From the NCBI RefSeq assembly GCF_900096755.1, contig NZ_LT615227.1, positions 894,457 to 958,456 on the forward strand: a DNA stretch of 64,000 nucleotides, given 5' to 3'. The stretch's first letter is position 1. Each line of letters opens with the position of its first letter. Position numbers and translations under genes: made by a program. This document shows, one piece after another, positions 1 to 64,000 of this stretch. The stretch is from Polynucleobacter necessarius (GTDB taxonomy: Bacteria > Pseudomonadota > Gammaproteobacteria > Burkholderiales > Burkholderiaceae). The notes beneath the pieces were generated by a model. That model did not search any database and was not told where the DNA came from. It worked only from the letters and a program-made list of their open reading frames with translations.

Positions 1-1
1 A

Positions 2-802
2 ACCACTTTAATGTTGGCAGGGATTCGTGATATTTTGTTGATTTCAACGCCTCATGACACACCGCGCTTTACAGAGCTGCTTGGTGATGGTTCTCAGTGG
101 GGTCTAAATATTCAGTATTGTGTGCAGCCATCACCAGATGGTTTGGCCCAAGCATTCACGCTGGGAAAAAACTTTATCAATAATCATCCCAGTGCATTGG
201 TGTTAGGCGATAATATTTTTTATGGCCATGAATTGGTATCAAACCTAGAAAGTGCTGACGAGCGTGAACAAGGCGCAACAGTTTTTGCATATCACGTTAC
301 TGATCCAGAGCGTTATGGCGTGGTTGAGTTTGATAAACAGCATAAAGCAGTTTCAATTGAAGAGAAGCCTCTAAAGCCAAAAAGTAGTTATGCAGTAACA
401 GGGCTCTATTTTTACGATAATCAGGTATGCGATATTGCGAGCTCCATTAAGCCTAGCGCGCGTGGCGAGCTAGAGATCACTGACGTAAATCGAGTCTACC
501 TAGAAAAAGATCAATTAAGTGTTGAAATTATGGGCCGTGGTTTTGCTTGGCTAGATATCGGTACGCACGATTCTTTATTGGATGCAGCAGGCTTTATTGC
601 AACACTGCAAAAACGCCAAGGTCTCATGGTGACTTGCCCAGAGGAGATTGCCTATCGCCAAGGTTGGATTGGTGCAGAAATGATTGAAAAAGTGACTGCG
701 CAACTCAGTAAAAATAGTTACGGCCAATATTTAACTAAAGTGCTCAATGAGATTAATAGTGGTACCCAGTTAATTTCTTTGGCACATAAAAAAATTAAAT
801 GA
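2..802 (+). CDS. rfbA: Glucose-1-phosphate thymidylyltransferase, 5'-truncated by the window edge
   Basis: Makes dTDP-glucose from dTTP and glucose-1-phosphate, first step of dTDP-L-rhamnose synthesis in the cytoplasm. The reading frame is open from base 2. The family is about 290 residues and the first 40-odd, including the GGSGTRLYP nucleotide-binding signature, lie outside the window. Seen here: [27 protein letters not shown], the VVEFD...EEKP segment and GLYFYDN, all typical of RmlA. The stop codon overlaps the rfbC start, so the two are translationally coupled. The first internal ATG at 11 is not the real start. Identification is secure. Confidence 0.95.
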
Positions 803-1377
803 TGACTTCATCGGATAAGCAGGGGAAGGTTTCATCAACCCAAACATCTCTAGCGGATGTATTAATTATTCAGCCAAAAGTTTTTGGTGATGAGCGCGGC
901 TGGTTTACAGAATCCTTTAATGCTCAAGACTTTTCTGACGTCACTGGCCTTGATGTAAATTTTTTACAAGACAACCATTCTTTTTCTCGTAAGGGAACTT
1001 TACGTGGATTGCATTACCAGTTGGAAAAGACTCAAGGCAAGCTTGTTCGAGTAGTGTCAGGCAGTGTTTTTGATGTTGCTGTTGATTTACGTAAAGGGTC
1101 TCCAACATTTGGTAAGTGGGATGGGGTAGAGCTAAGCGCTCAAAATCATCGGCAATTGTGGATTCCACCTGGATTTGCCCATGGCTTTTTGGTGCTTTCA
1201 GAAGCTGCCGAGTTCTTGTATAAAACGACCGATTACTATCACCCGCAAAGTGAAGTTTGCTTAGCCTGGAATGACCCTAGCGTTGGAATTCAGTGGCCTT
1301 TACCCACCGGGACTATTCCTAATCTGAATGCCAAAGATACCGCAGGCCTGACATGGGATCAGGCTCCTAAGTTTTAA
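799..1377 (+). CDS. rfbC: dTDP-4-dehydrorhamnose 3,5-epimerase
   Basis: Epimerises dTDP-4-keto-6-deoxyglucose at C3 and C5 on the way to dTDP-L-rhamnose. The 192-residue cupin-fold protein has the catalytic histidine in RGLHYQ (His72 counted from the first Met), the [14 protein letters not shown] strand and the PPGFAHGF segment. Two consecutive ATG codons (799 and 802) could both start it. It overlaps rfbA by 4 bases and waaC by 1 base, so it sits in a tight sugar-nucleotide/LPS operon; rfbB and rfbD are presumably upstream of the window. Confidence 0.95.
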
Positions 1378-2411
1378 TGAGCACCCCTAGACCAACTCCA
1401 AAAATTTTATTGGTGAAGCTTTCCTCATTAGGGGATGTGCTGCATAACTTGCCAATCGTTTGGGATTTGCGAGCACGTTTACCTGATGCGCAAATTGATT
1501 GGGTTGTGGAAGAGGGCTATGTTCATTTATTACAACCCTTGCTCACTAAGCCAGGCTTTAAAGGTATTGACCGAATTATTCCGTTTGGTCTGCGTCGTTG
1601 GAAAAAGCATCTTTTTAAAGCAAGTACTTGGAAACAATTTTTTGCATTCAAACACCAGTTACAAGCTGTGCGATACGACTACGTTATTGAAACCCAAGGT
1701 TTATTGAAGTCTGGTTTGGTATGTGCGTTAGCAAATAAGTCTTCAGATGCTGTAGTTGCCGGCTTAGCCAATGCAACAGAATATTCGGGGTACGAACCCA
1801 TTGTCAGATCGTTTTACAACCAATGCGTCCAAGTGCCATTCCAATGTCATGCGGTTGATCGTTCTCGTTGGGTCATGTGTTCTGCATTGGATTGGCCTTT
1901 ATTGGAGCGCTCGGATCGACCACAGTTCTATCCGGCAGCATTTACGGAATCCTTGGCAAAAACTGCTACCTCAGATTTGCAAAAGCCTTATGTGCTTTGT
2001 TTTCATTCGACTGCTCGTGAGGCCAAGCGTTGGTCTAATAGCGATTGGATTGCACTAGGTAATGCGCTGTCCGGCAAGGGCTACCAGGTAGTATTTCCGT
2101 GGGGCAATGCTGCTGAGAAGTTGATTAGTCAAGAGCTTGCTGGCCAAATAACAGGTGCTGTAGTGCCGCCAGCATTTTCAATTGAGCAGGCATTTGCTGT
2201 TATTGCTGGTGCTGCGCTGACTGTTGGCGTTGATACTGGCTTAACTCATTTGGCTGCGGTGCTGGGTAAACCTACTGTAGAAATTTATTGCGATTCACCG
2301 CAATGGAAAACACATGGATATTGGTCAGATCGCACCCGCAATCTGGGAGATATGCGCTCACCGCCAAGTGTGGCAGAGGTTATAGAGGCTTCTTTGGAAT
2401 TATTGAAGTAA
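1377..2411 (+). CDS. waaC: Lipopolysaccharide heptosyltransferase I
   Basis: Adds the first L-glycero-D-manno-heptose to Kdo2-lipid A at the inner face of the cytoplasmic membrane (GT9). The 344-residue protein begins with the GT9 signature KILLVKLSSLGDVLHNLP (residues 9-26) and later has SDWIALGNAL and the nucleotide-sugar site GVDTGLTHLAAVLGKPTVEIY near residues 283-303. It starts inside the rfbC stop codon. WaaF (heptosyltransferase II) shares the fold, but the DWVVEEGY and LRRWKK regions fit WaaC better. Confidence 0.9.
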   Translation: MSTPRPTPKILLVKLSSLGDVLHNLPIVWDLRARLPDAQIDWVVEEGYVHLLQPLLTKPGFKGIDRIIPFGLRRWKKHLFKASTWKQFFAFKHQLQAVRYDYVIETQGLLKSGLVCALANKSSDAVVAGLANATEYSGYEPIVRSFYNQCVQVPFQCHAVDRSRWVMCSALDWPLLERSDRPQFYPAAFTESLAKTATSDLQKPYVLCFHSTAREAKRWSNSDWIALGNALSGKGYQVVFPWGNAAEKLISQELAGQITGAVVPPAFSIEQAFAVIAGAALTVGVDTGLTHLAAVLGKPTVEIYCDSPQWKTHGYWSDRTRNLGDMRSPPSVAEVIEASLELLK

Positions 2412-2424
2412 CTCTAAATGCTGT

Positions 2425-4052
2425 TTAGCGCAGCAAAGAATTAATCGCGATTAATTCTTCATCCGTTAAAGCGGCAGCATGTGCTTTCAACTTAATTGCA
2501 TTCAGGATGGTGCTATACCTCGCTTGATGCAATAAAGATCTTGTGTTTATAAGCGTATCTAATGCAATCAATACATCGATATTAATTAAAGTGCCAACCT
2601 CAAATCCTAGCTTGCTAGATTCGAGCGCTGAAGAACTAGAGCGCTCTGCTGCTTCATAGGCTTTCACGCTTGCTAAGCCACCATAAAAACCAGTAAAGGC
2701 TGCGCGAGTATTTTGAGCGGCAGTGCGGCGATAGTTATCGTAGTTTGCTTTTGCCGCATCTATGAGAGTGGCGTTTTGACGAATCACCGAACTATTAAAC
2801 CCACCAGAGACCAGTGGAATAGTCATTTGTAATGCCACGGTATTGTTATATACGTTCGTATTAGAAGGCGTATAACTATTCGGTGTGCCATTTGAGGTGT
2901 TGTAGCCCGAAGTGCCCACTAAATTCACGGTTGGGTAATTTAATGCTTGCGCGCCACGATAGGTGCTCTCGGCAAGACTAACGGAGAGTTGCCCCGCTAG
3001 AACATTAAAGTTGGCTGACTCCGCCTGATTAATCCAGTCATCTAATGTTTGACCAGGAGGCAGATGCGGATTGACGCTATCGGCAATTGGGTTGCCCTTA
3101 CTGTCTTTTGGTTTGCTGCGAGGGTCTTTGAGAACGCCTTCAATCTTGGCGTCTTTAATAAGCGGCTTGATTGCACCAACTGGGCGGCCAACTAGCTGCT
3201 CTAAAGCGCCGCGTTTCACAATTAAATCAGCCTGCGCTGCGATCTCTTGAGAATTCGCTAAATCGAGGGCTGCTTGTGCAGTATTCACATCCACAATGGT
3301 GGCTAAGCCAGCATCAAACTTTGCTTGCGCTACCTCTAGCTGTTGTTTGATCAGAGACTTTTTATTTTGATAAAGCGCCACATTATCTTGACTTGTCAGC
3401 GCATCAAAATACGCCTGAGAAACACGTAGGATTAGATCTTGTTGCGCTAAGTAAAAGCGCATATCTGCTAATTTGGTATTCAGGTCACCTTGTTTAAATA
3501 ATTCTAGGGCGGGGCAACATTAAATACGGGCTGAGTTAAGGTGACGGCGTAACTTTTTTGATCAAACACCCGAGAGTTGCCGGAAGTGTTTGAAACCACA
3601 GTATTGCTTGCGCCGTGCTGATAGTAACGAGTGCCACCAGGAGTGGCATTGGCTTGAGGCATCAATAAAGAGAAGCCTTGCCAGAAGAGCTCTTTGCTCG
3701 CCTGGTAGTTAAAGCGGGCCGCATTCAGCACGGGATCACTAAACGCCGCCTCTTGATAAAGCTGTATCAAGTCGTTCAACTGACCCTTGATGTCGTTGGC
3801 TTTGGCGCCATTGATGTTTGAGGGGGTCGACACGGCAGGAAAGGCTGGTTTACTAGGCGGTGGCGCAATCTGAGGGGGCTGCTCTAGGCCTATGAGCGTA
3901 GAAGCGCTCATCGGGGTTGGTAAGGCCGGTCTGGCGGCAGCGTTAGGGCTTTGGGCAAATGCGCTGCTTGACCATGAATTGAGGCCGAGCGCGTGACCTA
4001 GGATCAAACCAAAGGCGGTAAGTCTAGAAAGTCTGAAGCGTGCTGGGGTCAT
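2425..4052 (-). pseudogene. TolC-family outer-membrane efflux protein, frameshifted
   Basis: Reads as one TolC-like outer-membrane channel of about 540 residues split by a frameshift. The first part (start 4052, stop 3504) has a signal peptide ending near SSSAFAQ, a proline-rich linker and the typical ...YAVTLTQPVFN motif. In another frame the protein resumes as ALELFKQGDLNTKLADM and runs through the coiled-coil repeats (AQQDLILRVSQAYFDAL, QLEVAQAKFDAGLATIVDV) to 2425. The shift lies in the G/C-rich run at about 3507-3514: one base missing or two extra. Channel proteins of this type pair with type I secretion or RND pumps. No pump gene adjoins it. A homopolymer sequencing error cannot be excluded. 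Confidence 0.85.
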
Positions 4053-4171
4053 CTAATTCGGGTACTTTTTAATGTGCAATGAAGTTTAAGGCCAATTCGC
4101 TCTAAATGCTGGTTTTGGCTCAATTTTGCCAAATAAGTCTAGAAGTTTCAGATACCTATAAAATTTGGGCC

Positions 4172-5017
4172 ATGGATCTAATTTTGCTTGGTAAGGCGGT
4201 TATTTTGGGGGTAGTGGAGGGCTTAACAGAGTTTTTGCCTATCTCCAGTACCGGCCACCTCATATTGGTGGGCGACCTACTCAACTTTAATGATGAACAG
4301 GGTAAGGCTTTTGAAGTCATTATTCAGTTTGGCGCTATTTTGGCGGTCTGCTGGGAGTTCCGCGCAAAGTTATTGAAGGTAGTAATGTCGATTACTTCCA
4401 GCGCGTTATCGCGCCGCTTTGTGCTCAATCTATTCATTGCATCCTTCCCGGCCATGAGCCTAGGTCTTTTGTTTAGCAAGCATATTAAGGCGGTTCTGTT
4501 CTCTCCTATCCCGGTAGCTAGCGCTTTCATTGTTGGCGCATTGGTTATTTTCTGGGCAGAGCGTCGTCAGCAATCTATATCCGTTACTAAGTCATATATT
4601 CAGACGGTAGATGACCTGACTCACCTCGATGCATTCAAAGTGGGGCTTGCTCAATGCGCCGCATTAATTCCTGGTACATCGCGTTCGGGTGCAACCATTA
4701 TTGGCGGCATGCTGTTTGGTATACCGCGCGCAGTGGCAACGGAGTTTTCTTTCTTCCTGGCTATTTCAGTGATTGGTGGGGCAACAGCTTACGAGTTGCT
4801 CAAGCTTTGGAAAAATCCAGTGGCTATTTCAGGCGAGTATGGGTTTGCCATCTTGGTTGGATTTGTTGCTGCTTTCATTTCTGCTTTTATTTGCGTACGC
4901 TGGTTAATTCATTATGTGGCACATCATAATTTTGTGCCGTTTGCTTGGTACCGCATTGTCTTTGGTGCGCTGGTATTAATCAGCGCGTACAGCGGCTTAG
5001 TTGCCTGGTCTCACTAA
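4172..5017 (+). CDS. uppP: Undecaprenyl-diphosphatase (BacA/UppP)
   Basis: Integral membrane phosphatase that recycles undecaprenyl diphosphate to the monophosphate carrier used for peptidoglycan and O-antigen. The ATG at 4172 is preferred over the in-frame start at 4106 because the family begins with [17 protein letters not shown]. Signature motifs are [15 protein letters not shown] and [14 protein letters not shown]; several hydrophobic segments follow, giving 281 residues, normal for UppP. It is divergent from the broken TolC gene. Confidence 0.95.
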
Positions 5018-5050
5018 CTTATCAATTTTTTACAGAAAACCGGATTTCCT

Positions 5051-5508
5051 ATGGATGTATCAATTGATGCGATCACCAATAATATTCAGTTAGCTTTAGC
5101 GCCTGTTTTTTGCTAACCGCTGTTGCAACCTTGATTAATGCGATCTCAGGCCGCCTCGCTAGATCAGTGGATCGTATGCGCACTATTCAGAGAGCAATCC
5201 AGATGGGTGAGGTTAAGGATGTGGCAGTGCTCGAGCATATGCGCAAAGAGGCGGATGAAGCAAAGGTTAGAGGTCGTCTCTGCACAGCAGCTATCTTCTT
5301 TGACGTGCTCAGTGGTGTATTTATTTCCCTCACCGTATTAGAGCTATTCTTCTTTCAGGCAGGGGCGGTGCGCTCTTTGCAAACAAGCTATGTCATTTGG
5401 ACCTTTGTTTTGGACCTGATATCCTTTATGACATCCCTATCTATTGTTTTGGCTGAGGTGGTTTATGCCTACAGATCTGCTGGCTGGAACCCTCCAAGAC
5501 ACTATTAA
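5051..5508 (+). pseudogene. DUF2721 membrane protein, single-base frameshift
   Basis: The ATG at 5051 opens MDVSIDAITNNIQLALAP and then hits a stop (TAA at 5114) just after a run of six T (5106-5111). Adding one T restores PVFLLTAVATLINAI and a continuous product of about 151 residues to 5508, with a membrane segment at each end and a charged middle (RMRTIQRAIQMGEVKDV). This matches DUF2721 proteins, small membrane proteins of unknown function. Either a true frameshift or a homopolymer miscall. If translated at all, the downstream part could only start at a TTG without a visible ribosome site. Confidence 0.8.
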
Positions 5509-5556
5509 TCCAATTTTTACTTTTAATATTCACTCTACGTACAAATAAGAATAACC

Positions 5557-6492
5557 ATGAATAAAATCCTCATCACTGGTGGCGCTGGCTTTTTAGGTTC
5601 CCACCTTACCGAGAAACTACTCAAAGAAGGCAATGATGTCTTGGTAGTGGATAACTACTTCACGGGCTCCAAGGAGAACTTGGCCCATTTGTTGCCTAAC
5701 CCCCGCTTAGAGCTCATGCGTCACGATGTGACCTTTCCACTCTATGTAGAAACCAATCAGATTTATAACTTAGCCTGTCCAGCATCTCCGGTGCACTATC
5801 AATATGATCCAGTGCAAACTACCAAGACCAGCGTGCATGGCGCTATTAATATGCTTGGCCTTGCTAAAAGAACAAGAGCTCGCATTTTGCAAGCTTCTAC
5901 GAGCGAAGTTTATGGCGACCCAGAAGTGCATCCTCAGCCTGAAGCCTATTGGGGCAAAGTAAACCCAATCGGTATTCGTTCTTGCTATGACGAAGGTAAG
6001 CGTTGTGCAGAAACCCTCTTTTTTGACTACAACCGCCAACACAACCTTGATATCAAAGTCGTACGCATCTTTAATACCTACGGCCCACGTATGCATCCTA
6101 ACGATGGGCGCGTAGTGAGTAACTTTATTGTGCAAGCCTTACAAGGCGAAGACATCACAATTTATGGTGATGGCCAACAAACTCGAAGTTTTTGCTATGT
6201 CGATGACTTGATTGATGCCATGGTCAAAATGATGAACTCTGAAGAAGGGTTTACAGGACCAGTCAATATCGGCAATCCTGGTGAGTTCACAATGCTTCAG
6301 TTGGCTGAAACGATTCTCAAGCTCTCTGGCAGCAAATCCAAGATCATTCATCAACCATTACCTTCTGATGATCCAAAGCAACGTCAACCGAATATCGAGT
6401 TAGCTAAGGCAAAGCTGGGTTGGCAGCCTAAGGTGCATTTAGAAGATGGCTTGAAAGAGACGATTGCCTACTTCAAGAAGGTAGTTGCTTAA
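5557..6492 (+). CDS. UDP-glucuronate decarboxylase (UDP-xylose synthase) family
   Basis: Extended short-chain dehydrogenase of 311 residues. It has the N-terminal Rossmann motif [11 protein letters not shown], the catalytic STSEVYGDP and the SCYDEGKR box (YxxxK), plus the [10 protein letters not shown] and [13 protein letters not shown] segments that mark UDP-glucuronate decarboxylases. It would convert UDP-glucuronate to UDP-xylose, or to UDP-4-keto-pentose. The gene stands between uppP/DUF2721 and trmB rather than in the glycan locus. Substrate is inferred from the family, not from unique residues. Confidence 0.88.
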
Positions 6493-7300
6493 GTTGACGG
6501 TAGAGCATTCAAAAAATTTAGATAAGCGATTTGATCGCATTCGATCATTTGTTTTAAGGGCAGGTAGAACGACCGCTGGGCAACAGCGCGCCATTGATGA
6601 GCTAGGCCCAGAGTTTTTAATTCCATTTCAAGATCAGGTGCTGAACTTAGACGCTGCCTTTGGCGGCTCTAAAAACCCCAAGATCCTAGAGATTGGTTTT
6701 GGGATGGGCGAGACTACCGCCAAGATCGCAGCCCTCAGAACTCAAGATGATTTTTTAGCAATCGAAGTGCATCCACCAGGAGTAGGCGCGCTCCTGAAAT
6801 TAATTGGTGAAAATAATCTCACCAATCTGAGGTTGATGCGCCATGATGCTGTCGAAGTTCTCGAGAAAATGCTCGCCCCAGAATCGCTTGATGGCATTCA
6901 TATTTATTTTGCCGATCCATGGCACAAGAAGCGCCATCACAAGCGTCGCTTGATTCAGGCGGAGTTTGTAAAGCTCTTGGTGTCACGTTTAAAGCCGGGT
7001 GGCTATTTGCATCTAGCAACAGATTGGCATAACTATGCCGAGCAAATGCTCTTAGTGTTGAATGCCGAGCCTGTTTTAGTGAACACCTCAACCGAGTCAG
7101 TAAAAGTAGAAACTTTTACCGGGGAGGATGTCGCATTAGCTGATAAAGAGTCGAATGAATTTAAGCCGACTCACGAGCAGTTGGATGCAATGCATCCGGG
7201 TTACGTTGAGAGACCAGTGTATCGGCCGTTAACCAAATTTGAGAACCGCGGCATCAAGCTGGGTCACGGCGTTTGGGACTTGGTTTACAGAAAAAAATAA
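6485..7300 (+). CDS. trmB: tRNA (guanine-N7-)-methyltransferase
   Basis: Methylates G46 of tRNAs using S-adenosylmethionine. The SAM-binding motif [11 protein letters not shown] is near residue 69, followed by [12 protein letters not shown], the [13 protein letters not shown] signature and [10 protein letters not shown]; the C-terminus ends in the family-typical [15 protein letters not shown]. The start is a TTG at 6485, overlapping the previous gene by 8 bases; another TTG at 6494 is equally possible and no ATG lies upstream. The product of 271 residues is slightly longer than E. coli TrmB. Confidence 0.93.
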
Positions 7301-7334
7301 TCAGCAGCAGATTTCAGGGAAGTAATGCGTCCCC

Positions 7335-8804
7335 TTATAAGCCGACGCAAACATATTTCATTTCCAAGTATTCATCCATGCCGTAGACGCTGCCTTCGCG
7401 TCCGAGCCCTGATTGCTTGATACCGCCAAATGGCGCAACTTCATTGGAGATAAGGCCAGTGTTGACGCCGACGATGCCATATTCGAGAGCCTCAGCTACT
7501 TTCCAGATGCGACCAATGTCACGGCTGTAGAAGTAAGACGCCAAACCGAATTGACTGTTATTGGCTAATTTGATCACCTCCTCATCGGACTCAAAGGGGA
7601 TGACTGGCGCTACAGGACCAAAGGTTTCCTCTGTAGTGATGAGCATTGCATTTGTTACATTCGCCAAGATAGTGGGTTCGTAATAGTTCTTGCCTGGTAT
7701 AGAGGCTTTGCCACCTGTGACTAATTTGGCGCCTTTACTGATGGCATCTGCAACGTGCTTCTCTACCTTCTTCAGCGCGGCAGTCTCAATGAGCGGGCCT
7801 TGTGTCACGCCAGACTCCATGCCATTACCTACCTTAATGGAGGCAATCGCTTTGGCAAATTTTTCTACGAAGGTGTCTTGCACTTTTTTATGAACGTAGA
7901 AGCGATTGGCACACACGCACGTCTGACCAGAATTCCTAAATTTCGAACTCATGGCGCCACTAACGGCTGCGTCAATGTCAGCATCTTCAAAAACAATAAA
8001 GGGTGCGTGACCACCTAACTCAAGCGCTAATTTTTTAACGGTGGGTGCACATTGTTCCATCAGAATTCGACCCACCTCTGTAGATCCCGTAAAGGAGAGA
8101 TGACGAACAGTAGGTGAGGCACATAAGGTTTTGCCAATTGCAATGGATTGATTTGCATCAGCAGTCAGAATATTAATCACACCATGAGGAATGCCAGCAC
8201 GTTCTGCCAGCTCTAAGGCGGACAAAGGGGTTGGCTCTGCAGGTTTAATCACAATCGTGCAACCAGCCGCTAGTGCAGGTGCAATTTTGCGAGTAATCAC
8301 CGCAATCGGAAAGTTCCAAGGGGTGATTGCAACACAAACGCCAATCGGTTGCTTTAAGACCATCAGGCGTTTATCGCTCCAGGTGGTGCTGGGGATTGCA
8401 CCGGATACTCGTTTTGCTTCTTCGGCAAACCATTCCACAAACGAAGCGCCATAAGCAACTTCGCCAGCAGCTTCAGTCAGCGGCTTACCTTGTTCGATGG
8501 TCATCAGCGTCGCAAGATCGCTTGTATTGGCGATGATGAGATCAAACCATTTGCGCATGATCTGCGCACGTTCTTTGCCGGTCTTTGCGCGCCACGCTGG
8601 AAGCGCATGTTCAGCAGCGCTAATCGCTAACTCGGAATCCCCGCTGCTGAGATTAGTAACTTGTGCAATCAATTCATCGGTCGCTGGATTGGTGACGGCA
8701 AAAGTGTCGCCACTAGATGCTTTAATCCATTTGCCATTGATATAGGTCTCTTCTTTAAACAGGCTGGAGTCTTTAAGAAGCGTACGAATATCGATTTTTT
8801 GCAT
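7335..8804 (-). CDS. gabD: NAD(P)-dependent succinate-semialdehyde dehydrogenase
   Basis: Aldehyde dehydrogenase superfamily member of 489 residues. It oxidises succinate semialdehyde to succinate in GABA breakdown. Motifs in order: AITPWNFPIAVITRKIAPAL, the cofactor site SFTGSTEVGR, the glutamate box LELGGHAPFIVF, the catalytic cysteine in NSGQTCVCANRF, and a C-terminal FGGIKQSGLGREG. The last is characteristic of the GabD class. A glutarate-semialdehyde dehydrogenase role is possible. Single gene, convergent with trmB. Confidence 0.9.
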   Translation of the reverse strand: MQKIDIRTLLKDSSLFKEETYINGKWIKASSGDTFAVTNPATDELIAQVTNLSSGDSELAISAAEHALPAWRAKTGKERAQIMRKWFDLIIANTSDLATLMTIEQGKPLTEAAGEVAYGASFVEWFAEEAKRVSGAIPSTTWSDKRLMVLKQPIGVCVAITPWNFPIAVITRKIAPALAAGCTIVIKPAEPTPLSALELAERAGIPHGVINILTADANQSIAIGKTLCASPTVRHLSFTGSTEVGRILMEQCAPTVKKLALELGGHAPFIVFEDADIDAAVSGAMSSKFRNSGQTCVCANRFYVHKKVQDTFVEKFAKAIASIKVGNGMESGVTQGPLIETAALKKVEKHVADAISKGAKLVTGGKASIPGKNYYEPTILANVTNAMLITTEETFGPVAPVIPFESDEEVIKLANNSQFGLASYFYSRDIGRIWKVAEALEYGIVGVNTGLISNEVAPFGGIKQSGLGREGSVYGMDEYLEMKYVCVGL

Positions 8805-8884
8805 GGTGAGCTTGCCAATAAAAGGTCGGTGACGAGTAAAAACGGGTCAATAAATAATATGCTTATTCTAGTCCTGAACAAAAG

Positions 8885-8920
8885 AAAAAGCCTCCGAGCC
8901 GAGGGCCAGGAGGCTAGGTT
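8885..8920 (-). terminator. Rho-independent terminator of the ribBX-ribH-nusB operon
   Basis: The arms AGCCTCC (8889-8895) and GGAGGCT (8909-8915) form a 7-bp stem. Read on the minus strand the stem is followed by a T-rich tail (TTTTTCTTTT). It lies about 25 bases beyond the nusB stop and before gabD, which is on the same strand. Confidence 0.8.
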
Positions 8921-8940
8921 TACTGCTGGTGAACGCCGTT

Positions 8941-9462
8941 TTAGTTTGCTTTAGTTTCAGCGCTACGTAACTTTTGGGCCAACAGGTCTAAAACACCGTT
9001 AACGTATTTATGACCATCAGTGCCGCCAAAAGTTTTGGCTAGTTCAACCGCTTCGTTGATAGCCACTTTGTAGGGTGCCGAGAGATCCGCCGCTAGCTCA
9101 TAAGTGCCAATCAGAAGGGCTGCATGCTCTACTGGGGAGAGTTCATTGATAGGGCGATCTAAAGCTGGGGTAATGATCGCTTCTAATTCATCAGTGCGAT
9201 TTAAAACGCCGTCGAAAATGCCTTGAAAGAGTTCTAACTGGCAGCGACGGAAAGCTGGATCTTCAGAAAGTTGCTTCGCGATTGCAGCGCTATTGGGCAA
9301 GCTGCCCGCACGACGCATTACCAAACTTTGATAAACACCTTGTAGAGCGTATTCCCGGGCGCGACGACGAGGCGTCAGAGAGCGCTTTGGTGCTGCTGGC
9401 TGCGCATCTTTTGCCGCTTGGGTGTTTGGAGGCGTAAGAGGAGGTTTAGGCATGTCAGTCAT
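8941..9462 (-). CDS. nusB: Transcription antitermination factor NusB
   Basis: RNA-binding protein that with NusE (S10) binds boxA in rRNA leader transcripts. The 173-residue protein has a basic, proline/alanine-rich extension before the core. The core begins SLTPRRRAREYALQGVYQ and carries the family segments HAALLIGTYEL and KVAINEAVELAKTFGG with a C-terminal KYVNGVLDLLA. It follows ribH with a one-base overlap, the ribH-nusB pairing usual in proteobacteria. Confidence 0.95.
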   Translation of the reverse strand: MTDMPKPPLTPPNTQAAKDAQPAAPKRSLTPRRRAREYALQGVYQSLVMRRAGSLPNSAAIAKQLSEDPAFRRCQLELFQGIFDGVLNRTDELEAIITPALDRPINELSPVEHAALLIGTYELAADLSAPYKVAINEAVELAKTFGGTDGHKYVNGVLDLLAQKLRSAETKAN

Positions 9463-9974
9463 TACGCTTCGCTAGGGTTAATTTCAATATCGATATCTGG
9501 TGTGAGGGCTAATGCGAGATTGGCCATCTCAACTACCGCTTTAGCGCAGTCAGCGCCTTTTACATTGACGCGAACTTGGGCTTGCTCATCGGTATCACAA
9601 GTTAAAACGCCATTGGCAATTGGAAGACCAGATTCAATCGAGATGCGCGTGATGCCGGCAGCAGACTCATTGGACACCAACTCAAAGTGATGCGTCTCAC
9701 CACGAATCACTGCGCCTAAAGCTACTAAACCATCAAACTCACCAGTCTCAGCAAGTTTTTGTAATGCAATAGGAATTTCCAGTGCGCCAGGAACGGTAAC
9801 TAATTTGATGTCTGATTGTGAAACACCTAAATTGATGAGTTCATGAATGCAGGCAGTAGTTAAAGCTACGCAATGGCCTTCATTAAATCGAGCTTGCACG
9901 ATAGCAATACGTAAATCTTGGCCATTCAGATCTGCTTCTAGTACGCCAACAAAGTCATTATTTGAATTAGTCAT
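9462..9974 (-). CDS. ribH: 6,7-dimethyl-8-ribityllumazine synthase
   Basis: Condenses the ribityl-diaminouracil with dihydroxybutanone phosphate, the penultimate step to riboflavin. The 170-residue protein shows the substrate motifs [13 protein letters not shown] and the catalytic [13 protein letters not shown] (histidine pair near residues 90-91). It lies between ribBX (16-base gap) and nusB (one-base overlap) in one minus-strand operon. Confidence 0.96.
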
Positions 9975-9990
9975 GATATTTTTTTAAGAA

Positions 9991-11124
9991 TTAAGGTTGA
10001 TAAGGGGTATAGCCAGTCACTTCAAGCTTATAGCCTGAAAGACTTGGAACGGGGCTAGGGTTATTAGCAAGTAAACGCATTTTGCCGACGCCGATGTCCT
10101 TCAGAATCTGAGCGCCAATGCCATAGCTTCTGAAGTCTGTCTTGCGAGCCAAAGGCATTTGTGCATCACCTTGAGATTGGTTGAGCTTTTGAAATTGAGC
10201 AAGCCAATCTTCATTATTGGGTGCGGCAATACCAGCTGCATTGAGTAAGACGGCAACACCAGAAGATGAGGCAGCAATCTTTTGCAGGGCTTGGGCTAGC
10301 GGCCAAGAGTGTGTGCTGATTTGAGAATCTAAGAAATCCAATACTGTCACTGGCTCATGAACGCGCACGAGCGTCTCTTGCGCTTCAGAAGGTTTGCCAT
10401 GAACTAAGGCGATATGCATGCATGAGCTTGGAGTGTCGCGATAAACAATACCATCGAACTTGCCCCAAGGTGTGATGAATTCGCGAGTGCCTTCGCGCAC
10501 CACAATGCTTTCGTGTTGGCTGCGATATTGAATGAGATCGGCAATACTGCCAATCTTGAGTTGATGTTCTTTGGCAAATTCCAACAAGTCTGGTAGACGA
10601 GCCATGCTGCCATCATCTTTCATGATTTCGCAAATCACGGATGTGGGTGAGCAACCTGCCATGGCGGCAAGATCGCAACCTGCTTCGGTATGGCCTGAGC
10701 GAATTAATACGCCACCAGGTTGCGCCATCAAAGGGAAGATATGACCAGGCTGAACTAAATCGCTTGGCTTGGCATTGGGTGCAACTGCCGTTTTAATTGT
10801 CAGAGCACGATCTGCTGCTGAGATGCCGGTTGTAACGCCGGTAGCAGCTTCAATGGAGACTGTGAAATTGGTACCCATCGAAGTGCCGTTGTCGCGCACC
10901 ATCAAAGGAAGATTGAGTTGTTGGCAACGCTCACGAGTGAGGGTTAGGCAAATGAGTCCGCGACCATGTTTGGCCATGAAATTGACTGCTTCTGCTGTGA
11001 CATGGTCAGCGGCCAATACGAGATCGCCTTCATTTTCGCGATCTTCTTCATCAACCAGAATGACCATCTTGCCGGCACGGAGGTCGGCAATGATTTCTTC
11101 TGTGGAGGCAAGGGTATTTGGCAT
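9991..11124 (-). CDS. ribB: 3,4-dihydroxy-2-butanone-4-phosphate synthase with degenerate GTP cyclohydrolase II domain (RibBX type)
   Basis: The N-terminal half is a complete RibB domain: VDEEDRENEGDLV near residue 24, AKHGRGLICLTLT, the GTNFTVSIEA stretch and SGHTEAGCDLAAMAG. It makes dihydroxybutanone phosphate from ribulose-5-phosphate. The C-terminal half (about 210-377) aligns in position with RibA. It lacks the RibA zinc cysteines (family pattern CxxxxxxxxxCxC; here the region reads RVHEPVTVLDFL), so cyclohydrolase II activity is unlikely. Hybrid proteins of this kind are known as RibBX. A real RibA must be encoded elsewhere. No FMN riboswitch is evident upstream. Confidence 0.88.
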   Translation of the reverse strand: MPNTLASTEEIIADLRAGKMVILVDEEDRENEGDLVLAADHVTAEAVNFMAKHGRGLICLTLTRERCQQLNLPLMVRDNGTSMGTNFTVSIEAATGVTTGISAADRALTIKTAVAPNAKPSDLVQPGHIFPLMAQPGGVLIRSGHTEAGCDLAAMAGCSPTSVICEIMKDDGSMARLPDLLEFAKEHQLKIGSIADLIQYRSQHESIVVREGTREFITPWGKFDGIVYRDTPSSCMHIALVHGKPSEAQETLVRVHEPVTVLDFLDSQISTHSWPLAQALQKIAASSSGVAVLLNAAGIAAPNNEDWLAQFQKLNQSQGDAQMPLARKTDFRSYGIGAQILKDIGVGKMRLLANNPSPVPSLSGYKLEVTGYTPYQP

Positions 11125-11217
11125 GGCCCTCTATTTTAAGCTGAGGAGCCCCTCTTTGTTGGTGCTTACAGCAATATCCTCGCTTTCTGACGGCAAGAGC
11201 CTTGGCCGGCTGTTTTC

Positions 11218-11553
11218 ATGGCCAGCAGGCATTGGGAAAATGAGGGGGTGCTCAGTCCACCGACAAATCCCCCCCACTTTCCAGATCACCCCGGGAATGG
11301 CTTTATTTTGATCGAGGTTTTAGTAGCGATGAGCTTAATTTTGGGTGCATGGATGAACTTGATTCAAAGCTACCAGGTCTTGGGTTTGAAATTAATGCAA
11401 CAAGAGAAGCAAAGAGCACTCATTAGAAAGGAGCAGGATGTTTTTGAAAGCGGCCTCATGGTTAAGAGCTTAAGCAATGAGCCTATTGGAATTTCTGGTC
11501 GGACTCACTTTGTGTACGCTTCTACTAAACCCGCTACTCAAATCCAGCGCTGA
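11218..11553 (+). CDS. Minor pilin, PilV-like (type IV prepilin motif)
   Basis: Small product with the prepilin cleavage/methylation motif: GNG before FILIEVLVAMSLILGAWM, with Glu at mature position 5, followed by a hydrophobic helix and a charged stretch (QQEKQRALIRKEQ). Starts at 11218 (ATG) or 11248 (GTG after a GAGGGG purine run) are possible. At most 111 residues, short for PilV. Its frame overlaps the next gene by about 77 bases and its tail reads poorly, so the true 3' end is doubtful. First of four small genes resembling a pilV-pilW-pilX-fimT minor-pilin cluster. Confidence 0.65.
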   Translation: MASRHWENEGVLSPPTNPPHFPDHPGNGFILIEVLVAMSLILGAWMNLIQSYQVLGLKLMQQEKQRALIRKEQDVFESGLMVKSLSNEPIGISGRTHFVYASTKPATQIQR

Positions 11554-12130
11554 TTTAGTTGCCAAGCAAATTCAGTATGAAAAAACGCAAGCGCTGATCG
11601 CTGAGGCTGATCGCGCATTTGAATTAATTGGGCGGGCAATTCGGATGGCGGGTTATCAAAATAGTAAAACCCGTGATCAACAGAAAAAACCGAAGAGGGA
11701 AAATTTCAAGAAAGTTCAATATATAGAAGTGCAAAAAAGAGCTGGCTATCGCGGCTCTGATGCATTGTTTATTCGCCACGAATTATCGGATGGCATCGAT
11801 TTTGATTGCATTGGAAATACGCTTACGCAAGAGCGCACCAAAAGTCATCTGGCTCTGCAAGGTTTTTTAGTAAACCGACGGGCATCGCTGCCTAAGGGTA
11901 CAAAAGCTAATGGAGGATCATTGATCTGCCAATCATTAGATCGTCAGGGCCGTCTACAAAACACAACCCTCATGAATGGCGTTGATGGCCTGTGGATACA
12001 AGAGATAAGCTCTGCTTCGGGCAAGTTTTCGCCGGATCAGAGTTTATTCAAAGTTTCATTACTCATGACCGATGGGGCCCAAGTAAACATTCAGCTTGAG
12101 CGGGTTTTTGCTACCCGAAATTTCTTGTGA
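11477..12130 (+). CDS. Minor pilin, PilW-like, without a leader peptide
   Basis: A 217-residue protein beginning MSLLEFLVGLTLCTLLLN, which is the mature start of a PilW-type pilin, followed by AEADRAFELIGRAIRMAGYQ typical of PilW. PilW proteins prime type IV pilus assembly in the inner membrane. Oddly, the initiator Met falls exactly where the first mature residue should be, so the basic leader and the cleavage-site Gly are absent. An in-frame stop (11471) lies just upstream. Either a small indel removed the leader or start assignment is atypical. Confidence 0.65.
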   Translation: MSLLEFLVGLTLCTLLLNPLLKSSADLVAKQIQYEKTQALIAEADRAFELIGRAIRMAGYQNSKTRDQQKKPKRENFKKVQYIEVQKRAGYRGSDALFIRHELSDGIDFDCIGNTLTQERTKSHLALQGFLVNRRASLPKGTKANGGSLICQSLDRQGRLQNTTLMNGVDGLWIQEISSASGKFSPDQSLFKVSLLMTDGAQVNIQLERVFATRNFL

Positions 12131-12456
12131 TTTTGGCTTGGGTTATTTCTCCATTGCTCTTGGGTTCTGCTTTGGTCAATCAATTGGAGCGACTGGCAAC
12201 TTTGCGTATCGTTGAAGTAAATAGCATAAAGGTTGCGCATGCGAATTTCGTCGCCGCAGAAAAAGCTGTCTTGCAATGCGAAAAATCTATTTCAAATTTA
12301 TCGACACTTGAAGAAAATCACTGCTTCATAGAACCTGTAGGAAAAAATCTTTGGCGTATTACTAGTAAAGAAAAACCATCGGTCCAAATTCATGTTCGGG
12401 TAGATGAAAAATCAGGTTTAACTAAACGCCTCAATTGGCGACAAGTATTTGAATAA
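12127..12456 (+). CDS. PilX-like small pilus-associated membrane protein
   Basis: A 109-residue product starting at a GTG that overlaps the preceding stop (GTGA). It has an N-terminal hydrophobic segment (residues 1-18) and a mostly polar remainder with two cysteines (CEKSIS, HCFIEP) that could form a disulfide. No canonical prepilin motif is visible. Position between PilW-like and FimT-like genes suggests the PilX slot of a minor-pilin operon; function is inferred only from that context. Confidence 0.5.
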   Translation: MILAWVISPLLLGSALVNQLERLATLRIVEVNSIKVAHANFVAAEKAVLQCEKSISNLSTLEENHCFIEPVGKNLWRITSKEKPSVQIHVRVDEKSGLTKRLNWRQVFE

Positions 12457-13021
12457 GTATTATCAGTGGGCCCCTAATCCAGAAGCCGGATTTACTTTAC
12501 TTGAACTCATGGCGGTGGTGTTGATGATTGCCATGATGGCTGTAATTACTATGCCACTGTTGCAAGCGCAAGTTGCCGCTCGAGAAATCGATTCCATAGC
12601 GAGGCGCTTCATTGCGCACGCACATTTTTCTCGTCAGCTCGCTTTATATCTTGGTGAATCAGTTACGCTATCCCCGCTTGAAGATCATGGTTGGGAAGGG
12701 GGTTGGGTGAGTCAACGTGGACGTGTTGCCAGAAAGCCTCTAGCCCAATGCTCGGCAAAGCGATGGTTGTCCCATGGTCATATTGATCCTGTCTATTTCA
12801 AGCTTGGCGGTAAACAATTTATTGATCCCCACTCTGGCAAGAGAGGCATTCTGTTTAATGCAGCAGGCGCAGCAAAAACGGCTCAGGGCGGTTTTGTGGC
12901 CAACCGCCTCATCTTGGGTCATTCGACGAGCCATAACGGCCTGGAGAGACACCTGATTTTAGGTAGTGGTGGGCGTTGGCGTATCTGTGACCCGGCGCGG
13001 GATGCAAAGCGCTGTCATTGA
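12449..13021 (+). CDS. FimT/GspH-type minor pseudopilin
   Basis: A 190-residue protein with a classic prepilin start: PEAG followed by FTLLELMAVVLMIAMMAVI (Glu at mature position 5). A GspH/FimT C-terminal domain follows, rich in Gly and Arg and ending in two cysteines (RICDPARDAKRCH). Start is a TTG at 12449 overlapping the previous gene by 8 bases. It would be processed by PilD and join the tip complex of a type IV pilus. No other pilus assembly gene is in the window. Confidence 0.7.
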   Translation: MNKYYQWAPNPEAGFTLLELMAVVLMIAMMAVITMPLLQAQVAAREIDSIARRFIAHAHFSRQLALYLGESVTLSPLEDHGWEGGWVSQRGRVARKPLAQCSAKRWLSHGHIDPVYFKLGGKQFIDPHSGKRGILFNAAGAAKTAQGGFVANRLILGHSTSHNGLERHLILGSGGRWRICDPARDAKRCH

Positions 13022-13037
13022 ATGGTTTAATAGACCC

Positions 13038-14153
13038 ATGTACAGCGCAGTTGACTATCAATTTATGAGCGAGGCATTGGCCGAGGCTCAAAATGCACTT
13101 TATCTATCAAACCCTAACCCAAGGGTGGGTTGCGTCATTGTCAAGGACGGCAAGATTATTGGGCGTGGATTTACGCAGCAAGTTGGCGGCCCTCATGCAG
13201 AAATTCAGGCTTTAGCTGATGCAAAGTCGCAGGGCAATGATCCTGCAGGTGCAACTATCTATGTCACATTGGAGCCCTGTAGCCACACTGGTCGAACACC
13301 ACCTTGTGTAGATGCTTTGGTTGCGGCCAAGCCTGTAAAAGTTATTGCTGCCATGCTCGACCCTAATCCCTTGGTGTCGGGTAGCGGATTGGAAAAATTG
13401 CAGGCCGTTGGTATTGAAGTGCAGTGCGGACTAATGGAGTCTGAAGCACAAACATTGAATCGTGGATTTATTTCTAGAATGACGCGGGGCCTACCGTGGG
13501 TTCGCATGAAGATTGCCGCAAGTCTCGATGGAAAAACGGCATTACCCGACGGGCGAAGTCAATGGATTACCGGACCATTAGCTAGGGCTGATGGTCATCA
13601 CTGGCGCGCTCAGGTTTGCGCTATTGTGACCGGCGTTGGAACCGTTAAAGAAGATGATCCCTCGCTCAATGTGAGGGATGTGCTTACTCAGCGTCAACCT
13701 TGGCGCGTCATTGTCGACTCTAAATTAGAGACCCCGCTAGCTGCCAAGATATTGAATAATGTGACCGCTTCATCGGGTGTCATCATTGTGTGTGCCAGTT
13801 TGAATAACCCTGGTATCCAAGAAAAAGCCAAAGCATTTCAAGAGCGTGGCATTGAAGTAGTCGCAATGGCTAATGCATTTGGCAAAGTCGATTTACCAAA
13901 GCTTTTCTCTTATCTTGCTAAAGAGCGCGGTATGAACGAGGTTCATATTGAGTCGGGCTTTAAATTAAATGGTTCCATGCTTAGAGAAGACTGTGTAGAT
14001 GAGCTCTTGCTGTATTACGCCCCATTCTTCATGGGTGAGGGTATTGGTATGGCCAATGTGTCGACTCCATCATTAGATCTGCGTCAGGATTGGCGGATGA
14101 TTGATCAGTGCCTGTTTGGGCCTGATCTGCGCTTGAGATACATTAAGAACTAA
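13038..14153 (+). CDS. ribD: Bifunctional riboflavin deaminase/reductase
   Basis: Deaminates then reduces the pyrimidine intermediate of riboflavin synthesis. N-terminal cytidine-deaminase domain: the zinc motif is HAE (residues 53-55 from the ATG at 13038) and PCSHTGRTPPC (cysteines 81 and 90). The C-terminal reductase domain starts at WVRMKIAASLDGKTAL and has GVGTVKEDDPSLNVR. The ATG at 13038 is chosen because MYSAVDYQFMSEAL matches the family start; an upstream in-frame ATG would overlap the pilin gene, and the Met at 13065 is another option. ribE follows after 9 bases. Confidence 0.93.
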   Translation: MYSAVDYQFMSEALAEAQNALYLSNPNPRVGCVIVKDGKIIGRGFTQQVGGPHAEIQALADAKSQGNDPAGATIYVTLEPCSHTGRTPPCVDALVAAKPVKVIAAMLDPNPLVSGSGLEKLQAVGIEVQCGLMESEAQTLNRGFISRMTRGLPWVRMKIAASLDGKTALPDGRSQWITGPLARADGHHWRAQVCAIVTGVGTVKEDDPSLNVRDVLTQRQPWRVIVDSKLETPLAAKILNNVTASSGVIIVCASLNNPGIQEKAKAFQERGIEVVAMANAFGKVDLPKLFSYLAKERGMNEVHIESGFKLNGSMLREDCVDELLLYYAPFFMGEGIGMANVSTPSLDLRQDWRMIDQCLFGPDLRLRYIKN

Positions 14154-14162
14154 AATCTAGCC

Positions 14163-14765
14163 ATGTTTACAGGAATCATTACTGCTGTCGGTCAAATTCA
14201 AAGCGCTCAAGCGAAGGGCGATGGTCTGCATTTAATCGTTGAAGTCCCAGCAGGGTACTTGGATGATGTTGCGCTTGGCGACAGTATTGCCATTCAGGGC
14301 GCATGTATGACTGCCACTCAATTTGAGGGCAATACATTTGCCTTAGATATTTCTCGCGAGTCACTCAATAAAACTGTTGGTCTAGATAAGGTTGGACCAG
14401 TCAATTTAGAAAAAGCTATGCGTTTAAGTGATCGTTTAGGTGGTCATTTGGTAAGCGGTCACGTAGATGGTATTGGTAAAGTGGCGCACTTTTCTCAAGT
14501 CGCACAGGATGCATATGGTTCTTGGTTGCTTCGCATTGAAGCTCCAAAAGAATTAGCGCCATTCTTGGCCTATAAGGGCTCTATCGTTGTGAATGGCGTA
14601 TCGCTAACGGTAAACAAAACAGAAGATAGTCCAAACGCCTGTGTCGTGGACATTAATCTCATTCCCCATACCTTGCAAAGCACTACCTTAGGTGAGTTGC
14701 AGCCGGGCGATGCTGTAAATCTCGAGATTGATTTTATTGCGCGCTATGTTGCGCGTATGCTGTAA
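14163..14765 (+). CDS. ribE: Riboflavin synthase, alpha chain
   Basis: Dismutates two lumazines to riboflavin plus the diaminouracil. The 200-residue protein consists of two lumazine-binding repeats. The first starts MFTGIITAVGQI with MTATQFEGNTFALDISRESL; the second has SGHVDGIGKV and VNGVSLTVN. It ends with the typical DFIARYVARML. It is co-directional with ribD, so the late riboflavin steps are intact in this genome even though several other pathways are broken. Confidence 0.96.
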   Translation: MFTGIITAVGQIQSAQAKGDGLHLIVEVPAGYLDDVALGDSIAIQGACMTATQFEGNTFALDISRESLNKTVGLDKVGPVNLEKAMRLSDRLGGHLVSGHVDGIGKVAHFSQVAQDAYGSWLLRIEAPKELAPFLAYKGSIVVNGVSLTVNKTEDSPNACVVDINLIPHTLQSTTLGELQPGDAVNLEIDFIARYVARML

Positions 14766-14838
14766 ACGCAAGTTCAGCATTAAAAAATTTGATTCTAAAA
14801 ATTAAATAATCAAATCACTAGAAGCAAGCGGCAGTTCT

Positions 14839-15581
14839 TTATTTGTTTTTCTGATAGCGAGTAGGGTCGCTCACATTGGCTTGCATAAAGCCTGCTTGTC
14901 TTAGGCGGCAGGATTCACATTCTCCGCAAGCCTCACCCAAATCATTGGCTTGGTAGCAAGAAACCGTTTGGGAGTAATCGACCCCCATGGTGCTACCCAA
15001 TTGAATAATTTCTGCTTTAGTTAAGCTGATGATGGGCGCGTGTACCCTAAGCGATTTTCATCATTGATAGCTTCTACACCTGCTTTTGTTGCAAGGTTGG
15101 CCATATGTTCAAACGAGGCGACATACTCAGGGCGACAGTCTGGATAGCCTGAATAGTCCACTGCATTCGCGCCATAAAAAACATCCAGGCCACCAAGTGA
15201 TTCCGCCCATCCCAAAGCAAGTGATAACAAAATCGTATTGCGCGCTGGTACATAAGTAATGGGGATCTCTTGGTCTTTGCCAGGCGTAACCGGAATGGCA
15301 ATAGAAGAATCTGTTAAAGCGGATCCACCAAAGCGAGTAAGGTCTAAATTGACCACTTCGTGACGAATGACGCCAATTTGTTTAGCGATGTGTTTTGCTG
15401 CTGCCAACTCAGAAGAGTGGCGCTGCCCATAACCGACTGATAGGGCATACGGCGAGTAGCCCAAGTCTTTGGCTAGAGCTAAGACCGTAGTGGAGTCTAG
15501 ACCCCCGGAAAATAAGATAACGGCAGGCGCACCCGGTTTGCATGGCGCAAGATTCTGAAATGCAGCAGACAGCTTAGACAT
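14839..15581 (-). pseudogene. queC: 7-cyano-7-deazaguanine synthase, frameshifted
   Basis: QueC converts 7-carboxy-7-deazaguanine to preQ0 in queuosine synthesis. From 15581 the frame runs 186 residues with the PP-loop ATPase motif [10 protein letters not shown] (residues 23-32) and TYVPARNTI, then leaves frame near 15044-15050 and stops at 15021. In another frame the expected C-terminus continues ([16 protein letters not shown]) with the zinc cysteines in SCYQAN and [11 protein letters not shown], ending at 14839. One missing base by the CCC at 15045-15047 explains it. The truncated form loses all zinc ligands. It is 2 bases from cpoB, in the same operon direction. Confidence 0.85.
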
Positions 15582-15583
15582 AT

Positions 15584-16315
15584 TTACTTGATGGCAGAAA
15601 GCAGTTGCTGTGCGTCTTTTGCTGCTTCGGTATCAGGATATTTAGAAATGACTTCGTTAAATGTTTTCTTGGCCGCAGTTTTATTACCGCTCTCCAATTG
15701 TGAGTTACCTAATGTCACCATAGCTCCCGGAATACGGGGGTGATTAGGATATTTTTTAATCAAGCTTTGAAGTTGGTTAATCGCGCCAGCATAGTCTTTG
15801 TTGGCGTATTTGCTATTGCCACCCCAATAGAGTGCTAAAGGCAAATATGGGCTCTTAGAGTATTTATTTGCAAATGCAGAAAATCCATCATCTGCTTTTT
15901 TCAGGCTGCCGGCTTGAAAAGCTTTTAAGGCATCGTCATACGCTTTTTTCTCGCCAGGTTGCACTGTGCCTGAGACACCTTCAATAGTTACCGTACGAGG
16001 CTCAAAATTACCAAGGCGTGTATCCAGATCTTGGTAATACGTTTTCTGACTGCTGGTGATGTCTTCACCTTGTTTTTCCAGCTCTTCGATTTTGCCGCGC
16101 AGTTCTGAATTTTCTGATTTGAGTTTATCGATCTGGCCTTGCAACTCCAGTTGGGTGGTTGCCAAAGTCTTGCGGATCTCTAAGATAGCCTTACGGGCCT
16201 CATCATCTGAGAAGAGTGCCCAGGCGCTATTGGATGCGCCTAAGCATATTACGGCAGTACTTAAACAAAACGCTCGTGAGAGCGTTTGTTTTGCAGAGTG
16301 TGAAAACATCTTCAT
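15584..16315 (-). CDS. cpoB: Cell division coordinator CpoB (YbgF)
   Basis: Periplasmic partner of TolA that coordinates outer-membrane constriction with septal peptidoglycan synthesis. The 243-residue protein has a signal peptide ending around NSAWA (residue 33). Next comes a coiled coil ([19 protein letters not shown] to about residue 95), then a TPR domain ([60 protein letters not shown]). It immediately follows pal, the usual last gene of the tol-pal operon. Confidence 0.93.
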
Positions 16316-16816
16316 TTAGCTCGTGATGTACACAATGTCAGCGCGGCGGTTTTCTGCCCAAGCTGCTTCATTGTCGCCTTCAGCTTTAGGTTTTTCTTTG
16401 CCAAAGCTCACTGCTTCTATTTGGTCATCAGAAACGCCCATTAGGTTTAAAGATTTGCGAACTGCATCTGAACGACGTTGGCCTAATGCCAAGTTGTACT
16501 CAGCAGTGCCGCGTTCATCAGTGTTGCCTTGAATAATGATCTTCTGTTTTGGATTTGCTTTTAAGTAACCCGCATGAGCAGACAACATTTTTTGGTATTT
16601 AGTTTGAACGGTGTACTCATCAAAACCAAAGTAAACGCTTTTTTCAAACAGTGGGCTACTAGGATCATTCCATGGCTGTGAACCAAACCTACCACTGCCG
16701 CTGCCATTAGCACCATCAGTATCATCTAACTTAACGCTAGAGCATGCAGCCATCAAAAATGCTGTGGCACCGATAAGGGCAAATGTCGCTGCGCGACGTG
16801 CGATAGAAATCTTCAT
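16316..16816 (-). CDS. pal: Peptidoglycan-associated lipoprotein Pal
   Basis: Outer-membrane lipoprotein that binds peptidoglycan and TolB. The ATG at 16816 has a GGGAA ribosome site and gives MKISIARRA with a lipobox LMAAC (Cys25); the upstream in-frame Met at 16843 is disfavoured. The OmpA-like domain has VYFGFDEYTVQ, QGNTDERGTAEYNLALGQRR and the C-terminal ENRRADIVY. The product is 166 residues, normal for Pal. Confidence 0.95.
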   Translation of the reverse strand: MKISIARRAATFALIGATAFLMAACSSVKLDDTDGANGSGSGRFGSQPWNDPSSPLFEKSVYFGFDEYTVQTKYQKMLSAHAGYLKANPKQKIIIQGNTDERGTAEYNLALGQRRSDAVRKSLNLMGVSDDQIEAVSFGKEKPKAEGDNEAAWAENRRADIVYITS

Positions 16817-16981
16817 GAATTTCCCTTTTTTCCTACAAGCCAAATAATCAATGAATTAGCAAACTCGCTCCAAAGGAGCTGATAGCTAATATTATGCCCC
16901 CAAGAATGCCAAAAGTGAGTATTTCACCCCCAAATAGGGGTGTTGTGGAGGGTTTTTGGGGCTTGGTGTTGCTGGACCTAC

Positions 16982-18304
16982 TTAGTCCATAAATGGACCC
17001 CAGGATGGCTGACGGACGTCAGATCCTGGAATGCTCAACACTTGCTTGGAATTGCCATCCACGGATACTGCTGCCAGCACACGTTTTCCACCCACTTTAG
17101 TGGAGTAGAGAACATAACGACCGTTGGCTGCAAAGGAAGGCGATTCATCGCTAGTGCCATCAGTTAGGGCTTGCGCATCACCTGTAGCTAAATTCAGAAT
17201 GTAGAGGCGATAGGCGCCACCAATATTGGCGATATAGGCTAAGTATTTTCCATCTGGAGAAATTCTTGGGGAAGTGACAAACCCTTGCTTGAAGGTAATA
17301 CGCTTTGCACCTTCAACTTGTTCGCCTTCGGCGCTCATGCGATAGATCTGTGGATTGCCACCACGATCGCTTGTGAAATAAATATAGCGACCATCAGCCG
17401 AATACTGTGGCTCTGTATCAATCGTGTTGCCGCGCGTTAGGCGATGCAAGCCTGTGCCGTCTGCATTGATGCCGTAGATCTGGGTGTTGCCATCCTTAGA
17501 GAGTGAGATAGCCAGTTTTCTGCCATCAGGCGACCAAGCTGGTGCACTGTTATTTCCCTTTTGATTGGATAGGGAGATGCGACGACCGGTTGCTAACTCA
17601 TGAACATAAATTACCGGCTTACGATCTTCAAAAGAAACATAAGCTACTTTCTTGCCATCTGGAGACCATGATGGCGAAATAATCGGCTCACCACTATTCA
17701 TTGCATTGCGAATGTTCTGACTATCGGCGTCTGAGATCACGAGGCGATAGCGCTTACCATCCTTAATAACATAGGATAGGTGGGTCGAGAAGGCGCCACG
17801 CTCACCTAATAATTTAAAGATGACGTCATCAGCAATTTTGTGAGCTGCGGCACGCAAATTATCTGCGCTCGAATTGAGGTTTAAGCCGCCTAAACTTTGG
17901 GATTTACGAACATCAAATAGCTTGTAATGAATCTCAAACTGAGATCCGGCTGTTTGTACGACTGAGCCTACTACTAAAGCATCAGCTCCGCGTGCTGCCC
18001 AGGATTTGTAATTAGGCGTACCTTCATCATTTTCAGCAGTATTGCCATTTTCAGTATTTTTAAAGTAACCGCTACGTGCTAAGTCTTGGCGAATAATTTC
18101 AGTAACACTAGTAGGCAGTTTGTTCTCATCTTTAAAGCGCATGACTGCGATTGGATACAGTGATTGACCTACACCAGTGATTTCGATATTCATCTGCGCA
18201 AGTGCTGGCGTTGCAATACTGATAGTCAGTGCTAATACCACTGCAGATAAAGCGCAGACTTTGGAATGAAATTTGCCAATCAAATAAATTGCTAATTGCA
18301 ACAT
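16982..18304 (-). CDS. tolB: Tol-Pal system translocation protein TolB
   Basis: Periplasmic beta-propeller that links the TolQRA motor to Pal. The 440-residue precursor has a signal peptide ending near ATPALAQ (residue 36), an N-terminal domain (IAVMRFKDENKLP, IRQDLARSGYF) and six-bladed WD40-like repeats (SWSPDGKKVAYVSFE, AWSPDGRKLAISLS, QYSADGRYIYFTSDRGG, RISPDGKYLAYIA). It starts 3 bases after the tolA stop. The unusual feature is a 165-base gap to pal carrying a nested inverted repeat. Confidence 0.96.
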   Translation of the reverse strand: MLQLAIYLIGKFHSKVCALSAVVLALTISIATPALAQMNIEITGVGQSLYPIAVMRFKDENKLPTSVTEIIRQDLARSGYFKNTENGNTAENDEGTPNYKSWAARGADALVVGSVVQTAGSQFEIHYKLFDVRKSQSLGGLNLNSSADNLRAAAHKIADDVIFKLLGERGAFSTHLSYVIKDGKRYRLVISDADSQNIRNAMNSGEPIISPSWSPDGKKVAYVSFEDRKPVIYVHELATGRRISLSNQKGNNSAPAWSPDGRKLAISLSKDGNTQIYGINADGTGLHRLTRGNTIDTEPQYSADGRYIYFTSDRGGNPQIYRMSAEGEQVEGAKRITFKQGFVTSPRISPDGKYLAYIANIGGAYRLYILNLATGDAQALTDGTSDESPSFAANGRYVLYSTKVGGKRVLAAVSVDGNSKQVLSIPGSDVRQPSWGPFMD

Positions 18305-18307
18305 GCT

Positions 18308-19132
18308 TTAGTCCTTGGGTTTAAAGGTCAGCTTTACTTCGCGCTGTGGAATTTTGCTATTGTCATCTTTCGGCAGGCTTTCTGCACGAGATAGGGCTAA
18401 TAAAACTGCGCGATCCCAGCTTGCATTGCCGCTAGAGCTCAGGATGCTGGTGCTCAAGATGGCTCCATCTGGGGCCAGGCTTACTTGGATGACTGCTGCT
18501 GGATTGCCGCTCACAGATTCTGGATTAAAGACGATGAGCGGTTTTACTTTTTTAATAACCTTATCAGTCCAACCTGGAGGCGCATTGCCACCCCCACCAA
18601 CTCCGCTTCCTACTGTGCCACCGCTGCCACCTTCAGCGCCTGCTGCTGCGCGCAAGCGAGCGAGTTGATCTGCGCGTACTTTTTCTGCTGCAGCATTGGC
18701 TTTGGTTTCTGCCGGAGAAGCGGCTTTAGGAGCTTCCACTTTCTTTGGCTTTTCTGTTTCTTTTTCCTTGACCTTCTCTTTTTCTTTCGGAGGAGGTTTA
18801 ACAGCTTTCGGCGTTTCTTTTAGAACTTCTATTTTAGGAGGCTCTTTTTCAACTTGCTTTTTCTTGACTGCAATATCGGCAGCCTCTTCTTCCATTTCTG
18901 TTTTGAGTTGTGGCTCTGGAGGTGTTTCTACTTGCTGGGACGCATCCCAGAGCTCAACCTCAACTCCAGAAGGGGTGCTGTTATTCCAGCTAATACCAAT
19001 CATTAAAAACGCGAGCAAACCTAAATGCGCTACTAAAGAAAAAGTAAAGGCACGTTTAGTGCTTTCTTGTTTCGTGGCGCGTCCCCGTTTGAACGGAGAG
19101 AGTGGTGATTGATAAGTTTGTGCGCTAGACAT
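18308..19132 (-). CDS. tolA: Cell envelope protein TolA
   Basis: Inner-membrane protein that spans the periplasm and connects TolQR to TolB/Pal. Residues 1-30 are cytoplasmic and basic, with one membrane helix around 29-48 (FTFSLVAHLGLLAFLMIGIS). A long Lys/Glu/Pro/Ala-rich domain II (about 80-165) and a glycine-rich hinge (GGSGGTVGSGVGGGGN) follow. The TonB-like C-terminal domain (AVIQVSLAPDGAIL, SWDRAVLLALSRAESLP) ends the 274-residue product. The low-complexity middle creates long open antisense frames that are not genes. Confidence 0.93.
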   Translation of the reverse strand: MSSAQTYQSPLSPFKRGRATKQESTKRAFTFSLVAHLGLLAFLMIGISWNNSTPSGVEVELWDASQQVETPPEPQLKTEMEEEAADIAVKKKQVEKEPPKIEVLKETPKAVKPPPKEKEKVKEKETEKPKKVEAPKAASPAETKANAAAEKVRADQLARLRAAAGAEGGSGGTVGSGVGGGGNAPPGWTDKVIKKVKPLIVFNPESVSGNPAAVIQVSLAPDGAILSTSILSSSGNASWDRAVLLALSRAESLPKDDNSKIPQREVKLTFKPKD

Positions 19133-19153
19133 TGACAGTTAAAGCAAGCCTTA

Positions 19154-19183
19154 GGGCCTTACTGGGCCTTACTGGGCCTTGAC
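19154..19183. repeat. Three tandem copies of a 10-bp unit at the tolR stop codon
   Basis: The unit GGGCCTTACT is repeated almost perfectly three times across 19154-19183, the last copy diverging to GGGCCTTGAC. On the minus strand the tolR stop codon lies in this array, so slippage could change the tolR C-terminus or the tolR-tolA spacing. Confidence 0.75.
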
Positions 19184-19588
19184 CGCAAGGCCAACCCGTT
19201 TGACGCCATTCTCTTTGAGTTTGGACATGACATCCATCGCGGTTTCATACTTAATGGATTTATCGGCAGCAATCACCATCGGTTGATCGACTGATTTTTC
19301 TGCTTGCGTTCTTGCAAAGGCGCCGAGTTCAAATTTATTGAGTGTTTGTACGGGATCACCATCTTTGCGAACAATGACATTCTCGTTGGCATCGATTGTT
19401 AAAAAGATAGGGGGTAATGATTGGACCTTGGCGCCGCCAACGGTAGGTAAGTTCACGACGCCTGGATTGACCATGGGTGCAGTGACCATGAAGATCACGA
19501 GCAAAACCAACATGACGTCGATGTAAGGAACGACGTTGATGTCAGCCATTGCCCGACGTTTATTTTTTCGCAATGAAGATCCGGCCAT
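19169..19588 (-). CDS. tolR: Tol-Pal system protein TolR
   Basis: ExbD-family stator subunit of the proton-driven TolQRA motor. The single helix [16 protein letters not shown] carries the conserved proton-path Asp at about residue 24 ([11 protein letters not shown]). The periplasmic domain shows [10 protein letters not shown] and [21 protein letters not shown]. The product is 139 residues. The stop codon lies in a 10-bp tandem repeat. It follows tolQ by 11 bases. Confidence 0.95.
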
Positions 19589-19599
19589 GACGTATTCGC

Positions 19600-20256
19600 T
19601 TAGCGTCCCGAAGTTTGACGTTGCAAGATGTTGGTGAATTCTTCGATGAAGGTTTCAAAACGAATCGAGAGGCGATCGACATCGGTAGCCGCTCGGTTGT
19701 AGGCAACTACCGCAGGGATAGTCGCAAACAAACCAATGGCGGTTGCAATCAAGGCCTCAGCAATACCAGGGGCAACCGCAGAAAGGGTCGTGTTCTGAAC
19801 GTTGGCCAAGCCACGGAATGAGTGCATGATGCCCCAGACGGTGCCAAATAGGCCGATATAAGGGGAGACTGAGCCAACGGATGCCAGGAAGGGCAAATTC
19901 GCCTCTAGAGCGTCCATTTCACGCTGGTAAGTGGCTTTCATGGCACGGCGGGCAGCGTCGATTTCACGAACTTTCATGAATTCCTGCATTCCGGCCTCAA
20001 AGATATGCTCCAGAACCGCATCGCTGCGGGTATTGCGCTGGGCGGCGGCCATCAGGGTTTTGAGGTCTCCGCCAGACCAAAAGGCACGCTCAAAGCGCTC
20101 TGTATCTTGCCTAACCCCCCGTAATACGGCGGTTTTCTTGAAAATAATGGTCCAGGAGGCAACGGACATCCCTAGTAATAACAACATTACCAACTGTACT
20201 AATAGGCTGGCATTAAGGACTAGGGAGAGGAATGAGAGGTCTTGTGTAGAGGTCAT
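19600..20256 (-). CDS. tolQ: Tol-Pal system protein TolQ
   Basis: MotA/TolQ/ExbB channel subunit of the Tol motor, with three membrane helices. Helix 1 is around residues 15-37 (LVQLVMLLLLGMSVASWTII). Helices 2 and 3 lie in LPFLASVGSVSPYIGLFGTVWGIMHSF and GIAEALIATAIGLFATIPAV, which include the conserved Thr and Gly-rich faces. The product is 218 residues. First gene of the minus-strand tolQRAB-pal-cpoB-queC run, divergent from glyA. Confidence 0.95.
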   Translation of the reverse strand: MTSTQDLSFLSLVLNASLLVQLVMLLLLGMSVASWTIIFKKTAVLRGVRQDTERFERAFWSGGDLKTLMAAAQRNTRSDAVLEHIFEAGMQEFMKVREIDAARRAMKATYQREMDALEANLPFLASVGSVSPYIGLFGTVWGIMHSFRGLANVQNTTLSAVAPGIAEALIATAIGLFATIPAVVAYNRAATDVDRLSIRFETFIEEFTNILQRQTSGR

Positions 20257-20284
20257 GGTGGATTTTGTATGATGTAGGTTGATT

Positions 20285-20310
20285 TTACTAAGTTAATGAA
20301 AACTTAGTAA
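20285..20310. promoter_or_regulatory. Perfect 10-bp inverted repeat in the tolQ-glyA divergent region
   Basis: TTACTAAGTT (20285-20294) and AACTTAGTAA (20301-20310) are exact complements with a 6-base loop, ending 24 bases before the glyA ATG. It could be an operator for a dimeric regulator or a leader hairpin. No T-run follows, so it is not a normal terminator. Confidence 0.45.
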
Positions 20311-20334
20311 TCCAACTTCATTAGGATTATCACC

Positions 20335-21579
20335 ATGTTTGACCGTCAGAACACTTTAGCCAAAACCGACCCGCAATTGTGGGAAGCCATTCAGAACGAG
20401 AATAAGCGTCAGGAAGACCATATTGAGCTGATTGCTTCCGAGAACTACACCTCACCAGCGGTGATGGCTGCTCAGGGCTCCCAGTTGACGAATAAGTACG
20501 CTGAAGGATATCCAGGTAAGCGTTATTACGGTGGTTGTGAATTCGTGGACGTAGCTGAGCAATTGGCTATCGATCGTGTAAAAGCTTTGTTTGGTGCTGA
20601 AGCTGCTAACGTGCAACCTCATTGTGGTGCGTCAGCTAACCAAGCAGTATTCCTCGCATTCTTAAAACCTGGTGATATGTTCATGGGTATGAGTCTTGCT
20701 GAGGGCGGACACTTGACTCACGGTATGGCACTCAATATGAGCGGTAAGTGGTTCAATCCGATTGCTTACGGATTAGACAAAAGTGAAGAAATTGATTACG
20801 AGCAAATGGAGCGTTTGGCTCGTGAGCACAAACCTAAATTAATTATTGCTGGTGCATCTGCTTACTCTAAGAAAATTGATTTTGAGCGCATCGGTAAGTT
20901 GGCTAAAGAAGTCGGCGCGATTTTCATGGTCGACATGGCTCACTATGCAGGCTTGGTTGCTGCTGGTGTTTATCCAAACCCAGTACCGCATGCTGACATC
21001 GTTACTTCGACTACACACAAGAGCTTGCGCGGCCCACGTGGCGGGATCATCTTGATGAAAGCGGAGCATGAGAAGGCAATTAACTCTGCAGTGTTCCCAG
21101 GCTTACAGGGCGGTCCTTTGATGCACGTCATTGCTGCTAAAGCTGTCGCATTTAAAGAGGCTGCAGAGCCAGGCTTTAAGGATTATCAAAAACAAGTAGT
21201 TGCTAATGCAAAAGCATTGGCTGAAACATTAATTGCACGTGGCCTACGCATTGTGTCTGGTGGTACAGATTCACATGTGATGTTGGTGGATTTGCGCGCC
21301 AAGAAAATGACTGGTAAAGAAGCTGAGCGTGTATTGGGCGAAGCACACATTACTTGCAACAAAAACGGTATTCCTAATGACCCAGAAAAACCAATGGTCA
21401 CCAGTGGTATTCGTTTGGGTTCGCCAGCAATGACTACTCGTGGATTTAAAGAAGCTGAAGCAAGACAAGTAGGTAACTTTATTGCTGATGTTTTGGATAA
21501 TCCAAATGATGCAGAGAACATTGTCAAGGTGCGCGCTCAAGTTGCTGAGCTCACTAAACGCTTCCCTGTTTACGGTTAA
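20335..21579 (+). CDS. glyA: Serine hydroxymethyltransferase
   Basis: PLP enzyme that interconverts serine and glycine with tetrahydrofolate, the main one-carbon source. The 414-residue protein has [10 protein letters not shown], the GKRYYGGCE motif, [10 protein letters not shown] and the PLP lysine in [13 protein letters not shown] (Lys229), plus [16 protein letters not shown] near the C-terminus. nrdR follows 25 bases later, a common pair in betaproteobacteria. Intact, although folE in the same window is destroyed, so reduced folate must come from another source or gene. Confidence 0.97.
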
Positions 21580-21604
21580 CTCTTAAAGTAGAAGAAGAGC
21601 CGCA

Positions 21605-22051
21605 TTGCGCTGCCCTTTTTGTCATAACGACGATACCCAGGTTCTCGATACCAGGGTATCGGACGAGGGCGATACGATTCGTCGTCGCCGTCGTTGCGTA
21701 AATTGCGATAAGCGGTTTACCACTTATGAGCGTGTGGAGCTGGCCTTGCCAGCTATCGTGAAGAAGAATGGCAGCCGTGTTGATTACAGTCACGACAAGT
21801 TGGCCAGCTCGCTTAAGCTAGCCCTCAGAAAGCGCCCGGTTTCATCGGACTCTGTCGATGAGTCGATTGCCCGTATTGAAGAAAAGCTCCTGAGCCTAGG
21901 TGAGAAAGAGATTCCTAGCGAGCGCATTGGTGAGTTGGTAATGCATGAGCTCAAGCGCCTAGATAAGGTCGCTTATATTCGTTTTGCTTCTGTCTATCGA
22001 AGCTTTGCTGACATTGAATCATTTGAGAGCGCTCTCAAAGAGCTAAAGTAA
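21605..22051 (+). CDS. nrdR: Transcriptional repressor NrdR
   Basis: Zinc-ribbon/ATP-cone repressor of ribonucleotide reductase genes. Cysteines 3, 6, 31 and 34 (RCPFC, CVNC) form the zinc ribbon, with the basic stretch RRRRRC; the ATP-cone spans about residues 49-139. The product is 148 residues. The start is a TTG at 21605 because translation must include MRCPFC; a GAAGAAGAG purine stretch precedes it. Confidence 0.95.
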
Positions 22052-22102
22052 AGTAGTTCAATAACCCTGGTGCAGTGAGTTTCTGCTTGCTGCTTGCACC
22101 TA

Positions 22103-23077
22103 CTACTGCTGATATTTCTTTGCTTGCTCAGCGCACATCATCTTAATAACGCCATCAATATCTGTTGGCTTATTCCAGCCTAAAGTTTTAATCGCTTTTT
22201 CAGGATTGCCTACGCTAGACACGATCTCGTTAGGGCGGAAGAAGCTCTGCTCAATTTCCACATATTTTTGCCAATCCAAATCAAAATACTCAAAAGACTT
22301 GGCAACAAAATATTTCAAGGATTCTTTTCTGCCGGTAGCAATGACAAAATCATCTGGCTTTTCGAGTTGCATCATGAGCCACATTGCTTCAACGTATTCT
22401 GGTGCCCAGCCCCAGTCACGAGAAATTTCTAAATTACCGAGTTGTAATTTATCGAGCTGACCCGCTTTAATCTTGGCAGCACCCGTAATAATCTTTTGAG
22501 TCACAAAGCGCTCAGGGCGAAGTGGAGACTCATGGTTAAAAAGAATGCCGGTACAGGCATACAGTCCATAAGATTCGCGATAACTATTGATGAGCCATTT
22601 GGCGGTAGATTTTGCGACGGCGTAAGGGCTACGTGGAGCAAAAGGAGTTTGCTCGTTTGCTGGCGTATCGCCGGTATCACCAAAACATTCGCTAGAGCCT
22701 GCGTTATAGAAGCGCACAGGTTTATTTAACAAGCGAATGACTTCCAAAATATTCAGGGTGCCAATGGCAATACTTTCAATGGCTTCGACCGGCTGATCAA
22801 ATGAGAGCCCTACTGAGGTTTGACCAGCAAGGTTATAAATTTCATCAGGGGCAGCCGTTTGGATGGCATTAAATACGCTTCTTCTAAAGTCGTCAATAGA
22901 AACGGAAATTAATTTAACTTGAGAGCGAACACCTACGGTATTGAGGTTGTTGAATGACGAGGCCATCACATCACGTGATGAGCCTGTCACTTCATACCCT
23001 TTGGATAAGAGATGCTTCGCTAGGTAAGCACCATCTTGGCCGGTAATACCGATAATTAATGCTTTTTTAGCTGCCAA
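22103..23077 (-). CDS. GDP-mannose 4,6-dehydratase paralogue
   Basis: Extended SDR of 324 residues with the GMD hallmarks IIGITGQDGAYLAKHLL, YNLAGQTSVGLSFDQP, the catalytic segment SSECFGD with SPYAVAKSTA (YxxxK), and [20 protein letters not shown]. The catalytic triad segment reads AGSSE rather than the usual STSE. It is shorter than the gmd gene at 36.7 kb (375 residues) and lies far from the glycan locus, next to adk. It probably makes GDP-4-keto-6-deoxymannose, perhaps for rhamnose or a deoxy-talose, but no partner reductase adjoins it. Confidence 0.85.
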   Translation of the reverse strand: MAAKKALIIGITGQDGAYLAKHLLSKGYEVTGSSRDVMASSFNNLNTVGVRSQVKLISVSIDDFRRSVFNAIQTAAPDEIYNLAGQTSVGLSFDQPVEAIESIAIGTLNILEVIRLLNKPVRFYNAGSSECFGDTGDTPANEQTPFAPRSPYAVAKSTAKWLINSYRESYGLYACTGILFNHESPLRPERFVTQKIITGAAKIKAGQLDKLQLGNLEISRDWGWAPEYVEAMWLMMQLEKPDDFVIATGRKESLKYFVAKSFEYFDLDWQKYVEIEQSFFRPNEIVSSVGNPEKAIKTLGWNKPTDIDGVIKMMCAEQAKKYQQ

Positions 23078-23087
23078 TTTACCGGGC

Positions 23088-23816
<729 letters not shown>

Positions 23817-23866
23817 CTAGGATTATCCCCGAGAATGCATGCTACACAGGGGATCGGGTGTTTTTT

Positions 23867-24631
23867 CTAGGAATTGGCCAGTAACTGCCTCACCCTTTCG
23901 AGGTCCTCGAGGGTGTCAACTCCAGCTGGAGGTGCTTTAGGGGCAATATGGACCGCAATACGGTAGCCATTCCAGAGGGCGCGAAGCTGCTCTAGCGCCT
24001 CTGCTTGTTCTGGGGGTGCTGGCTCTAAGCGTGTGAAAGCTTGTAAAAAATCGGCCCTATAGGCGTAAATGCCCAAATGACGGAGATGCTCTGTATTTTG
24101 TGGGGCATCTGCATCCCGTACAAAAGGAATGGGTGCTCTGGAAAAATGCAAGGCCTCGCCCATGCGGTTGAGAACTACTTTGACCGCATTTGGATTATTG
24201 ATCTCTGATAAATCTGTGATTGGTACAGCAACAGTGGAGATGGCGCATTGCGAGTGATCAGCTAATGTTTGCGCAACTTGATTAATTAACTCCGGTGGAA
24301 TGAGTGGCTCATCACCCTGGACATTCACGACCAATGCGTTGGCAGGTAACTTCAATAGTTGCGCCACTTCAGCAATGCGATCGGTTCCAGTGGGGTGATC
24401 GGGGCTAGTCAATAAACACTCAATGCGATGTTCATCGCATGCCGCCTGAATTTCTGGAGAGTCTGTTGCAACCACTACGCTTTGTGCAAGAGATTGTTTG
24501 GCGCGCTCAGCAACTCGGATCACCATTGGCTTTCCGCCAATATCAGCAAGAGGCTTACGCGGCAATCGTGTAGAACCCAGTCTTGCGGGTATGACAACTA
24601 AAAAATCAGGAGCTTTGGAGGTGGCGGTCAT
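23867..24631 (-). CDS. kdsB: 3-deoxy-manno-octulosonate cytidylyltransferase
   Basis: Activates Kdo as CMP-Kdo for the LPS inner core. The 254-residue protein begins with VIPARLGSTRLPRKPLADI, then VATDSPEIQAACDEHRIECLLTSPDHPTGTDRIAEVA, the NVQGDEPLI motif and HLGIYAYRADFL. It is in the minus-strand run exbB-exbD-lpxK-trm112-kdsB. Its intactness shows the LPS core is still made. Confidence 0.96.
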   Translation of the reverse strand: MTATSKAPDFLVVIPARLGSTRLPRKPLADIGGKPMVIRVAERAKQSLAQSVVVATDSPEIQAACDEHRIECLLTSPDHPTGTDRIAEVAQLLKLPANALVVNVQGDEPLIPPELINQVAQTLADHSQCAISTVAVPITDLSEINNPNAVKVVLNRMGEALHFSRAPIPFVRDADAPQNTEHLRHLGIYAYRADFLQAFTRLEPAPPEQAEALEQLRALWNGYRIAVHIAPKAPPAGVDTLEDLERVRQLLANS

Positions 24632-24642
24632 GCAGTGGAGTG

Positions 24643-24822
24643 TTAAAGAACTTCGTCAGCGCTAAGACTGCGCGCTTCGTCAACTAGCATAACAGGCACA
24701 TCATCGCGAATAGGGTAGGCCAGGCGATCTGCTTTGCAAACGAGCTCATGTTTTTGAGCATCCAAATGCAGTGGGCTTTTGCACAAAGGGCAAACCAAAA
24801 TATCGAGTAGACGTTTATCCAT
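24643..24822 (-). CDS. Trm112-like zinc-ribbon protein (UPF0434/YcaR family)
   Basis: A 59-residue protein: starts [19 protein letters not shown], a CPxC zinc-knuckle half, with another Cys in [16 protein letters not shown] and the family ending [12 protein letters not shown]. Four-cysteine version is incomplete (only three cysteines visible, as in many bacterial members). It lies in the conserved place between lpxK and kdsB. The bacterial role is unclear; eukaryotic Trm112 activates methyltransferases. Confidence 0.9.
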
Positions 24823-24908
24823 GATTTTCTATAGTTATCAATGCAGTTGCTTTTATGAGTATCTGCAGCTGTTTCTGTAGCAGTAAGTGTAGCGCTATCA
24901 GAATAGTC

Positions 24909-26006
24909 TTACAGGTTGTATCTATTTGGGTCTGGTCTTTGCAGAATAGATTGAACCCATTCCATGAGGCTATCAGGCAGGCTGAGGGATAGCGGTACCA
25001 CCCAAATTCGATCATCCGTAATACCCGAGCATTTCACGGCATCTTTTTCAGTGATCAGAATGCGCTCGGCATGGATGTTTGTAAAAAACTGGTTTGTATA
25101 GGTAGCGTGATCAGCAAGCGCGATAGTTTTGCCTGCGACACCCTCTTTTAGGAGGGCGGTAAAAAATCGCTGTGGATTGCCTAAGGCAACTACGGCAGTA
25201 ATCTTGGTAGGCAAATAGGTGTCGGCAATCTGCGAGAGCGTTTGAGTGTTTGCTGGGTTGATCAGTTGATAGGCTGCGCCTAGGACGGGCATCAAATGAA
25301 AAGCGCGTCGACCCATGAAGTATTCATCGGTAATAGCGCCGGTCAGAGAATTCATTTTTTCATTACTTACTTCAGTCAGCAAAGTGGCATCGCGATCGCG
25401 CGAGGCGGGTTCGCGCAATGGCCCTGCTGGGATCAGAAAGCGATTTCCTTCGCCACGTCCATCGCGAACTACAAATTCGATATCACGACCACCTTCTCGG
25501 GCAGGCCGGCGAGGCAAGCCACTATGCTGCAAACCGTCATCGCTAATGATCACGTTTACTTCTGGAGAGTGAGTTAGTAATGCTTGAATACTTTTCTGGC
25601 GTTTTGGAAAAATCCAAAGTGGAAATTGGTTGTTAGTGCGTTTTGCAATCAGCACTGGTTCATCACCAACCAATGCTGGATCGGAATCTGCTAAAACTTG
25701 CACGGGCGTTGTTTGCGCATTCGATCCATAACCTCGACTAATAATCCCAGGCCTCCATCCGAGTCGTGATAGCTGCTCTGCAAGTGCAATCACAATTGGC
25801 GTTTTACCAGTTCCGCCTACCCGAATATTGCCCACAATGATGAGCGGCACAGGAGCAGGGCGATGTTTAATTAATCCTAAGTCTTGAATCAACTTACGTA
25901 ATCGCAAAACTAGTCCATAGATATAGGAGGGCGACCAGAGAAAAAGACTAGTAGGGCCGCGCCTTTCCCAAAACTGAGGTGATTTACGAAAGAAAAATAA
26001 AGACAT
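24909..26006 (-). CDS. lpxK: Tetraacyldisaccharide 4'-kinase
   Basis: Phosphorylates the lipid A precursor at the 4' position on the inner membrane. The 365-residue protein has an N-terminal amphipathic/hydrophobic segment (SPSYIYGLVLRLRKL), the Walker A GNIRVGGTGKTP (residues 59-70), PGIISRGYG and IISDDGLQHSGL. The end, near NRYNL, is slightly long for the family. Between exbD (11-base gap) and the Trm112-like gene. Confidence 0.94.
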   Translation of the reverse strand: MSLFFFRKSPQFWERRGPTSLFLWSPSYIYGLVLRLRKLIQDLGLIKHRPAPVPLIIVGNIRVGGTGKTPIVIALAEQLSRLGWRPGIISRGYGSNAQTTPVQVLADSDPALVGDEPVLIAKRTNNQFPLWIFPKRQKSIQALLTHSPEVNVIISDDGLQHSGLPRRPAREGGRDIEFVVRDGRGEGNRFLIPAGPLREPASRDRDATLLTEVSNEKMNSLTGAITDEYFMGRRAFHLMPVLGAAYQLINPANTQTLSQIADTYLPTKITAVVALGNPQRFFTALLKEGVAGKTIALADHATYTNQFFTNIHAERILITEKDAVKCSGITDDRIWVVPLSLSLPDSLMEWVQSILQRPDPNRYNL

Positions 26007-26017
26007 AAAGGCGATCT

Positions 26018-26485
26018 TTATTTCTTGGTTTGACTGCTAAACACAATGTTTGCAAGGTCGGCATCGCGGGCAGCCTCAAGAGCGCTCATAACTGCTTGAT
26101 GCGGCGCTCTGGCGTCTGCATCAATATTGACTTGAAGATTATTTGCTGCACCTTTATTACTGCTGCTTGCATTGCTTAACTGCATGAGGGCGCTACTAAG
26201 TTGTGAACGATCAGTGACTTTGCCATTGATGGCAAAGCGTCCATCACGACTCACGGCAATATGAATTTGCTTAGCTTCAGTTTGGCTTTCAGAGCCATTA
26301 GCAGTTGGTAAGGTAATAGCAAGTTCTTGATAGCGTGTGAAGGTGGTGGAGATCATCAAAAAAATCAGCACTACTAACAGAACATCAATAAAAGGAATGG
26401 GATTGATTTCAGGTTCTGCAGAAACGGATCCCGCCCCCAGGGAAAATCGCTTCCCTGCTTTTGGGTGTGTATCTAACCAACTCAT
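26018..26485 (-). CDS. exbD: Biopolymer transport protein ExbD
   Basis: TolR/ExbD-family stator of a proton-driven motor, with one membrane helix around residues 29-50. The conserved Asp is in NPIPFIDVLLVVLIFLMIS. The periplasmic domain has IHIAVSRDGRFAING and VNIDADARAPHQAVMSAL. The product is 155 residues. It overlaps exbB by 4 bases (ATGA). Placement upstream of lpxK is the standard betaproteobacterial order; whether it serves TonB uptake or the envelope is not shown here. Confidence 0.92.
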   Translation of the reverse strand: MSWLDTHPKAGKRFSLGAGSVSAEPEINPIPFIDVLLVVLIFLMISTTFTRYQELAITLPTANGSESQTEAKQIHIAVSRDGRFAINGKVTDRSQLSSALMQLSNASSSNKGAANNLQVNIDADARAPHQAVMSALEAARDADLANIVFSSQTKK

Positions 26486-27123
26486 TGCGTTGATTCAGCT
26501 GGATAAAGTTTTTTAAATAACTGGCGAGTAAATTCTTCACACTCGCGTTGACGTTGATTTGCAAGTGCGCGTAATCCACGCCAGCTAGCTAACGCAGGAA
26601 TCGCAATTAATAAACCAAATGCAGTGTTGTAAAGCGCTACAGAAATTCCGTGAGCGAGTTGTTGTGGGCTACCAGCTGCACCACTAATTGCACCTTGACT
26701 GCCAAAAATTTCAATCATTCCCACAACTGTGCCAAATAAGCCGAGTAGAGGTGCAACAACAGTGGCAATCGTAGCCAGCGCCCCTAAGTAGCGGTCTAAT
26801 TTAAGCCAAGTGTTTTGTGCGCTTGCTTGCAGCTCCTCCAACGCAGACTCAGAGTTATTACCAGCAGCTTTTTCGCTCAACAGGCAGGCTAATAAGGGGC
26901 TTGCTGGTGATAGCTGGGCAAACTCTTTAATCTGCTGCTCAGGTAGCGAATTTTGCTTAAGTATTTGATTTGCAATGGAAAAATCAGTTTCTAGGCTATC
27001 TTTAGGAAATATATGGATTTGCCGTAGATACCAGCTGCGCTCCGAAACAATGGCTAGACCAATGATGGGGATGATTAGAAGGGGCCAAATGGGCCAGCCA
27101 GCGGATAGTAAGATGGAGTACAT
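26482..27123 (-). CDS. exbB: Biopolymer transport protein ExbB
   Basis: MotA/TolQ/ExbB channel protein of 213 residues with three hydrophobic segments: about 8-27 (WPIWPLLIIPIIGLAIV), LGALATIATVVAPLLGLFGT and GISVALYNTAFGLLIAIPAL. It forms a proton channel with ExbD. First gene of the exbB-exbD-lpxK run. No tonB is adjacent. Confidence 0.92.
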   Translation of the reverse strand: MYSILLSAGWPIWPLLIIPIIGLAIVSERSWYLRQIHIFPKDSLETDFSIANQILKQNSLPEQQIKEFAQLSPASPLLACLLSEKAAGNNSESALEELQASAQNTWLKLDRYLGALATIATVVAPLLGLFGTVVGMIEIFGSQGAISGAAGSPQQLAHGISVALYNTAFGLLIAIPALASWRGLRALANQRQRECEEFTRQLFKKLYPAESTQ

Positions 27124-27437
27124 AAGCTCAGTACTTTAGCTGAATTAAAAAGCCTGTTTCGGAAAGATAGCCTGTAGATAACTCTGTGCAAAACTTTTCA
27201 GCAGTTTCGCCGTAAGTCCTTGATTGATGGTGGGCGCGGGTTGATGGGGTCTAAATCTCCCCTGGGTGGTTCGGTTAAATATCCTTATAAATCAACGGCT
27301 TAATATTGAGTTGTTGGATTTATGAGACGTTTCGGGTCAGTAATTACTTACTTTTAGGCGTTCAACCAAGAGCGAATATGCTTCTGTGGATATTTATTGG
27401 CCTCTAAGCCAAATGGAATTGTAGAAAACGAGAAAAA
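27124..27437. other. 314-base intergenic region between exbB and the xseA pseudogene, with DnaA-box-like 9-mers
   Basis: Holds the divergent promoters of exbB and xseA. I see two 9-mers resembling DnaA boxes on the minus strand, at 27173-27181 (one mismatch to TTWTNCACA) and 27185-27193 (TTTTGCACA, full match), and a weaker one at 27385-27393. A short hairpin TTGGC/GCCAA is at 27397-27412. No gene or RNA was recognised. Confidence 0.4.
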
Positions 27438-28654
27438 ATGTCGGAAATATCCAAGGAAATACTTAGTGTTGGCGATCTAAACCGCGCCATTGCAGCTTCT
27501 TTAGAAGACCGCTTTCATACTGTTTGGGTTAGCGGGGAGATTCCCAACTTCAAGGCCTATGACAGTGGGCATTGGTATTTCTCGCTCAAGGATGAAGAAG
27601 GTCAAATCCGCTGTGTGATGTTTCGAGGTCGCAATGGGCAGGTAGGTTTCATGCCGCAATCCGGTGATTTGGTCGAGGTCAGCGCCAGTTTAGGAATGTA
27701 TGTACCGCGAGGTGACATTCAACTCACCATTCAAACTTTGCGACGTGCAGGTATGGGCGGCTTGTATGAGGCGTTTTTAAAGCTCAAAGCCAAACTTGCT
27801 AAAGAAGGCTTATTTGACGAAGAGCGCAAGCGAGATATTCCGAGTCACCCTAGATCGATCGGCATCATCACATCACCACAGGCTGTAGCTTTAAAAGATG
27901 TGTTGAGTACATTAGCATAGCAAGACGTGCGCCGCATATTCCGATTGTAATTTATCCAACCTTAGTGCAAGGACCAGATGCGCCTGCGGGAATCATCTCT
28001 GCGCTGAAGGCTGCCAATCAAGAAAATGCAGTTGATGTCATTTTGATGGTGCGCGGCGGCGGCAGCATTGAAGATCTTTAGGCGTTTAATGATGAGCAGT
28101 TAGCTTATGCAATTGCTCAGTCTGACATTCCAGTGGTGAGTGGCGTTGGTCACGAAACAGATTTCACGATCGCTGATTTTGTTTCTGATCTCAGGGCGCC
28201 AACACCAACAGGTGCTGCTGAACTGGCAGCACCACGTCGAGATCAAATGTTGCAAGAGTTGGATGCCATCATGCAAGCGCTGTTAGCGCGCATCAATCAA
28301 CGTGTAGAGCGTGAAGCACAAACCCTAGATCAACTAGCCTTGTGCTTAAGTCATGCATTACCTAATCCAGATCGTATGCGGGAACAAATCACAAACTGGC
28401 AACAACGCTTAAATCAAGCGTGGTCAGTACGTATGGAGAATTGGAAGCGCAGTCAATCTCACTTCCAGTCGCAATTGGAGATGCTCAACCCTCAAAGAAC
28501 TTTAGAGCGTGGATATGCAGTGATTTTGAAAGAAGACAAGGCGACGTTACAGGCTGTACGCAATCCAGCAGAGCTCAATACTGAGAATACTTTCCAGATT
28601 CGTCTGGCTGAAGGTCAGGTTGATGTGGAGTTTTCTGAGGTGAAACAAAAATAA
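27438..28654 (+). pseudogene. xseA: Exodeoxyribonuclease VII large subunit, disrupted at two sites
   Basis: XseA with XseB degrades single-stranded DNA. The N-terminal OB domain ([28 protein letters not shown]) is intact to [20 protein letters not shown]. There a tandem duplication of TAGCA (27913-27917 and 27918-27922) creates a stop and shifts frame by 5. Removing one copy restores STLARRAPHIP. Further on, SIEDL is followed by TAG (28079-28081) where the family has Trp (TGG). The C-terminal domain then reads through VVSGVGHETDFTIADF to LERGYAVIL and 28654. Two independent lesions, one a substitution, make it a genuine pseudogene of about 405 codons. Confidence 0.95.
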
Positions 28655-28682
28655 GTCGCGCTGTGAATGGGGCAATTAAGTT

Positions 28683-29720
28683 CTAAAGAATATTAGGCTC
28701 AATCTCTAAACTCACACCAAAATCTGTGCGCACTTTATCTTGAATGCATTTAGCAAGACCAATAATGTCTTGCGCTGTCCCGCCACCATGGTTCACTAAT
28801 ACCAAGGCTTGATTTTCATAAACGCCGACCTTACCCATGCGCTGTCCTTTAAAGCCGGATTCATCGATGAGCCACCCTGCAGCAAGCTTCCGTTTGCCGG
28901 GAGCATCTGGATAAGAGACTAGGTTTGGAAATTTCCGTAGCAACGTTTCATATTGTTCATTGGGAACAATTGGGTTCTGAAAGAAGCTACCTGCATTACC
29001 AATGACTTTGGGATCAGGCAATTTATGAGTACGAATCTTGCAGACTGCCAAAAAGATTTCTTCAGCAGTAGGATTTATATTGCTAGCAAATTGCTTTGCT
29101 AAATCCGCGTAATGGATTCTTGCTTGCCATTTTTTTGGAATTCTAAAAACAACCTTTGTGACAATAAAGCGATGGGGATTTTGCTTAAAGTAGCTATCGC
29201 GATAACCAAATAAGCAGGCCTTGTTCTCGAGGGTGACAAAGGCATTGCTTTTTGTATCAAAAGCTTCAACCGATTCAATGTAGTCTCCTACCTCAATGCC
29301 ATAGGCACCAATGTTCTGAATGGGTGCGGCGCCAACCGTACCCGGAATGAGGGCGAGGTTTTCAAGGCCAGGCAAGTCCTGATCTAAAGTCCAACTAACA
29401 AACTGATGCCAATTCACACCGCCGCCCACGGCGATCAGAGTCTCATCATCATTGGAGGCAACGATTTTCTGATCAGCAATATTCATCAGTAGGGTGGCAC
29501 CCTGGAGTAATTGCGGCAGGATGACATTACTGCCACCCCCTAATACATGCCATGGCATTTTTTGTTCGGTAATTTGCGTCACGATCGCGGGGATTTGTTC
29601 AGCGCTGGTGATCTCATAGGCAAACTCGGCCTGGGCATCAAACCCAAAGGTATTGCGCTCCCGAAGACCCATATTAGGGGTCAATTTAGGGGTTGAGGAA
29701 GCCTGCGCAGGGGAGTTCAT
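28683..29720 (-). CDS. murB: UDP-N-acetylenolpyruvoylglucosamine reductase
   Basis: FAD enzyme making UDP-MurNAc for peptidoglycan. The 345-residue type I protein has HVLGGGSNVILP near residue 58, GTVGAAPIQNIGAYG (FAD site), GYRDSYFK, the catalytic serine in GNAGSFFQNP and the C-terminal active-site glutamate in SLEIEPN. Divergent from yajQ; convergent with the dead xseA. Intact, as expected for an essential gene. Confidence 0.96.
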   Translation of the reverse strand: MNSPAQASSTPKLTPNMGLRERNTFGFDAQAEFAYEITSAEQIPAIVTQITEQKMPWHVLGGGSNVILPQLLQGATLLMNIADQKIVASNDDETLIAVGGGVNWHQFVSWTLDQDLPGLENLALIPGTVGAAPIQNIGAYGIEVGDYIESVEAFDTKSNAFVTLENKACLFGYRDSYFKQNPHRFIVTKVVFRIPKKWQARIHYADLAKQFASNINPTAEEIFLAVCKIRTHKLPDPKVIGNAGSFFQNPIVPNEQYETLLRKFPNLVSYPDAPGKRKLAAGWLIDESGFKGQRMGKVGVYENQALVLVNHGGGTAQDIIGLAKCIQDKVRTDFGVSLEIEPNIL

Positions 29721-29797
29721 GCCACAATCTTATTCGAATGTGCGCCAAATACGCAGATAATTACCAAATTACCTCAGAAGATTAATAAGGAGTAGAA

Positions 29798-30283
29798 ATG
29801 CCCTCATTTGACGTTGTATGCGAACCGGATATGGTTGAGCTTAAGAATGCGATTGAACAGTCCAACAAAGAAATCAGCAACCGCTTTGACTTTAAGGGTT
29901 CTGATAGCCGTGTAGAGCAAAAAGACGAAGCGCTCATTTTGTTCGGCGATGATGATTTCAAATTGGGTCAAGTGCGCGATGTGTTGATTAATAAAATGGC
30001 AAAGCGCAATGTGGATGTGCGTTATCTCAAAGATGACAAAACAGAAACCATTGGTGGTGATAAGCGCAAGCAAACTATGAAGATCCAAAAAGGCATTACT
30101 TCAGAGTTATCTAAAAAAGTAGTGCGCATCATCAAAGATAGCAAGATTAAAGTGCAAGCCAGTATTCAGGGTGACGCAGTACGTGTTGCGGGCGGTAAGC
30201 GTGATGACTTGCAAGAAACCATGGCATTGCTCAAAAAGGAAGTAACAGAAGCTCCATTAAGCTTTAATAATTTCCGTGACTAA
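29798..30283 (+). CDS. YajQ-family nucleotide-binding protein
   Basis: UPF0234/YajQ protein of 161 residues: [29 protein letters not shown], the [13 protein letters not shown] segment and [22 protein letters not shown]. Members bind nucleotides, and one in Xanthomonas senses cyclic di-GMP, but the general role is unsettled. An AAGGAG ribosome site precedes the ATG. It overlaps xerD by 8 bases. Confidence 0.92.
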
Positions 30284-31211
30284 TGTTGCCGCCAAAGAAA
30301 CTGTTGCTATAGCTCCAGCAAGCCAAGAAGCGATTGAACGCTTTTGTGATGCTTGCTGGCTAGAAGACGGCCTGGCTCAAAACAGCCTAGCCGCTTACCG
30401 CAGAGACTTATTGCTTCTCGCACAATGGCTCTATAAAAATCATCAGTCTGATCTGTATGCGGTGACTGAGAAAGATCTCACCGCTTACATTGCGCACCGT
30501 CGCGCTGATAAAGCCACAACAGCCAATCGACGTCTAACCGTTTTTAAGCGCTTCTATCGTCATGCCTTACGCATCAATTTAGTCAAGAGTGATCCGTGTA
30601 TAGGTCTGCGCGCTGCTAAGCAAGCAATGCGCTTTCCTAAAACATTGAGCGAAGACCAGGTGACTGCTTTGCTTAATGCGCCTGATATTGAAACCCCTTT
30701 AGGATTGCGCGATCGAACGATGTTGGAGTTGATGTACGCCAGCGGCTTACGCGTTTCAGAAATTGTTTCTCTCAAGACTGTTGCGCTCGGATTGAACGAA
30801 GGTGTGGTGCGAGTGATCAACGGTAAGGGTGGTAAAGAGCGTTTAGTGCCATTTGGTGGCGAAGCAGGTCAGTGGTTAAGAAGATATTTGGCGGATGCCA
30901 GAACACCGCTTCTTGAAGGCAAGACTACTGATGCGGTATTTGTTGGGCGCCATACTGGTACCGGTTTAACGAGGCAGGCATTTTGGGCTTTGATTAAGCG
31001 CTATGCAACGATTGCCAATATTCCAGCGGCCTTATCTCCTCACACCTTGCGACATGCGTTTGCCACCCATTTACTCAACCATGGTGCTGATTTACGGGTG
31101 GTGCAGCTTCTTTTGGGGCATGCAGATATCTCTACAACACAGATTTATACCCATGTGGCTAGAGAGCGCCTCAAATCGATTCATCAACAGCACCATCCGC
31201 GTGGCTCATAA
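30276..31211 (+). CDS. xerD: Site-specific tyrosine recombinase XerD
   Basis: Resolves chromosome dimers at dif with XerC. N-terminal SAM-like core-binding domain (residues about 17-105). Catalytic set complete: Arg159 (ASGLRVSE), Lys184 ([10 protein letters not shown]), His256 and Arg259 ([14 protein letters not shown]), His282 ([10 protein letters not shown]) and Tyr291 (IYTHV). Starts at GTG 30276 inside the yajQ end. 311 residues. A mobile-element integrase was considered, but length, sequence and the chromosomal setting point to XerD. Confidence 0.93.
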
Positions 31212-31260
31212 GCCATTGCCAAACCGATACGAAACTTGCAGAAGTGATTAAGATACCAGC

Positions 31261-31893
31261 ATGACCTTAAGCCTAGATCTATTACTGATTCCTATTGCCT
31301 ACCTCATCGGCTCGATTTCGTTTGCGGTGGTTGTGAGCAAGTGCATGCGTTTGCCTGATCCCCATTCCTATGGATCAGGTAATCCTGGTGCGACAAACGT
31401 ATTACGTACTGGCAATAAATTAGCGGCCGTCCTTACCTTAATTGGCGACGCCCTAAAAGGTTACTTTGCAGTGATGTTGGCTAGAGTGATTTTAGGAGAC
31501 CAGTCACTTACCTCTACTTTAGATTCATGGGTTTTGTGTGGTGTAGTCCTGGCAGTTTTCTTGGGACACCTATTCCCAATATTTCACGGCTTTAAAGGCG
31601 GCAAAGGCGTTGCTACTGCATGCGGAATTTTGTTCGGTGTTAATTGGATCTTAGGCGCTGCAACTCTAGGCACCTGGATCATTGTGGCAACCTTTATGCG
31701 CTATTCCTCTTTGGCAGCTTTAGCAGCTGCTGTATTTGATCCAATCTATTTTGTCTTTCTCTTTGGCTTTCAGCCGATGGGTATTGCCTTATTGATTGTG
31801 TGCTTCCTTTTAATCTGGCGTCATCGCAGCAATATCCGTAATTTGATGAATGGCACAGAGAGTCGTATTGGTTCTAAAAAGAATCCAAAATAA
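31261..31893 (+). CDS. plsY: Acyl-phosphate glycerol-3-phosphate acyltransferase
   Basis: Integral membrane enzyme that acylates glycerol-3-phosphate with acyl phosphate, first step of phospholipid synthesis. The 210-residue protein has about five membrane segments and the three PlsY motifs: [30 protein letters not shown] and [14 protein letters not shown]. Starts at ATG 31261, 49 bases after xerD. Confidence 0.94.
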
Positions 31894-31920
31894 GTTTTAC
31901 CTTTTAAAAAGACAATCAAT

Positions 31921-32292
31921 ATGACCATCGCCTATGCATGCATTCTCTTTATGGGTCTATTCCCTTATGTAGCTGCTGGCATTGCTAAGAAGGGCTTTGA
32001 AGGCTACGACAACAGCATGCCGCGGCAATGGCTTGCTAAGCAAACAGGATTTAGGGCGCGTGCCAATGCAGCTCAAGCAAACCTCTTTGAATCCTTACCT
32101 TTCTTTTTTGCAGCGGTCATCATTGCCCATATCGCAAATGCACCCCAGGTAAGGATCGACCTTCTAGCCATCGGGTTTGTTGTTGCACGCATTGCCTATT
32201 TAGTTTGTTATGTTGCCAATTGGCCAACTACCAGATCAATTGTTTGGCTTGCAGGCATTGCTTGTGTGGTGGCTATGTTTTTTCAGATCTAG
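31921..32292 (+). CDS. MAPEG-family membrane protein
   Basis: A 123-residue protein with four hydrophobic segments and the MAPEG core FRARANAAQANLFESLPFF (about residues 43-61), the region that holds glutathione-contacting residues in eukaryotic relatives. Bacterial MAPEG proteins of this short type have no assigned function. It follows plsY by 27 bases on the same strand and may share its transcript. Confidence 0.82.
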   Translation: MTIAYACILFMGLFPYVAAGIAKKGFEGYDNSMPRQWLAKQTGFRARANAAQANLFESLPFFFAAVIIAHIANAPQVRIDLLAIGFVVARIAYLVCYVANWPTTRSIVWLAGIACVVAMFFQI

Positions 32293-32364
32293 AAACCAGC
32301 AACTAAAAAGCAAAACTACTAATTAGCAATACGAGACATATAAAAAATTATTGAGACCAACCCT

Positions 32365-33142
32365 ATGCCAACAAAAAAATACCTAGCAAGACAGTCGCCA
32401 AGAAAACCACTAAGGCAGCTACAAAGACAACAACGAAGACAGCAAAGAAAGACGCTGCTGTGGCGTGCCGTTGTCAGTGGTGATTCGTCGTCGCATCGAG
32501 GCGCAAAAGGCGCGCTTTCATGCCAACGACAATATTTCTGCTTTTATTAAACCGGGCGAGTTAGAGGGGGTCTAGTAGATGAGGTTGCTCAAAAGATGCA
32601 AGAGGTGCTCGAGAGTTTGGTGATTGATACGCAAAATGATCACAACACACAGAACACTAGTCGCCGTGTAGCCAAGATGTATGTGCAAGAGGTTTTTAAC
32701 GGCCGCTATGTTCATCAGCCAACCTTAACGAAGTTCCCCAACGTGAGTCGCTTAAACGAACTCATGATTATTGGGCCTATCACCGTAAGAAGTGCATGCT
32801 CCCATCACCTCTGCCCGATCATGGGCCGAATTTGGATTGGCGTGTTGCCAAGCAAGGAATCGGCATTGATTGGTTTATCCAAGTATTCCCGCCTAACCGA
32901 GTGGGTCATGTGTAGGCCGCAAATTCAGGAAGAAGCGGTTGTGGAGCTAGCAGACATACTGGAAAAAAATCAAACCTATCGGTGTTGCTGTTGTGATGGA
33001 TGCCGATCACTTCTGTATGCAGTGGCGCGGCGTCAAGGATCGCGACTCGAAGATGATTAATAGCGTAATGCGTGGCGCATTCGCATTCTTAAGGGACTCC
33101 AATCTCAGAAGAGAGTTCTTGGCGTTAATTGATCGTAAGTGA
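32365..33142 (+). pseudogene. folE: GTP cyclohydrolase I, multiply frameshifted
   Basis: FolE makes dihydroneopterin triphosphate from GTP, precursor of folate and queuosine. A Lys/Thr/Ala-rich tail (KTVAKKTTKAATKTTTKTAK), then VVIRRRIEAQKARFHANDN, the core 32596-33060 (ESLVIDTQNDHNTQNTSRR, VRSACSHHLCPIMG, IGLSKYSRLTEW) and the end DADHFCMQWRGVKDRDSK...LALIDRK are all recognisable but sit in different frames. Shifts occur near the A-run 32373-32379, at about 32462-32466, near the G-run 32566-32570 and at the A-run 32963-32969. The longest open piece lacks both ends, including the last conserved Cys. Dead unless several bases are miscalled. Confidence 0.93.
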
Positions 33143-33167
33143 TTTGAGCCTCTTTGATTTATTTGCG

Positions 33168-33200
33168 AAAAAGCCGCTCCCTGTGAACGGCTTTTTCTTT
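33168..33200 (+). terminator. Rho-independent terminator after folE
   Basis: AAAAAGCCG (33168-33176) pairs with CGGCTTTTT (33188-33196), loop CTCCCTGTGAA, followed by further T residues. The position, about 25 bases after the folE stop, is what a once-functional folE would have. Confidence 0.85.
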
Positions 33201-33261
33201 GTTACTCGTCTATAAAGTCGCTACACTTAGACTATTCATTCTTTGATCAAGAGCGCTATTT

Positions 33262-33468
33262 ATGTTTAATACCTTTATATATGCCGTGTTTGCATTAGCG
33301 CTCCTCGCATGCACTAGCTTCCCCGATCAAAATCAAGATCCCGCTAAAAATAATCCAGTGACCTATCGTCAAGACCTGAAGGATTGCAAAGATGTTTATC
33401 CAGAAGCAGGATTAGGCGTGCACCTAAAACAGTGGGATGGTTGCATGAGATTAAAGGGTTGGAAATAG
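33262..33468 (+). CDS. Small predicted lipoprotein
   Basis: A 68-residue product with a short hydrophobic leader and lipobox LALLAC (Cys17), then a polar mature part of about 50 residues with two cysteines (DLKDCKDVY, WDGCMRLKGW) that may pair. I recognise no family. It follows the folE terminator and precedes the gap before the HiPIP gene. Lipidation and envelope location are inferred from the leader only. Confidence 0.6.
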   Translation: MFNTFIYAVFALALLACTSFPDQNQDPAKNNPVTYRQDLKDCKDVYPEAGLGVHLKQWDGCMRLKGWK

Positions 33469-33491
33469 GTCGGCATCAGGCGCCATCTTGC

Positions 33492-33506
33492 TGAGAATAA
33501 TTCTCA
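33492..33506. promoter_or_regulatory. Fur-box-like 7-1-7 inverted repeat upstream of the HiPIP gene
   Basis: TGAGAAT-A-ATTCTCA is a perfect 7-1-7 palindrome of the form bound by the iron regulator Fur. It is 24 bases after the small lipoprotein gene and about 130 bases before the HiPIP start; AT-rich promoter-like sequence (TATATTGTTATATAAAT) follows directly. This is a pattern match only. Confidence 0.5.
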
Positions 33507-33638
33507 ACTATATTGTTATATAAATCATGGGCTTAGCGCTTCGCTAGCAACCCAAAAACATCTCCACTATGATCGGGTTTAGTTTTATAGGTGCATATCC
33601 CTTGCATATTATTTGCTGTTTTACTTTTTGGAGAACCC

Positions 33639-33959
33639 ATGAAAAATAGTCGTCGCCAATTTATGATTTTGTCTGCTGCTGGTGCCTGTACTTTGGCATT
33701 GAACGGTAAAGTTCAAGCTCAAGCTCAAGCTCAAGCTATGGTTGCTGAAACAGACCCACAAGCTGCTGCATTGGGTTACAAGGCTGATGCCTCTAAAGTA
33801 GATAAAGCGAAGTTTGCTAAGTATGCTGCTGGTCAACAGTGCGACAACTGTGCCTTGTATCAAGGTAAAACTGGCTCTGCTGCTGGTGGTTGCTCATTAT
33901 TTGCTGGCAAACAAGTTGCTGGTAAAGGCTGGTGTTCTGCTTACGCTAAAAAGGCGTAA
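33639..33959 (+). CDS. High-potential iron-sulfur protein (HiPIP)
   Basis: Periplasmic electron carrier with one [4Fe-4S] cluster. The ATG at 33639, preceded by GGAG, gives a 106-residue precursor with a twin-arginine signal (NSRRQFMILSAAGACTLAL). Cluster cysteines are Cys68, Cys71, Cys85 and Cys99 (QQCDNCALYQ, GGCSLF, GWCSAY). The leader end is a QA repeat encoded by a hexanucleotide array. The in-frame Met at 33591 is rejected because it would precede the RR motif with an unrelated hydrophobic stretch. Single-gene unit with its own terminator. Confidence 0.93.
   Translation: MKNSRRQFMILSAAGACTLALNGKVQAQAQAQAMVAETDPQAAALGYKADASKVDKAKFAKYAAGQQCDNCALYQGKTGSAAGGCSLFAGKQVAGKGWCSAYAKKA
33715..33738 (+). 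repeat. Hexanucleotide repeat (CAAGCT) in the HiPIP signal peptide
   Basis: About four tandem CAAGCT units encode QAQAQAQA at the end of the twin-arginine signal. Unit changes would alter length by two residues without a frame change, near the signal-peptidase site. Confidence 0.8.
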
Positions 33960-34000
33960 AACAGCAACAACCTTGCATTAAGCGCCGATTGATATCGGCC

Positions 34001-34042
34001 AATATAAAAGACTGCCAGTAATGCTGAGCAGTCTTTTATATT
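34001..34042. terminator. Strong bidirectional-type hairpin after the HiPIP gene
   Basis: A perfect 15-bp stem: AATATAAAAGACTGC (34001-34015) with GCAGTCTTTTATATT (34028-34042) and a 12-base loop, with T-rich arms on both strands. About 40 bases past the HiPIP stop, so a probable terminator. A smaller GCCGAT/ATCGGC hairpin precedes it at 33984-33999. Confidence 0.75.
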
Positions 34043-34181
34043 GCCTTAAAGAACACCATCGTAGGGCTGTAGAGGGGTGGGGGTAGGGGGGCTGGTGAGA
34101 TGCAGGAGTCTCGCATTTTTGTTGTTTATGATGCATTAATTACAAAATATAAAAAACTGAACGAGACTAATTGCATCCCTT

Positions 34182-34722
34182 ATGAAACATACCGCTAAAT
34201 ATTTATTGCATCGTGCTGCCTTTTACTTTGGCGGAGATCAGCCTGCAGTGAGTTGGGCTGAGCGTTTGAGATCTTGTGCTGGCGCTTTTGTGGGTCTGAT
34301 ATTAGTGCTGACTGTGGCGAAGATGCTCGGTGAGTTCAGTGGTGTTGAGGAGTGGCTAATGGCTTCTCTAGGTGCTAGTTGCACTCTTGGTCTTTGCTTT
34401 ACCGGGTAGTCCAATGGCGCAGCCGTGGGCGGTGATTGCAGGCAACACCTTATCCGCCTTTGTTGGTATTGCTGCAGCAATCTTGATTGATCAGCCCTTA
34501 TTGGCCATGCCAATTGCGGCAAGTCTTTCGATTATGGGAATGTTTGCGTTGCGCTGTTTGCATCCGCCTGCCGCTGCTGCGGCACTGATTGCCATCTTGG
34601 GTCATGTAACCAGTTACCGCTACGCGCTCTTTCCGGTGATGATTGATTCGGTTTTATTGGTGCTTGCGGGGGCAATTTATAGCAATTTGACTGGTAAGCC
34701 CTATCCAAATAGGCCTAAATAA
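34182..34722 (+). pseudogene. HPP-family membrane protein, frameshifted
   Basis: HPP proteins are small four-helix membrane proteins, some linked to nitrite transport. The frame from 34182 has RLRSCAGAFVGLILVL and LMASLGAS, then shifts at the T pair 34379-34380 and stops at 34409. The other frame continues LVFALPGSPMAQPW, the signature region, then MFALRCLHPPAAAAAL and ends at 34722. Deleting one T restores GASALLVFALPGSPMAQPW, so one inserted base explains it. Whole product would be about 180 residues. One lesion only, so an assembly error is possible. Confidence 0.85.
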
Positions 34723-35137
34723 GTTTTTAAGCAGGTTTTGACCCCTTAAAAACCTATATATTAGGCCAATTTTTCATTAAATAACGATAAATAAATCTAA
34801 ATAACGTTAATTTGCTTTAAATGAGGTTATTTTCTCTTTGTGGCTGCAATAGAGGCGATGCAGTCTTTAATGCCGTAATTGTGGTATTTTCCTTTTTAAG
34901 GGGCTGGGCGCATTCCACCACAGAGTTACGAACATTGATTTTTGGGGTATTACCTGAGGTCATATTGGCTCCTATTTCTTTCTTATGTTGATGAATACAG
35001 CGCTATCTTGCGCTCTTTAGCCCTTCAGTGCCTATTTTATAAAAGATTTTGGCTGCGTATAAAGCGATAAAATCTAGGGTTAATTGCACAAAAACCGTAA
35101 AATTGCACAATACATTCAAAAGGTTAGCTATTTGCTT
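34723..35137. other. 415-base region before manC: AT-rich DNA, a possible small ORF and direct repeats
   Basis: The first 100 bases are very AT-rich with ATAAC-type repeats and no gene. A small minus-strand frame lies at 34817-34963 (separate entry). Next to manC, two copies of AATTGCACAA (35082-35091 and 35101-35110) stand 19 bases apart. The manC promoter should lie here, probably around the TATAAA-like sequence near 35037-35043; I cannot fix its boxes. Confidence 0.4.
34817..34963 (-). CDS. Possible small ORF of unknown function
   Basis: An ATG (34963) with AGGAG six bases ahead opens a 48-residue frame starting MTSGNTPKINVRNSVVECAQ. A one-base shift after PLKK would instead give GKYHNYGIKDCIASIAATKR and a stop at 34827, which reads more like protein. 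So this may be a real short gene, possibly itself frameshifted. No family recognised. Confidence 0.35.
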   Translation of the reverse strand: MTSGNTPKINVRNSVVECAQPLKKENTTITALKTASPLLQPQRENNLI

Positions 35138-36607
35138 ATGACGCAAGTTTTGCCCATAATTCTCTGTGGGGGGTCTGGAACTCGTCTTTGGCCCCTTTCC
35201 CGCTCTGGGTTTCCAAAGCAATTTTTAGTGTTGTCGGGTGACGGCTCTAATCAAAGTTTGTTTCAGCAGGCTATTGGCCGCATTCATTCAGTTGCAAGCA
35301 AAGAAGTTTCATTAGGTAAGACAGTGATCGTTACCAATGAAGAGCATCGTTTCTTAGCGCTCGATCAATTACGCGAATTAAAAAATACACTACACAACGT
35401 CGATGCCACTTTATTGCTCGAACCATCTGGCAGAAATACAGCGCCCGCATTAACGCTTGCCGCACTCTTTGCGCAAGAGCAAGGCCAGGATCCTATTTTG
35501 GTGGTAACTCCAGCAGATCAAACCGTTACCAATCCGGCGGCATTTACTAAGGCATTGGCTGACAGTATTGCGATTGCGCAAACGGGTGCGATTGCGATTT
35601 TAGGTATTACACCTTCTGCACCAGAAACTGGATACGGTTACATCAAAGTGCAAAACGGTAGCTCTGATAGCGGACTGGTTGTGGAGCGCTTTGTAGAAAA
35701 ACCGAATGAAGCTACGGCTAAGCAGTATCTGGCAGAGGGCGGTTACTTTTGGAATGGCGGCATGTTTGTGCTCAAAGCCAGTGTTTGGCTTGCCGCTCTT
35801 AAGGAGTTTCGTCCGGACATCCTGTCTGCTACTGAAAAAGCCTGGAAAGATAAGGCGGTTGATGCATCGGGTGACGCGCAGTTCATTCGCCCTGCAAAAG
35901 AATTATTTAACGCCATACCAAGCGAGTCAGTGGACTATGCTGTTATCGAAAAATGCCCTGGTAAGCTGCCCATCAAGATGGTGGAGTTGGATGCCGGTTG
36001 GAATGATTTAGGCGCATGGGATGCTGTGTGGCAAGCAGGCAAACAGGATGCGCAAGGTAACGTCACTAGCGGCGATGCCTTGGTGAGTAATTCGAAGAAC
36101 TCACTCATTCATGCAAGTAGTCGTTTGGTGAGCGCGGTTGGAGTTGAAAACCTCATCATTGTTGAAACTGCAGATGCTGTACTTGTTGCCGATCGTAAAA
36201 ATAGCCAAGACGTCAAAAATATTGTTAGCAAGCTTGAGTCACAAAAGCGTGAAGAGAAGAGCTTGCACCGCAAGGTTTCTCGTCCTTGGGGTTGGTATGA
36301 CAGTGTCGATGAGGGTGAGCGCTTTAAGGTAAAGCGTATTCAGGTTAAGCCTGGTGCTAGTTTGTCTCTGCAAATGCATCATCACCGTGCCGAGCATTGG
36401 ATTGTGGTGAAGGGTACCGCTGAGATTACCAATGGCGATCAAGTATTGCTGCTGACTGAGAACCAGAGCACTTATATTCCCCAGGGGCAAACCCATCGTC
36501 TGGCCAACCCAGGCAAGACACCACTAGAGATTATTGAAGTGCAGTCCGGAAGTTATTTGGGTGAAGACGATATTGTGCGTTTTGAAGATACCTACGGTAG
36601 AAGTTAA
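35138..36607 (+). CDS. manC: Mannose-1-phosphate guanylyltransferase / mannose-6-phosphate isomerase
   Basis: Makes GDP-mannose for the fucose genes that follow. ATG 35138 chosen because MTQVLPIILCGGSGTRLW is the family start; the Met at 35084 is an upstream extension. Nucleotidyltransferase domain: GGSGTRLWPLSR, VTPADQ, FVEKP, FWNGGMF, and DAGWNDLGAW. C-terminal cupin (type II isomerase) domain: RPWGWYDSVDEGERFKVKRI and LQMHHHRAEHWIVVKGTAE. 489 residues, the normal bifunctional length. First gene of manC-gmd-fcl and of the 29-kb glycan region. Confidence 0.95.
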   Translation: MTQVLPIILCGGSGTRLWPLSRSGFPKQFLVLSGDGSNQSLFQQAIGRIHSVASKEVSLGKTVIVTNEEHRFLALDQLRELKNTLHNVDATLLLEPSGRNTAPALTLAALFAQEQGQDPILVVTPADQTVTNPAAFTKALADSIAIAQTGAIAILGITPSAPETGYGYIKVQNGSSDSGLVVERFVEKPNEATAKQYLAEGGYFWNGGMFVLKASVWLAALKEFRPDILSATEKAWKDKAVDASGDAQFIRPAKELFNAIPSESVDYAVIEKCPGKLPIKMVELDAGWNDLGAWDAVWQAGKQDAQGNVTSGDALVSNSKNSLIHASSRLVSAVGVENLIIVETADAVLVADRKNSQDVKNIVSKLESQKREEKSLHRKVSRPWGWYDSVDEGERFKVKRIQVKPGASLSLQMHHHRAEHWIVVKGTAEITNGDQVLLLTENQSTYIPQGQTHRLANPGKTPLEIIEVQSGSYLGEDDIVRFEDTYGRS

Positions 36608-36660
36608 GTAAAAGCAGTTAATACATTAAGCAAATTAAGTAAACAAAGAAGAGTCAATAT

Positions 36661-37788
36661 ATGAGTAAGCAAAAAGTCGCGTTAATCACTGGTATTACTG
36701 GTCAAGATGGTTCATACCTTGCCGAGTTCTTATTGGAAAAAGGCTACATCGTTCATGGCATTAAGCGCCGCGCCTCTTCTTTTAATACCGAGCGTATTGA
36801 TCACATTTATCAAGACCCGCACATTAATCATCCGGATTTAATTCTTCACTACGGTGATTTAACGGATACCAGTAATTTGGTGCGCATTATTAAGTTGTGC
36901 CAACCTGATGAGATTTACAACTTGGGCGCGCAGAGTCACGTTGCTGTCTCATTTGAGTCTCCTGAATACACGGCGGATGTTGATGCAATGGGCCCATTGC
37001 GCATGCTAGAAGCCATTCGTATTTTGGGTTTAGAAAAGAAAACCCGTTTCTATCAAGCATCAACATCAGAGCTTTATGGTTTGGTACAAGAGATTCCACA
37101 AAAGGAAACCACTCCTTTCTACCCAAGAAGCCCATACGCAGTAGCAAAGATGTATGCCTACTGGATCACAGTCAACTATCGTGAAGCTTATGGTATTTAT
37201 GCTTGTAACGGCATTTTGTTTAACCACGAATCCAAGCGTCGTGGCGAGACTTTCGTAACACGCAAGGTGACTCGCGGTTTAGCAAATATTGCTCAAGGTC
37301 TTGAGAAGTGCCTCTACATGGGTAATATCGATGCCTTGCGTGACTGGGGTCATGCAAAAGACTACGTACGTATGCAGTGGTTGATGCTTCAGCAAGATAA
37401 GCCGGAAGATTTTGTGATTGCAACTGGTGTGCAGTTCACTGTTCGTGAATTTATTATCCGCAGCGCAAAGCAATTGGGCATTACCTTGAAGTTTGAAGGT
37501 TCTGCTGAGAACGAAAAGGCTATTGTTGCTTCTATTGAGGGCGATAAAGCGCCGGCACTCAAAGTGGGCGATGTTGTTGTTCAAATCGACCCACGCTACT
37601 ACCGCCCAACGGAAGTAGAAACTCTCCTGGGCGATCCAACCAAAGCTAAAGAAAAGCTTGGCTGGGTTCCAGAAATTACCCTGGATGAAATGATTGTTGA
37701 GATGGTGGCAAGTGATTTGGATAAAGCCAAGCAACATGCATTGTTAAGCAAACATGGATTCTCGGTATCAGTTAGTAAGGAAAATTAA
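36661..37788 (+). CDS. gmd: GDP-mannose 4,6-dehydratase
   Basis: Converts GDP-mannose to GDP-4-keto-6-deoxymannose. The 375-residue protein has [20 protein letters not shown], the [15 protein letters not shown] loop, [11 protein letters not shown], catalytic STSELYG with [26 protein letters not shown] and [20 protein letters not shown] sequence ([17 protein letters not shown]). Full-length E. coli type Gmd. Followed by fcl after 30 bases, so GDP-L-fucose is the likely product of the pair. Confidence 0.96.
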
Positions 37789-37818
37789 TTCGTAACGTCA
37801 TTCGAAAACTCAAAATTA

Positions 37819-38799
37819 ATGCCAACTGATTTAAATCAAAAGATCTATGTAGCTGGTCACCGCGGTATGGTGGGTTCAGCCATTGTGCGCAATTTGAAGG
37901 CTCAAGGTTATAAAAATATTATTGAGCGCACCCATGCTCAATTAGATTTAACCAATCAAGCTGCTGTTCAAGCCTTCTTCGAAACAGAAAAGCCGGATCA
38001 GGTTTATATGGCCGCTGCGAAGGTCGGCGGTATTCATGCAAACAATACTTTTCCAGCAGAGTTCATTTATGACAATTTGATGGTCCAAAATAATGTGATC
38101 CATCAGGCTTTTTTAAATGGCGTTAAGCGATTACTCTTTTTGGGATCTAGTTGCATCTATCCTCGCTTGGCTCCTCAGCCGATGGGCGAGGACGCATTGC
38201 TGACTGGCAAGCTAGAGCCAACCAATGAGCCTTATGCGATTGCGAAGATTGCCGGCATCAAGATGTGCGAGAGTTATAACCGTCAATATGGTGCTTCCCA
38301 GGGCATTGATTACCGTTCGGTCATGCCGACTAATCTTTATGGTCCTGGTGATAACTACCACCCTGAAAATAGCCACGTTATTCCAGCGCTCATTAGAAGA
38401 TTTCATGAGGCAAAGTTGGCCAATGCTCCAGAAGTGTTAATTTGGGGCACGGGTACGCCAAAGCGTGAGTTCCTATTTGTTGACGATATGGCTGCCGCTT
38501 CGATCTTTGTAATGCAGCTGGAAAAAGCGCAATACGATGCGAAAACTGAACCAATGCAAAGTCATATCAATGTAGGTTTTGGTGATGATGTGTCGATTGC
38601 GCAATTGGCTGCTGCGGTTGCTAAGGTAACAGGGTATCAAGGCAAGATTGGTTTTGATCCTAGCAAGCCTGATGGCTCTCCAAGAAAGTTAATGAACTCA
38701 TCACGCTTAAATCGTATGGGTTGGAATCCGAAGGTCAATCTAGAGCAAGGTCTGGCCGTTGCTTATCAAGAATTTTTGCAAGGTGACGTTCGGGGATAA
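37819..38799 (+). CDS. fcl: GDP-L-fucose synthase
   Basis: Epimerase-reductase that turns GDP-4-keto-6-deoxymannose into GDP-L-fucose. The 326-residue SDR has [40 protein letters not shown], the catalytic [14 protein letters not shown] (YxxxK), [19 protein letters not shown] and [16 protein letters not shown]. All features of Fcl/WcaG. Complete manC-gmd-fcl set indicates fucose, or an N-acyl relative, in the surface glycan. Confidence 0.95.
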
Positions 38800-38859
38800 T
38801 CCCGGCGTATTCATGATCAATATTGCATTTTTGCATTCAAAAATTAGCCTGGGAAAATT

Positions 38860-39875
38860 GTGAAGCGCTCTTTTCGAATTGATCATGCCTTTTTGCATTT
38901 AATCTTTGGCAGACGCTGGAGGGAAAAGGTCTGGGCATCGAAGGTAGACGCAAAAGCCTTGCATACCCAGATTAGGGTCTCAGGTACCCCGTTCATCAGT
39001 GACTATGATGGCGTTACTAGAACTAAACTCAATTTAGAGTTACCCAATTTCCCGTTTAACCCAGGATTGCTGAAATTAAGTGATGGGTATTTGATGACGG
39101 TACGTAGCCGTGCACGTGCATCTAATTGCTTTAATGATCAGATTTTTATTCACAACCCCAATGCACCTGTGGATGTGAACTACCTCATTTATTTCAATGA
39201 GCAATTCCAGGTCACCAAAAAAGTTGTTTTGGACGAAAGCATCTTTGTACGGGATGGATCCACCTGGACCCCGCCAATAGAGGATATTCGCCTCTTTTCT
39301 TGGGGTGATGAAGTGTGGGCGATTGGTGCTATTCATGCTCGAGGTGCCCGCAAGATTGAGCAAGCTCTATGCAAAATTCAAGGCGATGCGATTGTTGAGT
39401 ATCAGGTGCTCACATCACCAGTAGGTTTAAGTGTCGAAAAGAATTGGATTCCGGTTCCTGGTGATGGCAAATTGAAGTTGATCTATAGCTTTGATCCATT
39501 TCAGGTGATGGTTATGGATTCACCAATGGGTAATCTTTAAGGCTGACAATATTCAAGCTGATGATGGCGATCATCCTTTCCGCGGTGGCTCGACTCTCAT
39601 TCCTTATGGCTCGGGATATCGCTTTAGTGCATTCAGCCCCCATGGAATACCGAGGCGCTCGTTTATATACACACCACTTTGTACTATTTAATAAAGATCT
39701 TCAGTTAGCAGAAATTGGCAGACCGTTCTTTATTGAGCATCATGGCGTTGAATTTGCTGCGGGTAATGTGGCCCAGCAAGACGGTGTTGTGACTTCGTAT
39801 GCTGTAGGCGATAGGGTAACTCGTTTGATGAAGATCCCAAATGTAGTCATTGAGAAGTTCTTGTCGGTTGAATAG
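38860..39875 (+). pseudogene. Five-bladed beta-propeller glycosidase/phosphorylase-like protein (GH130-like), two frameshifts
   Basis: Three frames piece together a protein of about 338 residues. Part one (38860-39540) has NPGLLKLSDGYLMTVRSRAR, EDIRLFSWGDEVWAIGAI and EKNWIPVPGDGKLKLIYSFDP. After a shift at about 39529-39534 the frame reads ADNIQADDGDHPFRGGSTLI. After another in the C-run 39637-39641 it resumes as MEYRGARLYTHHFVLFNKD and PFFIEHHGVEFAAGNVAQQD, to 39875. These blocks resemble GH130/GH43-type propellers, which act on mannosides and other glycans. Two single-base insertions explain it. Sits between fcl and an O-antigen ligase/polymerase gene; probably once a glycan enzyme of this locus. 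Confidence 0.7.
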
Positions 39876-39887
39876 GGTATCAACGCA

Positions 39888-41270
39888 ATGATGGCTCGCA
39901 AGAACGGCAATGCCTTGGGTTTGGCATTAATTCTGATGAGTAGCTTACTCCTCGGAATTTGGGCAACCAAGGACACCATTGCATTGCGCAACATCTTGTT
40001 GGTTTTGGGTGCCCTGTGCGCCATAGCTTTTCTATATCAATTTTTTCGCACTAAGAGCGTCAAAGCAAATGGCATCAATTGGCTGCCAATCATCTGTATC
40101 ACGCTTGCGCTGTTGTGGGTTATAGCGCACTACTTTTTCTTATCTATTTCTCCGGCTGTGCAGCTTAAAGAGCTCACTTCTATTTGGTTGAGGTCCGCGC
40201 TTGCTAGTATTTTTGGTTTAGCAACGGGAATAGCGCTCATTAGGCAACCTCGCTCTATTGGAATATTTTGGGCAGCTATCTTAATTAGCTTCCTAGTATT
40301 GTGTGCTCAATATTTACCGTTGGCATGGCAGTCACAAAACATCATTGTTCCTTTAAATGTAGAGGACTTTAGGCGTTATATATACATTGGGAAAATTAAC
40401 CCGATGTATATGGGTGTGCTGCTAATTGCCGGCTCTACTGGCTTACTGCTCGACGCATTAAATTTTGGCGAAAAAGACTGGACAAGAAAAGCATGTATTT
40501 TTTGGTTGCTATGTTTGTTCGTTGCCATGTACTCATTTGCATTCATCATCAATACACGCTCTGGAATATTACTCGGGTCCCTAGTGGTCTTTGCTTGGTG
40601 CTTATATGGGGCATTTTTAGTATTGCGCAACAGAAATCATTTGACCTCCTTGGCATCATCCAGTGCCAGTAAAGCAATTTTTGTTTTAGTGATTGCTTTA
40701 GTGCTTATTGGAATTTTTGCGAAACACCAAATTCAAAGAGATTCAGGCTGGCAGCAGCTGGTCGAGGATATCCAAATTGGTTATCAAGTTGAAAAATATC
40801 CGCATTGGCAGGACGTTAATCAGTATGGATTTCCGAAGACTGAAAGCGGCAAGGTGGTCACCTTTAATACCTATGAACGGATGGCCTGGGCAACCGCTGG
40901 AATTAAATCCATTCCCAATCACCCGTATGGTGTAGGTGTCCTACTTTTACCTCTTGGTTTGGCTGCTAAAGAGTTGTTTCCTGGGGTGACACCAATCTCA
41001 ACCCATAGTGGATGGGTGGATTTAACACTTTCATTTGGCTTGCCCATGCTTGGCTTGCTGTTAGTGACTAATATCGCCGTTCTTTATTTTGCGATGAGGC
41101 AAAAGTCTCCCCTCAAATACAGCATGATCACCTTATCGATTACGATTTTTACTCTCTTCTTGGTTGGCGAGCTAAGTAATGGCCATAGCTTGGAGATGGT
41201 GTTTTATTTGTATGCTTTGATAGCTGGCACACAGATTGCCCAGAAAAGTAACGATGTCAGCTCTACTTAA
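39888..41270 (+). CDS. O-antigen ligase/polymerase-like membrane protein
   Basis: A 460-residue protein with about ten to twelve hydrophobic segments and a Wzy_C/WaaL-like periplasmic loop. The loop has the NTYERMAWATAGIKSIPNHPYGVG stretch split by short motifs and a THSGWVDLTLSFGLP segment with the His typical of O-antigen ligases. It would act on undecaprenyl-linked glycan at the periplasmic face. Whether it is the ligase or the polymerase is not decided by sequence; a second such gene lies at 46940-48214. Two ATGs (39888, 39891). Confidence 0.75.
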   Translation: MMARKNGNALGLALILMSSLLLGIWATKDTIALRNILLVLGALCAIAFLYQFFRTKSVKANGINWLPIICITLALLWVIAHYFFLSISPAVQLKELTSIWLRSALASIFGLATGIALIRQPRSIGIFWAAILISFLVLCAQYLPLAWQSQNIIVPLNVEDFRRYIYIGKINPMYMGVLLIAGSTGLLLDALNFGEKDWTRKACIFWLLCLFVAMYSFAFIINTRSGILLGSLVVFAWCLYGAFLVLRNRNHLTSLASSSASKAIFVLVIALVLIGIFAKHQIQRDSGWQQLVEDIQIGYQVEKYPHWQDVNQYGFPKTESGKVVTFNTYERMAWATAGIKSIPNHPYGVGVLLLPLGLAAKELFPGVTPISTHSGWVDLTLSFGLPMLGLLLVTNIAVLYFAMRQKSPLKYSMITLSITIFTLFLVGELSNGHSLEMVFYLYALIAGTQIAQKSNDVSST

Positions 41271-41302
41271 AATGGCTTAATTGATCAAGAAAACTTTTAT
41301 CA

Positions 41303-42643
41303 ATGACCGCCAATAATCAAGATCCACTCTGGATAAGATTTCTTCCAAAGATTCTGCGAAATTTGCTAGAGGGTAGAACCAGCTTATTAGCAGCAATTCA
41401 TAACAGCGGTTGGATATTTTTTGACAAAATCTTGCGCGCTCTTCTGGGTCTCTTGGTTGGCGCATGGGTTGCTCGCTATCTTGGCCCAACCCAATTTGGC
41501 GAGCTTGCATATTGCATTGCCTTTATAGCAATTTTTCAATCCATGACTAATCTGGGGTTGGACGGAATTGTTGTTCGTGAGGTCGCCAATCATCCCAATC
41601 GAGCTAATGTTGTGTTGGGGACTACGTTTCAACTGCGCCTATTGATGGGTATTTTTTCTTGGATTCTTGCCCTGGTAATTTATGGAGTAACCAACAGCTT
41701 TTATGGTGAAGGAATCTGGATTATTGGCTTAGTGGGCGCCGGAATGATCTTTCAGGTGGCCGATACTGTAGACCTCTGGTTCCAGGGCAATAGCCAAAGC
41801 AAGAGAACGGTCTTTGCTAAGGCTTCGGCATATCTTTTATCTAATGCAATAAGGGTGTGCTTAGTTCTTATCGAGGCTCCGTTAATTGCTTTTGCAGGGG
41901 TGATTGCAGTCGAGGGCGCTTTAACTGCATCAGCTTTATATATTTCTTATAGGCAATTCCCAACTCCTCATCTTTGGAAAAAAAATCATCCTGAAGCAAG
42001 AAATCTATTGAAGGAATCCTGGCCCTATCTAATTTCGGGTTTATCAATCATGTTATATATGCGCATTGATCAGGTCATGATCAAGAGCATGCTGGGAGAC
42101 TTTGAGCTAGGTATTTTTTCAGCTGCCATTCCAATATCTAATCTATGGAATATGATTCCAATGGCGATTTGCGCAAGTATTGCGCCATTCATTGCACGCA
42201 AAAAATTGCAAGGCAATGAGGCTTATGAGAGGGCTCTAGTAAAAATGTTTAGAATTTTTTGGGCAATCTGCATCATGATTATTGTTGTGATATGGTTGCT
42301 ATCATCCTCTCTAGTGCACTTAATGTATGGACATGCATTTAATAAAACTGCTGACGTATTAAATATTTATGTATTAAGTTGTATTCCCGTGTTTATGGGG
42401 GTTGGGCAGAATTTGTGGTTGCTAAATGAGAAGAAGTCCAATATTTTTCTTTTGCAAACGATTACCGGAGCACTTGTGTGTGTAGTAACTAATTTTATAT
42501 TTCTGCCGTTATGGGGTGTGAGTGGGGCAGCGTTTGCTGCAATTCTGTCTCAGGTAAGCTCCTGCTTTTTAATTAATGGCATATTCGCTAGACCACTATT
42601 TATGATGCAATTAGGTTTTTGCAGTCCACAAGTTAAGGGATAA
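41303..42643 (+). CDS. Polysaccharide flippase, Wzx-like
   Basis: A 446-residue protein with about twelve hydrophobic segments. The N-terminus (FFDKILRALLGLLVGAWVARYLGPTQFGELAY) is the MATE/Wzx polysaccharide-transporter signature. Later segments GLDGIVVREVANHP and SMLGDFELGIFSAAIPISNLWN fit the family. Moves lipid-linked repeat units across the inner membrane. Follows the ligase/polymerase gene by about 30 bases; a second flippase is at 62507. Confidence 0.85.
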   Translation: MTANNQDPLWIRFLPKILRNLLEGRTSLLAAIHNSGWIFFDKILRALLGLLVGAWVARYLGPTQFGELAYCIAFIAIFQSMTNLGLDGIVVREVANHPNRANVVLGTTFQLRLLMGIFSWILALVIYGVTNSFYGEGIWIIGLVGAGMIFQVADTVDLWFQGNSQSKRTVFAKASAYLLSNAIRVCLVLIEAPLIAFAGVIAVEGALTASALYISYRQFPTPHLWKKNHPEARNLLKESWPYLISGLSIMLYMRIDQVMIKSMLGDFELGIFSAAIPISNLWNMIPMAICASIAPFIARKKLQGNEAYERALVKMFRIFWAICIMIIVVIWLLSSSLVHLMYGHAFNKTADVLNIYVLSCIPVFMGVGQNLWLLNEKKSNIFLLQTITGALVCVVTNFIFLPLWGVSGAAFAAILSQVSSCFLINGIFARPLFMMQLGFCSPQVKG

Positions 42644-42645
42644 AT

Positions 42646-43554
42646 ATGCGTAGCCCGGTCTTACTCTTGGTTTTTAACCGACCCGATGTAACAAAGAGGG
42701 TATTTGATGTTATTCGTCAGACTCAGCCGTCAAGGCTTTATCTTGCTGCCGATGCTCCGCGAAAAAATAGGGCTGGTGAGGCGGAGCTCTGCAAGGCTGT
42801 TCAAGAAATCATTTCGCAGGTGGATTGGCCATGTGAGGTAAGTAAGCTTATTCGACAAGAAAATTTGGGTTGCAAAGAGGCGGTTACTGGTGCAATTGAT
42901 TGGTTTTTTTCTCATGAATCAGAGGGAATTATTCTTGAGGATGACTGTTTGCCAAACCCTGATTTTTTCGTCTATTGCGATGAATTGCTTGAAAAGTATC
43001 GTGACGATGAGCGGGTGGGAATGATTTCTGGTGACAACTTCCAGGGCGGTGTTTGGCGTGGAGATGGGGATTATTATTTCAGCCGCTTTTGTCATATTTG
43101 GGGGTGGGCCACTTGGGCGAGAGCATGGAAAAAATATGATTCAAAGATTATTCAGTGGCCGCAGTTGAGGGCTAATGACTGGTTGGGCTCGCTTGGATTT
43201 CAGGGTGCAGAAAAAGCCCATTGGATAAAGGCTTTTGATAGGGTTCACGGAAATCAGCGAAACACTTGGGATTATCAATGGGTTATGACTTGCTGGTTAG
43301 AAAACATGTTGTCAATTGCGCCCAATGTGAATCTCATAAGCAATATAGGATTCGGGGATCATGCTACCCATACAGTTGGGAAGAGCATTTATTCAAATAT
43401 GAGGACCGGAAAACTAGAGTTTCCCTTAACTCACCCATCTTTATTGGAGGCCAATAAAGAGGCTGATTTATATTCGTCAAAAAATCTATTTACCAATTCA
43501 ATTGTTCGACGTGTAATTCGCAAGCTTCGGGGGATTCTGGGTTTTAAAGCTTAG
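42646..43554 (+). CDS. Glycosyltransferase, GNT-I/GT2-like
   Basis: A 302-residue GT-A fold protein starting SPVLLLVFNRPDVTKRVFDV, with the metal-binding site in EGIILEDDCLPNPDFFVYCD and aromatic acceptor segments (FCHIWGWATWARAWKKYD, NTWDYQWVMTCW). This resembles the family 2 enzymes that share similarity with eukaryotic GNT-I. Two bases after the flippase stop, so probably part of the same transcript. Donor and acceptor unknown. Confidence 0.75.
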   Translation: MRSPVLLLVFNRPDVTKRVFDVIRQTQPSRLYLAADAPRKNRAGEAELCKAVQEIISQVDWPCEVSKLIRQENLGCKEAVTGAIDWFFSHESEGIILEDDCLPNPDFFVYCDELLEKYRDDERVGMISGDNFQGGVWRGDGDYYFSRFCHIWGWATWARAWKKYDSKIIQWPQLRANDWLGSLGFQGAEKAHWIKAFDRVHGNQRNTWDYQWVMTCWLENMLSIAPNVNLISNIGFGDHATHTVGKSIYSNMRTGKLEFPLTHPSLLEANKEADLYSSKNLFTNSIVRRVIRKLRGILGFKA

Positions 43555-43641
43555 GTATGTTAGTCCTCTAGGGCAAAGCACTGCAAGGATTCTTAATACA
43601 CAATTTCTATTAAAAGAAAATGCTTAGGCAGGGTCTAGCAC

Positions 43642-44418
43642 TCAATTTTTATGTTTTATAAAATCTAGAAGTGAGTAGTAGATAAAGGCTGTATTGGTAG
43701 TGAGATAGCGCTTCCAGAGTCTTCTAGGCTCAGATATTAGGCGGTATAACCACTCGAGCCCTAAGCCTTGAATGAAAGCAGGGGGACGTTTTTTTGTGCC
43801 CGTATGAAAATCAAATGCTGCACCAACACCAATTGCAATCGGTCGAAGATATGGGGCGTGCGTAGCACACCAATATTCTTGCTTTGGGCAGCCTAGACCA
43901 ACAAATAAAATGTTTGCGCCAGAATGATTAATCTGCTTTGTTAATTCTTCATCAACGGTTGGCTTTTCGGGTAACGCTGTTGGGGCATGCATGCCGGCAA
44001 TTTGTAAGCCAGGAAATAAGTTCACAAGTTTCTCGGAAAGCAGGCTTAACGTACGAGAGTTGCCCCCTAGTAAATATATTGATCCACCATGCAATGAAAC
44101 TTGCTTGCATAACTCCAGCATTAGATCTGGGCCGCAAACGCGTTCAGCATTTTTGTACCCTTTTAACTTCTGAGACCAAACTAAGGGCATTCCATCTGGA
44201 ACAACTAGAGACGCATTGTTAAGTACTTTTTTAAAATCGCTCGTTTGTCTTGCTAAGGTCAGCATATGCGCATTAGCGACACATACATAAGAATGGGACA
44301 TGGGTCTTTTGCTGATGTTAAGGATGACGCGACTTAAATTGCTCATATTGCCAATATCAACATTTAGGCCTATTACCGGGATAGTTTGACGGTTTGTGGT
44401 GTGGAAGTTGGGCATCAT
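43642..44418 (-). CDS. WecG/TagA/CpsF family glycosyltransferase
   Basis: GT26 enzyme of 258 residues, normally adding the second sugar (often N-acetylmannosaminuronate or similar) to a lipid-linked primer. Motifs: YVCVANAHMLTLARQ, VVPDGMPLVW, ERVCGPDLMLELC, LFVGLGCPKQEYW, GVGAAFDFHTGTKKRPP and the end QGLGLEWLYRLISEPRRLW. Reads against its left neighbour and away from the next gene. Together with the WbaP-type gene it could build the first disaccharide. Confidence 0.88.
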   Translation of the reverse strand: MMPNFHTTNRQTIPVIGLNVDIGNMSNLSRVILNISKRPMSHSYVCVANAHMLTLARQTSDFKKVLNNASLVVPDGMPLVWSQKLKGYKNAERVCGPDLMLELCKQVSLHGGSIYLLGGNSRTLSLLSEKLVNLFPGLQIAGMHAPTALPEKPTVDEELTKQINHSGANILFVGLGCPKQEYWCATHAPYLRPIAIGVGAAFDFHTGTKKRPPAFIQGLGLEWLYRLISEPRRLWKRYLTTNTAFIYYSLLDFIKHKN

Positions 44419-44611
44419 ATGGTTGATTACGCTAGGTTAATAAGTGTACACGGCGCCATTTGGATTACCAAATGCCTTTAAATTCGGTTCAAAAATGCAG
44501 ATATTATTTGAATTAGCCCCTTTGTCAGAGCTTTTATGGAGAGTTCTTGTTAGAAAGTAAAATATTCAAAAGTGCGGCGCTATATTTACGGCGCAAATCT
44601 CGGCGAACAAG

Positions 44612-45493
44612 GTGAATCTATTGGCCCATAAGCAAAAATCAGATAGCAATTTTTTGGTGGCTGGCGTAGTTAGAAATTGTGCAAATCACGTCAAAAGTGA
44701 CGTAAAAAAAATTCAAGATGCGTTGGTAGGTGTTCGCAATGTGAGTTGGCTATTGATTGAGTCTGATAGTGATGATCAGACCGTAGGGGTATTAAAAGAC
44801 CTAAAAAATGAAATTGCCAATTTCGACTTTATGACCGTAGGTACTTTGCGCGATCAGATGCCAATAAGGACCGATCGGCTTGCATATTGTCGCAATACTT
44901 TTTTAGAGGCGATTCGCTCGCAAGAAAAGTATCGCAATATTGACTATGTCTTGGTCTCGGATTTTGATGGAATGAACACGCACCTTACCCCTGCTTCAAT
45001 TGATAGCTGTTGGGAACGTGATGATTGGGATGTTTGTACCGCCAATCAAGATGGGCCTTATTACGATGTGTGGACTATACGACACCCATTTTGGTCACCC
45101 AATGATTGTTACGAACAATATCGCTATATGTTGAGCCTTAAGGTAAGGGCTTTTGTAGCTTACTATGACGCGGTTTACTCTCGAATGGTAATCATCCCTA
45201 AGAATGCGGAGTGGATTGAGGTGGATGCAGCCTTTGGCGGCCTTGCAATCTACAAAAGAGAGGCGATTATTGCTTCGAGATACGCAGGTATAACAGAGGC
45301 TGGCGTAGAAATTTGTGAGCATGTTGTATTGAGCGAGGGTATTAAAAAAGCAGGCTTTAGTATTTTTCTTAATCCGCGCCTTATTAATACACGTCGTTCA
45401 GAGCACATTAATAAGGCATTGAAAAATATTGCAGCGCTTTTTTTATTTGGCAAAAATGGACCAGACCGTTTAAAAAAATTAATGCGACGCTAA
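44612..45493 (+). CDS. Putative glycosyltransferase, GT69/CAP59-like
   Basis: A 293-residue protein starting VAGVVRNCANHVKSDVKKIQ, then VSWLLIESDSDDQTV, RTDRLAYCRNTFLEAI, a DxD-like VLVSDFDGMNT and VCTANQDGPYYDVWTIRHPF. This layout resembles the alpha-mannosyltransferase family named after cryptococcal CAP59 (GT69), uncommon in bacteria; the assignment rests on memory of family patterns. Next to the initiating transferase (15-base convergent gap). Function in the O-chain is inferred. Upstream 193 bases contain the divergent promoters and a short ATTTGG/CCAAAT hairpin (44458-44473). Confidence 0.55.
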   Translation: MNLLAHKQKSDSNFLVAGVVRNCANHVKSDVKKIQDALVGVRNVSWLLIESDSDDQTVGVLKDLKNEIANFDFMTVGTLRDQMPIRTDRLAYCRNTFLEAIRSQEKYRNIDYVLVSDFDGMNTHLTPASIDSCWERDDWDVCTANQDGPYYDVWTIRHPFWSPNDCYEQYRYMLSLKVRAFVAYYDAVYSRMVIIPKNAEWIEVDAAFGGLAIYKREAIIASRYAGITEAGVEICEHVVLSEGIKKAGFSIFLNPRLINTRRSEHINKALKNIAALFLFGKNGPDRLKKLMRR

Positions 45494-45508
45494 GGTAGTT
45501 TGCGTAAT

Positions 45509-46885
45509 TTAGTACGCGGTCTTAGCGGTAAAGCCGTTAAAGACCGTCATAAAAATGATCTTAAGATCAAGCCAGATGGACCAATGATTAATGTAGTAAA
45601 GATCGTAATCAATCCTAGATTTCATTTTATCTAGGGTTTCTGTTTCGCCGCGTAAGCCATTGACCTGTGCCCAACCTGTGATCCCGGGTTTGACTTTGTG
45701 TCTAAGCATGTAACCTTCAATTAACTGTCGATACTCTTCATTGTGAGCAATCGCATGAGGTCTGGGTCCAACTATTGACATCGTTCCCTGGAGCACGTTC
45801 CAAAATTGAGGCAATTCGTCTAATGAGGTTTTTCTTAAAATGCGACCCAATGGGGTGATGCGCGGATCATCTTTAGATGCTTGAATTACTACTGCGCCAT
45901 CATCCATGCTTTTCATTGTTCTAAATTTGAGCACCTGTATGACTTCGCCATTTAGACCATACCTACGTTGCCTAAACAATACAGGCCCCTTGGAGCTTAG
46001 CTTAACCGCGATTGCAATCAGTAGCATTAGCGGCAAAGCCATCAAAAAAATAATACTACCGAGAATAATATCCTCTAGTTTTTTTAAGAGCCAGTAGCTC
46101 CCATAGAACGGATGATCATTGACTGTGATCATGGGGGTATTACCCAGTGTTACCCAGCCAGCATCAAAGGCGTTATATAAAAATAGTTGGGGAACGATAT
46201 AGGCAGATGCGGTGGAGTCTGACAAGCCACTAATCACTTTGCGGGTGGCCCCTGGATTTTTTTCTGCGTTTGTAATGAATACATAATCAATGTGTTTTTG
46301 ATTGATGCGTTCTAGTAGTTCTTCATAGCTTTCAGTAGTTCCAGTGTGTGCTAGCCCAGTCCAGGGTGTTTGGTTGATTTTTTGCTGAAGCAAACGACCA
46401 TTTTCAGAATTGCCGTAAATAATGTACGTTCTGGCGTTGGCTCCCTGGGCGCGCATTACGCGTAAGCCTAAATAAATTACAAGACGTTCTGTGATTAATA
46501 GAATGGGCGCCATTATTAGCCAGCTAGCAATAATGACTCGAGAAAAAACGCTTGATGACTTTGTTAGGAATGCCAGAGCAATCAGTAGGAATGCAACAAT
46601 AAGCCATGCCCCAATAATTTTTCCTGCTATCTGAAAATAACTCTCCAAACGTGCCGAGCGATATACGGATCGAAATTCAGCGACCAGTAAAAATAAGGCG
46701 GCACTAATTGCAGAAAGGTATTGATATAAATCTTCTTGCGAAGAATCAATAGGGTAGATGTGGCATAAAACTTTAAGACTAAGCCAGATAAGCGCGGCAT
46801 CCAGGATGCGATTAAGCGAGGAGAGCTCGCTGCTAAATTGACGAATATGCCCTGGCTGACCGGATGATGTGCTCATAGTAACCAA
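45509..46885 (-). CDS. Undecaprenyl-phosphate glycosyl-1-phosphate transferase (WbaP/WcaJ type)
   Basis: Starts repeat-unit assembly by transferring hexose-1-phosphate to undecaprenyl phosphate. 458 residues: four or five N-terminal helices, a nucleotide-binding-like middle (ARTYIIYGNSENGRLLQQ), then the bacterial sugar-transferase domain. That domain starts KKLEDIILGSIIFLMALP and has VLKFRTMKSMDDGA, RITPLGRILRKTSLDELPQF, MSIVGPRPHA and KPGITGWAQVNGLRGE. Sugar specificity (galactose or glucose) is not visible. On the minus strand with the polymerase-like gene behind it. Confidence 0.92.
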   Translation of the reverse strand: MVTMSTSSGQPGHIRQFSSELSSLNRILDAALIWLSLKVLCHIYPIDSSQEDLYQYLSAISAALFLLVAEFRSVYRSARLESYFQIAGKIIGAWLIVAFLLIALAFLTKSSSVFSRVIIASWLIMAPILLITERLVIYLGLRVMRAQGANARTYIIYGNSENGRLLQQKINQTPWTGLAHTGTTESYEELLERINQKHIDYVFITNAEKNPGATRKVISGLSDSTASAYIVPQLFLYNAFDAGWVTLGNTPMITVNDHPFYGSYWLLKKLEDIILGSIIFLMALPLMLLIAIAVKLSSKGPVLFRQRRYGLNGEVIQVLKFRTMKSMDDGAVVIQASKDDPRITPLGRILRKTSLDELPQFWNVLQGTMSIVGPRPHAIAHNEEYRQLIEGYMLRHKVKPGITGWAQVNGLRGETETLDKMKSRIDYDLYYINHWSIWLDLKIIFMTVFNGFTAKTAY

Positions 46886-46939
46886 TTATCACAAATATCT
46901 TATGGCTACACCACATATATGACAGCCTAAGTGAAGGGC

Positions 46940-48214
46940 CTAGCTTATCTTTGGGCTGGAGCTTGGGCGTTCATGATGGGGTTCAGAGCTTGAAGCAAGC
47001 TTTATGTTGGCAAGTATGACCTCAGAAATTGCACCGATTGCCAGTAATAACAAAAATGGCTGTCTTTCCCCCTCGGGAACGACAGAGGTATTCATGATTA
47101 AAAAGTTTGGGATAGCAACAGCCATTAGAAAGAGTCCAATCCTTCGCTCCTTTGAGATTACGCACAGCACTCTATAGAATATGTAGGCAACTAAAATTAC
47201 AGCAGTTAGAAGCGCCCAAAATCCAGATAGTCTGTGAATATCAGCAAAGAAGTTGTGGAACCATTGCAGGGAATCCCATGGAGGTGGCCCAACCTCAATC
47301 CTTTGAAGCGGATTTGCTATTAAATGATCAGCCCAAAATTGAAACATCTCAAATCGAGCATCTTTTACTATATTTAAATCGACTGGTCGTCGATTTAAAT
47401 AGGCTATCCCGAGTAACGCGTCAAGTTTTAATAAGGTGGGATAGGTGACGAGCACAAGGATTATAGAGAAGCAAGGTCGCCATTGCCTTAGGATTAATAA
47501 AAAAAATGCAACACTCAAGGGCGAGATGATTAATGTGATAGCAAAGTAGGAGCGCTGGCCAATGACTAGGGCGGCAGCTAAAGAGCTTAATGATCCGGCT
47601 ATTCCAGTTAACCAAAACCCTCGTGGCCTTTGGCTTGGCTTTAGGATGAGTCCAGCAAGAAATGTCGCGGGAAATAAACACAGCAAGTTTGCAATTCCCG
47701 GGGTATTAATACTTTTTTTATTTCCAGTTAAAAGATGCCGAATATCAGTAACATTGCCATATAGTTTTAGTCCGCGATTTTCTATAAGTAAAGTTATTCC
47801 GACTGTAAGCAAACAAAAAATCAAAGAGCCAATACAAAACAGCCAAATAAAAGTAATGAGCTCTGAATCTTTAGAGAGGAAGGTAATCGATAAGATTGTT
47901 ATTGCACAGAGGGTCGTTAGTGCGGGGTAATAAGCCCAAGACATTTTTAATATGTTTGGGTGATATGGAGTATGCAGACCCCAATAGCAGAGTAAGAACA
48001 CTCCAGTTAAAGAGAGCAGCATTATAAAACCGCACCCATAAAAGAGGTATTTAAAGTTCCCGAGTAATGACTTTAATCCTGAAAAATATGAAAAGAGATG
48101 TGTTGCAACGAGTATCGCGACAATTAGCGGGGGGACTCCAAATCCGAGGCCAATGGGAATTGACCAGAATCCGATCTTGCGGCTCAACTCGCTTTTAATT
48201 TTTGAGATCTTCAA
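46940..48214 (-). CDS. O-antigen polymerase/ligase-like membrane protein
   Basis: A 424-residue protein with about ten hydrophobic segments and a periplasmic loop holding DARFEMFQFWADHLIANPLQR followed by LQWFHNFFADIHRLSGFWALL; His and Arg residues there are typical of Wzy/WaaL enzymes. It lies next to the initiating transferase and divergent from wzz, which fits a Wzy. The gene at 39888 would then be the ligase, or the reverse. Family-level call only. Confidence 0.7.
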   Translation of the reverse strand: MKISKIKSELSRKIGFWSIPIGLGFGVPPLIVAILVATHLFSYFSGLKSLLGNFKYLFYGCGFIMLLSLTGVFLLCYWGLHTPYHPNILKMSWAYYPALTTLCAITILSITFLSKDSELITFIWLFCIGSLIFCLLTVGITLLIENRGLKLYGNVTDIRHLLTGNKKSINTPGIANLLCLFPATFLAGLILKPSQRPRGFWLTGIAGSLSSLAAALVIGQRSYFAITLIISPLSVAFFLLILRQWRPCFSIILVLVTYPTLLKLDALLGIAYLNRRPVDLNIVKDARFEMFQFWADHLIANPLQRIEVGPPPWDSLQWFHNFFADIHRLSGFWALLTAVILVAYIFYRVLCVISKERRIGLFLMAVAIPNFLIMNTSVVPEGERQPFLLLLAIGAISEVILANIKLASSSEPHHERPSSSPKIS

Positions 48215-48290
48215 AGGTTGGGTATTGGTATTTGGCTTGTACTGATATGAGAATATAAATCGCGCATAAATATCCTCAAAATAACTAACG

Positions 48291-48318
48291 TAGATAACTT
48301 TTTATTATAAGTTATCTA
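48291..48318. promoter_or_regulatory. Perfect 10-bp inverted repeat in the polymerase-wzz divergent region
   Basis: TAGATAACTT (48291-48300) pairs with AAGTTATCTA (48309-48318), 8-base loop. It stands in a 189-base AT-rich region that must hold both divergent promoters. Dimeric operator or hairpin; not decided. Confidence 0.4.
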
Positions 48319-48384
48319 TATAATTACGGTAAATATTAATTTTGACTACATAAGTTTTTATGGGTAAAATAATATCGGATTAAT

Positions 48385-48400
48385 AAAAAAAAGGGGGGGG
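48385..48400 (+). repeat. wzz: A8G8 homopolymer tract just before the wzz start codon
   Basis: Eight A and eight G residues run together (about 48385-48400), ending three bases before the wzz ATG (48404). The G-run is also the only candidate ribosome site. Slippage would change translation of the chain-length regulator, a known type of phase-variable switch. Confidence 0.6.
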
Positions 48401-48403
48401 TGA

Positions 48404-49255
48404 ATGGAGGATATTGATGGCCAAAAAGTTTCAAGCGCTAATTCCGAAGTCTCGCTTGGGGTAATCCTCTTTTTTCTCAGTCGAAGCTACAAAATCATTT
48501 TTGCTTCGTGCGCCGTGGGTTTTGCAATCGCGGTAGCCTATTTAATGCTCGCTCCCAAGCAGTACGAAGCAGTTGCACAAATTGCTATGGCCAAAATTAG
48601 CACCCCTAAGGGCGCAAACCCCAATTCCTCCGCCATCAATATTGAGGAGCCCTCAGTTCTCATCTTTCGCTTATTAAACACGCCAGCTAGCCTTACGCCG
48701 CGTGTTTTAAGCTCATGCGGCTTGAATGTTGAGGGAGGTAACTTGGCGAGCGTTGCTAGATCAATTAAATTGAGTCAGTCTAAATACGCCAGCAATATGG
48801 TTGAGCTTAAAGTATTTGCCAGGTCGCCTGATTTGGCTCTTGATTGTGCGACGGCCGTATTTGATCTCATTAAATTCACGCAGGCTCAAATTGCAGCCTT
48901 ATATATAGAAGAGGTCAACGTCGAGTTAGAGGACTATAAGGAGCGCCTAAAAAAGGCGAAAGCTCTCATTTCTAGGGTGGAAGCATCTCAACCACAAATT
49001 GGCGTGACATACCTAGCTACGCGGGATGAGATACAGTTCTTATTGGGTAAGATTGCTGAATTTGAAATGTTGGCAGCTATTAACAGATCGGGAGAGACTA
49101 GCTTAGTTGCCCCTATCTATGCGAGCGATATCCCTGTCGCACCTAAGAAATCCTGGATTATGCTGATAGGATTAATAGGAGGGGTATTTTTCGGACTATT
49201 GTTGGCAATGTGGCGACAATTTGTGTCCGACCGCGACATAACGAAATTGCAATAG
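48404..49255 (+). CDS. Wzz-type chain-length determinant protein
   Basis: Inner-membrane polysaccharide co-polymerase that sets O-chain length. The 283-residue protein has two membrane helices (about residues 32-53 and 248-270, WIMLIGLIGGVFFGLLLAMW) around a periplasmic domain with a coiled coil (EEVNVELEDYKERLKKAKAL). KQYEAVAQIAMAK after the first helix and VAPKKSW before the second are Wzz/PF02706 features. First gene of the plus-strand run toward the nonulosonate genes; translation may be set by the A8G8 tract. Confidence 0.88.
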   Translation: MEDIDGQKVSSANSEVSLGVILFFLSRSYKIIFASCAVGFAIAVAYLMLAPKQYEAVAQIAMAKISTPKGANPNSSAINIEEPSVLIFRLLNTPASLTPRVLSSCGLNVEGGNLASVARSIKLSQSKYASNMVELKVFARSPDLALDCATAVFDLIKFTQAQIAALYIEEVNVELEDYKERLKKAKALISRVEASQPQIGVTYLATRDEIQFLLGKIAEFEMLAAINRSGETSLVAPIYASDIPVAPKKSWIMLIGLIGGVFFGLLLAMWRQFVSDRDITKLQ

Positions 49256-49294
49256 GCTTGCGATGTCTTATAAATTCTAAAAATTAAAATTTAG

Positions 49295-50485
49295 ATGAAA
49301 TCAATTTTGCCTCTTATCGGTAGGGAAAAAGAATTATTTATTGACGATGTTGGTAAGTGTGAGGCCGACCTTCAAAAGATTATTTCAAGTTCAAGCTTTC
49401 TCGTGTTGGGTGGTGCTGGAACAATTGGACAGGCCGTGACCAAGGAGATATTTAAAAGAAATCCATTAAAGTTGCATGTCGTTGATGTTAGCGAGAACAA
49501 TATGGTTGAGCTGGTAAGGGATCTTAGGAGTTCGCACGGATATATTGACGGTGATTTTCAAACTTTTGCACTTGACATTGGCTCGGTTGAGTATGATTCC
49601 TTTATATCTGCAGATGGCAAATATGAATATGTTCTCAATCTTTCTGCGCTAAAACATGTCCGTAGCGAGAAGGATCCTTATACACTTATGCGTATGATTT
49701 CAGTTAATGTCCTCAATACAGAAAAAACACTTCTACAATCAATTGCTAAAGGGGCAAAGAAATATTTTTGCGTATCAACCGATAAAGCCACCAATCCAGT
49801 AAACATGATGGGCGCCTCAAAGCGCATCATGGAGATGTTTTTAATGCGACGCAGTCTTGAGATTGATGTATCTACAGCAAGATTTGCCAATGTTGCATTT
49901 TCTGATGGTTCATTGCTACATGGGTTTAATCAGCGAATTCAAAAGAATCAGCCTGTTGTTGCCCCTAAGGATGTCAAAAGATACTTCGTTACGCCTCAAG
50001 AGTCTGGCGAGTTATGCTTGATGTCGTGTATCTATGGAGAGAATCGTGATATTTTTTACCCCAAATTAAGCGAGGAACTACATCTGATAACCTTTGCTGA
50101 AATTGCTGCTAAATATCTTCGACAGATTGGATATGAGCCATACCCGTGTGACTCTGAGGATCAGGCGCGGGAATTGACTTTATCGCTTCCTAAAATTGGA
50201 AAATGGCCATGTCTTTTTTCTGATAGCGATACAACGGGTGAAAAAGATTTTGAGGAATTTTTTACTGAAAATGAAATTTTAGGTTTGGATTCTTATGAAC
50301 ATATTGGGGTGATAAAGAATGCGCCAGTTTTCAATCAAAAAATATTAGAACGCTTCCTTTCAAAAATTAGCGAATTAAAGACTTCTAAAAAATGGGGGAA
50401 GGAAGATCTCGTAGCTTTATTTCGTGAATTAATCCCCGAATTTAATCACAAAGAGGTTGGTAAATATCTTGATGGAAAAATGTAA
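49295..50485 (+). CDS. legB: Nucleotide-sugar 4,6-dehydratase, LegB-like (CapD/FlaA1 family)
   Basis: Extended SDR of 396 residues. Rossmann motif FLVLGGAGTIGQAVTKEIF near residue 35; VSTDKATNPVNMMGASKR contains the TDK and MxxxK catalytic set of FlaA1/PglF-type dehydratases; FYPKLSEELHLITFAEIA lies near the C-terminus. In the legionaminate pathway LegB converts NDP-GlcNAc to the 4-keto-6-deoxy sugar. Whether the donor is GDP or UDP linked cannot be read directly; the ptmE-like gene downstream favours GDP. Overlaps legC. Confidence 0.8.
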   Translation: MKSILPLIGREKELFIDDVGKCEADLQKIISSSSFLVLGGAGTIGQAVTKEIFKRNPLKLHVVDVSENNMVELVRDLRSSHGYIDGDFQTFALDIGSVEYDSFISADGKYEYVLNLSALKHVRSEKDPYTLMRMISVNVLNTEKTLLQSIAKGAKKYFCVSTDKATNPVNMMGASKRIMEMFLMRRSLEIDVSTARFANVAFSDGSLLHGFNQRIQKNQPVVAPKDVKRYFVTPQESGELCLMSCIYGENRDIFYPKLSEELHLITFAEIAAKYLRQIGYEPYPCDSEDQARELTLSLPKIGKWPCLFSDSDTTGEKDFEEFFTENEILGLDSYEHIGVIKNAPVFNQKILERFLSKISELKTSKKWGKEDLVALFRELIPEFNHKEVGKYLDGKM

Positions 50486-51644
50486 GAATGAGCACTCCCA
50501 ATCCAATCAAGATATCATCGAATTTATTCGAGGCTTATATAAAACCGAAGGGTTTATACCCTTACATGAACCGAGATTAGCAGGAAATGAAAAAAAATAT
50601 CTTTTAGAGTGCATAGACTCTACTTTTGTTTCTAGTGTCGGAAAGTTTGTTGACCAATTTGAGTCGATGATATTTGATTTTACAGGGGCTCGGCATGCTA
50701 TAGCTACCGTTAATGGTACGGCCGCATTGCATGTGGCGCTTAAATTAGTTGGCGTTGATGCTGGAGATGAGGTAATTACACAGCCTCTTTCTTTTATTGC
50801 CACTTGTAATGCAATTAGTTACTGCAATGCGAAGCCGATTTTTGTGGATGTAGATGTTGATTCTATGGGTATGAGCCCCAAGAGTTTGCGGAATTTCTTA
50901 AGTGCAAATACCCGTCAAAATCTTGGTGTATGTGTCAACATTGCAACCGGTAAAAAAATTGCCGCTGTCGTCCCTATGCATACATTTGGCTTGCCATGCA
51001 GAATTGAAGAAATTGAAGAAATTTGCAAAGAATTTAATATCCCTTTAGTAGAGGATGCTGCCGAAAGTTTGGGGAGCTATGTGAATGGCAGGCATACGGG
51101 TACTTTTGGGCGGATTGGTGCCCTAAGCTTTAACGGCAATAAAACAATTACCACTGGCGGTGGCGGTATGATTATTACCAATGATCCATCTTTGGCGAGG
51201 CGCGCAAAACATATTACAACTACCGCTAAGCTACCCCATCCATATGAATTCATTCATGATGAAGTGGGTTATAACTACAGATTGCCCAATATTAATGCGG
51301 CCCTTGGATGTGCTCAGATGGAATCTCTACTCTCCATCTTGAGGGGTAAACGAGAGTTAGCCTCAGAGTACGAAAATTATTTTCTAGAGAAAAATATAAA
51401 TTTTGCAGAAGAGATTGATGGCAGTCACTCAAATTATTGGCTAAACGCTATTATTCTGGAAGGTCGAATGCAAAGAGACTCTTTTTTAAAGGATCTTAAT
51501 GATGCAGGCGTGATGTGCAGGCCTATTTGGCGTCTTATGAATAATCTAAAAATGTTTAGTAATTGCCAAAAGGCGGATTTATCAAATGCGGAGTGGCTTG
51601 AGGACCGCGTTGTCAATATCCCCAGTAGCTCAAGAATTCCATGA
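50457..51644 (+). CDS. legC: Nucleotide-sugar aminotransferase, LegC-like (DegT/DnrJ/EryC1)
   Basis: PLP aminotransferase that installs the 4-amino group. Motifs: ATVNGTAALHVALKLVGV, DEVITQPLSFIATCNAI, VEDAAESLGS and the PLP lysine in LSFNGNKTITTGGGGM (about residue 224 from the ATG at 50472). The start could be TTG 50457 or ATG 50472; the latter overlaps the legB stop by 14 bases. The C-terminal ILEGRMQRDSFLKDLNDAGV with RPIWRLMN is family-typical. 390-395 residues. Confidence 0.88.
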   Translation: MVNILMEKCKNEHSQSNQDIIEFIRGLYKTEGFIPLHEPRLAGNEKKYLLECIDSTFVSSVGKFVDQFESMIFDFTGARHAIATVNGTAALHVALKLVGVDAGDEVITQPLSFIATCNAISYCNAKPIFVDVDVDSMGMSPKSLRNFLSANTRQNLGVCVNIATGKKIAAVVPMHTFGLPCRIEEIEEICKEFNIPLVEDAAESLGSYVNGRHTGTFGRIGALSFNGNKTITTGGGGMIITNDPSLARRAKHITTTAKLPHPYEFIHDEVGYNYRLPNINAALGCAQMESLLSILRGKRELASEYENYFLEKNINFAEEIDGSHSNYWLNAIILEGRMQRDSFLKDLNDAGVMCRPIWRLMNNLKMFSNCQKADLSNAEWLEDRVVNIPSSSRIP

Positions 51645-52234
51645 AGCCAAAAATTATCCTTGTAGGCGGCGGTGGGCACTGTACATCATGTATTGATGTG
51701 ATTGAGCAAGAGAATAAATTCCAAATAGCTGGCGTGGTTGATACACAAAAATATGGCGAACACTTGTTGGGGTATCCAGTTTTGGGGGACGATAAGGATC
51801 TTGCTGGTTTGCGAAAATCATATGAGTATGCACTTGTGACTGTAGGGCAGATTCAGACATCTGCAATTAGAATTAAGCTATATCAACAATTATCTCTGCT
51901 GGGCTTTAGTTTGCCCACCATTATTTCTCCAAGAGCTTATGTTTCTAAGCATGCAGTCATTCTCGATGGATCAATTATTATGCATGACGCATTGATTAAC
52001 GCTCACACGAGTGTTGGAAGCAATTGCATTATTAACACCAAAGCATTAATTGAGCACGACTCAAAAATTGGCAGTCATTGCCATATATCAACTGGAGCTA
52101 TTGTTAATGGTGGTGTAGTGGTTGGCAATGGGGTATTTATTGGCAGCAATGCTGTAGTAAAGCATTCCGTACAGATTAGCGATAATTTTTTTATAAGAGC
52201 CGCTGATTTATTTTCCGGAGATGAAAATGAGTAG
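51641..52234 (+). CDS. legH: Sugar O/N-acetyltransferase, LegH/NeuD/PglD family
   Basis: Transfers acetyl to the new 4-amino group. An N-terminal Rossmann-like PglD domain (MKPKIILVGGGGHCTSCIDV) is followed by a left-handed beta-helix with hexapeptide repeats (VILDGSIIMHDALINAHTSVG onward in short units). The catalytic-type His is in ALIEHDSKIGSHCHISTGAI. 197 residues. Overlaps both neighbours by a few bases, indicating one tightly coupled operon. Confidence 0.87.
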   Translation: MKPKIILVGGGGHCTSCIDVIEQENKFQIAGVVDTQKYGEHLLGYPVLGDDKDLAGLRKSYEYALVTVGQIQTSAIRIKLYQQLSLLGFSLPTIISPRAYVSKHAVILDGSIIMHDALINAHTSVGSNCIINTKALIEHDSKIGSHCHISTGAIVNGGVVVGNGVFIGSNAVVKHSVQISDNFFIRAADLFSGDENE

Positions 52235-53231
52235 AGTTTTTATAATTGCTGAGGCTGGAGTTAATCACAACGGGTCTTTAGAAATTGCAAAAGCATTGGT
52301 AGATGCTGCAGCCCACGCTGGAGCTGATGCAGTTAAGTTTCAAACTTTTAAGGCATCTAATTTAGTCAGCAAATCTGCTCAAAAAGCTGATTATCAAAAG
52401 AAAACAACAGGGGCAGTTGAGACTCAGCATGCCATGCTTGAAAGGCTTGAGCTCAATGAGCTTGCACATCAATCGATTATTGAGCATTGCAGAAATAAAA
52501 AAATTATGTTTCTGTCAACTCCCTTTGATGCAGAAAGTATTGATATGCTCAAGAGCTTGGGAATGCCTATATATAAGATACCCAGCGGAGAAATTACAAA
52601 CCTCCCTTATTTAAGGCATGTTGGTCGATTAGGAAAAGAGATTATTCTCTCTACGGGTATGTCTAGCCTTGATGAGATTGGCAATGCATTGGATGTTTTA
52701 GAGCGTGAAGGTGCCCCTAGATCAAGCATTGCAGTTCTTCATGCTACAACGGAATATCCCTGCCCAATTGAGGAGGTGAACCTCAATGCAATGCTCACAA
52801 TTCAGAAGGCATTTGGTGTTAGGGTGGGATATTCTGACCATACGCCTGGTATTGAGGTTCCAATAGCTGCGGTTGCATTGGGTGCTCGTGTAATAGAGAA
52901 GCACTTTACGCTGGATAAATCTATGGATGGGCCCGATCATAAGGCAAGCCTGGAGCCTGATGAGTTAAATGAAATGGTAAAGGCAATACGAAATATTGAA
53001 CAGGCATTGGGAGACGGTATTAAGCGCCCAATGACTAGTGAAATTAAGAATAAATTAGTTGTTCGCAAATCTTTGGTTGCCAGTCGTGAAATTAAAGCGG
53101 GAGAGTTTTTTAGTGCTGAAAATATAGGAGCAAAAAGACCTGGTACAGGGATTTCTCCAATGCGATGGGATGAGGTAATTGGGAAACGGGCTTGTAGAGA
53201 TTTTCTTTTGGATGAGCTAATCGAATTATGA
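52221..53231 (+). CDS. legI: N,N'-diacetyllegionaminate synthase-like (NeuB family)
   Basis: Condenses the 6-deoxy-diacetamido-hexose with phosphoenolpyruvate to the nine-carbon nonulosonate. The N-terminal TIM barrel begins FIIAEAGVNHNGSLEIA, with DAVKFQTFKASNLVS, FLSTPFDAESIDML, IPSGEITNLPYL and VGYSDHTPGIEV; metal and PEP sites lie in these. The C-terminal SAF/antifreeze-like domain starts near residue 285 (KLVVRKSLVASREIKAGE). Starts at ATG 52221 or 52227. Substrate by gene context; sialate synthase is the alternative. Confidence 0.9.
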   Translation: MKMSRVFIIAEAGVNHNGSLEIAKALVDAAAHAGADAVKFQTFKASNLVSKSAQKADYQKKTTGAVETQHAMLERLELNELAHQSIIEHCRNKKIMFLSTPFDAESIDMLKSLGMPIYKIPSGEITNLPYLRHVGRLGKEIILSTGMSSLDEIGNALDVLEREGAPRSSIAVLHATTEYPCPIEEVNLNAMLTIQKAFGVRVGYSDHTPGIEVPIAAVALGARVIEKHFTLDKSMDGPDHKASLEPDELNEMVKAIRNIEQALGDGIKRPMTSEIKNKLVVRKSLVASREIKAGEFFSAENIGAKRPGTGISPMRWDEVIGKRACRDFLLDELIEL

Positions 53232-54388
53232 GAAAAATTTGCGTCATTACTGGCACGCGTGCTGAATACGGATTGTTACGTTGGATCATGCAAGGCATTA
53301 AAGACGACCCTGAACTAAGATTGCAGATTATTGCTACAGGTATGCATTTATCCCCTGAATTTGGGTTAACCTACAAATCAATTGAGGAGGATGGATTTCA
53401 TATTGACCGCAAAGTAGAAATGCTAACTAGCTCAGATACGCCCGTTGGAATCACCAAGTCTATGGGCTTAGGGATGGTTGGATTTGCGGATGCCTTAAAT
53501 GAGCTGGACCCTGATTTGATTGTTGTTCTTGGTGATCGATTTGAAATATTTTCAGCAGTATCTGCAGCTCTTTTGGCGAGAATACCGGTAGCCCATATAC
53601 ATGGCGGTGAAAGCACAGAAGGGGTGATTGATGAATCAATACGTCATTCAATAACAAAAATGTCGCATTTGCATTTTGTATCTGCTGAAGAATACCGTCG
53701 GCGCGTAATACAGCTAGGGGAGCGGCCTGAAAGAACTCACTTGGTTGGGGCCCCGGGAATTGATGGTATCAAAAGATTAAAACTTCTCGATAGGGCGCAA
53801 CTAGAAGAGTCGTTGGGTTTTAAGTTGGGATCGAAAAGCTTATTGATAACTTTTCATCCAGTTACTTTAGAGAAAGCTACGGCTGGGGATCAATTCGAGG
53901 AGTTGCTTGCATCTCTTGCGCTATTGAAAGATACCCAATTAATTTTCACGATGCCTAATGCTGATACTGACGGGCGTGAATTGATAAAGTTGGTAGAGAA
54001 TTTTGTTTCCAGACACTCAAATGCAAAGTCGTATAACTCGCTAGGACAACTTCGCTATCTATCATGCCTAGCGCAGGTTGATGGTGTAGTCGGCAACTCT
54101 TCTAGCGGCCTGCTGGAGGCTCCTAGCTTCCGGAAGGGCACCGTTAATATTGGAGATCGCCAACGAGGAAGATTACACTCTGAAAGTGTGATTAATTGCG
54201 AGCCAGAGAGAGAAAGTATCTCTGCTGCCTTAAGACGTCTATATTCTGACCAGTTCCAGTCAAACCTGAAGCGCGTTAAAAATATTTATGGTGAAGGCGG
54301 TGCGAGTGACGCGATTGTTTCTATTGTTAAAACTGCTTCATTGGATGATATTGTAAAAAAGAATTTTTTTGACATAAAAAATATATAG
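53228..54388 (+). CDS. legG: Hydrolysing nucleotide-sugar 2-epimerase, LegG/NeuC family
   Basis: Removes the nucleotide and inverts C2 to give the manno-configured substrate for LegI. 386 residues: KICVITGTRAEYGLLRW, the PDLIVVLGDRFE motif, HIHGGESTEGVIDESIRHS, LITFHPVTLEKA and the C-terminal GVVGNSSSGLLEAPSF with NIGDRQRGR. These are the NeuC/LegG hallmarks. Overlaps legI by 4 bases. The following 130 bases have no gene and open a new ribosome site for the next one. Confidence 0.9.
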   Translation: MRKICVITGTRAEYGLLRWIMQGIKDDPELRLQIIATGMHLSPEFGLTYKSIEEDGFHIDRKVEMLTSSDTPVGITKSMGLGMVGFADALNELDPDLIVVLGDRFEIFSAVSAALLARIPVAHIHGGESTEGVIDESIRHSITKMSHLHFVSAEEYRRRVIQLGERPERTHLVGAPGIDGIKRLKLLDRAQLEESLGFKLGSKSLLITFHPVTLEKATAGDQFEELLASLALLKDTQLIFTMPNADTDGRELIKLVENFVSRHSNAKSYNSLGQLRYLSCLAQVDGVVGNSSSGLLEAPSFRKGTVNIGDRQRGRLHSESVINCEPERESISAALRRLYSDQFQSNLKRVKNIYGEGGASDAIVSIVKTASLDDIVKKNFFDIKNI

Positions 54389-54521
54389 GTATGGCTGCAA
54401 CGATGGTGTCCTATATTTCGATGTTACACAGGACCGCTTGTTCTGTATCTATGTTGTGGAAAAAATATTTAGTGATGAGGCTTGAGTTAGATTTCAGGCT
54501 GAATTCAAAAGGAATCTAGTT

Positions 54522-55580
54522 ATGGAAATACCTAAAGAAATATGGCGGCAGGCGATTTTGCCCATTAATGCCACAATAGGTGACGCAATTAAAAATTTAG
54601 ATCAGGTTGCGATCAAAATAGTTTTAGTTGTTGATGAGTTAGGCGTTTTAGCTGGCACCATTTCGGATGGTGATGTGCGCCGTGGTTTGCTTGATGGTTT
54701 GGATATGAGTAGTCCTGTTACCAGCATTATTCATCGAAATGCAGTAGTGGTTCCACCTGAGCTTGGTCGGGAATTGGTGATGCAGTTAATGACGGCTAAC
54801 AAGATTCAGCAGATTCCTGTGGTGGATGATCAGCATCGCATCATTGGCTTACATCTATGGAGTGAAATTACTGCTCCCCCTAACCGCCCAAATTTAATGG
54901 TGATTATGGCCGGCGGTAAGGGTACGAGATTGCGTCCTCATACAGAAAATTGTCCAAAACCATTATTGCCTGTAGCTGGCAAACCAATGTTGGAGCACAT
55001 TATTGAGCGCTCTAAAGCGGAAGGTTTTAATCATTTTGTCCTTTCTATTCACTATCTTGGTCATATGATTGAGGAGTATTTTGGGAGCGGAGATCGCTTA
55101 GGTGTACGAATTGATTATTTGCGCGAAGAATCACCCTTGGGCACTGCCGGAGCCTTGGGATTGCTTCGCCCCTCATCAAATGATCCTTTTGTGGTGACTA
55201 ATGGCGATGTTATTACCGACATTCGATATGGGGAGTTGCTCGATTTTCATATTCGGCATGGTGCTGCTGGAACTATGGCTGTACGTGTACACGAATGGCA
55301 TCATCCATTCGGGGTTGTGCAAACCCAAGGCGTTGAAATTATTGGTTTTGAAGAAAAACCAATAACCCGAAGCCATATTAATGCCGGTGTTTATGCATTA
55401 GATCCAGCAGCATTAAATCTTTTGTCAAATGAACACTGCGATATGCCAACCTTATTTGAGCGCTTGCAGTCTAAAGATTTGCGTACCGTAGCATATCCAA
55501 TGCATGAGCCGTGGCTTGATGTGGGTAGGCCATTGGATCTTCATTTGGCAAATAGCGAGCATACCGAAGGTGTTGATTGA
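54522..55580 (+). CDS. CBS-domain nucleotidyltransferase, PtmE-like
   Basis: 352 residues. Residues 1-118 hold a CBS pair (VLVVDELGVLAGTISDGDVRRGLL; QIPVVDDQHRIIGLHLW). From residue 125 a sugar-nucleotidyltransferase domain: MAGGKGTRLRPHTENCPKP, LPVAGKPMLEHII, YLREESPLGTAG, VVTNGDVITDI and VGRPLDLHLAN. In Campylobacter the same architecture (PtmE) makes GDP-glucosamine for the GDP-linked legionaminate route, so this gene suggests that route here. UDP or dTDP specificity cannot be excluded. Confidence 0.82.
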   Translation: MEIPKEIWRQAILPINATIGDAIKNLDQVAIKIVLVVDELGVLAGTISDGDVRRGLLDGLDMSSPVTSIIHRNAVVVPPELGRELVMQLMTANKIQQIPVVDDQHRIIGLHLWSEITAPPNRPNLMVIMAGGKGTRLRPHTENCPKPLLPVAGKPMLEHIIERSKAEGFNHFVLSIHYLGHMIEEYFGSGDRLGVRIDYLREESPLGTAGALGLLRPSSNDPFVVTNGDVITDIRYGELLDFHIRHGAAGTMAVRVHEWHHPFGVVQTQGVEIIGFEEKPITRSHINAGVYALDPAALNLLSNEHCDMPTLFERLQSKDLRTVAYPMHEPWLDVGRPLDLHLANSEHTEGVD

Positions 55581-56296
55581 TGATAAATGGAAAAACCGTT
55601 ATTGCCATAATTCCAGCGCGCGCTGGCTCAAAAGGATTATTGGGAAAAAATATCAAGCCGTTGTGCGGGAAACCACTCATCGCATGGAGTGTAGAGGCGG
55701 GCTTAGCTAGTCGGTATATTGATGAGGTGATGGTGACTACTGACGGTGAAGATATCTCTCATATTGCAAAAAAATTTGGTGCTTCCATTCCTTTTCTTAG
55801 GCCTCCGGAGCTTGCAGGCGATACCGCAACAACATTTGATGCTGTAAAACATGTGATTGATTTTTATGCTCAAAAAATGCATAAGAAGTTTGACTATATT
55901 GTCTTACTAGAGCCAACATCTCCGCTACGAGAAAAAGACGATCTAGATCGAATGCTTGAGAAATTAGTATCAAACGATGGTGAATATGATGCAATAGTAA
56001 GTCTTGGAGAGGTGCATGAACATCCTTCAATCATGAAGAAAATTTCAGGCAATGAAATTGTGCAATACAACAAAGACTTAACAACTACAACGCGAAGGCA
56101 AGATAATGATGCTGCTTATTTTCCATATGGAGTTGCATACATTATCAAGAGAGACACACTACTTGATGAGAAAGTTTTTTATCCAAAAAGAACAACTTAT
56201 CACCTGATTAAGCGATATCAATGCTATGAAATTGACGACATTTATGATTTTCTTGCCATTGAAAATATTATGAAATTTGAATGGGGGCAAAAATGA
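55577..56296 (+). CDS. legF: CMP-legionaminate/nonulosonate cytidylyltransferase
   Basis: Activates the nine-carbon acid with CTP. 239 residues: IAIIPARAGSKGLLGKNIKPL, MVTTDGEDISHIAKKFGA, the LLEPTSPLREKDDLDRML segment, and YQCYEIDDIYDFLAIE near the end. This is the NeuA/LegF/PtmB pattern. It overlaps the ptmE-like gene by 4 bases and the following oxidoreductase by 4. Precise sugar inferred from the cluster; sialate is the alternative. Confidence 0.87.
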   Translation: MMINGKTVIAIIPARAGSKGLLGKNIKPLCGKPLIAWSVEAGLASRYIDEVMVTTDGEDISHIAKKFGASIPFLRPPELAGDTATTFDAVKHVIDFYAQKMHKKFDYIVLLEPTSPLREKDDLDRMLEKLVSNDGEYDAIVSLGEVHEHPSIMKKISGNEIVQYNKDLTTTTRRQDNDAAYFPYGVAYIIKRDTLLDEKVFYPKRTTYHLIKRYQCYEIDDIYDFLAIENIMKFEWGQK

Positions 56297-57288
56297 AATT
56301 CCTAGTCATTGGCTTGGGTTCAATGGGTAAGAGACGAGTTCGAAATCTTCAAGCATTAGGTGTGGTAAATATTGCGGGATTTGATGTGCGTGCTGATAGA
56401 CGTCAAGAAGCACAAGATAAATATGGAATTCAAGTTTTTGAAAGTCTAGACCTGGCAATGATGGTCTATGAACCAGAAGTTTTTATAATCTCGACCTCGC
56501 CCGATCTTCATATGCAATACGCTTTCTTTGCACTTGAGAAGGGTATTAGTTGCTTTATTGAGGCATCAGTTGTTGAGGCTGACAAGATTGACCTGCTTTC
56601 TAAAAAAATTGAAGATAAGAAAATTGTCATGGCGCCCTCATGTACGATGCGCTATTTTTCTGGTCCCAAAAAGATCAAGGAGCTAATTCGTTCTAATGCA
56701 ATTGGAAAAATTTTGAATGTCAATTATCAGACTGGTCAATATTTGCCTGATTGGCATCCATGGGAAAAGATTGAGGAATTTTACGTATCAAAGCGTGAGA
56801 CTGGAGGTGCGCGAGAAATTGTACCGTTTGAACTCACTTGGCTGAATGATCTTTTTGGAGTGCCCCAAGCCTTAGCTTGTGTAAAAACTAAGCTTACTGA
56901 AATAAACGCAGATATTGATGATATTTATCACTGCCTAATTCGTTATGATGGCAAGGTGCTTGCCAATATTACAGTTGAAGTGGTGTCAAGGCCAAAGGCT
57001 ACACGAGATATGCGAATCTTAGGTAGCGAGGGTGAGATTATATATAGCGCCGATTCAAATAGCGTGAGATATATAAATACTTCCATGGATGATTGGATAA
57101 GTTTTGACCTTGGCGCGGGAAGGGTTGAAGACCACTATATCAATCCAGAAGAGCCTTATATTGCAGAAATCAGAGACTTTATATCGGCTGTAGCGGCAAA
57201 AGATCAAACTTTATTTCCGAATTCCTTGAAGGATGATTACAAAATTCTACAAACTTTAGAAGCCCTTGAAAAAATGACAGGAGCCTAG
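56293..57288 (+). CDS. Gfo/Idh/MocA family oxidoreductase (first of three)
   Basis: NAD(P)-dependent sugar dehydrogenase-like protein of about 331 residues from ATG 56293. N-terminal Rossmann motif FLVIGLGSMGKRRVRNLQ, FIISTSPDLHMQYAFFALEK, then a C-terminal alpha/beta domain with GGAREIVPFELTWLNDLFG. The usual EKP catalytic segment is replaced by IEASVVEAD, so the lysine is not where expected. Similar genes accompany legionaminate loci and one in Campylobacter is ptmF-like. Overlaps legF by 4 bases. Confidence 0.75.
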   Translation: MKFLVIGLGSMGKRRVRNLQALGVVNIAGFDVRADRRQEAQDKYGIQVFESLDLAMMVYEPEVFIISTSPDLHMQYAFFALEKGISCFIEASVVEADKIDLLSKKIEDKKIVMAPSCTMRYFSGPKKIKELIRSNAIGKILNVNYQTGQYLPDWHPWEKIEEFYVSKRETGGAREIVPFELTWLNDLFGVPQALACVKTKLTEINADIDDIYHCLIRYDGKVLANITVEVVSRPKATRDMRILGSEGEIIYSADSNSVRYINTSMDDWISFDLGAGRVEDHYINPEEPYIAEIRDFISAVAAKDQTLFPNSLKDDYKILQTLEALEKMTGA

Positions 57289-57290
57289 CT

Positions 57291-58649
57291 TTGAACTACC
57301 AAAAAAGATTACTAAATGCCATACCCGGTGGCGCTCATACTTATTCACGAGGTTTTGATCAGTATCCAGCGAATGCACCACAAATTTTGACTCATGGTAA
57401 AGGCTCATACATATTTGATTCAGATGCTAATAAGTATCTTGATTATGGAATGGCCTTACGTGCTGTGAATATTGGTTATGCAGAGGATAAAATTGATAAT
57501 GCTGCAATTGCTCAAATTAGGTATGGAAATAATTTAACCCGGCCGTCTATGGTTGAGCTAGAGGCTGCTGAACTTCTAGTTGAATTAATTGATTCGGTAG
57601 ATATGGTTAAGTTCACTAAAAATGGCTCAACTGCGGTTTCTGCAGCGGTTAAATTAGCGAGAGCTTATACAGGCAGAGATTTGGTAGCAAGATGTTCGGA
57701 CCAACCTTTTTTCTCATTTGATGATTGGTTTATTGGATCAACACCAATTGTTAAGGGTATTCCACAAGAGACCATCGAAAAAACAAAGATGTTTGGCTAT
57801 AACGATATTTTGTCTTTGGAGAGACTGATTTCTGAATTTCCCGGGCAAATTGCTTGTGTTGTACTGGAGGCTGCTGCAACCGAATGTCCTAGCGTAGAAG
57901 ATTTCAAATCTGGCTGCTGTAACCAAGCGGTATGCACTAGACCCTACCAAAATTCGTCTGAGAATTTTTTACAACAGGTTGAGAAGCTTTGTAAGAAACA
58001 TGGAATTGTGTTCATTCTTGATGAGATGATTACTGGCTTTCGCTGGGACATGAAGGGTGCACAGCATCTTTATGGCGTCAACCCTGATATTTCTACATTT
58101 GGCAAAGCGATGGCCAATGGATTTTCCGTAGCATGTGTAGCTGGCAAAAGAGAAATTATGGAATTAGGGTCTACAGAGTTTCTTGGTCGGGAGAGAGTTT
58201 TTTTACTATCCACGACTCATGGAGCTGAAATGTGTGGTTTGGGGGCTTTTGTAGAAACAATGAAATTTATGCAAAAGAATAATGTCATATCTCATTTATG
58301 GAACTATGGAAATCAATTGATAAATCTTATTAATGATTTAGCCACCACGCATGGAATCGAAGAGAATTTCAAGGCTGGTGGCGTCGCTTGTTCTCCCTAT
58401 TATTCCACGCTTGATCAATCTGGAAATAATTCTCTAGAACTACGGACATTATTTTCTCAGGAAATGATTCGCCAAGGCGTTCTTATGCCATGGATAGCTT
58501 TGTCATATCGTCATGGCAAAGAAGAGCTTGCCGTTACTGAGCGTGCAATTGACCAAGCATTTAAAGTGTATCGTCGAGCATTGGACGAAGGTGTAGAGAA
58601 ATATCTTGTTGGAGAGGTAATTAAGCCAGTGTTTAGAAAATTTAATTGA
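57291..58649 (+). CDS. Class III (glutamate-1-semialdehyde-type) PLP aminotransferase
   Basis: 452 residues from TTG 57291. Segments AIPGGAHTYSRGFDQYP, DYGMALRAVNIGYAED, VKFTKNGSTAVSAAVKLAR, IVFILDEMITGFRWDMKG and the PLP lysine in DISTFGKAMANGFSVA place it with glutamate-1-semialdehyde aminomutase-like proteins. An unusual cysteine-rich insert (SGCCNQAVCTRPYQ, around 208-222) is not part of the family core. In this setting it probably aminates a keto-sugar rather than making aminolevulinate. Reaction unknown. Confidence 0.75.
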   Translation: MNYQKRLLNAIPGGAHTYSRGFDQYPANAPQILTHGKGSYIFDSDANKYLDYGMALRAVNIGYAEDKIDNAAIAQIRYGNNLTRPSMVELEAAELLVELIDSVDMVKFTKNGSTAVSAAVKLARAYTGRDLVARCSDQPFFSFDDWFIGSTPIVKGIPQETIEKTKMFGYNDILSLERLISEFPGQIACVVLEAAATECPSVEDFKSGCCNQAVCTRPYQNSSENFLQQVEKLCKKHGIVFILDEMITGFRWDMKGAQHLYGVNPDISTFGKAMANGFSVACVAGKREIMELGSTEFLGRERVFLLSTTHGAEMCGLGAFVETMKFMQKNNVISHLWNYGNQLINLINDLATTHGIEENFKAGGVACSPYYSTLDQSGNNSLELRTLFSQEMIRQGVLMPWIALSYRHGKEELAVTERAIDQAFKVYRRALDEGVEKYLVGEVIKPVFRKFN

Positions 58650-58682
58650 AGTGCACAAAAATATCAGTAAAAAAAGTAGCGG

Positions 58683-59450
58683 ATGCTTAAGCAAAAAGTC
58701 ATAGTGGTAACGGGCGGCGCAGGACTTTTAGGGCGTCAATTCTGCATGTCAATCGCTGCAAATGGCGGTATCGCTGTTATTGCTGATCGGGATGCTGAAG
58801 CGGCCGAGAGTGCGACAAATGACGTTTTAAATAAGTATCCCGATTGTGCAGTTGCTGAATTTTTGGATATTACGGATAAGAATTCAGTACTTCAGTTGAT
58901 CGATAGATTAAAAGCAAGGTTTGGTCGAATAGATGCTGTCGTGAACAATGCATATCCGCGTAACAGTCAATATGGCCGTAAGCTTGAGGACGTGACTTAT
59001 GAGGATTTTTGTGAAAATGTTGGCCTTCATCTTGGCGGGTATTTCTTAGTTGCGCAGCAATTTGGGTTGCTATTTAAAGAGCAAGGAGGCGGAAATATTA
59101 TAAATATGGCCTCAATTTACGGAGTAATGGCGCCTCGATTTGAAATATATAAGGATACTACTATGACTATGCCCATAGAGTATGCAGCAATAAAATCCGG
59201 TGTTATTCAGCTATCTAAATATTTTGCAAAATACTTTTTAGCCAGCGGAGTCCGAGTGAATACTTTGAGCCCTGGTGGTATTTTGGATAAGCAGCCAGCT
59301 AGTTTTTTAAAGGCCTATAACGCAAACTGTGGGCCAAAAGGAATGTTGAGTTCTGAAGATGTGATCGGACCTTTAGTTTTCTTGCTCTCAGACTCCTCTA
59401 AGCATATTACCGGACAGAATTTTGTTGTTGATGATGGTTTTTCTCTTTGA
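58683..59450 (+). CDS. Short-chain dehydrogenase, PtmA-like
   Basis: Classical SDR of 255 residues: VIVVTGGAGLLGRQFC (NAD site), a FGRIDAVVNNAYPRN segment, INMASIYGVMAPRFEIYKD, the catalytic EYAAIKSGVIQLSKY (YxxxK) and VDDGFSL at the end. The insert before the catalytic Tyr (APRFEIYKDTTMTMPIE) is like PtmA of Campylobacter flagellin glycosylation loci. Ketosugar oxidation or reduction is likely. Preceded by 33 bases. Confidence 0.75.
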   Translation: MLKQKVIVVTGGAGLLGRQFCMSIAANGGIAVIADRDAEAAESATNDVLNKYPDCAVAEFLDITDKNSVLQLIDRLKARFGRIDAVVNNAYPRNSQYGRKLEDVTYEDFCENVGLHLGGYFLVAQQFGLLFKEQGGGNIINMASIYGVMAPRFEIYKDTTMTMPIEYAAIKSGVIQLSKYFAKYFLASGVRVNTLSPGGILDKQPASFLKAYNANCGPKGMLSSEDVIGPLVFLLSDSSKHITGQNFVVDDGFSL

Positions 59451-59511
59451 TCAACAGATATAACTGCAGACTGCAATCTTCTTAAAATCATCTTTTATAA
59501 AGAAAAATTTA

Positions 59512-60489
59512 ATGTTTAGACTAGCCATTATCGGGGCCGGTCAATTAGGTAGTCGCCATTTACAAGGACTATCTCAGCTTCCTGTGGATTGTGAAATTGA
59601 TGTTATTGACCCATCTTCAGCCTCGCTAGAAATTGCTCGCCAGCGATTCGAGGAGATGCCAGGTAATAAGGCGGTTCATTGCGTTCGATATCACTCCGAA
59701 GTCACTTCTCTACCAAAGCAGTTGGACTATGTTGTAATTTCAACCTCAGCAGATGTTCGTCTTATTTGTCTCGAGAGATTGCTGCAGAACTCGAAAGTTA
59801 AACTTTTACTGCTAGAAAAAGTATTATTTCAGCGTATTGAGGATTATGCAAAGGCAGATGAGTTAATTAGGCACCACGGGGTCAAGGCTTGGGTTAATTG
59901 TCCAAGAGGCGCTTACCCAATTTATTCAGAAATATCTGAATTTTTTCATGGGGAAAAGTTGATTTGTGCTCAAGCCATCGGGGGAGATTGGGGGCTTGGT
60001 TGCAACGGAATCCACTTTATAGACCTCTTTCGAGCAATTAGTGGCCAGCAATTACAAAGTCTTAATACAGAATGTTTAGATAAAAAAGTAATTTCAAGTA
60101 AGCGCAAAGGATTTATCGAGTTCACCGGAGCTTTGCGTGGCATTTACTCAGGCGGCATGAATGTGGAGATGACCTCCCTGCAGGGTTCATTAGCTCGTTT
60201 GTTAATAACATTGCGATCAGAAAATCGTACATGTATCGTGGATGAGACTGCGGGAGTCGGTTTCTTCTTGGACACGATAAATGCAGCGCAATGGGAGAGA
60301 AAAGATTTTAGGGCGCCATATTTGAGTGAGTTAATTACAAGCCTGGTTGGAGAAATGCTTCAAACGGAAACAAGTCCACTGCCTACTTTTAAAGAGTCTG
60401 CAAAATACCATTTAACTTTTATTAAGTCGATGGCAAATTTTGCTTCAAAATTTCATGATGGCAATGAAAATATTTGCCTAATTACTTAA
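59512..60489 (+). CDS. Gfo/Idh/MocA family oxidoreductase (second of three)
   Basis: 325 residues with RLAIIGAGQLGSRHLQGL, the cofactor/sugar segment LDYVVISTSADVRLIC and VKLLLLEKVLFQRIEDY (EK as in the EKP motif, Pro replaced by Val). The C-terminal part GGDWGLGCNGIHFIDLFR has the His used by this family for catalysis. Weak similarity to the first and third copies. Substrate unknown. Confidence 0.7.
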   Translation: MFRLAIIGAGQLGSRHLQGLSQLPVDCEIDVIDPSSASLEIARQRFEEMPGNKAVHCVRYHSEVTSLPKQLDYVVISTSADVRLICLERLLQNSKVKLLLLEKVLFQRIEDYAKADELIRHHGVKAWVNCPRGAYPIYSEISEFFHGEKLICAQAIGGDWGLGCNGIHFIDLFRAISGQQLQSLNTECLDKKVISSKRKGFIEFTGALRGIYSGGMNVEMTSLQGSLARLLITLRSENRTCIVDETAGVGFFLDTINAAQWERKDFRAPYLSELITSLVGEMLQTETSPLPTFKESAKYHLTFIKSMANFASKFHDGNENICLIT

Positions 60490-60510
60490 TGAATTTTTAT
60501 TGGAGAGATT

Positions 60511-61455
60511 TTGGATAATGATTTGTGGCTTATAGGATCTGGCGGCATGGCGTTGGAATATGCAAAAGTATTGCAGGCCCATCATATTGCCTTTACTGTC
60601 ATTGGGCGTGGGCATGAGTCGGCTATTGCATTTACAAAAATGTCTGGGATGGATGTTGTGGAAGGCGGTCTGACTTCTTACCTCCATACAAAGCCAAAAT
60701 TGCCTTCAAAAGCAATCATTGCCGTGGGTGTAGAGGCGTTGTCAGAGACAATGAAAAGCCTGATTGAGTATGGGGTTCCTAATATCCTAGTGGAAAAACC
60801 TGGGGCATTAACAAAAGAGGAAATAGTCAGTGCCTTACTTTTGGCTAAGAAAAACTCAGTACGCGTATTTGTAGCCTACAATCGCCGCTTTTACGCCTCT
60901 ACATTGCGCGCATTGGAGTTGATTGCTGAGGATGGGGGTGTGAAATCATTTAACTTCGAGTTTACGGAATGGGGTCATGAAATTCAAGGTTTGAAAAAAG
61001 CACCCGGTGTCAAAGATGCTTGGTTTTTAGCAAACTCAACTCATGTGGCTGATTTAGCTTTTTATTTGGGGGGTATTCCTACTGAGATGACTACATTCAC
61101 TGCGGGTAGTCTTGACTGGCATCCTGCCGCATCGGTATTTTCTGGTGCTGGAAAAACAAATACGGGGGCAATATTTTCTTATCAAGCTAACTGGGGTGCG
61201 CCTGGCAGATGGGGGGTAGAGACTCTAACTTCAAACTATCGTCTGATATTTAGACCAATGGAGTCTTTAAAAATCATGAAAAAGGGTTCAATAAATATTG
61301 AGGAAGTTCCTCTAAATGATGAAATGGATAAACAATTTAAGCCTGGCTTAAACGAAATGGTTAAGAGGTTTCTGAGGGGTCAGGATGATGGATTATGCGC
61401 TCTTGAAAGCCAATCTCAGTTATGGGATATTTATTGCAAGATGGCAAATTATTAG
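60511..61455 (+). CDS. Gfo/Idh/MocA family oxidoreductase (third of three)
   Basis: 314 residues from TTG 60511. LWLIGSGGMALEYAKVLQ, a full EKP motif in VPNILVEKPGALTKEE, VFVAYNRRFYASTLRAL and NSTHVADLAFYLGGIP with the catalytic-type His. This copy keeps the canonical EKP lysine, unlike the first. The 3' end overlaps the next frame; that gene probably starts at 61467, 12 bases after this stop. Confidence 0.72.
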   Translation: MDNDLWLIGSGGMALEYAKVLQAHHIAFTVIGRGHESAIAFTKMSGMDVVEGGLTSYLHTKPKLPSKAIIAVGVEALSETMKSLIEYGVPNILVEKPGALTKEEIVSALLLAKKNSVRVFVAYNRRFYASTLRALELIAEDGGVKSFNFEFTEWGHEIQGLKKAPGVKDAWFLANSTHVADLAFYLGGIPTEMTTFTAGSLDWHPAASVFSGAGKTNTGAIFSYQANWGAPGRWGVETLTSNYRLIFRPMESLKIMKKGSINIEEVPLNDEMDKQFKPGLNEMVKRFLRGQDDGLCALESQSQLWDIYCKMANY

Positions 61456-61466
61456 CAATTGATCCA

Positions 61467-62510
61467 ATGATGAGTAATCAAATGGCGACTAGAGTTCTTT
61501 TAATCGTGCAAAGCCCAATTGGAATTGCATCAATCCTACAACTGTACGTCAATAACATCGATAACAATGCTGTATCAATAGCCTGTATTGGATCAAGAGG
61601 TGTTTATGAATACCTCCTTAAGTTAAACCTGAAGTGTGAGGTTATCTTCATACAGCCTGTCGCCTATTCCCAGAATAAGATGAAATATTTGAGTAGGTTA
61701 AGGGCTCAAAAAGTTGCAATAGATCAGTTATGCAAAGAATATGATTTGGTTTATTTCACTAGTATTTATCAAGATTTGTACACAATGTCTATTCTGACTG
61801 AATGCCAGAAAAAAAATATTAAGGTCTTTAGAATTAGCACGGGTTTGGATAATCTTCATCAATATGCAATTCCAATAAGTATTTTCGGAAAGATAGTAGA
61901 GGCTATTGTAGTAAGGTTAATTCGTTGGATTATTGGCGTTGAAATTAATTTCGTGATGTTAAGTGGAAGATATTTTTTTAGCTACAAAAATAGCGCATCG
62001 ATTCCAACTTTAGAAATCGAAGTTAAGCAAGAGATATACGAGCAATTTGGGGTTTCGGTTTCGGGAGGCTTGTCTAAGAACATACTGCTTTTTGAGTCCA
62101 GAGGCGAGGGTGCAGGATATTTTTCAAACTATCAAAATAATTTGACTGAGTTATTAAGTAAATTGAGATTATTAGGAACTGTATACATAAAACCGCATCC
62201 AACGCATGGTGTTTCAAGGTTTTTAAAGTGCGATGATCATCTAAAGGTTTTGGATAAATCTACTCCAGCGGTCATGATTAATCTAAAAGACTTTTCGATG
62301 ATTGTTGGAATCGAGAGTGCTGCACTTAAGGAGACACGACATTCAAATTTAGTTTCTGTTATTGACAGCTTTGAATTTGTAAATAATGATGTTAAAGAAA
62401 CCTTTAAAAAGTATTTAAAGGACGTGCAAGGTTCAGAAATTCAATTTAAGCCAATTGAACAGCTTAGACTAACTACGCATCCTTTACCGGTCGGACAAAT
62501 TTCAAAGTGA
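61467..62510 (+). CDS. Candidate nonulosonate (sialyl-type) transferase
   Basis: About 347 residues; ATG 61467 (or 61470) is preferred over a frame start inside the previous gene. Starts RVLLIVQSPIGIASILQL, has two GT-B-like halves, the segment LLFESRGEGAGYFSNYQNN, an IKPHPTH motif and GIESAALKETRHS. HP and a Ser-containing motif of this kind are shared by bacterial sialyltransferase families (GT52, GT80, GT38). With legF upstream it is the best candidate to attach legionaminate. Direct assignment is inference. Confidence 0.5.
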   Translation: MMSNQMATRVLLIVQSPIGIASILQLYVNNIDNNAVSIACIGSRGVYEYLLKLNLKCEVIFIQPVAYSQNKMKYLSRLRAQKVAIDQLCKEYDLVYFTSIYQDLYTMSILTECQKKNIKVFRISTGLDNLHQYAIPISIFGKIVEAIVVRLIRWIIGVEINFVMLSGRYFFSYKNSASIPTLEIEVKQEIYEQFGVSVSGGLSKNILLFESRGEGAGYFSNYQNNLTELLSKLRLLGTVYIKPHPTHGVSRFLKCDDHLKVLDKSTPAVMINLKDFSMIVGIESAALKETRHSNLVSVIDSFEFVNNDVKETFKKYLKDVQGSEIQFKPIEQLRLTTHPLPVGQISK

Positions 62511-63724
62511 AGCTTGCGGCAATCTATGGCATTTTTGGCGGCGCCAATGCCACACTTCTATTTCTAACAAATATTCTGCTTGTGAGGATGATTGACCCTT
62601 CAAGTTATGGAAAGATAAACTTTGCATTGTCATATTTGGCGATAATTATTCCGCTCATTTCATTTAATGCTCTTGGAATTGTAGGGATAAAAAGAGCGGT
62701 ATTGAATGAAAGTCAATTTCATGTCTTTAAAACTGCATATAGAAAATTTATATATATTGGAACTGCTGTAATCTTGATTGCATCGGTAGCTATTTCTGTT
62801 TATTACGACTCAGTTGGATATCTTACCTTTATTCTGCCAGCCTATATTTTTTGCATAGCAGTAACTGATTACAGTTCAGCTATTTTGATTCAAGATGGCA
62901 AGCCTATAGTTTTTGGATTTTCTCAAATGCTTGCTAGAGGCGTAGGAATGGCTTGTATTTATGTGCTCATTCGCTTGGGATGCGATAGCTTAATTTCTTA
63001 CTTCTTTGGCCTAACAGTTGGTGAGGCTATTTCAATAATTTATAGATCCTATAGAGGAAATTTACGTTTTTTTGAGAGGATTAATTGCACTATAATCGAG
63101 ATTAGAAAAGCCTCTAAAGAAATAATGCTCTATGGGTTAACTCTATTGCCATTATTATTTTTTGGTTGGTCTTTTAATGGATTAGATAGAATTGTAATAG
63201 GTAAAAATGAGGGCATGACATCTGTTGCTGTCTACTCTTTCGCATTGACTTTGGCTCAATCATTCAGCATTATTAATAGTGCAATTATGAACGTGAAGAT
63301 GCCTGAAATTTACAACAAGCTTGCTGAAAATTCTCCACATAGCATTAAGTATGGTCGATTTTTATTGCTTTTTTTATCGATAGCTGGATTATTAATGCCT
63401 TTAGCTTACTTGGTTATGAGTTTTGCTATTCCTAAGATTAATGTTGAATATGAAGGAAGTGTTGAAATCGCTATTATATTAATTATTTCAGTGATATTTA
63501 ATGGGGCATATAGGTTGGTAATAAGTATTACTGATTTTTATAAGAAAAACTTGCACAAAACTATACTTACAATTTCCGCCTCTTTATTTGCATTCATATT
63601 GATGATTTCCTTTGTGGATATGGGTGGCATTACTGCAGTTGCATTATCGGTGCTTGTGGGTAATATATTTTTATTCTGCGGAGCCCTGCTATTGGCAAAT
63701 TCCTTTACAGGGATTCGACAATGA
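62507..63724 (+). CDS. Polysaccharide flippase, Wzx-like (second)
   Basis: 405 residues, about twelve hydrophobic segments. AAIYGIFGGANATLLFLTNILLV and MIDPSSYGKINFALSYLAII match the MATE/Wzx family. Overlaps the transferase stop by 4 bases. AT-rich, with ATA and other rare-codon-like choices more frequent than in the first flippase (41303), consistent with separate origin. May export a nonulosonate-containing repeat unit. Confidence 0.8.
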   Translation: MKLAAIYGIFGGANATLLFLTNILLVRMIDPSSYGKINFALSYLAIIIPLISFNALGIVGIKRAVLNESQFHVFKTAYRKFIYIGTAVILIASVAISVYYDSVGYLTFILPAYIFCIAVTDYSSAILIQDGKPIVFGFSQMLARGVGMACIYVLIRLGCDSLISYFFGLTVGEAISIIYRSYRGNLRFFERINCTIIEIRKASKEIMLYGLTLLPLLFFGWSFNGLDRIVIGKNEGMTSVAVYSFALTLAQSFSIINSAIMNVKMPEIYNKLAENSPHSIKYGRFLLLFLSIAGLLMPLAYLVMSFAIPKINVEYEGSVEIAIILIISVIFNGAYRLVISITDFYKKNLHKTILTISASLFAFILMISFVDMGGITAVALSVLVGNIFLFCGALLLANSFTGIRQ

Positions 63725-64000
63725 AAAGATACTTAATAATTGAGAATTCTAGCTCTCCGCATGAGGAGGGTATTGTTTCCTTGGTGAAAGTTTTGAAGGC
63801 CAAGAGTTCTTATGTGGCTCTCCTGATTGGAGATGGAAATGCTGGAAGGGTTAAAGAATTAGGTCTGGGGGAATTGGTCGATGAAGTTCATTATCTAAAA
63901 AAATATTTCGCCATTTGTCAGGTGCTGAATTTTAGAATGCATGATGATGTAGTTATCTATAACACTATTAGCGTTAGAAATAGTTTATTTACTTTTTTCA
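63721..64000 (+). CDS. Gene of unknown function, truncated by the window end
   Basis: An ATG at 63721 overlaps the flippase stop (ATGA) and opens a frame through the end of the window, at least 93 codons: MKRYLIIENSSSPHEEGIV, then VALLIGDGNAGRVKELGLGE and a VVIYNTISVRN stretch. The pattern of short beta strands could fit a GT-B glycosyltransferase, but too little is seen for a call. Confidence 0.6.
   Translation, partial: MKRYLIIENSSSPHEEGIVSLVKVLKAKSSYVALLIGDGNAGRVKELGLGELVDEVHYLKKYFAICQVLNFRMHDDVVIYNTISVRNSLFTFF

Follow-up and report, generated by a model that had tools for sequence, protein, structure and literature searches.

What does a run of five oxidoreductase and aminotransferase genes do when it directly follows the core genes for legionaminic acid (Leg)? 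The question matters because O-antigens, capsules and flagella carry nonulosonic acids as decorations. The window analyzed here is a 64,000-nucleotide stretch of Polynucleobacter necessarius DNA. An earlier, sequence-only reading of it proposed that three Gfo/Idh/MocA oxidoreductases, a class III aminotransferase (AT) and a PtmA-like short-chain dehydrogenase (SDR) form a five-gene set that makes an amino sugar through a keto-sugar, either feeding glucosamine to the PtmE-like enzyme or producing a second modified sugar. Papers are cited below by PMC number for those portions of their text that were available.

Gene content of the locus

The features of the locus are as follows.

49295..55580, + strand: core GDP-route Leg genes (legB-like dehydratase, legC, legH, legI, legG and ptmE-like), from profile scores and domains
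55577..56296, + strand: legF-like CMP-nonulosonate cytidylyltransferase (CTP_transf_3 in Pfam; PseF 150.6 bits, below the cut-off of 205.7)
56293..57288, + strand: GFO1, Gfo/Idh/MocA protein with EAS and REIVPFEL where the usual catalytic Lys and His would stand; module 1
57291..58649, + strand: AT, class III aminotransferase of the PRK06209 family with a Cys-rich insert; module 1
58683..59450, + strand: SDR, PtmA-like short-chain dehydrogenase, S144, Y167 and K171 retained; module 1
59512..60489, + strand: GFO2, Gfo/Idh/MocA dehydrogenase, EK and IH present; module 2
60511..61455, + strand: GFO3, Gfo/Idh/MocA dehydrogenase, EKP and TH present, TTG start; module 2
61422..63724, + strand: family-less protein (putative glycosyltransferase) and Wzx-like flippase, an export/assembly context

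Core Leg genes scored over cut-off with the models for the LegC family (552.3 bits), NeuB (517.5), NeuC (487.3) and the NeuD family (175). The legB-like dehydratase scored below cut-off (FnlA 83.5, PseB 61.7), and the ptmE-like nucleotidyltransferase was assigned by its NTP_transferase and CBS domains. Open reading frames and Pfam families confirm that the five cassette genes are real: Gfo/Idh/MocA for the first, fourth and fifth, Aminotran_3 for the second and adh_short_C2 for the third. The ORF of GFO1 is listed as 56281-57288 (+); with the start proposed earlier, 56293, the protein has 331 amino acids and its start overlaps the legF stop in an ATGA at 56293-56296, confirming that the cassette is coupled to legF. 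The AT gene has a TTG start with AGGAG upstream. Downstream of GFO3, neither protein matched a model in NCBIfam; the first had no Pfam family either, and the Wzx-like flippase reached 23.8 bits with Polysacc_synt, under the Pfam gathering cut-off of 28.2.

Glucosamine supply for PtmE by way of a keto-sugar is very improbable as the main role of the cassette. Outside the cassette, the same genome encodes glmS and glmM, which score above their cut-offs at 791.5 and 572.6 bits, and fructose-6-P is already a ketose, for which no oxidoreductase would be needed. Furthermore, in two Leg-type clusters of E. coli that include a ptmE-like gene, no Gfo, SDR or class III aminotransferase is annotated; both clusters have insertion sequences within them or at their edges and may be non-working. 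The assignment of PtmA to a GDP-sugar step in the available text on Plesiomonas (PMC4481668) is the point in favor of glucosamine supply. The other proposal of the sequence-only reading, a second modified sugar, fits better, and its general logic of an oxidoreductase with a PLP aminotransferase coupled to leg genes is supported. The kanosamine enzyme NtdA, offered as a parallel, is presumably of a different aminotransferase type.

Two modules beside the Leg operon

Retrieval with this AT as the query gave 78 usable loci. Nonulosonic-acid gene labels were present in 72 of these, and a CMP-transferase lay within six genes upstream of the AT in 67. An SDR followed within three genes downstream in 64 loci; of the 14 without one, four were at contig ends and three had an SDR elsewhere. 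Since 64 of the 67 SDR-labelled ORFs in these loci stood at +1 to +3 from the AT, the AT-SDR linkage exceeds chance. GFO1 was within three genes of the AT in 27 of the 78 loci.

The GFO2-GFO3 pair was found in nine nonulosonic-acid loci, six of which had no AT in the stretch seen, and GFO1-AT-SDR was likewise found in loci without GFO2-GFO3. Because each group occurs without the other, a single five-gene unit is rejected, and the five genes are two modules beside a GDP-route Leg operon. The proposed set beside leg genes thus stands for AT-SDR and for GFO2-GFO3, each linked in its own right, and falls for the five as one unit. Neither pair was scattered among unrelated partners, the outcome named earlier as contrary to the proposal.

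The aminotransferase and the SDR

AT matched PRK06209 (NF004856) in NCBIfam with 678.6 bits (cut-off 486), a model that no genome among 14 controls matched over cut-off, and Aminotran_3 (PF00202) in Pfam with 120.3 bits. K272 is present in all 78 aligned AT rows. The protein is thus assigned to the PLP fold-type I class III aminotransferases, with K272 the predicted PLP lysine by homology. The extra cysteine-rich insert pointed out earlier is real and common to other members, with at least three Cys in 36 of the 78 aligned rows, the window included.

Databases name this protein 'glutamate-1-semialdehyde 2,1-aminomutase', and HemL was considered and rejected (TIGR00713, 198.8 bits against a cut-off of 527.3). 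A separate hemL in the same genome scores 608 bits against that cut-off and contains the loop segment YHGHADS..., which we take to have a gating role. In an alignment of 22 AT rows, the five inspected lack this segment and have PFFSFDDWFIG nearby instead. With hemL present elsewhere and this loop missing, the AT is not the haem enzyme.

The SDR belongs to the adh_short_C2 and PRK09186 families (341.9 bits with the latter in NCBIfam, cut-off 255), although it misses the PtmA cut-off (NF050062; 267.3 versus 350). The SDR of one E. coli cluster (L085) behaves alike (PtmA 198.5, PRK09186 346.0) and is 45% identical to the window SDR; a partial ORF of a second cluster (L086) is 53% identical. The catalytic Ser, Tyr and Lys expected of a classical SDR are present, and an alignment of 66 SDRs, the window included, shows the predicted residues S144, Y167 and K171 conserved in 90% or more.

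Other neighbors of the AT vary among loci and include methyltransferases, acetyltransferases and amidotransferases. A serine-acetyltransferase-like gene was near the AT in 25 of 78 loci and GFO1 in 27, never together (Fisher p 1.7e-6); each label changes eight times on the AT tree, with at least seven changes forced. This exclusion is as expected of alternative treatments for a new amine. A nitrilase-type gene within three genes downstream in 14 of 78 loci, nearest to the YafV-type model PRK10438 and scoring below its cut-off, is consistent with an AT that uses glutamine, given the link of omega-amidase to glutamine-using aminotransferases.

In other searches, the AT matched in at least two of 349 Flavobacteriaceae genomes, a lower bound because a subset of the candidates was scored (four of nine in one genome that carries an AT locus, L061, and was missed), in one phage record, and as one relative among 137 pattern hits in IMG/VR. 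A search of 5426 E. coli genomes with the GFO1-AT-SDR DNA recovered only the SDR part, in 15. The gene set, an AT and an SDR accompanied by either GFO1 or an acetyltransferase-like gene, spans several phyla under names such as 'oxidoreductase' or the aminomutase name above.

GFO1 lacks the usual catalytic residues

The three Gfo proteins differ at the EKP position, with EAS in GFO1, EKV in GFO2 and EKP in GFO3, which bears out the earlier observation that the first lacks the lysine kept by the third and the suggestion that their roles differ. GFO1 has EAS and PFEL in place of the EKP lysine and the active-site His of a PtmF-type Gfo, residues that we take to have catalytic or active-site roles. 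In AT loci, the window included, every GFO1 row that could be read (28 of 28) has both changed, while both are kept in all 13 relatives from stretches without an AT. At one locus (L031), a second, distant Gfo gene carries EKP. The motif GQYLPDW, drawn from these alignments and without a published definition, is shared by GFO1 and the two E. coli Gfo proteins. Because the Lys and His are gone, though GQYLPDW is kept, GFO1 beside the AT has probably lost ordinary hydride transfer at a carbinol. It represents a Gfo subfamily with the usual catalytic residues changed in every readable copy beside this AT.

Four E. coli clusters were examined, from four of 23 genomes with Leg-type matches. L085 and L086 have a Gfo (EKP) and an SDR, and L087 (wzx/wzy named O161) and L088 lack them. 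The L086 SDR is annotated in two pieces and the L087 wzy is frameshifted beside IS1, so these strains may not make the antigens. The O61 antigen contains 8-epilegionaminic acid, according to the available text, as does O108 according to a title cited there (PMC3628348), and we infer that L085 and L086 are of the O61/O108 types.

The pairing of a PtmA-like SDR with a Gfo in these probable 8-epi-Leg clusters suggests another reading, in which SDR and GFO1 8-epimerize Leg and the AT works elsewhere, for instance on an acyl-group precursor. We consider it distinctly unlikely, as GFO1 lacks the Lys and His throughout the readable rows and accompanies the AT far less often than the SDR does (27 versus 64 of 78).

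A proposed route to an 8-amino legionaminic acid

From the genes, their linkage, the motifs and the two modules, we infer substrates, positions and directions as follows. Besides the anomeric one, the free hydroxyls of Leg5Ac7Ac are at C4 and C8 only, which is the basis for assigning the chemistry to these carbons. Leg would be tailored after, or shortly before, CMP activation. The SDR would oxidize the C8 hydroxyl to a methyl ketone and the AT would aminate it, giving an 8-amino-8-deoxy (5,7,8-triamino) legionaminic acid; GFO2-GFO3 perhaps act at C4. We favor this explanation tentatively and give it somewhat less than an even chance. If it is right, the type of glycan could be predicted from genome sequence, and a misleading name for the aminotransferase could be corrected. 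GFO1 would be a relative of the PtmF-type Gfo, which in clusters without an AT may re-reduce the ketone (8-epimerization); beside the AT, it may serve to process the intermediate, 8-keto or 8-amino, or to keep it bound.

A broader proposal, unlikely yet worth stating, is that GFO1-AT-SDR is the pathway to 8-amino nonulosonic acids, derived from an 8-epimerase pair whose second dehydrogenase, having lost the catalytic Lys and His, took on a non-reductase role as the AT moved in; with GFO2-GFO3, the product would be an undescribed sugar changed at both C8 and C4. An 8-amino nonulosonic acid is known from the Flexibacter maritimus O-polysaccharide, where it is of the manno (Pse-like) type, not Leg, and its C8 configuration is undetermined in the text available (PMC3210612). 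The accessible text of a genome paper on this species, also called Tenacibaculum maritimum, contains neither 'O-antigen' nor 'nonulosonic' (PMC5561996), and in the accessible open-licence literature we found no gene assigned to such a sugar.

Some observations sit less easily with C8 amination. Among the rhizobial AT relatives (46-47%), the locus with annotation (L090) looks like a CDP-hexose cluster, which counts against it. Class III enzymes also include beta-amino acid transaminases. On another reading, AT and SDR would make an amino-acyl group, or an amino sugar of its own, attached to the glycan as a decoration, leaving the nonulosonic acid itself unchanged, as the varied methyltransferase, acetyltransferase and amidotransferase neighbors might suggest. 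This is a rather unlikely alternative given the upstream CMP-transferases and the nonulosonic-acid genes of most AT loci; moreover, Pfam and NCBIfam place none of the five cassette genes in a ligase or acyl-activating family.

Published work on PtmA and on serogroup 6 of Legionella also conflicts in part with our favored explanation of C8 amination. Campylobacter Leg is D-glycero despite PtmA and PtmF. In the Plesiomonas strain whose PtmA is placed in the GDP-sugar step, the sugar is called legionaminic acid (PMC4481668, available portion). The L. pneumophila serogroup 6/12 clusters contain a class III aminotransferase (PMC3694923, available portion), and the sugar of non-1 serogroups is, by a cited title, 4-epi-Leg, which has no 8-amine. 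The 376 Da sugar reported for Aeromonas piscicola AH-3 (PMC7874193, available portion) fits no simple 8-amino or 8-acetamido Pse.

GFO2 and GFO3 retain the usual residues and would form an oxidation/re-reduction pair, acting most simply at C4 (4-epimerization). It is nearly an even call whether the pair instead acts on another sugar of the repeat unit, which would be compatible with any reading of module 1. Matches to solved structures are weak for GFO2 (E 0.0017) and nil at 0.01 for GFO3, which leaves room for such a substrate, whereas the constancy of the legI and legG labels in all nine pair loci, amid otherwise varied neighbors, argues for the nonulosonic acid.

Comparison with known systems

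The order of steps proposed here, oxidation and then transamination, has a parallel in KdnB-KdnA of Shewanella, where a side-chain hydroxyl of an ulosonic acid is oxidized and then transaminated to give 8-amino-Kdo. KdnB is an iron-type alcohol dehydrogenase whose target carbon is a primary alcohol, so that, compared by description, enzyme type and carbon both differ from the proposed cassette route. The sugar itself, Kdo8N, is mentioned in the text available (PMC3210612).

Other systems, also compared by description, resemble the cassette in part. For ElaABC and AciABCD(E) of Acinetobacter baumannii K loci, the predicted substrate is CMP-Leg and the predicted product 8-epi-Leg or (8-epi)acinetaminic acid (PMC9676051, PMC5595891). 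Like the cassette, they add extra genes, including oxidoreductases, to a complete Leg set; unlike it, they have no aminotransferase named in the available descriptions. EpaB, an SDR, and EpaA, a cytidylyltransferase/aldo-keto reductase, convert Pse to 8-epi-Pse, as established by NMR (PMC12053666, available portion). In this pair, too, an adh_short_C2 SDR works with a second oxidoreductase on C8 of a nonulosonic acid, but its aldo-keto reductase is joined to the cytidylyltransferase, and neither a Gfo nor an aminotransferase is described. The window SDR matched 38 phage records, at best with 35.4% identity, none of them identified as EpaB. In most subgroups of the Aeromonas group I flagellar glycosylation islands, a class III aminotransferase lies beside pseF with a separate reductase (PMC7874193). 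Such an enzyme in a nonulosonic (pseudaminic) cluster recalls the cassette, whereas the sugar is Pse rather than Leg and, in the description available, an alpha/keto reductase replaces the SDR.

The PtmF-PtmA pair of Campylobacter, Plesiomonas and E. coli (elg/wei type) shares with the cassette an SDR of the same family and a Gfo with GQYLPDW beside ptmE and legF. In contrast, the PtmF-type Gfo keeps both EKP and His, which GFO1 has lost, and the class III aminotransferase present in the cassette is absent beside PtmF-PtmA in L085 and L086.

Two modules beside the Leg operon

The cassette studied here adjoins the following operon for legionaminic acid (Leg).

49295 onward: Leg-type operon with dehydratase, legC, legH, legI, legG, ptmE-like nucleotidyltransferase with a CBS domain, and legF

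ORF and family searches of the window placed five genes directly 3′ of legF. They encode three Gfo/Idh/MocA proteins (GFO1, GFO2 and GFO3), a class III aminotransferase (AT) and a PtmA-like short-chain dehydrogenase (SDR). The coupling to legF by overlap proposed in the sequence-only reading was borne out, the start of gene 1 lying inside legF (ATGA at 56293-56296). AT starts with TTG, with AGGAG upstream. The legC-like ORF (50457-51644) also has a TTG start; read from there, its first 29 bases lie within the dehydratase gene (49295-50485). On its 3′ side the cassette is followed by a gene whose product had no family hits and then by one for a Wzx-like flippase. The 5′ flank of the operon encodes a Wzz-like protein, an initiating sugar transferase and a WecG-type transferase, and with these neighbors the region has the look of a surface polysaccharide locus. 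The host genome is a single contig of 1.7 Mb.

All five genes are real, but the single cassette originally proposed is two modules, GFO1-AT-SDR and GFO2-GFO3, the latter pair also occurring in stretches where no AT was seen. GFO2 and GFO3 co-occur in nine loci (the window, L021, L047, L103, L118, L119, L120, L121 and L122, L-numbers denoting loci from other genomes), being adjacent in seven, one gene apart in L118 and apart in L122. Labels for legI and legG were present in all nine. AT is found in three (the window, L021 and L047) and was absent from the 13 to 20 kb seen of the other six, three of which (L103, L118 and L121) run up to the end of a contig, in L103 just upstream of GFO2. With own and seed genomes counted, 2 of the 274 genomes from the class have a GFO3 match, as do at least 3 of 395 in the phylum to which the Odoribacter genome belongs and at least 4 of 398 from the window's own phylum. 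Within its own genus, AT was detected in 2 of 37 genomes (E ≤ 1e-80, own genome counted); the second (G292) has the order ptmE-legF-GFO1-AT-SDR, with no GFO2 or GFO3 label in the 19.5 kb of this locus (L102).

Genomic homes of the aminotransferase

When one genome per species was scanned with AT, 142 pattern hits emerged along with 124 relatives. The best 80 of the 124 were retained; AT lay on the plus strand of the ORF table in 78, and two were dropped. Genes were labeled by best BLAST match (E ≤ 1e-8) to window proteins or neighbor families. Since the window AT served as query, the sample shows the homes of its close relatives and not of all class III enzymes. Among these 78 loci from the best 80 of 124 relatives, 72 carried a legI, legC, legG or ptmE label (legI in 63), and 67 had a CMP-transferase within six genes upstream of AT. 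The SDR lay within three genes downstream in 64, and these account for 64 of the 67 SDR-labeled ORFs; of the remaining 14 loci, four stop at a contig end and three have an SDR elsewhere. An N-acetyl sugar amidotransferase was close to AT in 31 loci, and a gene of nitrilase type (CN_hydrolase; closest to model PRK10438 at 153.8 bits, below the cut-off of 249) within three genes downstream in 14.

GFO1 lay within three genes of AT in 27 of the 78 loci and a serine-acetyltransferase-like gene in 25, never together (0/78; Fisher p 1.7e-6). On an AT tree of 79 rows, including the host's own glutamate-1-semialdehyde 2,1-aminomutase (HemL/GSAM), each label requires 8 changes, at least 7 of them forced by well supported branches; the exclusion is thus not confined to one lineage.

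Two further loci were noted. On a Neorhizobium petrolearium plasmid (L090, 11959-19482) an annotated AT relative (46.5%) neighbors an SDR family gene, a DUF4910 protein, rfbC, a methyltransferase, a glucose-1-phosphate cytidylyltransferase and a PIG-L gene, likely a CDP-hexose pathway employing the same aminotransferase family. An IMG/VR contig filed as viral (L133, 4934-11228) carries AT (40%) with CMP-transferase-like, GFO1-like and legI-like genes.

Features of the cassette proteins

AT belongs to PRK06209 (678.6 bits). Assignment as HemL was rejected: AT reached only 198.8 bits where the hemL cut-off is 527.3, the host's separate HemL scored 608, and the HemL loop segment is absent from AT. 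By sequence search, 14 of the 15 solved chains matching AT at E ≤ 1e-30 are named GSAM and one 'Aminotransferase class-III'. The extra cysteine-rich insert described earlier is present (approximately 57882-57960) and common to 36 of 78 AT rows, window included (at least three Cys): 14/25 with the acetyltransferase-like gene, 9/27 with GFO1, 12/25 others, and the window. It occurs in the window and L006 and is missing from the near relatives L005, L007 and L008. Several rows show C-x3-C ... C-x2-C, a pattern that suggests a small metal site. The SDR retains the catalytic Ser, Tyr and Lys.

As first noted, the EKP lysine is missing from GFO1, which has EAS, and present in GFO3. Thirty GFO1 rows were compared (the window and 29 GFO1-labeled ORFs close to AT), and 28 had EAS or EAG in the EKP position and FE in the HE position, including L046, where GFO1 is four genes from AT. 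The remaining two are the truncated L059 and a second L031 copy, not adjacent to AT, with EKP and SHEL. The altered positions are presumably the catalytic ones, by the known Gfo/Idh/MocA motif. EKP and HE were kept in 13 of 13 GFO1 relatives from stretches without AT seen (two from E. coli, ten ORFs at nine places in the 398 own-phylum genomes, one from L119), several of them distant and most viewed in 2.6 to 4 kb only. Among the matches listed from those 398 genomes, the window alone has an EAS-type GFO1. A GQYLPDW motif common to GFO1 and both E. coli Gfo proteins suggests a related ligand. In module 2, GFO3 has EKP in 9/9 loci and GFO2 has EK in all eight rows readable that far; four rows of GFO2 and three of GFO3 also show the His.

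Leg clusters of E. coli

Leg-type matches were found in 23 of 5426 E. coli genomes, and four of the 23 were examined. L087 and L088 contain Leg genes, a ptmE-like gene and a CMP-transferase, and neither is annotated with a Gfo, an SDR or a class III AT; in L085 and L086 a Gfo and an SDR are present as well. The window SDR shares 45% identity with the SDR of L085 and 53% with a partial L086 ORF. L087 carries O161 names on its flippase and polymerase, and the O161 antigen contains plain Leg. From the adjoining glf or fnlA and known structures, we take L085 and L086 to be O61/O108-type. In a passage of PMC3628348, 8-epilegionaminic acid is present in the O61 antigen and, according to a title cited there, in O108.

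L087 has a frameshift in its wzy, and insertion sequences lie on either side of L088. In L086 (E. coli ECZP248, 19939-20702) the annotation divides the PtmA-like SDR between two overlapping CDS, and the gene is probably split. A FemA/FemB-like annotated gene lies between legC and neuB in L087 (14252-15244), with no NCBIfam match at 1e-10.

Proposed chemistry and known systems

Glucosamine supply, one of the two roles suggested in the sequence-only reading, gives way to sugar tailoring, which is much better supported. From the E. coli comparison, a Gfo protein with EKP and the SDR would act as a C8 epimerase pair. This reading agrees with EpaA/EpaB, shown by NMR, according to part of PMC12053666, to act at C8 of pseudaminic acid (Pse), and with the function predicted for Ela/Aci modules in passages of PMC9676051 and PMC5595891. 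With AT present, the 8-ketone would be aminated. Amination of an 8-ketone suits a GSAM-like enzyme. We tentatively put forward C8 amination as the best single guess. Part of PMC3210612 describes an 8-amino nonulosonic acid, of manno type, in Flexibacter maritimus. C4, as the only other free hydroxyl besides C8, would be a candidate site, and the same source mentions 4-epi-Leg from Shewanella japonica and Legionella (PMC3210612).

Several observations count against C8. Campylobacter makes D-glycero Leg although PtmA and PtmF are present. A passage of PMC4481668 places PtmA in the GDP-sugar step. The split annotation of the L086 SDR, the frameshifted wzy of L087 and the insertion sequences around L088 weigh on the same side. 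The Legionella serogroup 6 clusters include, besides two dehydrogenases, a class III aminotransferase, but the relevant passages of PMC3694923 report no 8-amine. According to sections of PMC7874193, the group I islands of Aeromonas mostly carry a class III aminotransferase gene beside pseF; the one mass given in those sections, a 376 Da sugar of the group II strain AH-3, matches no simple 8-amino Pse.
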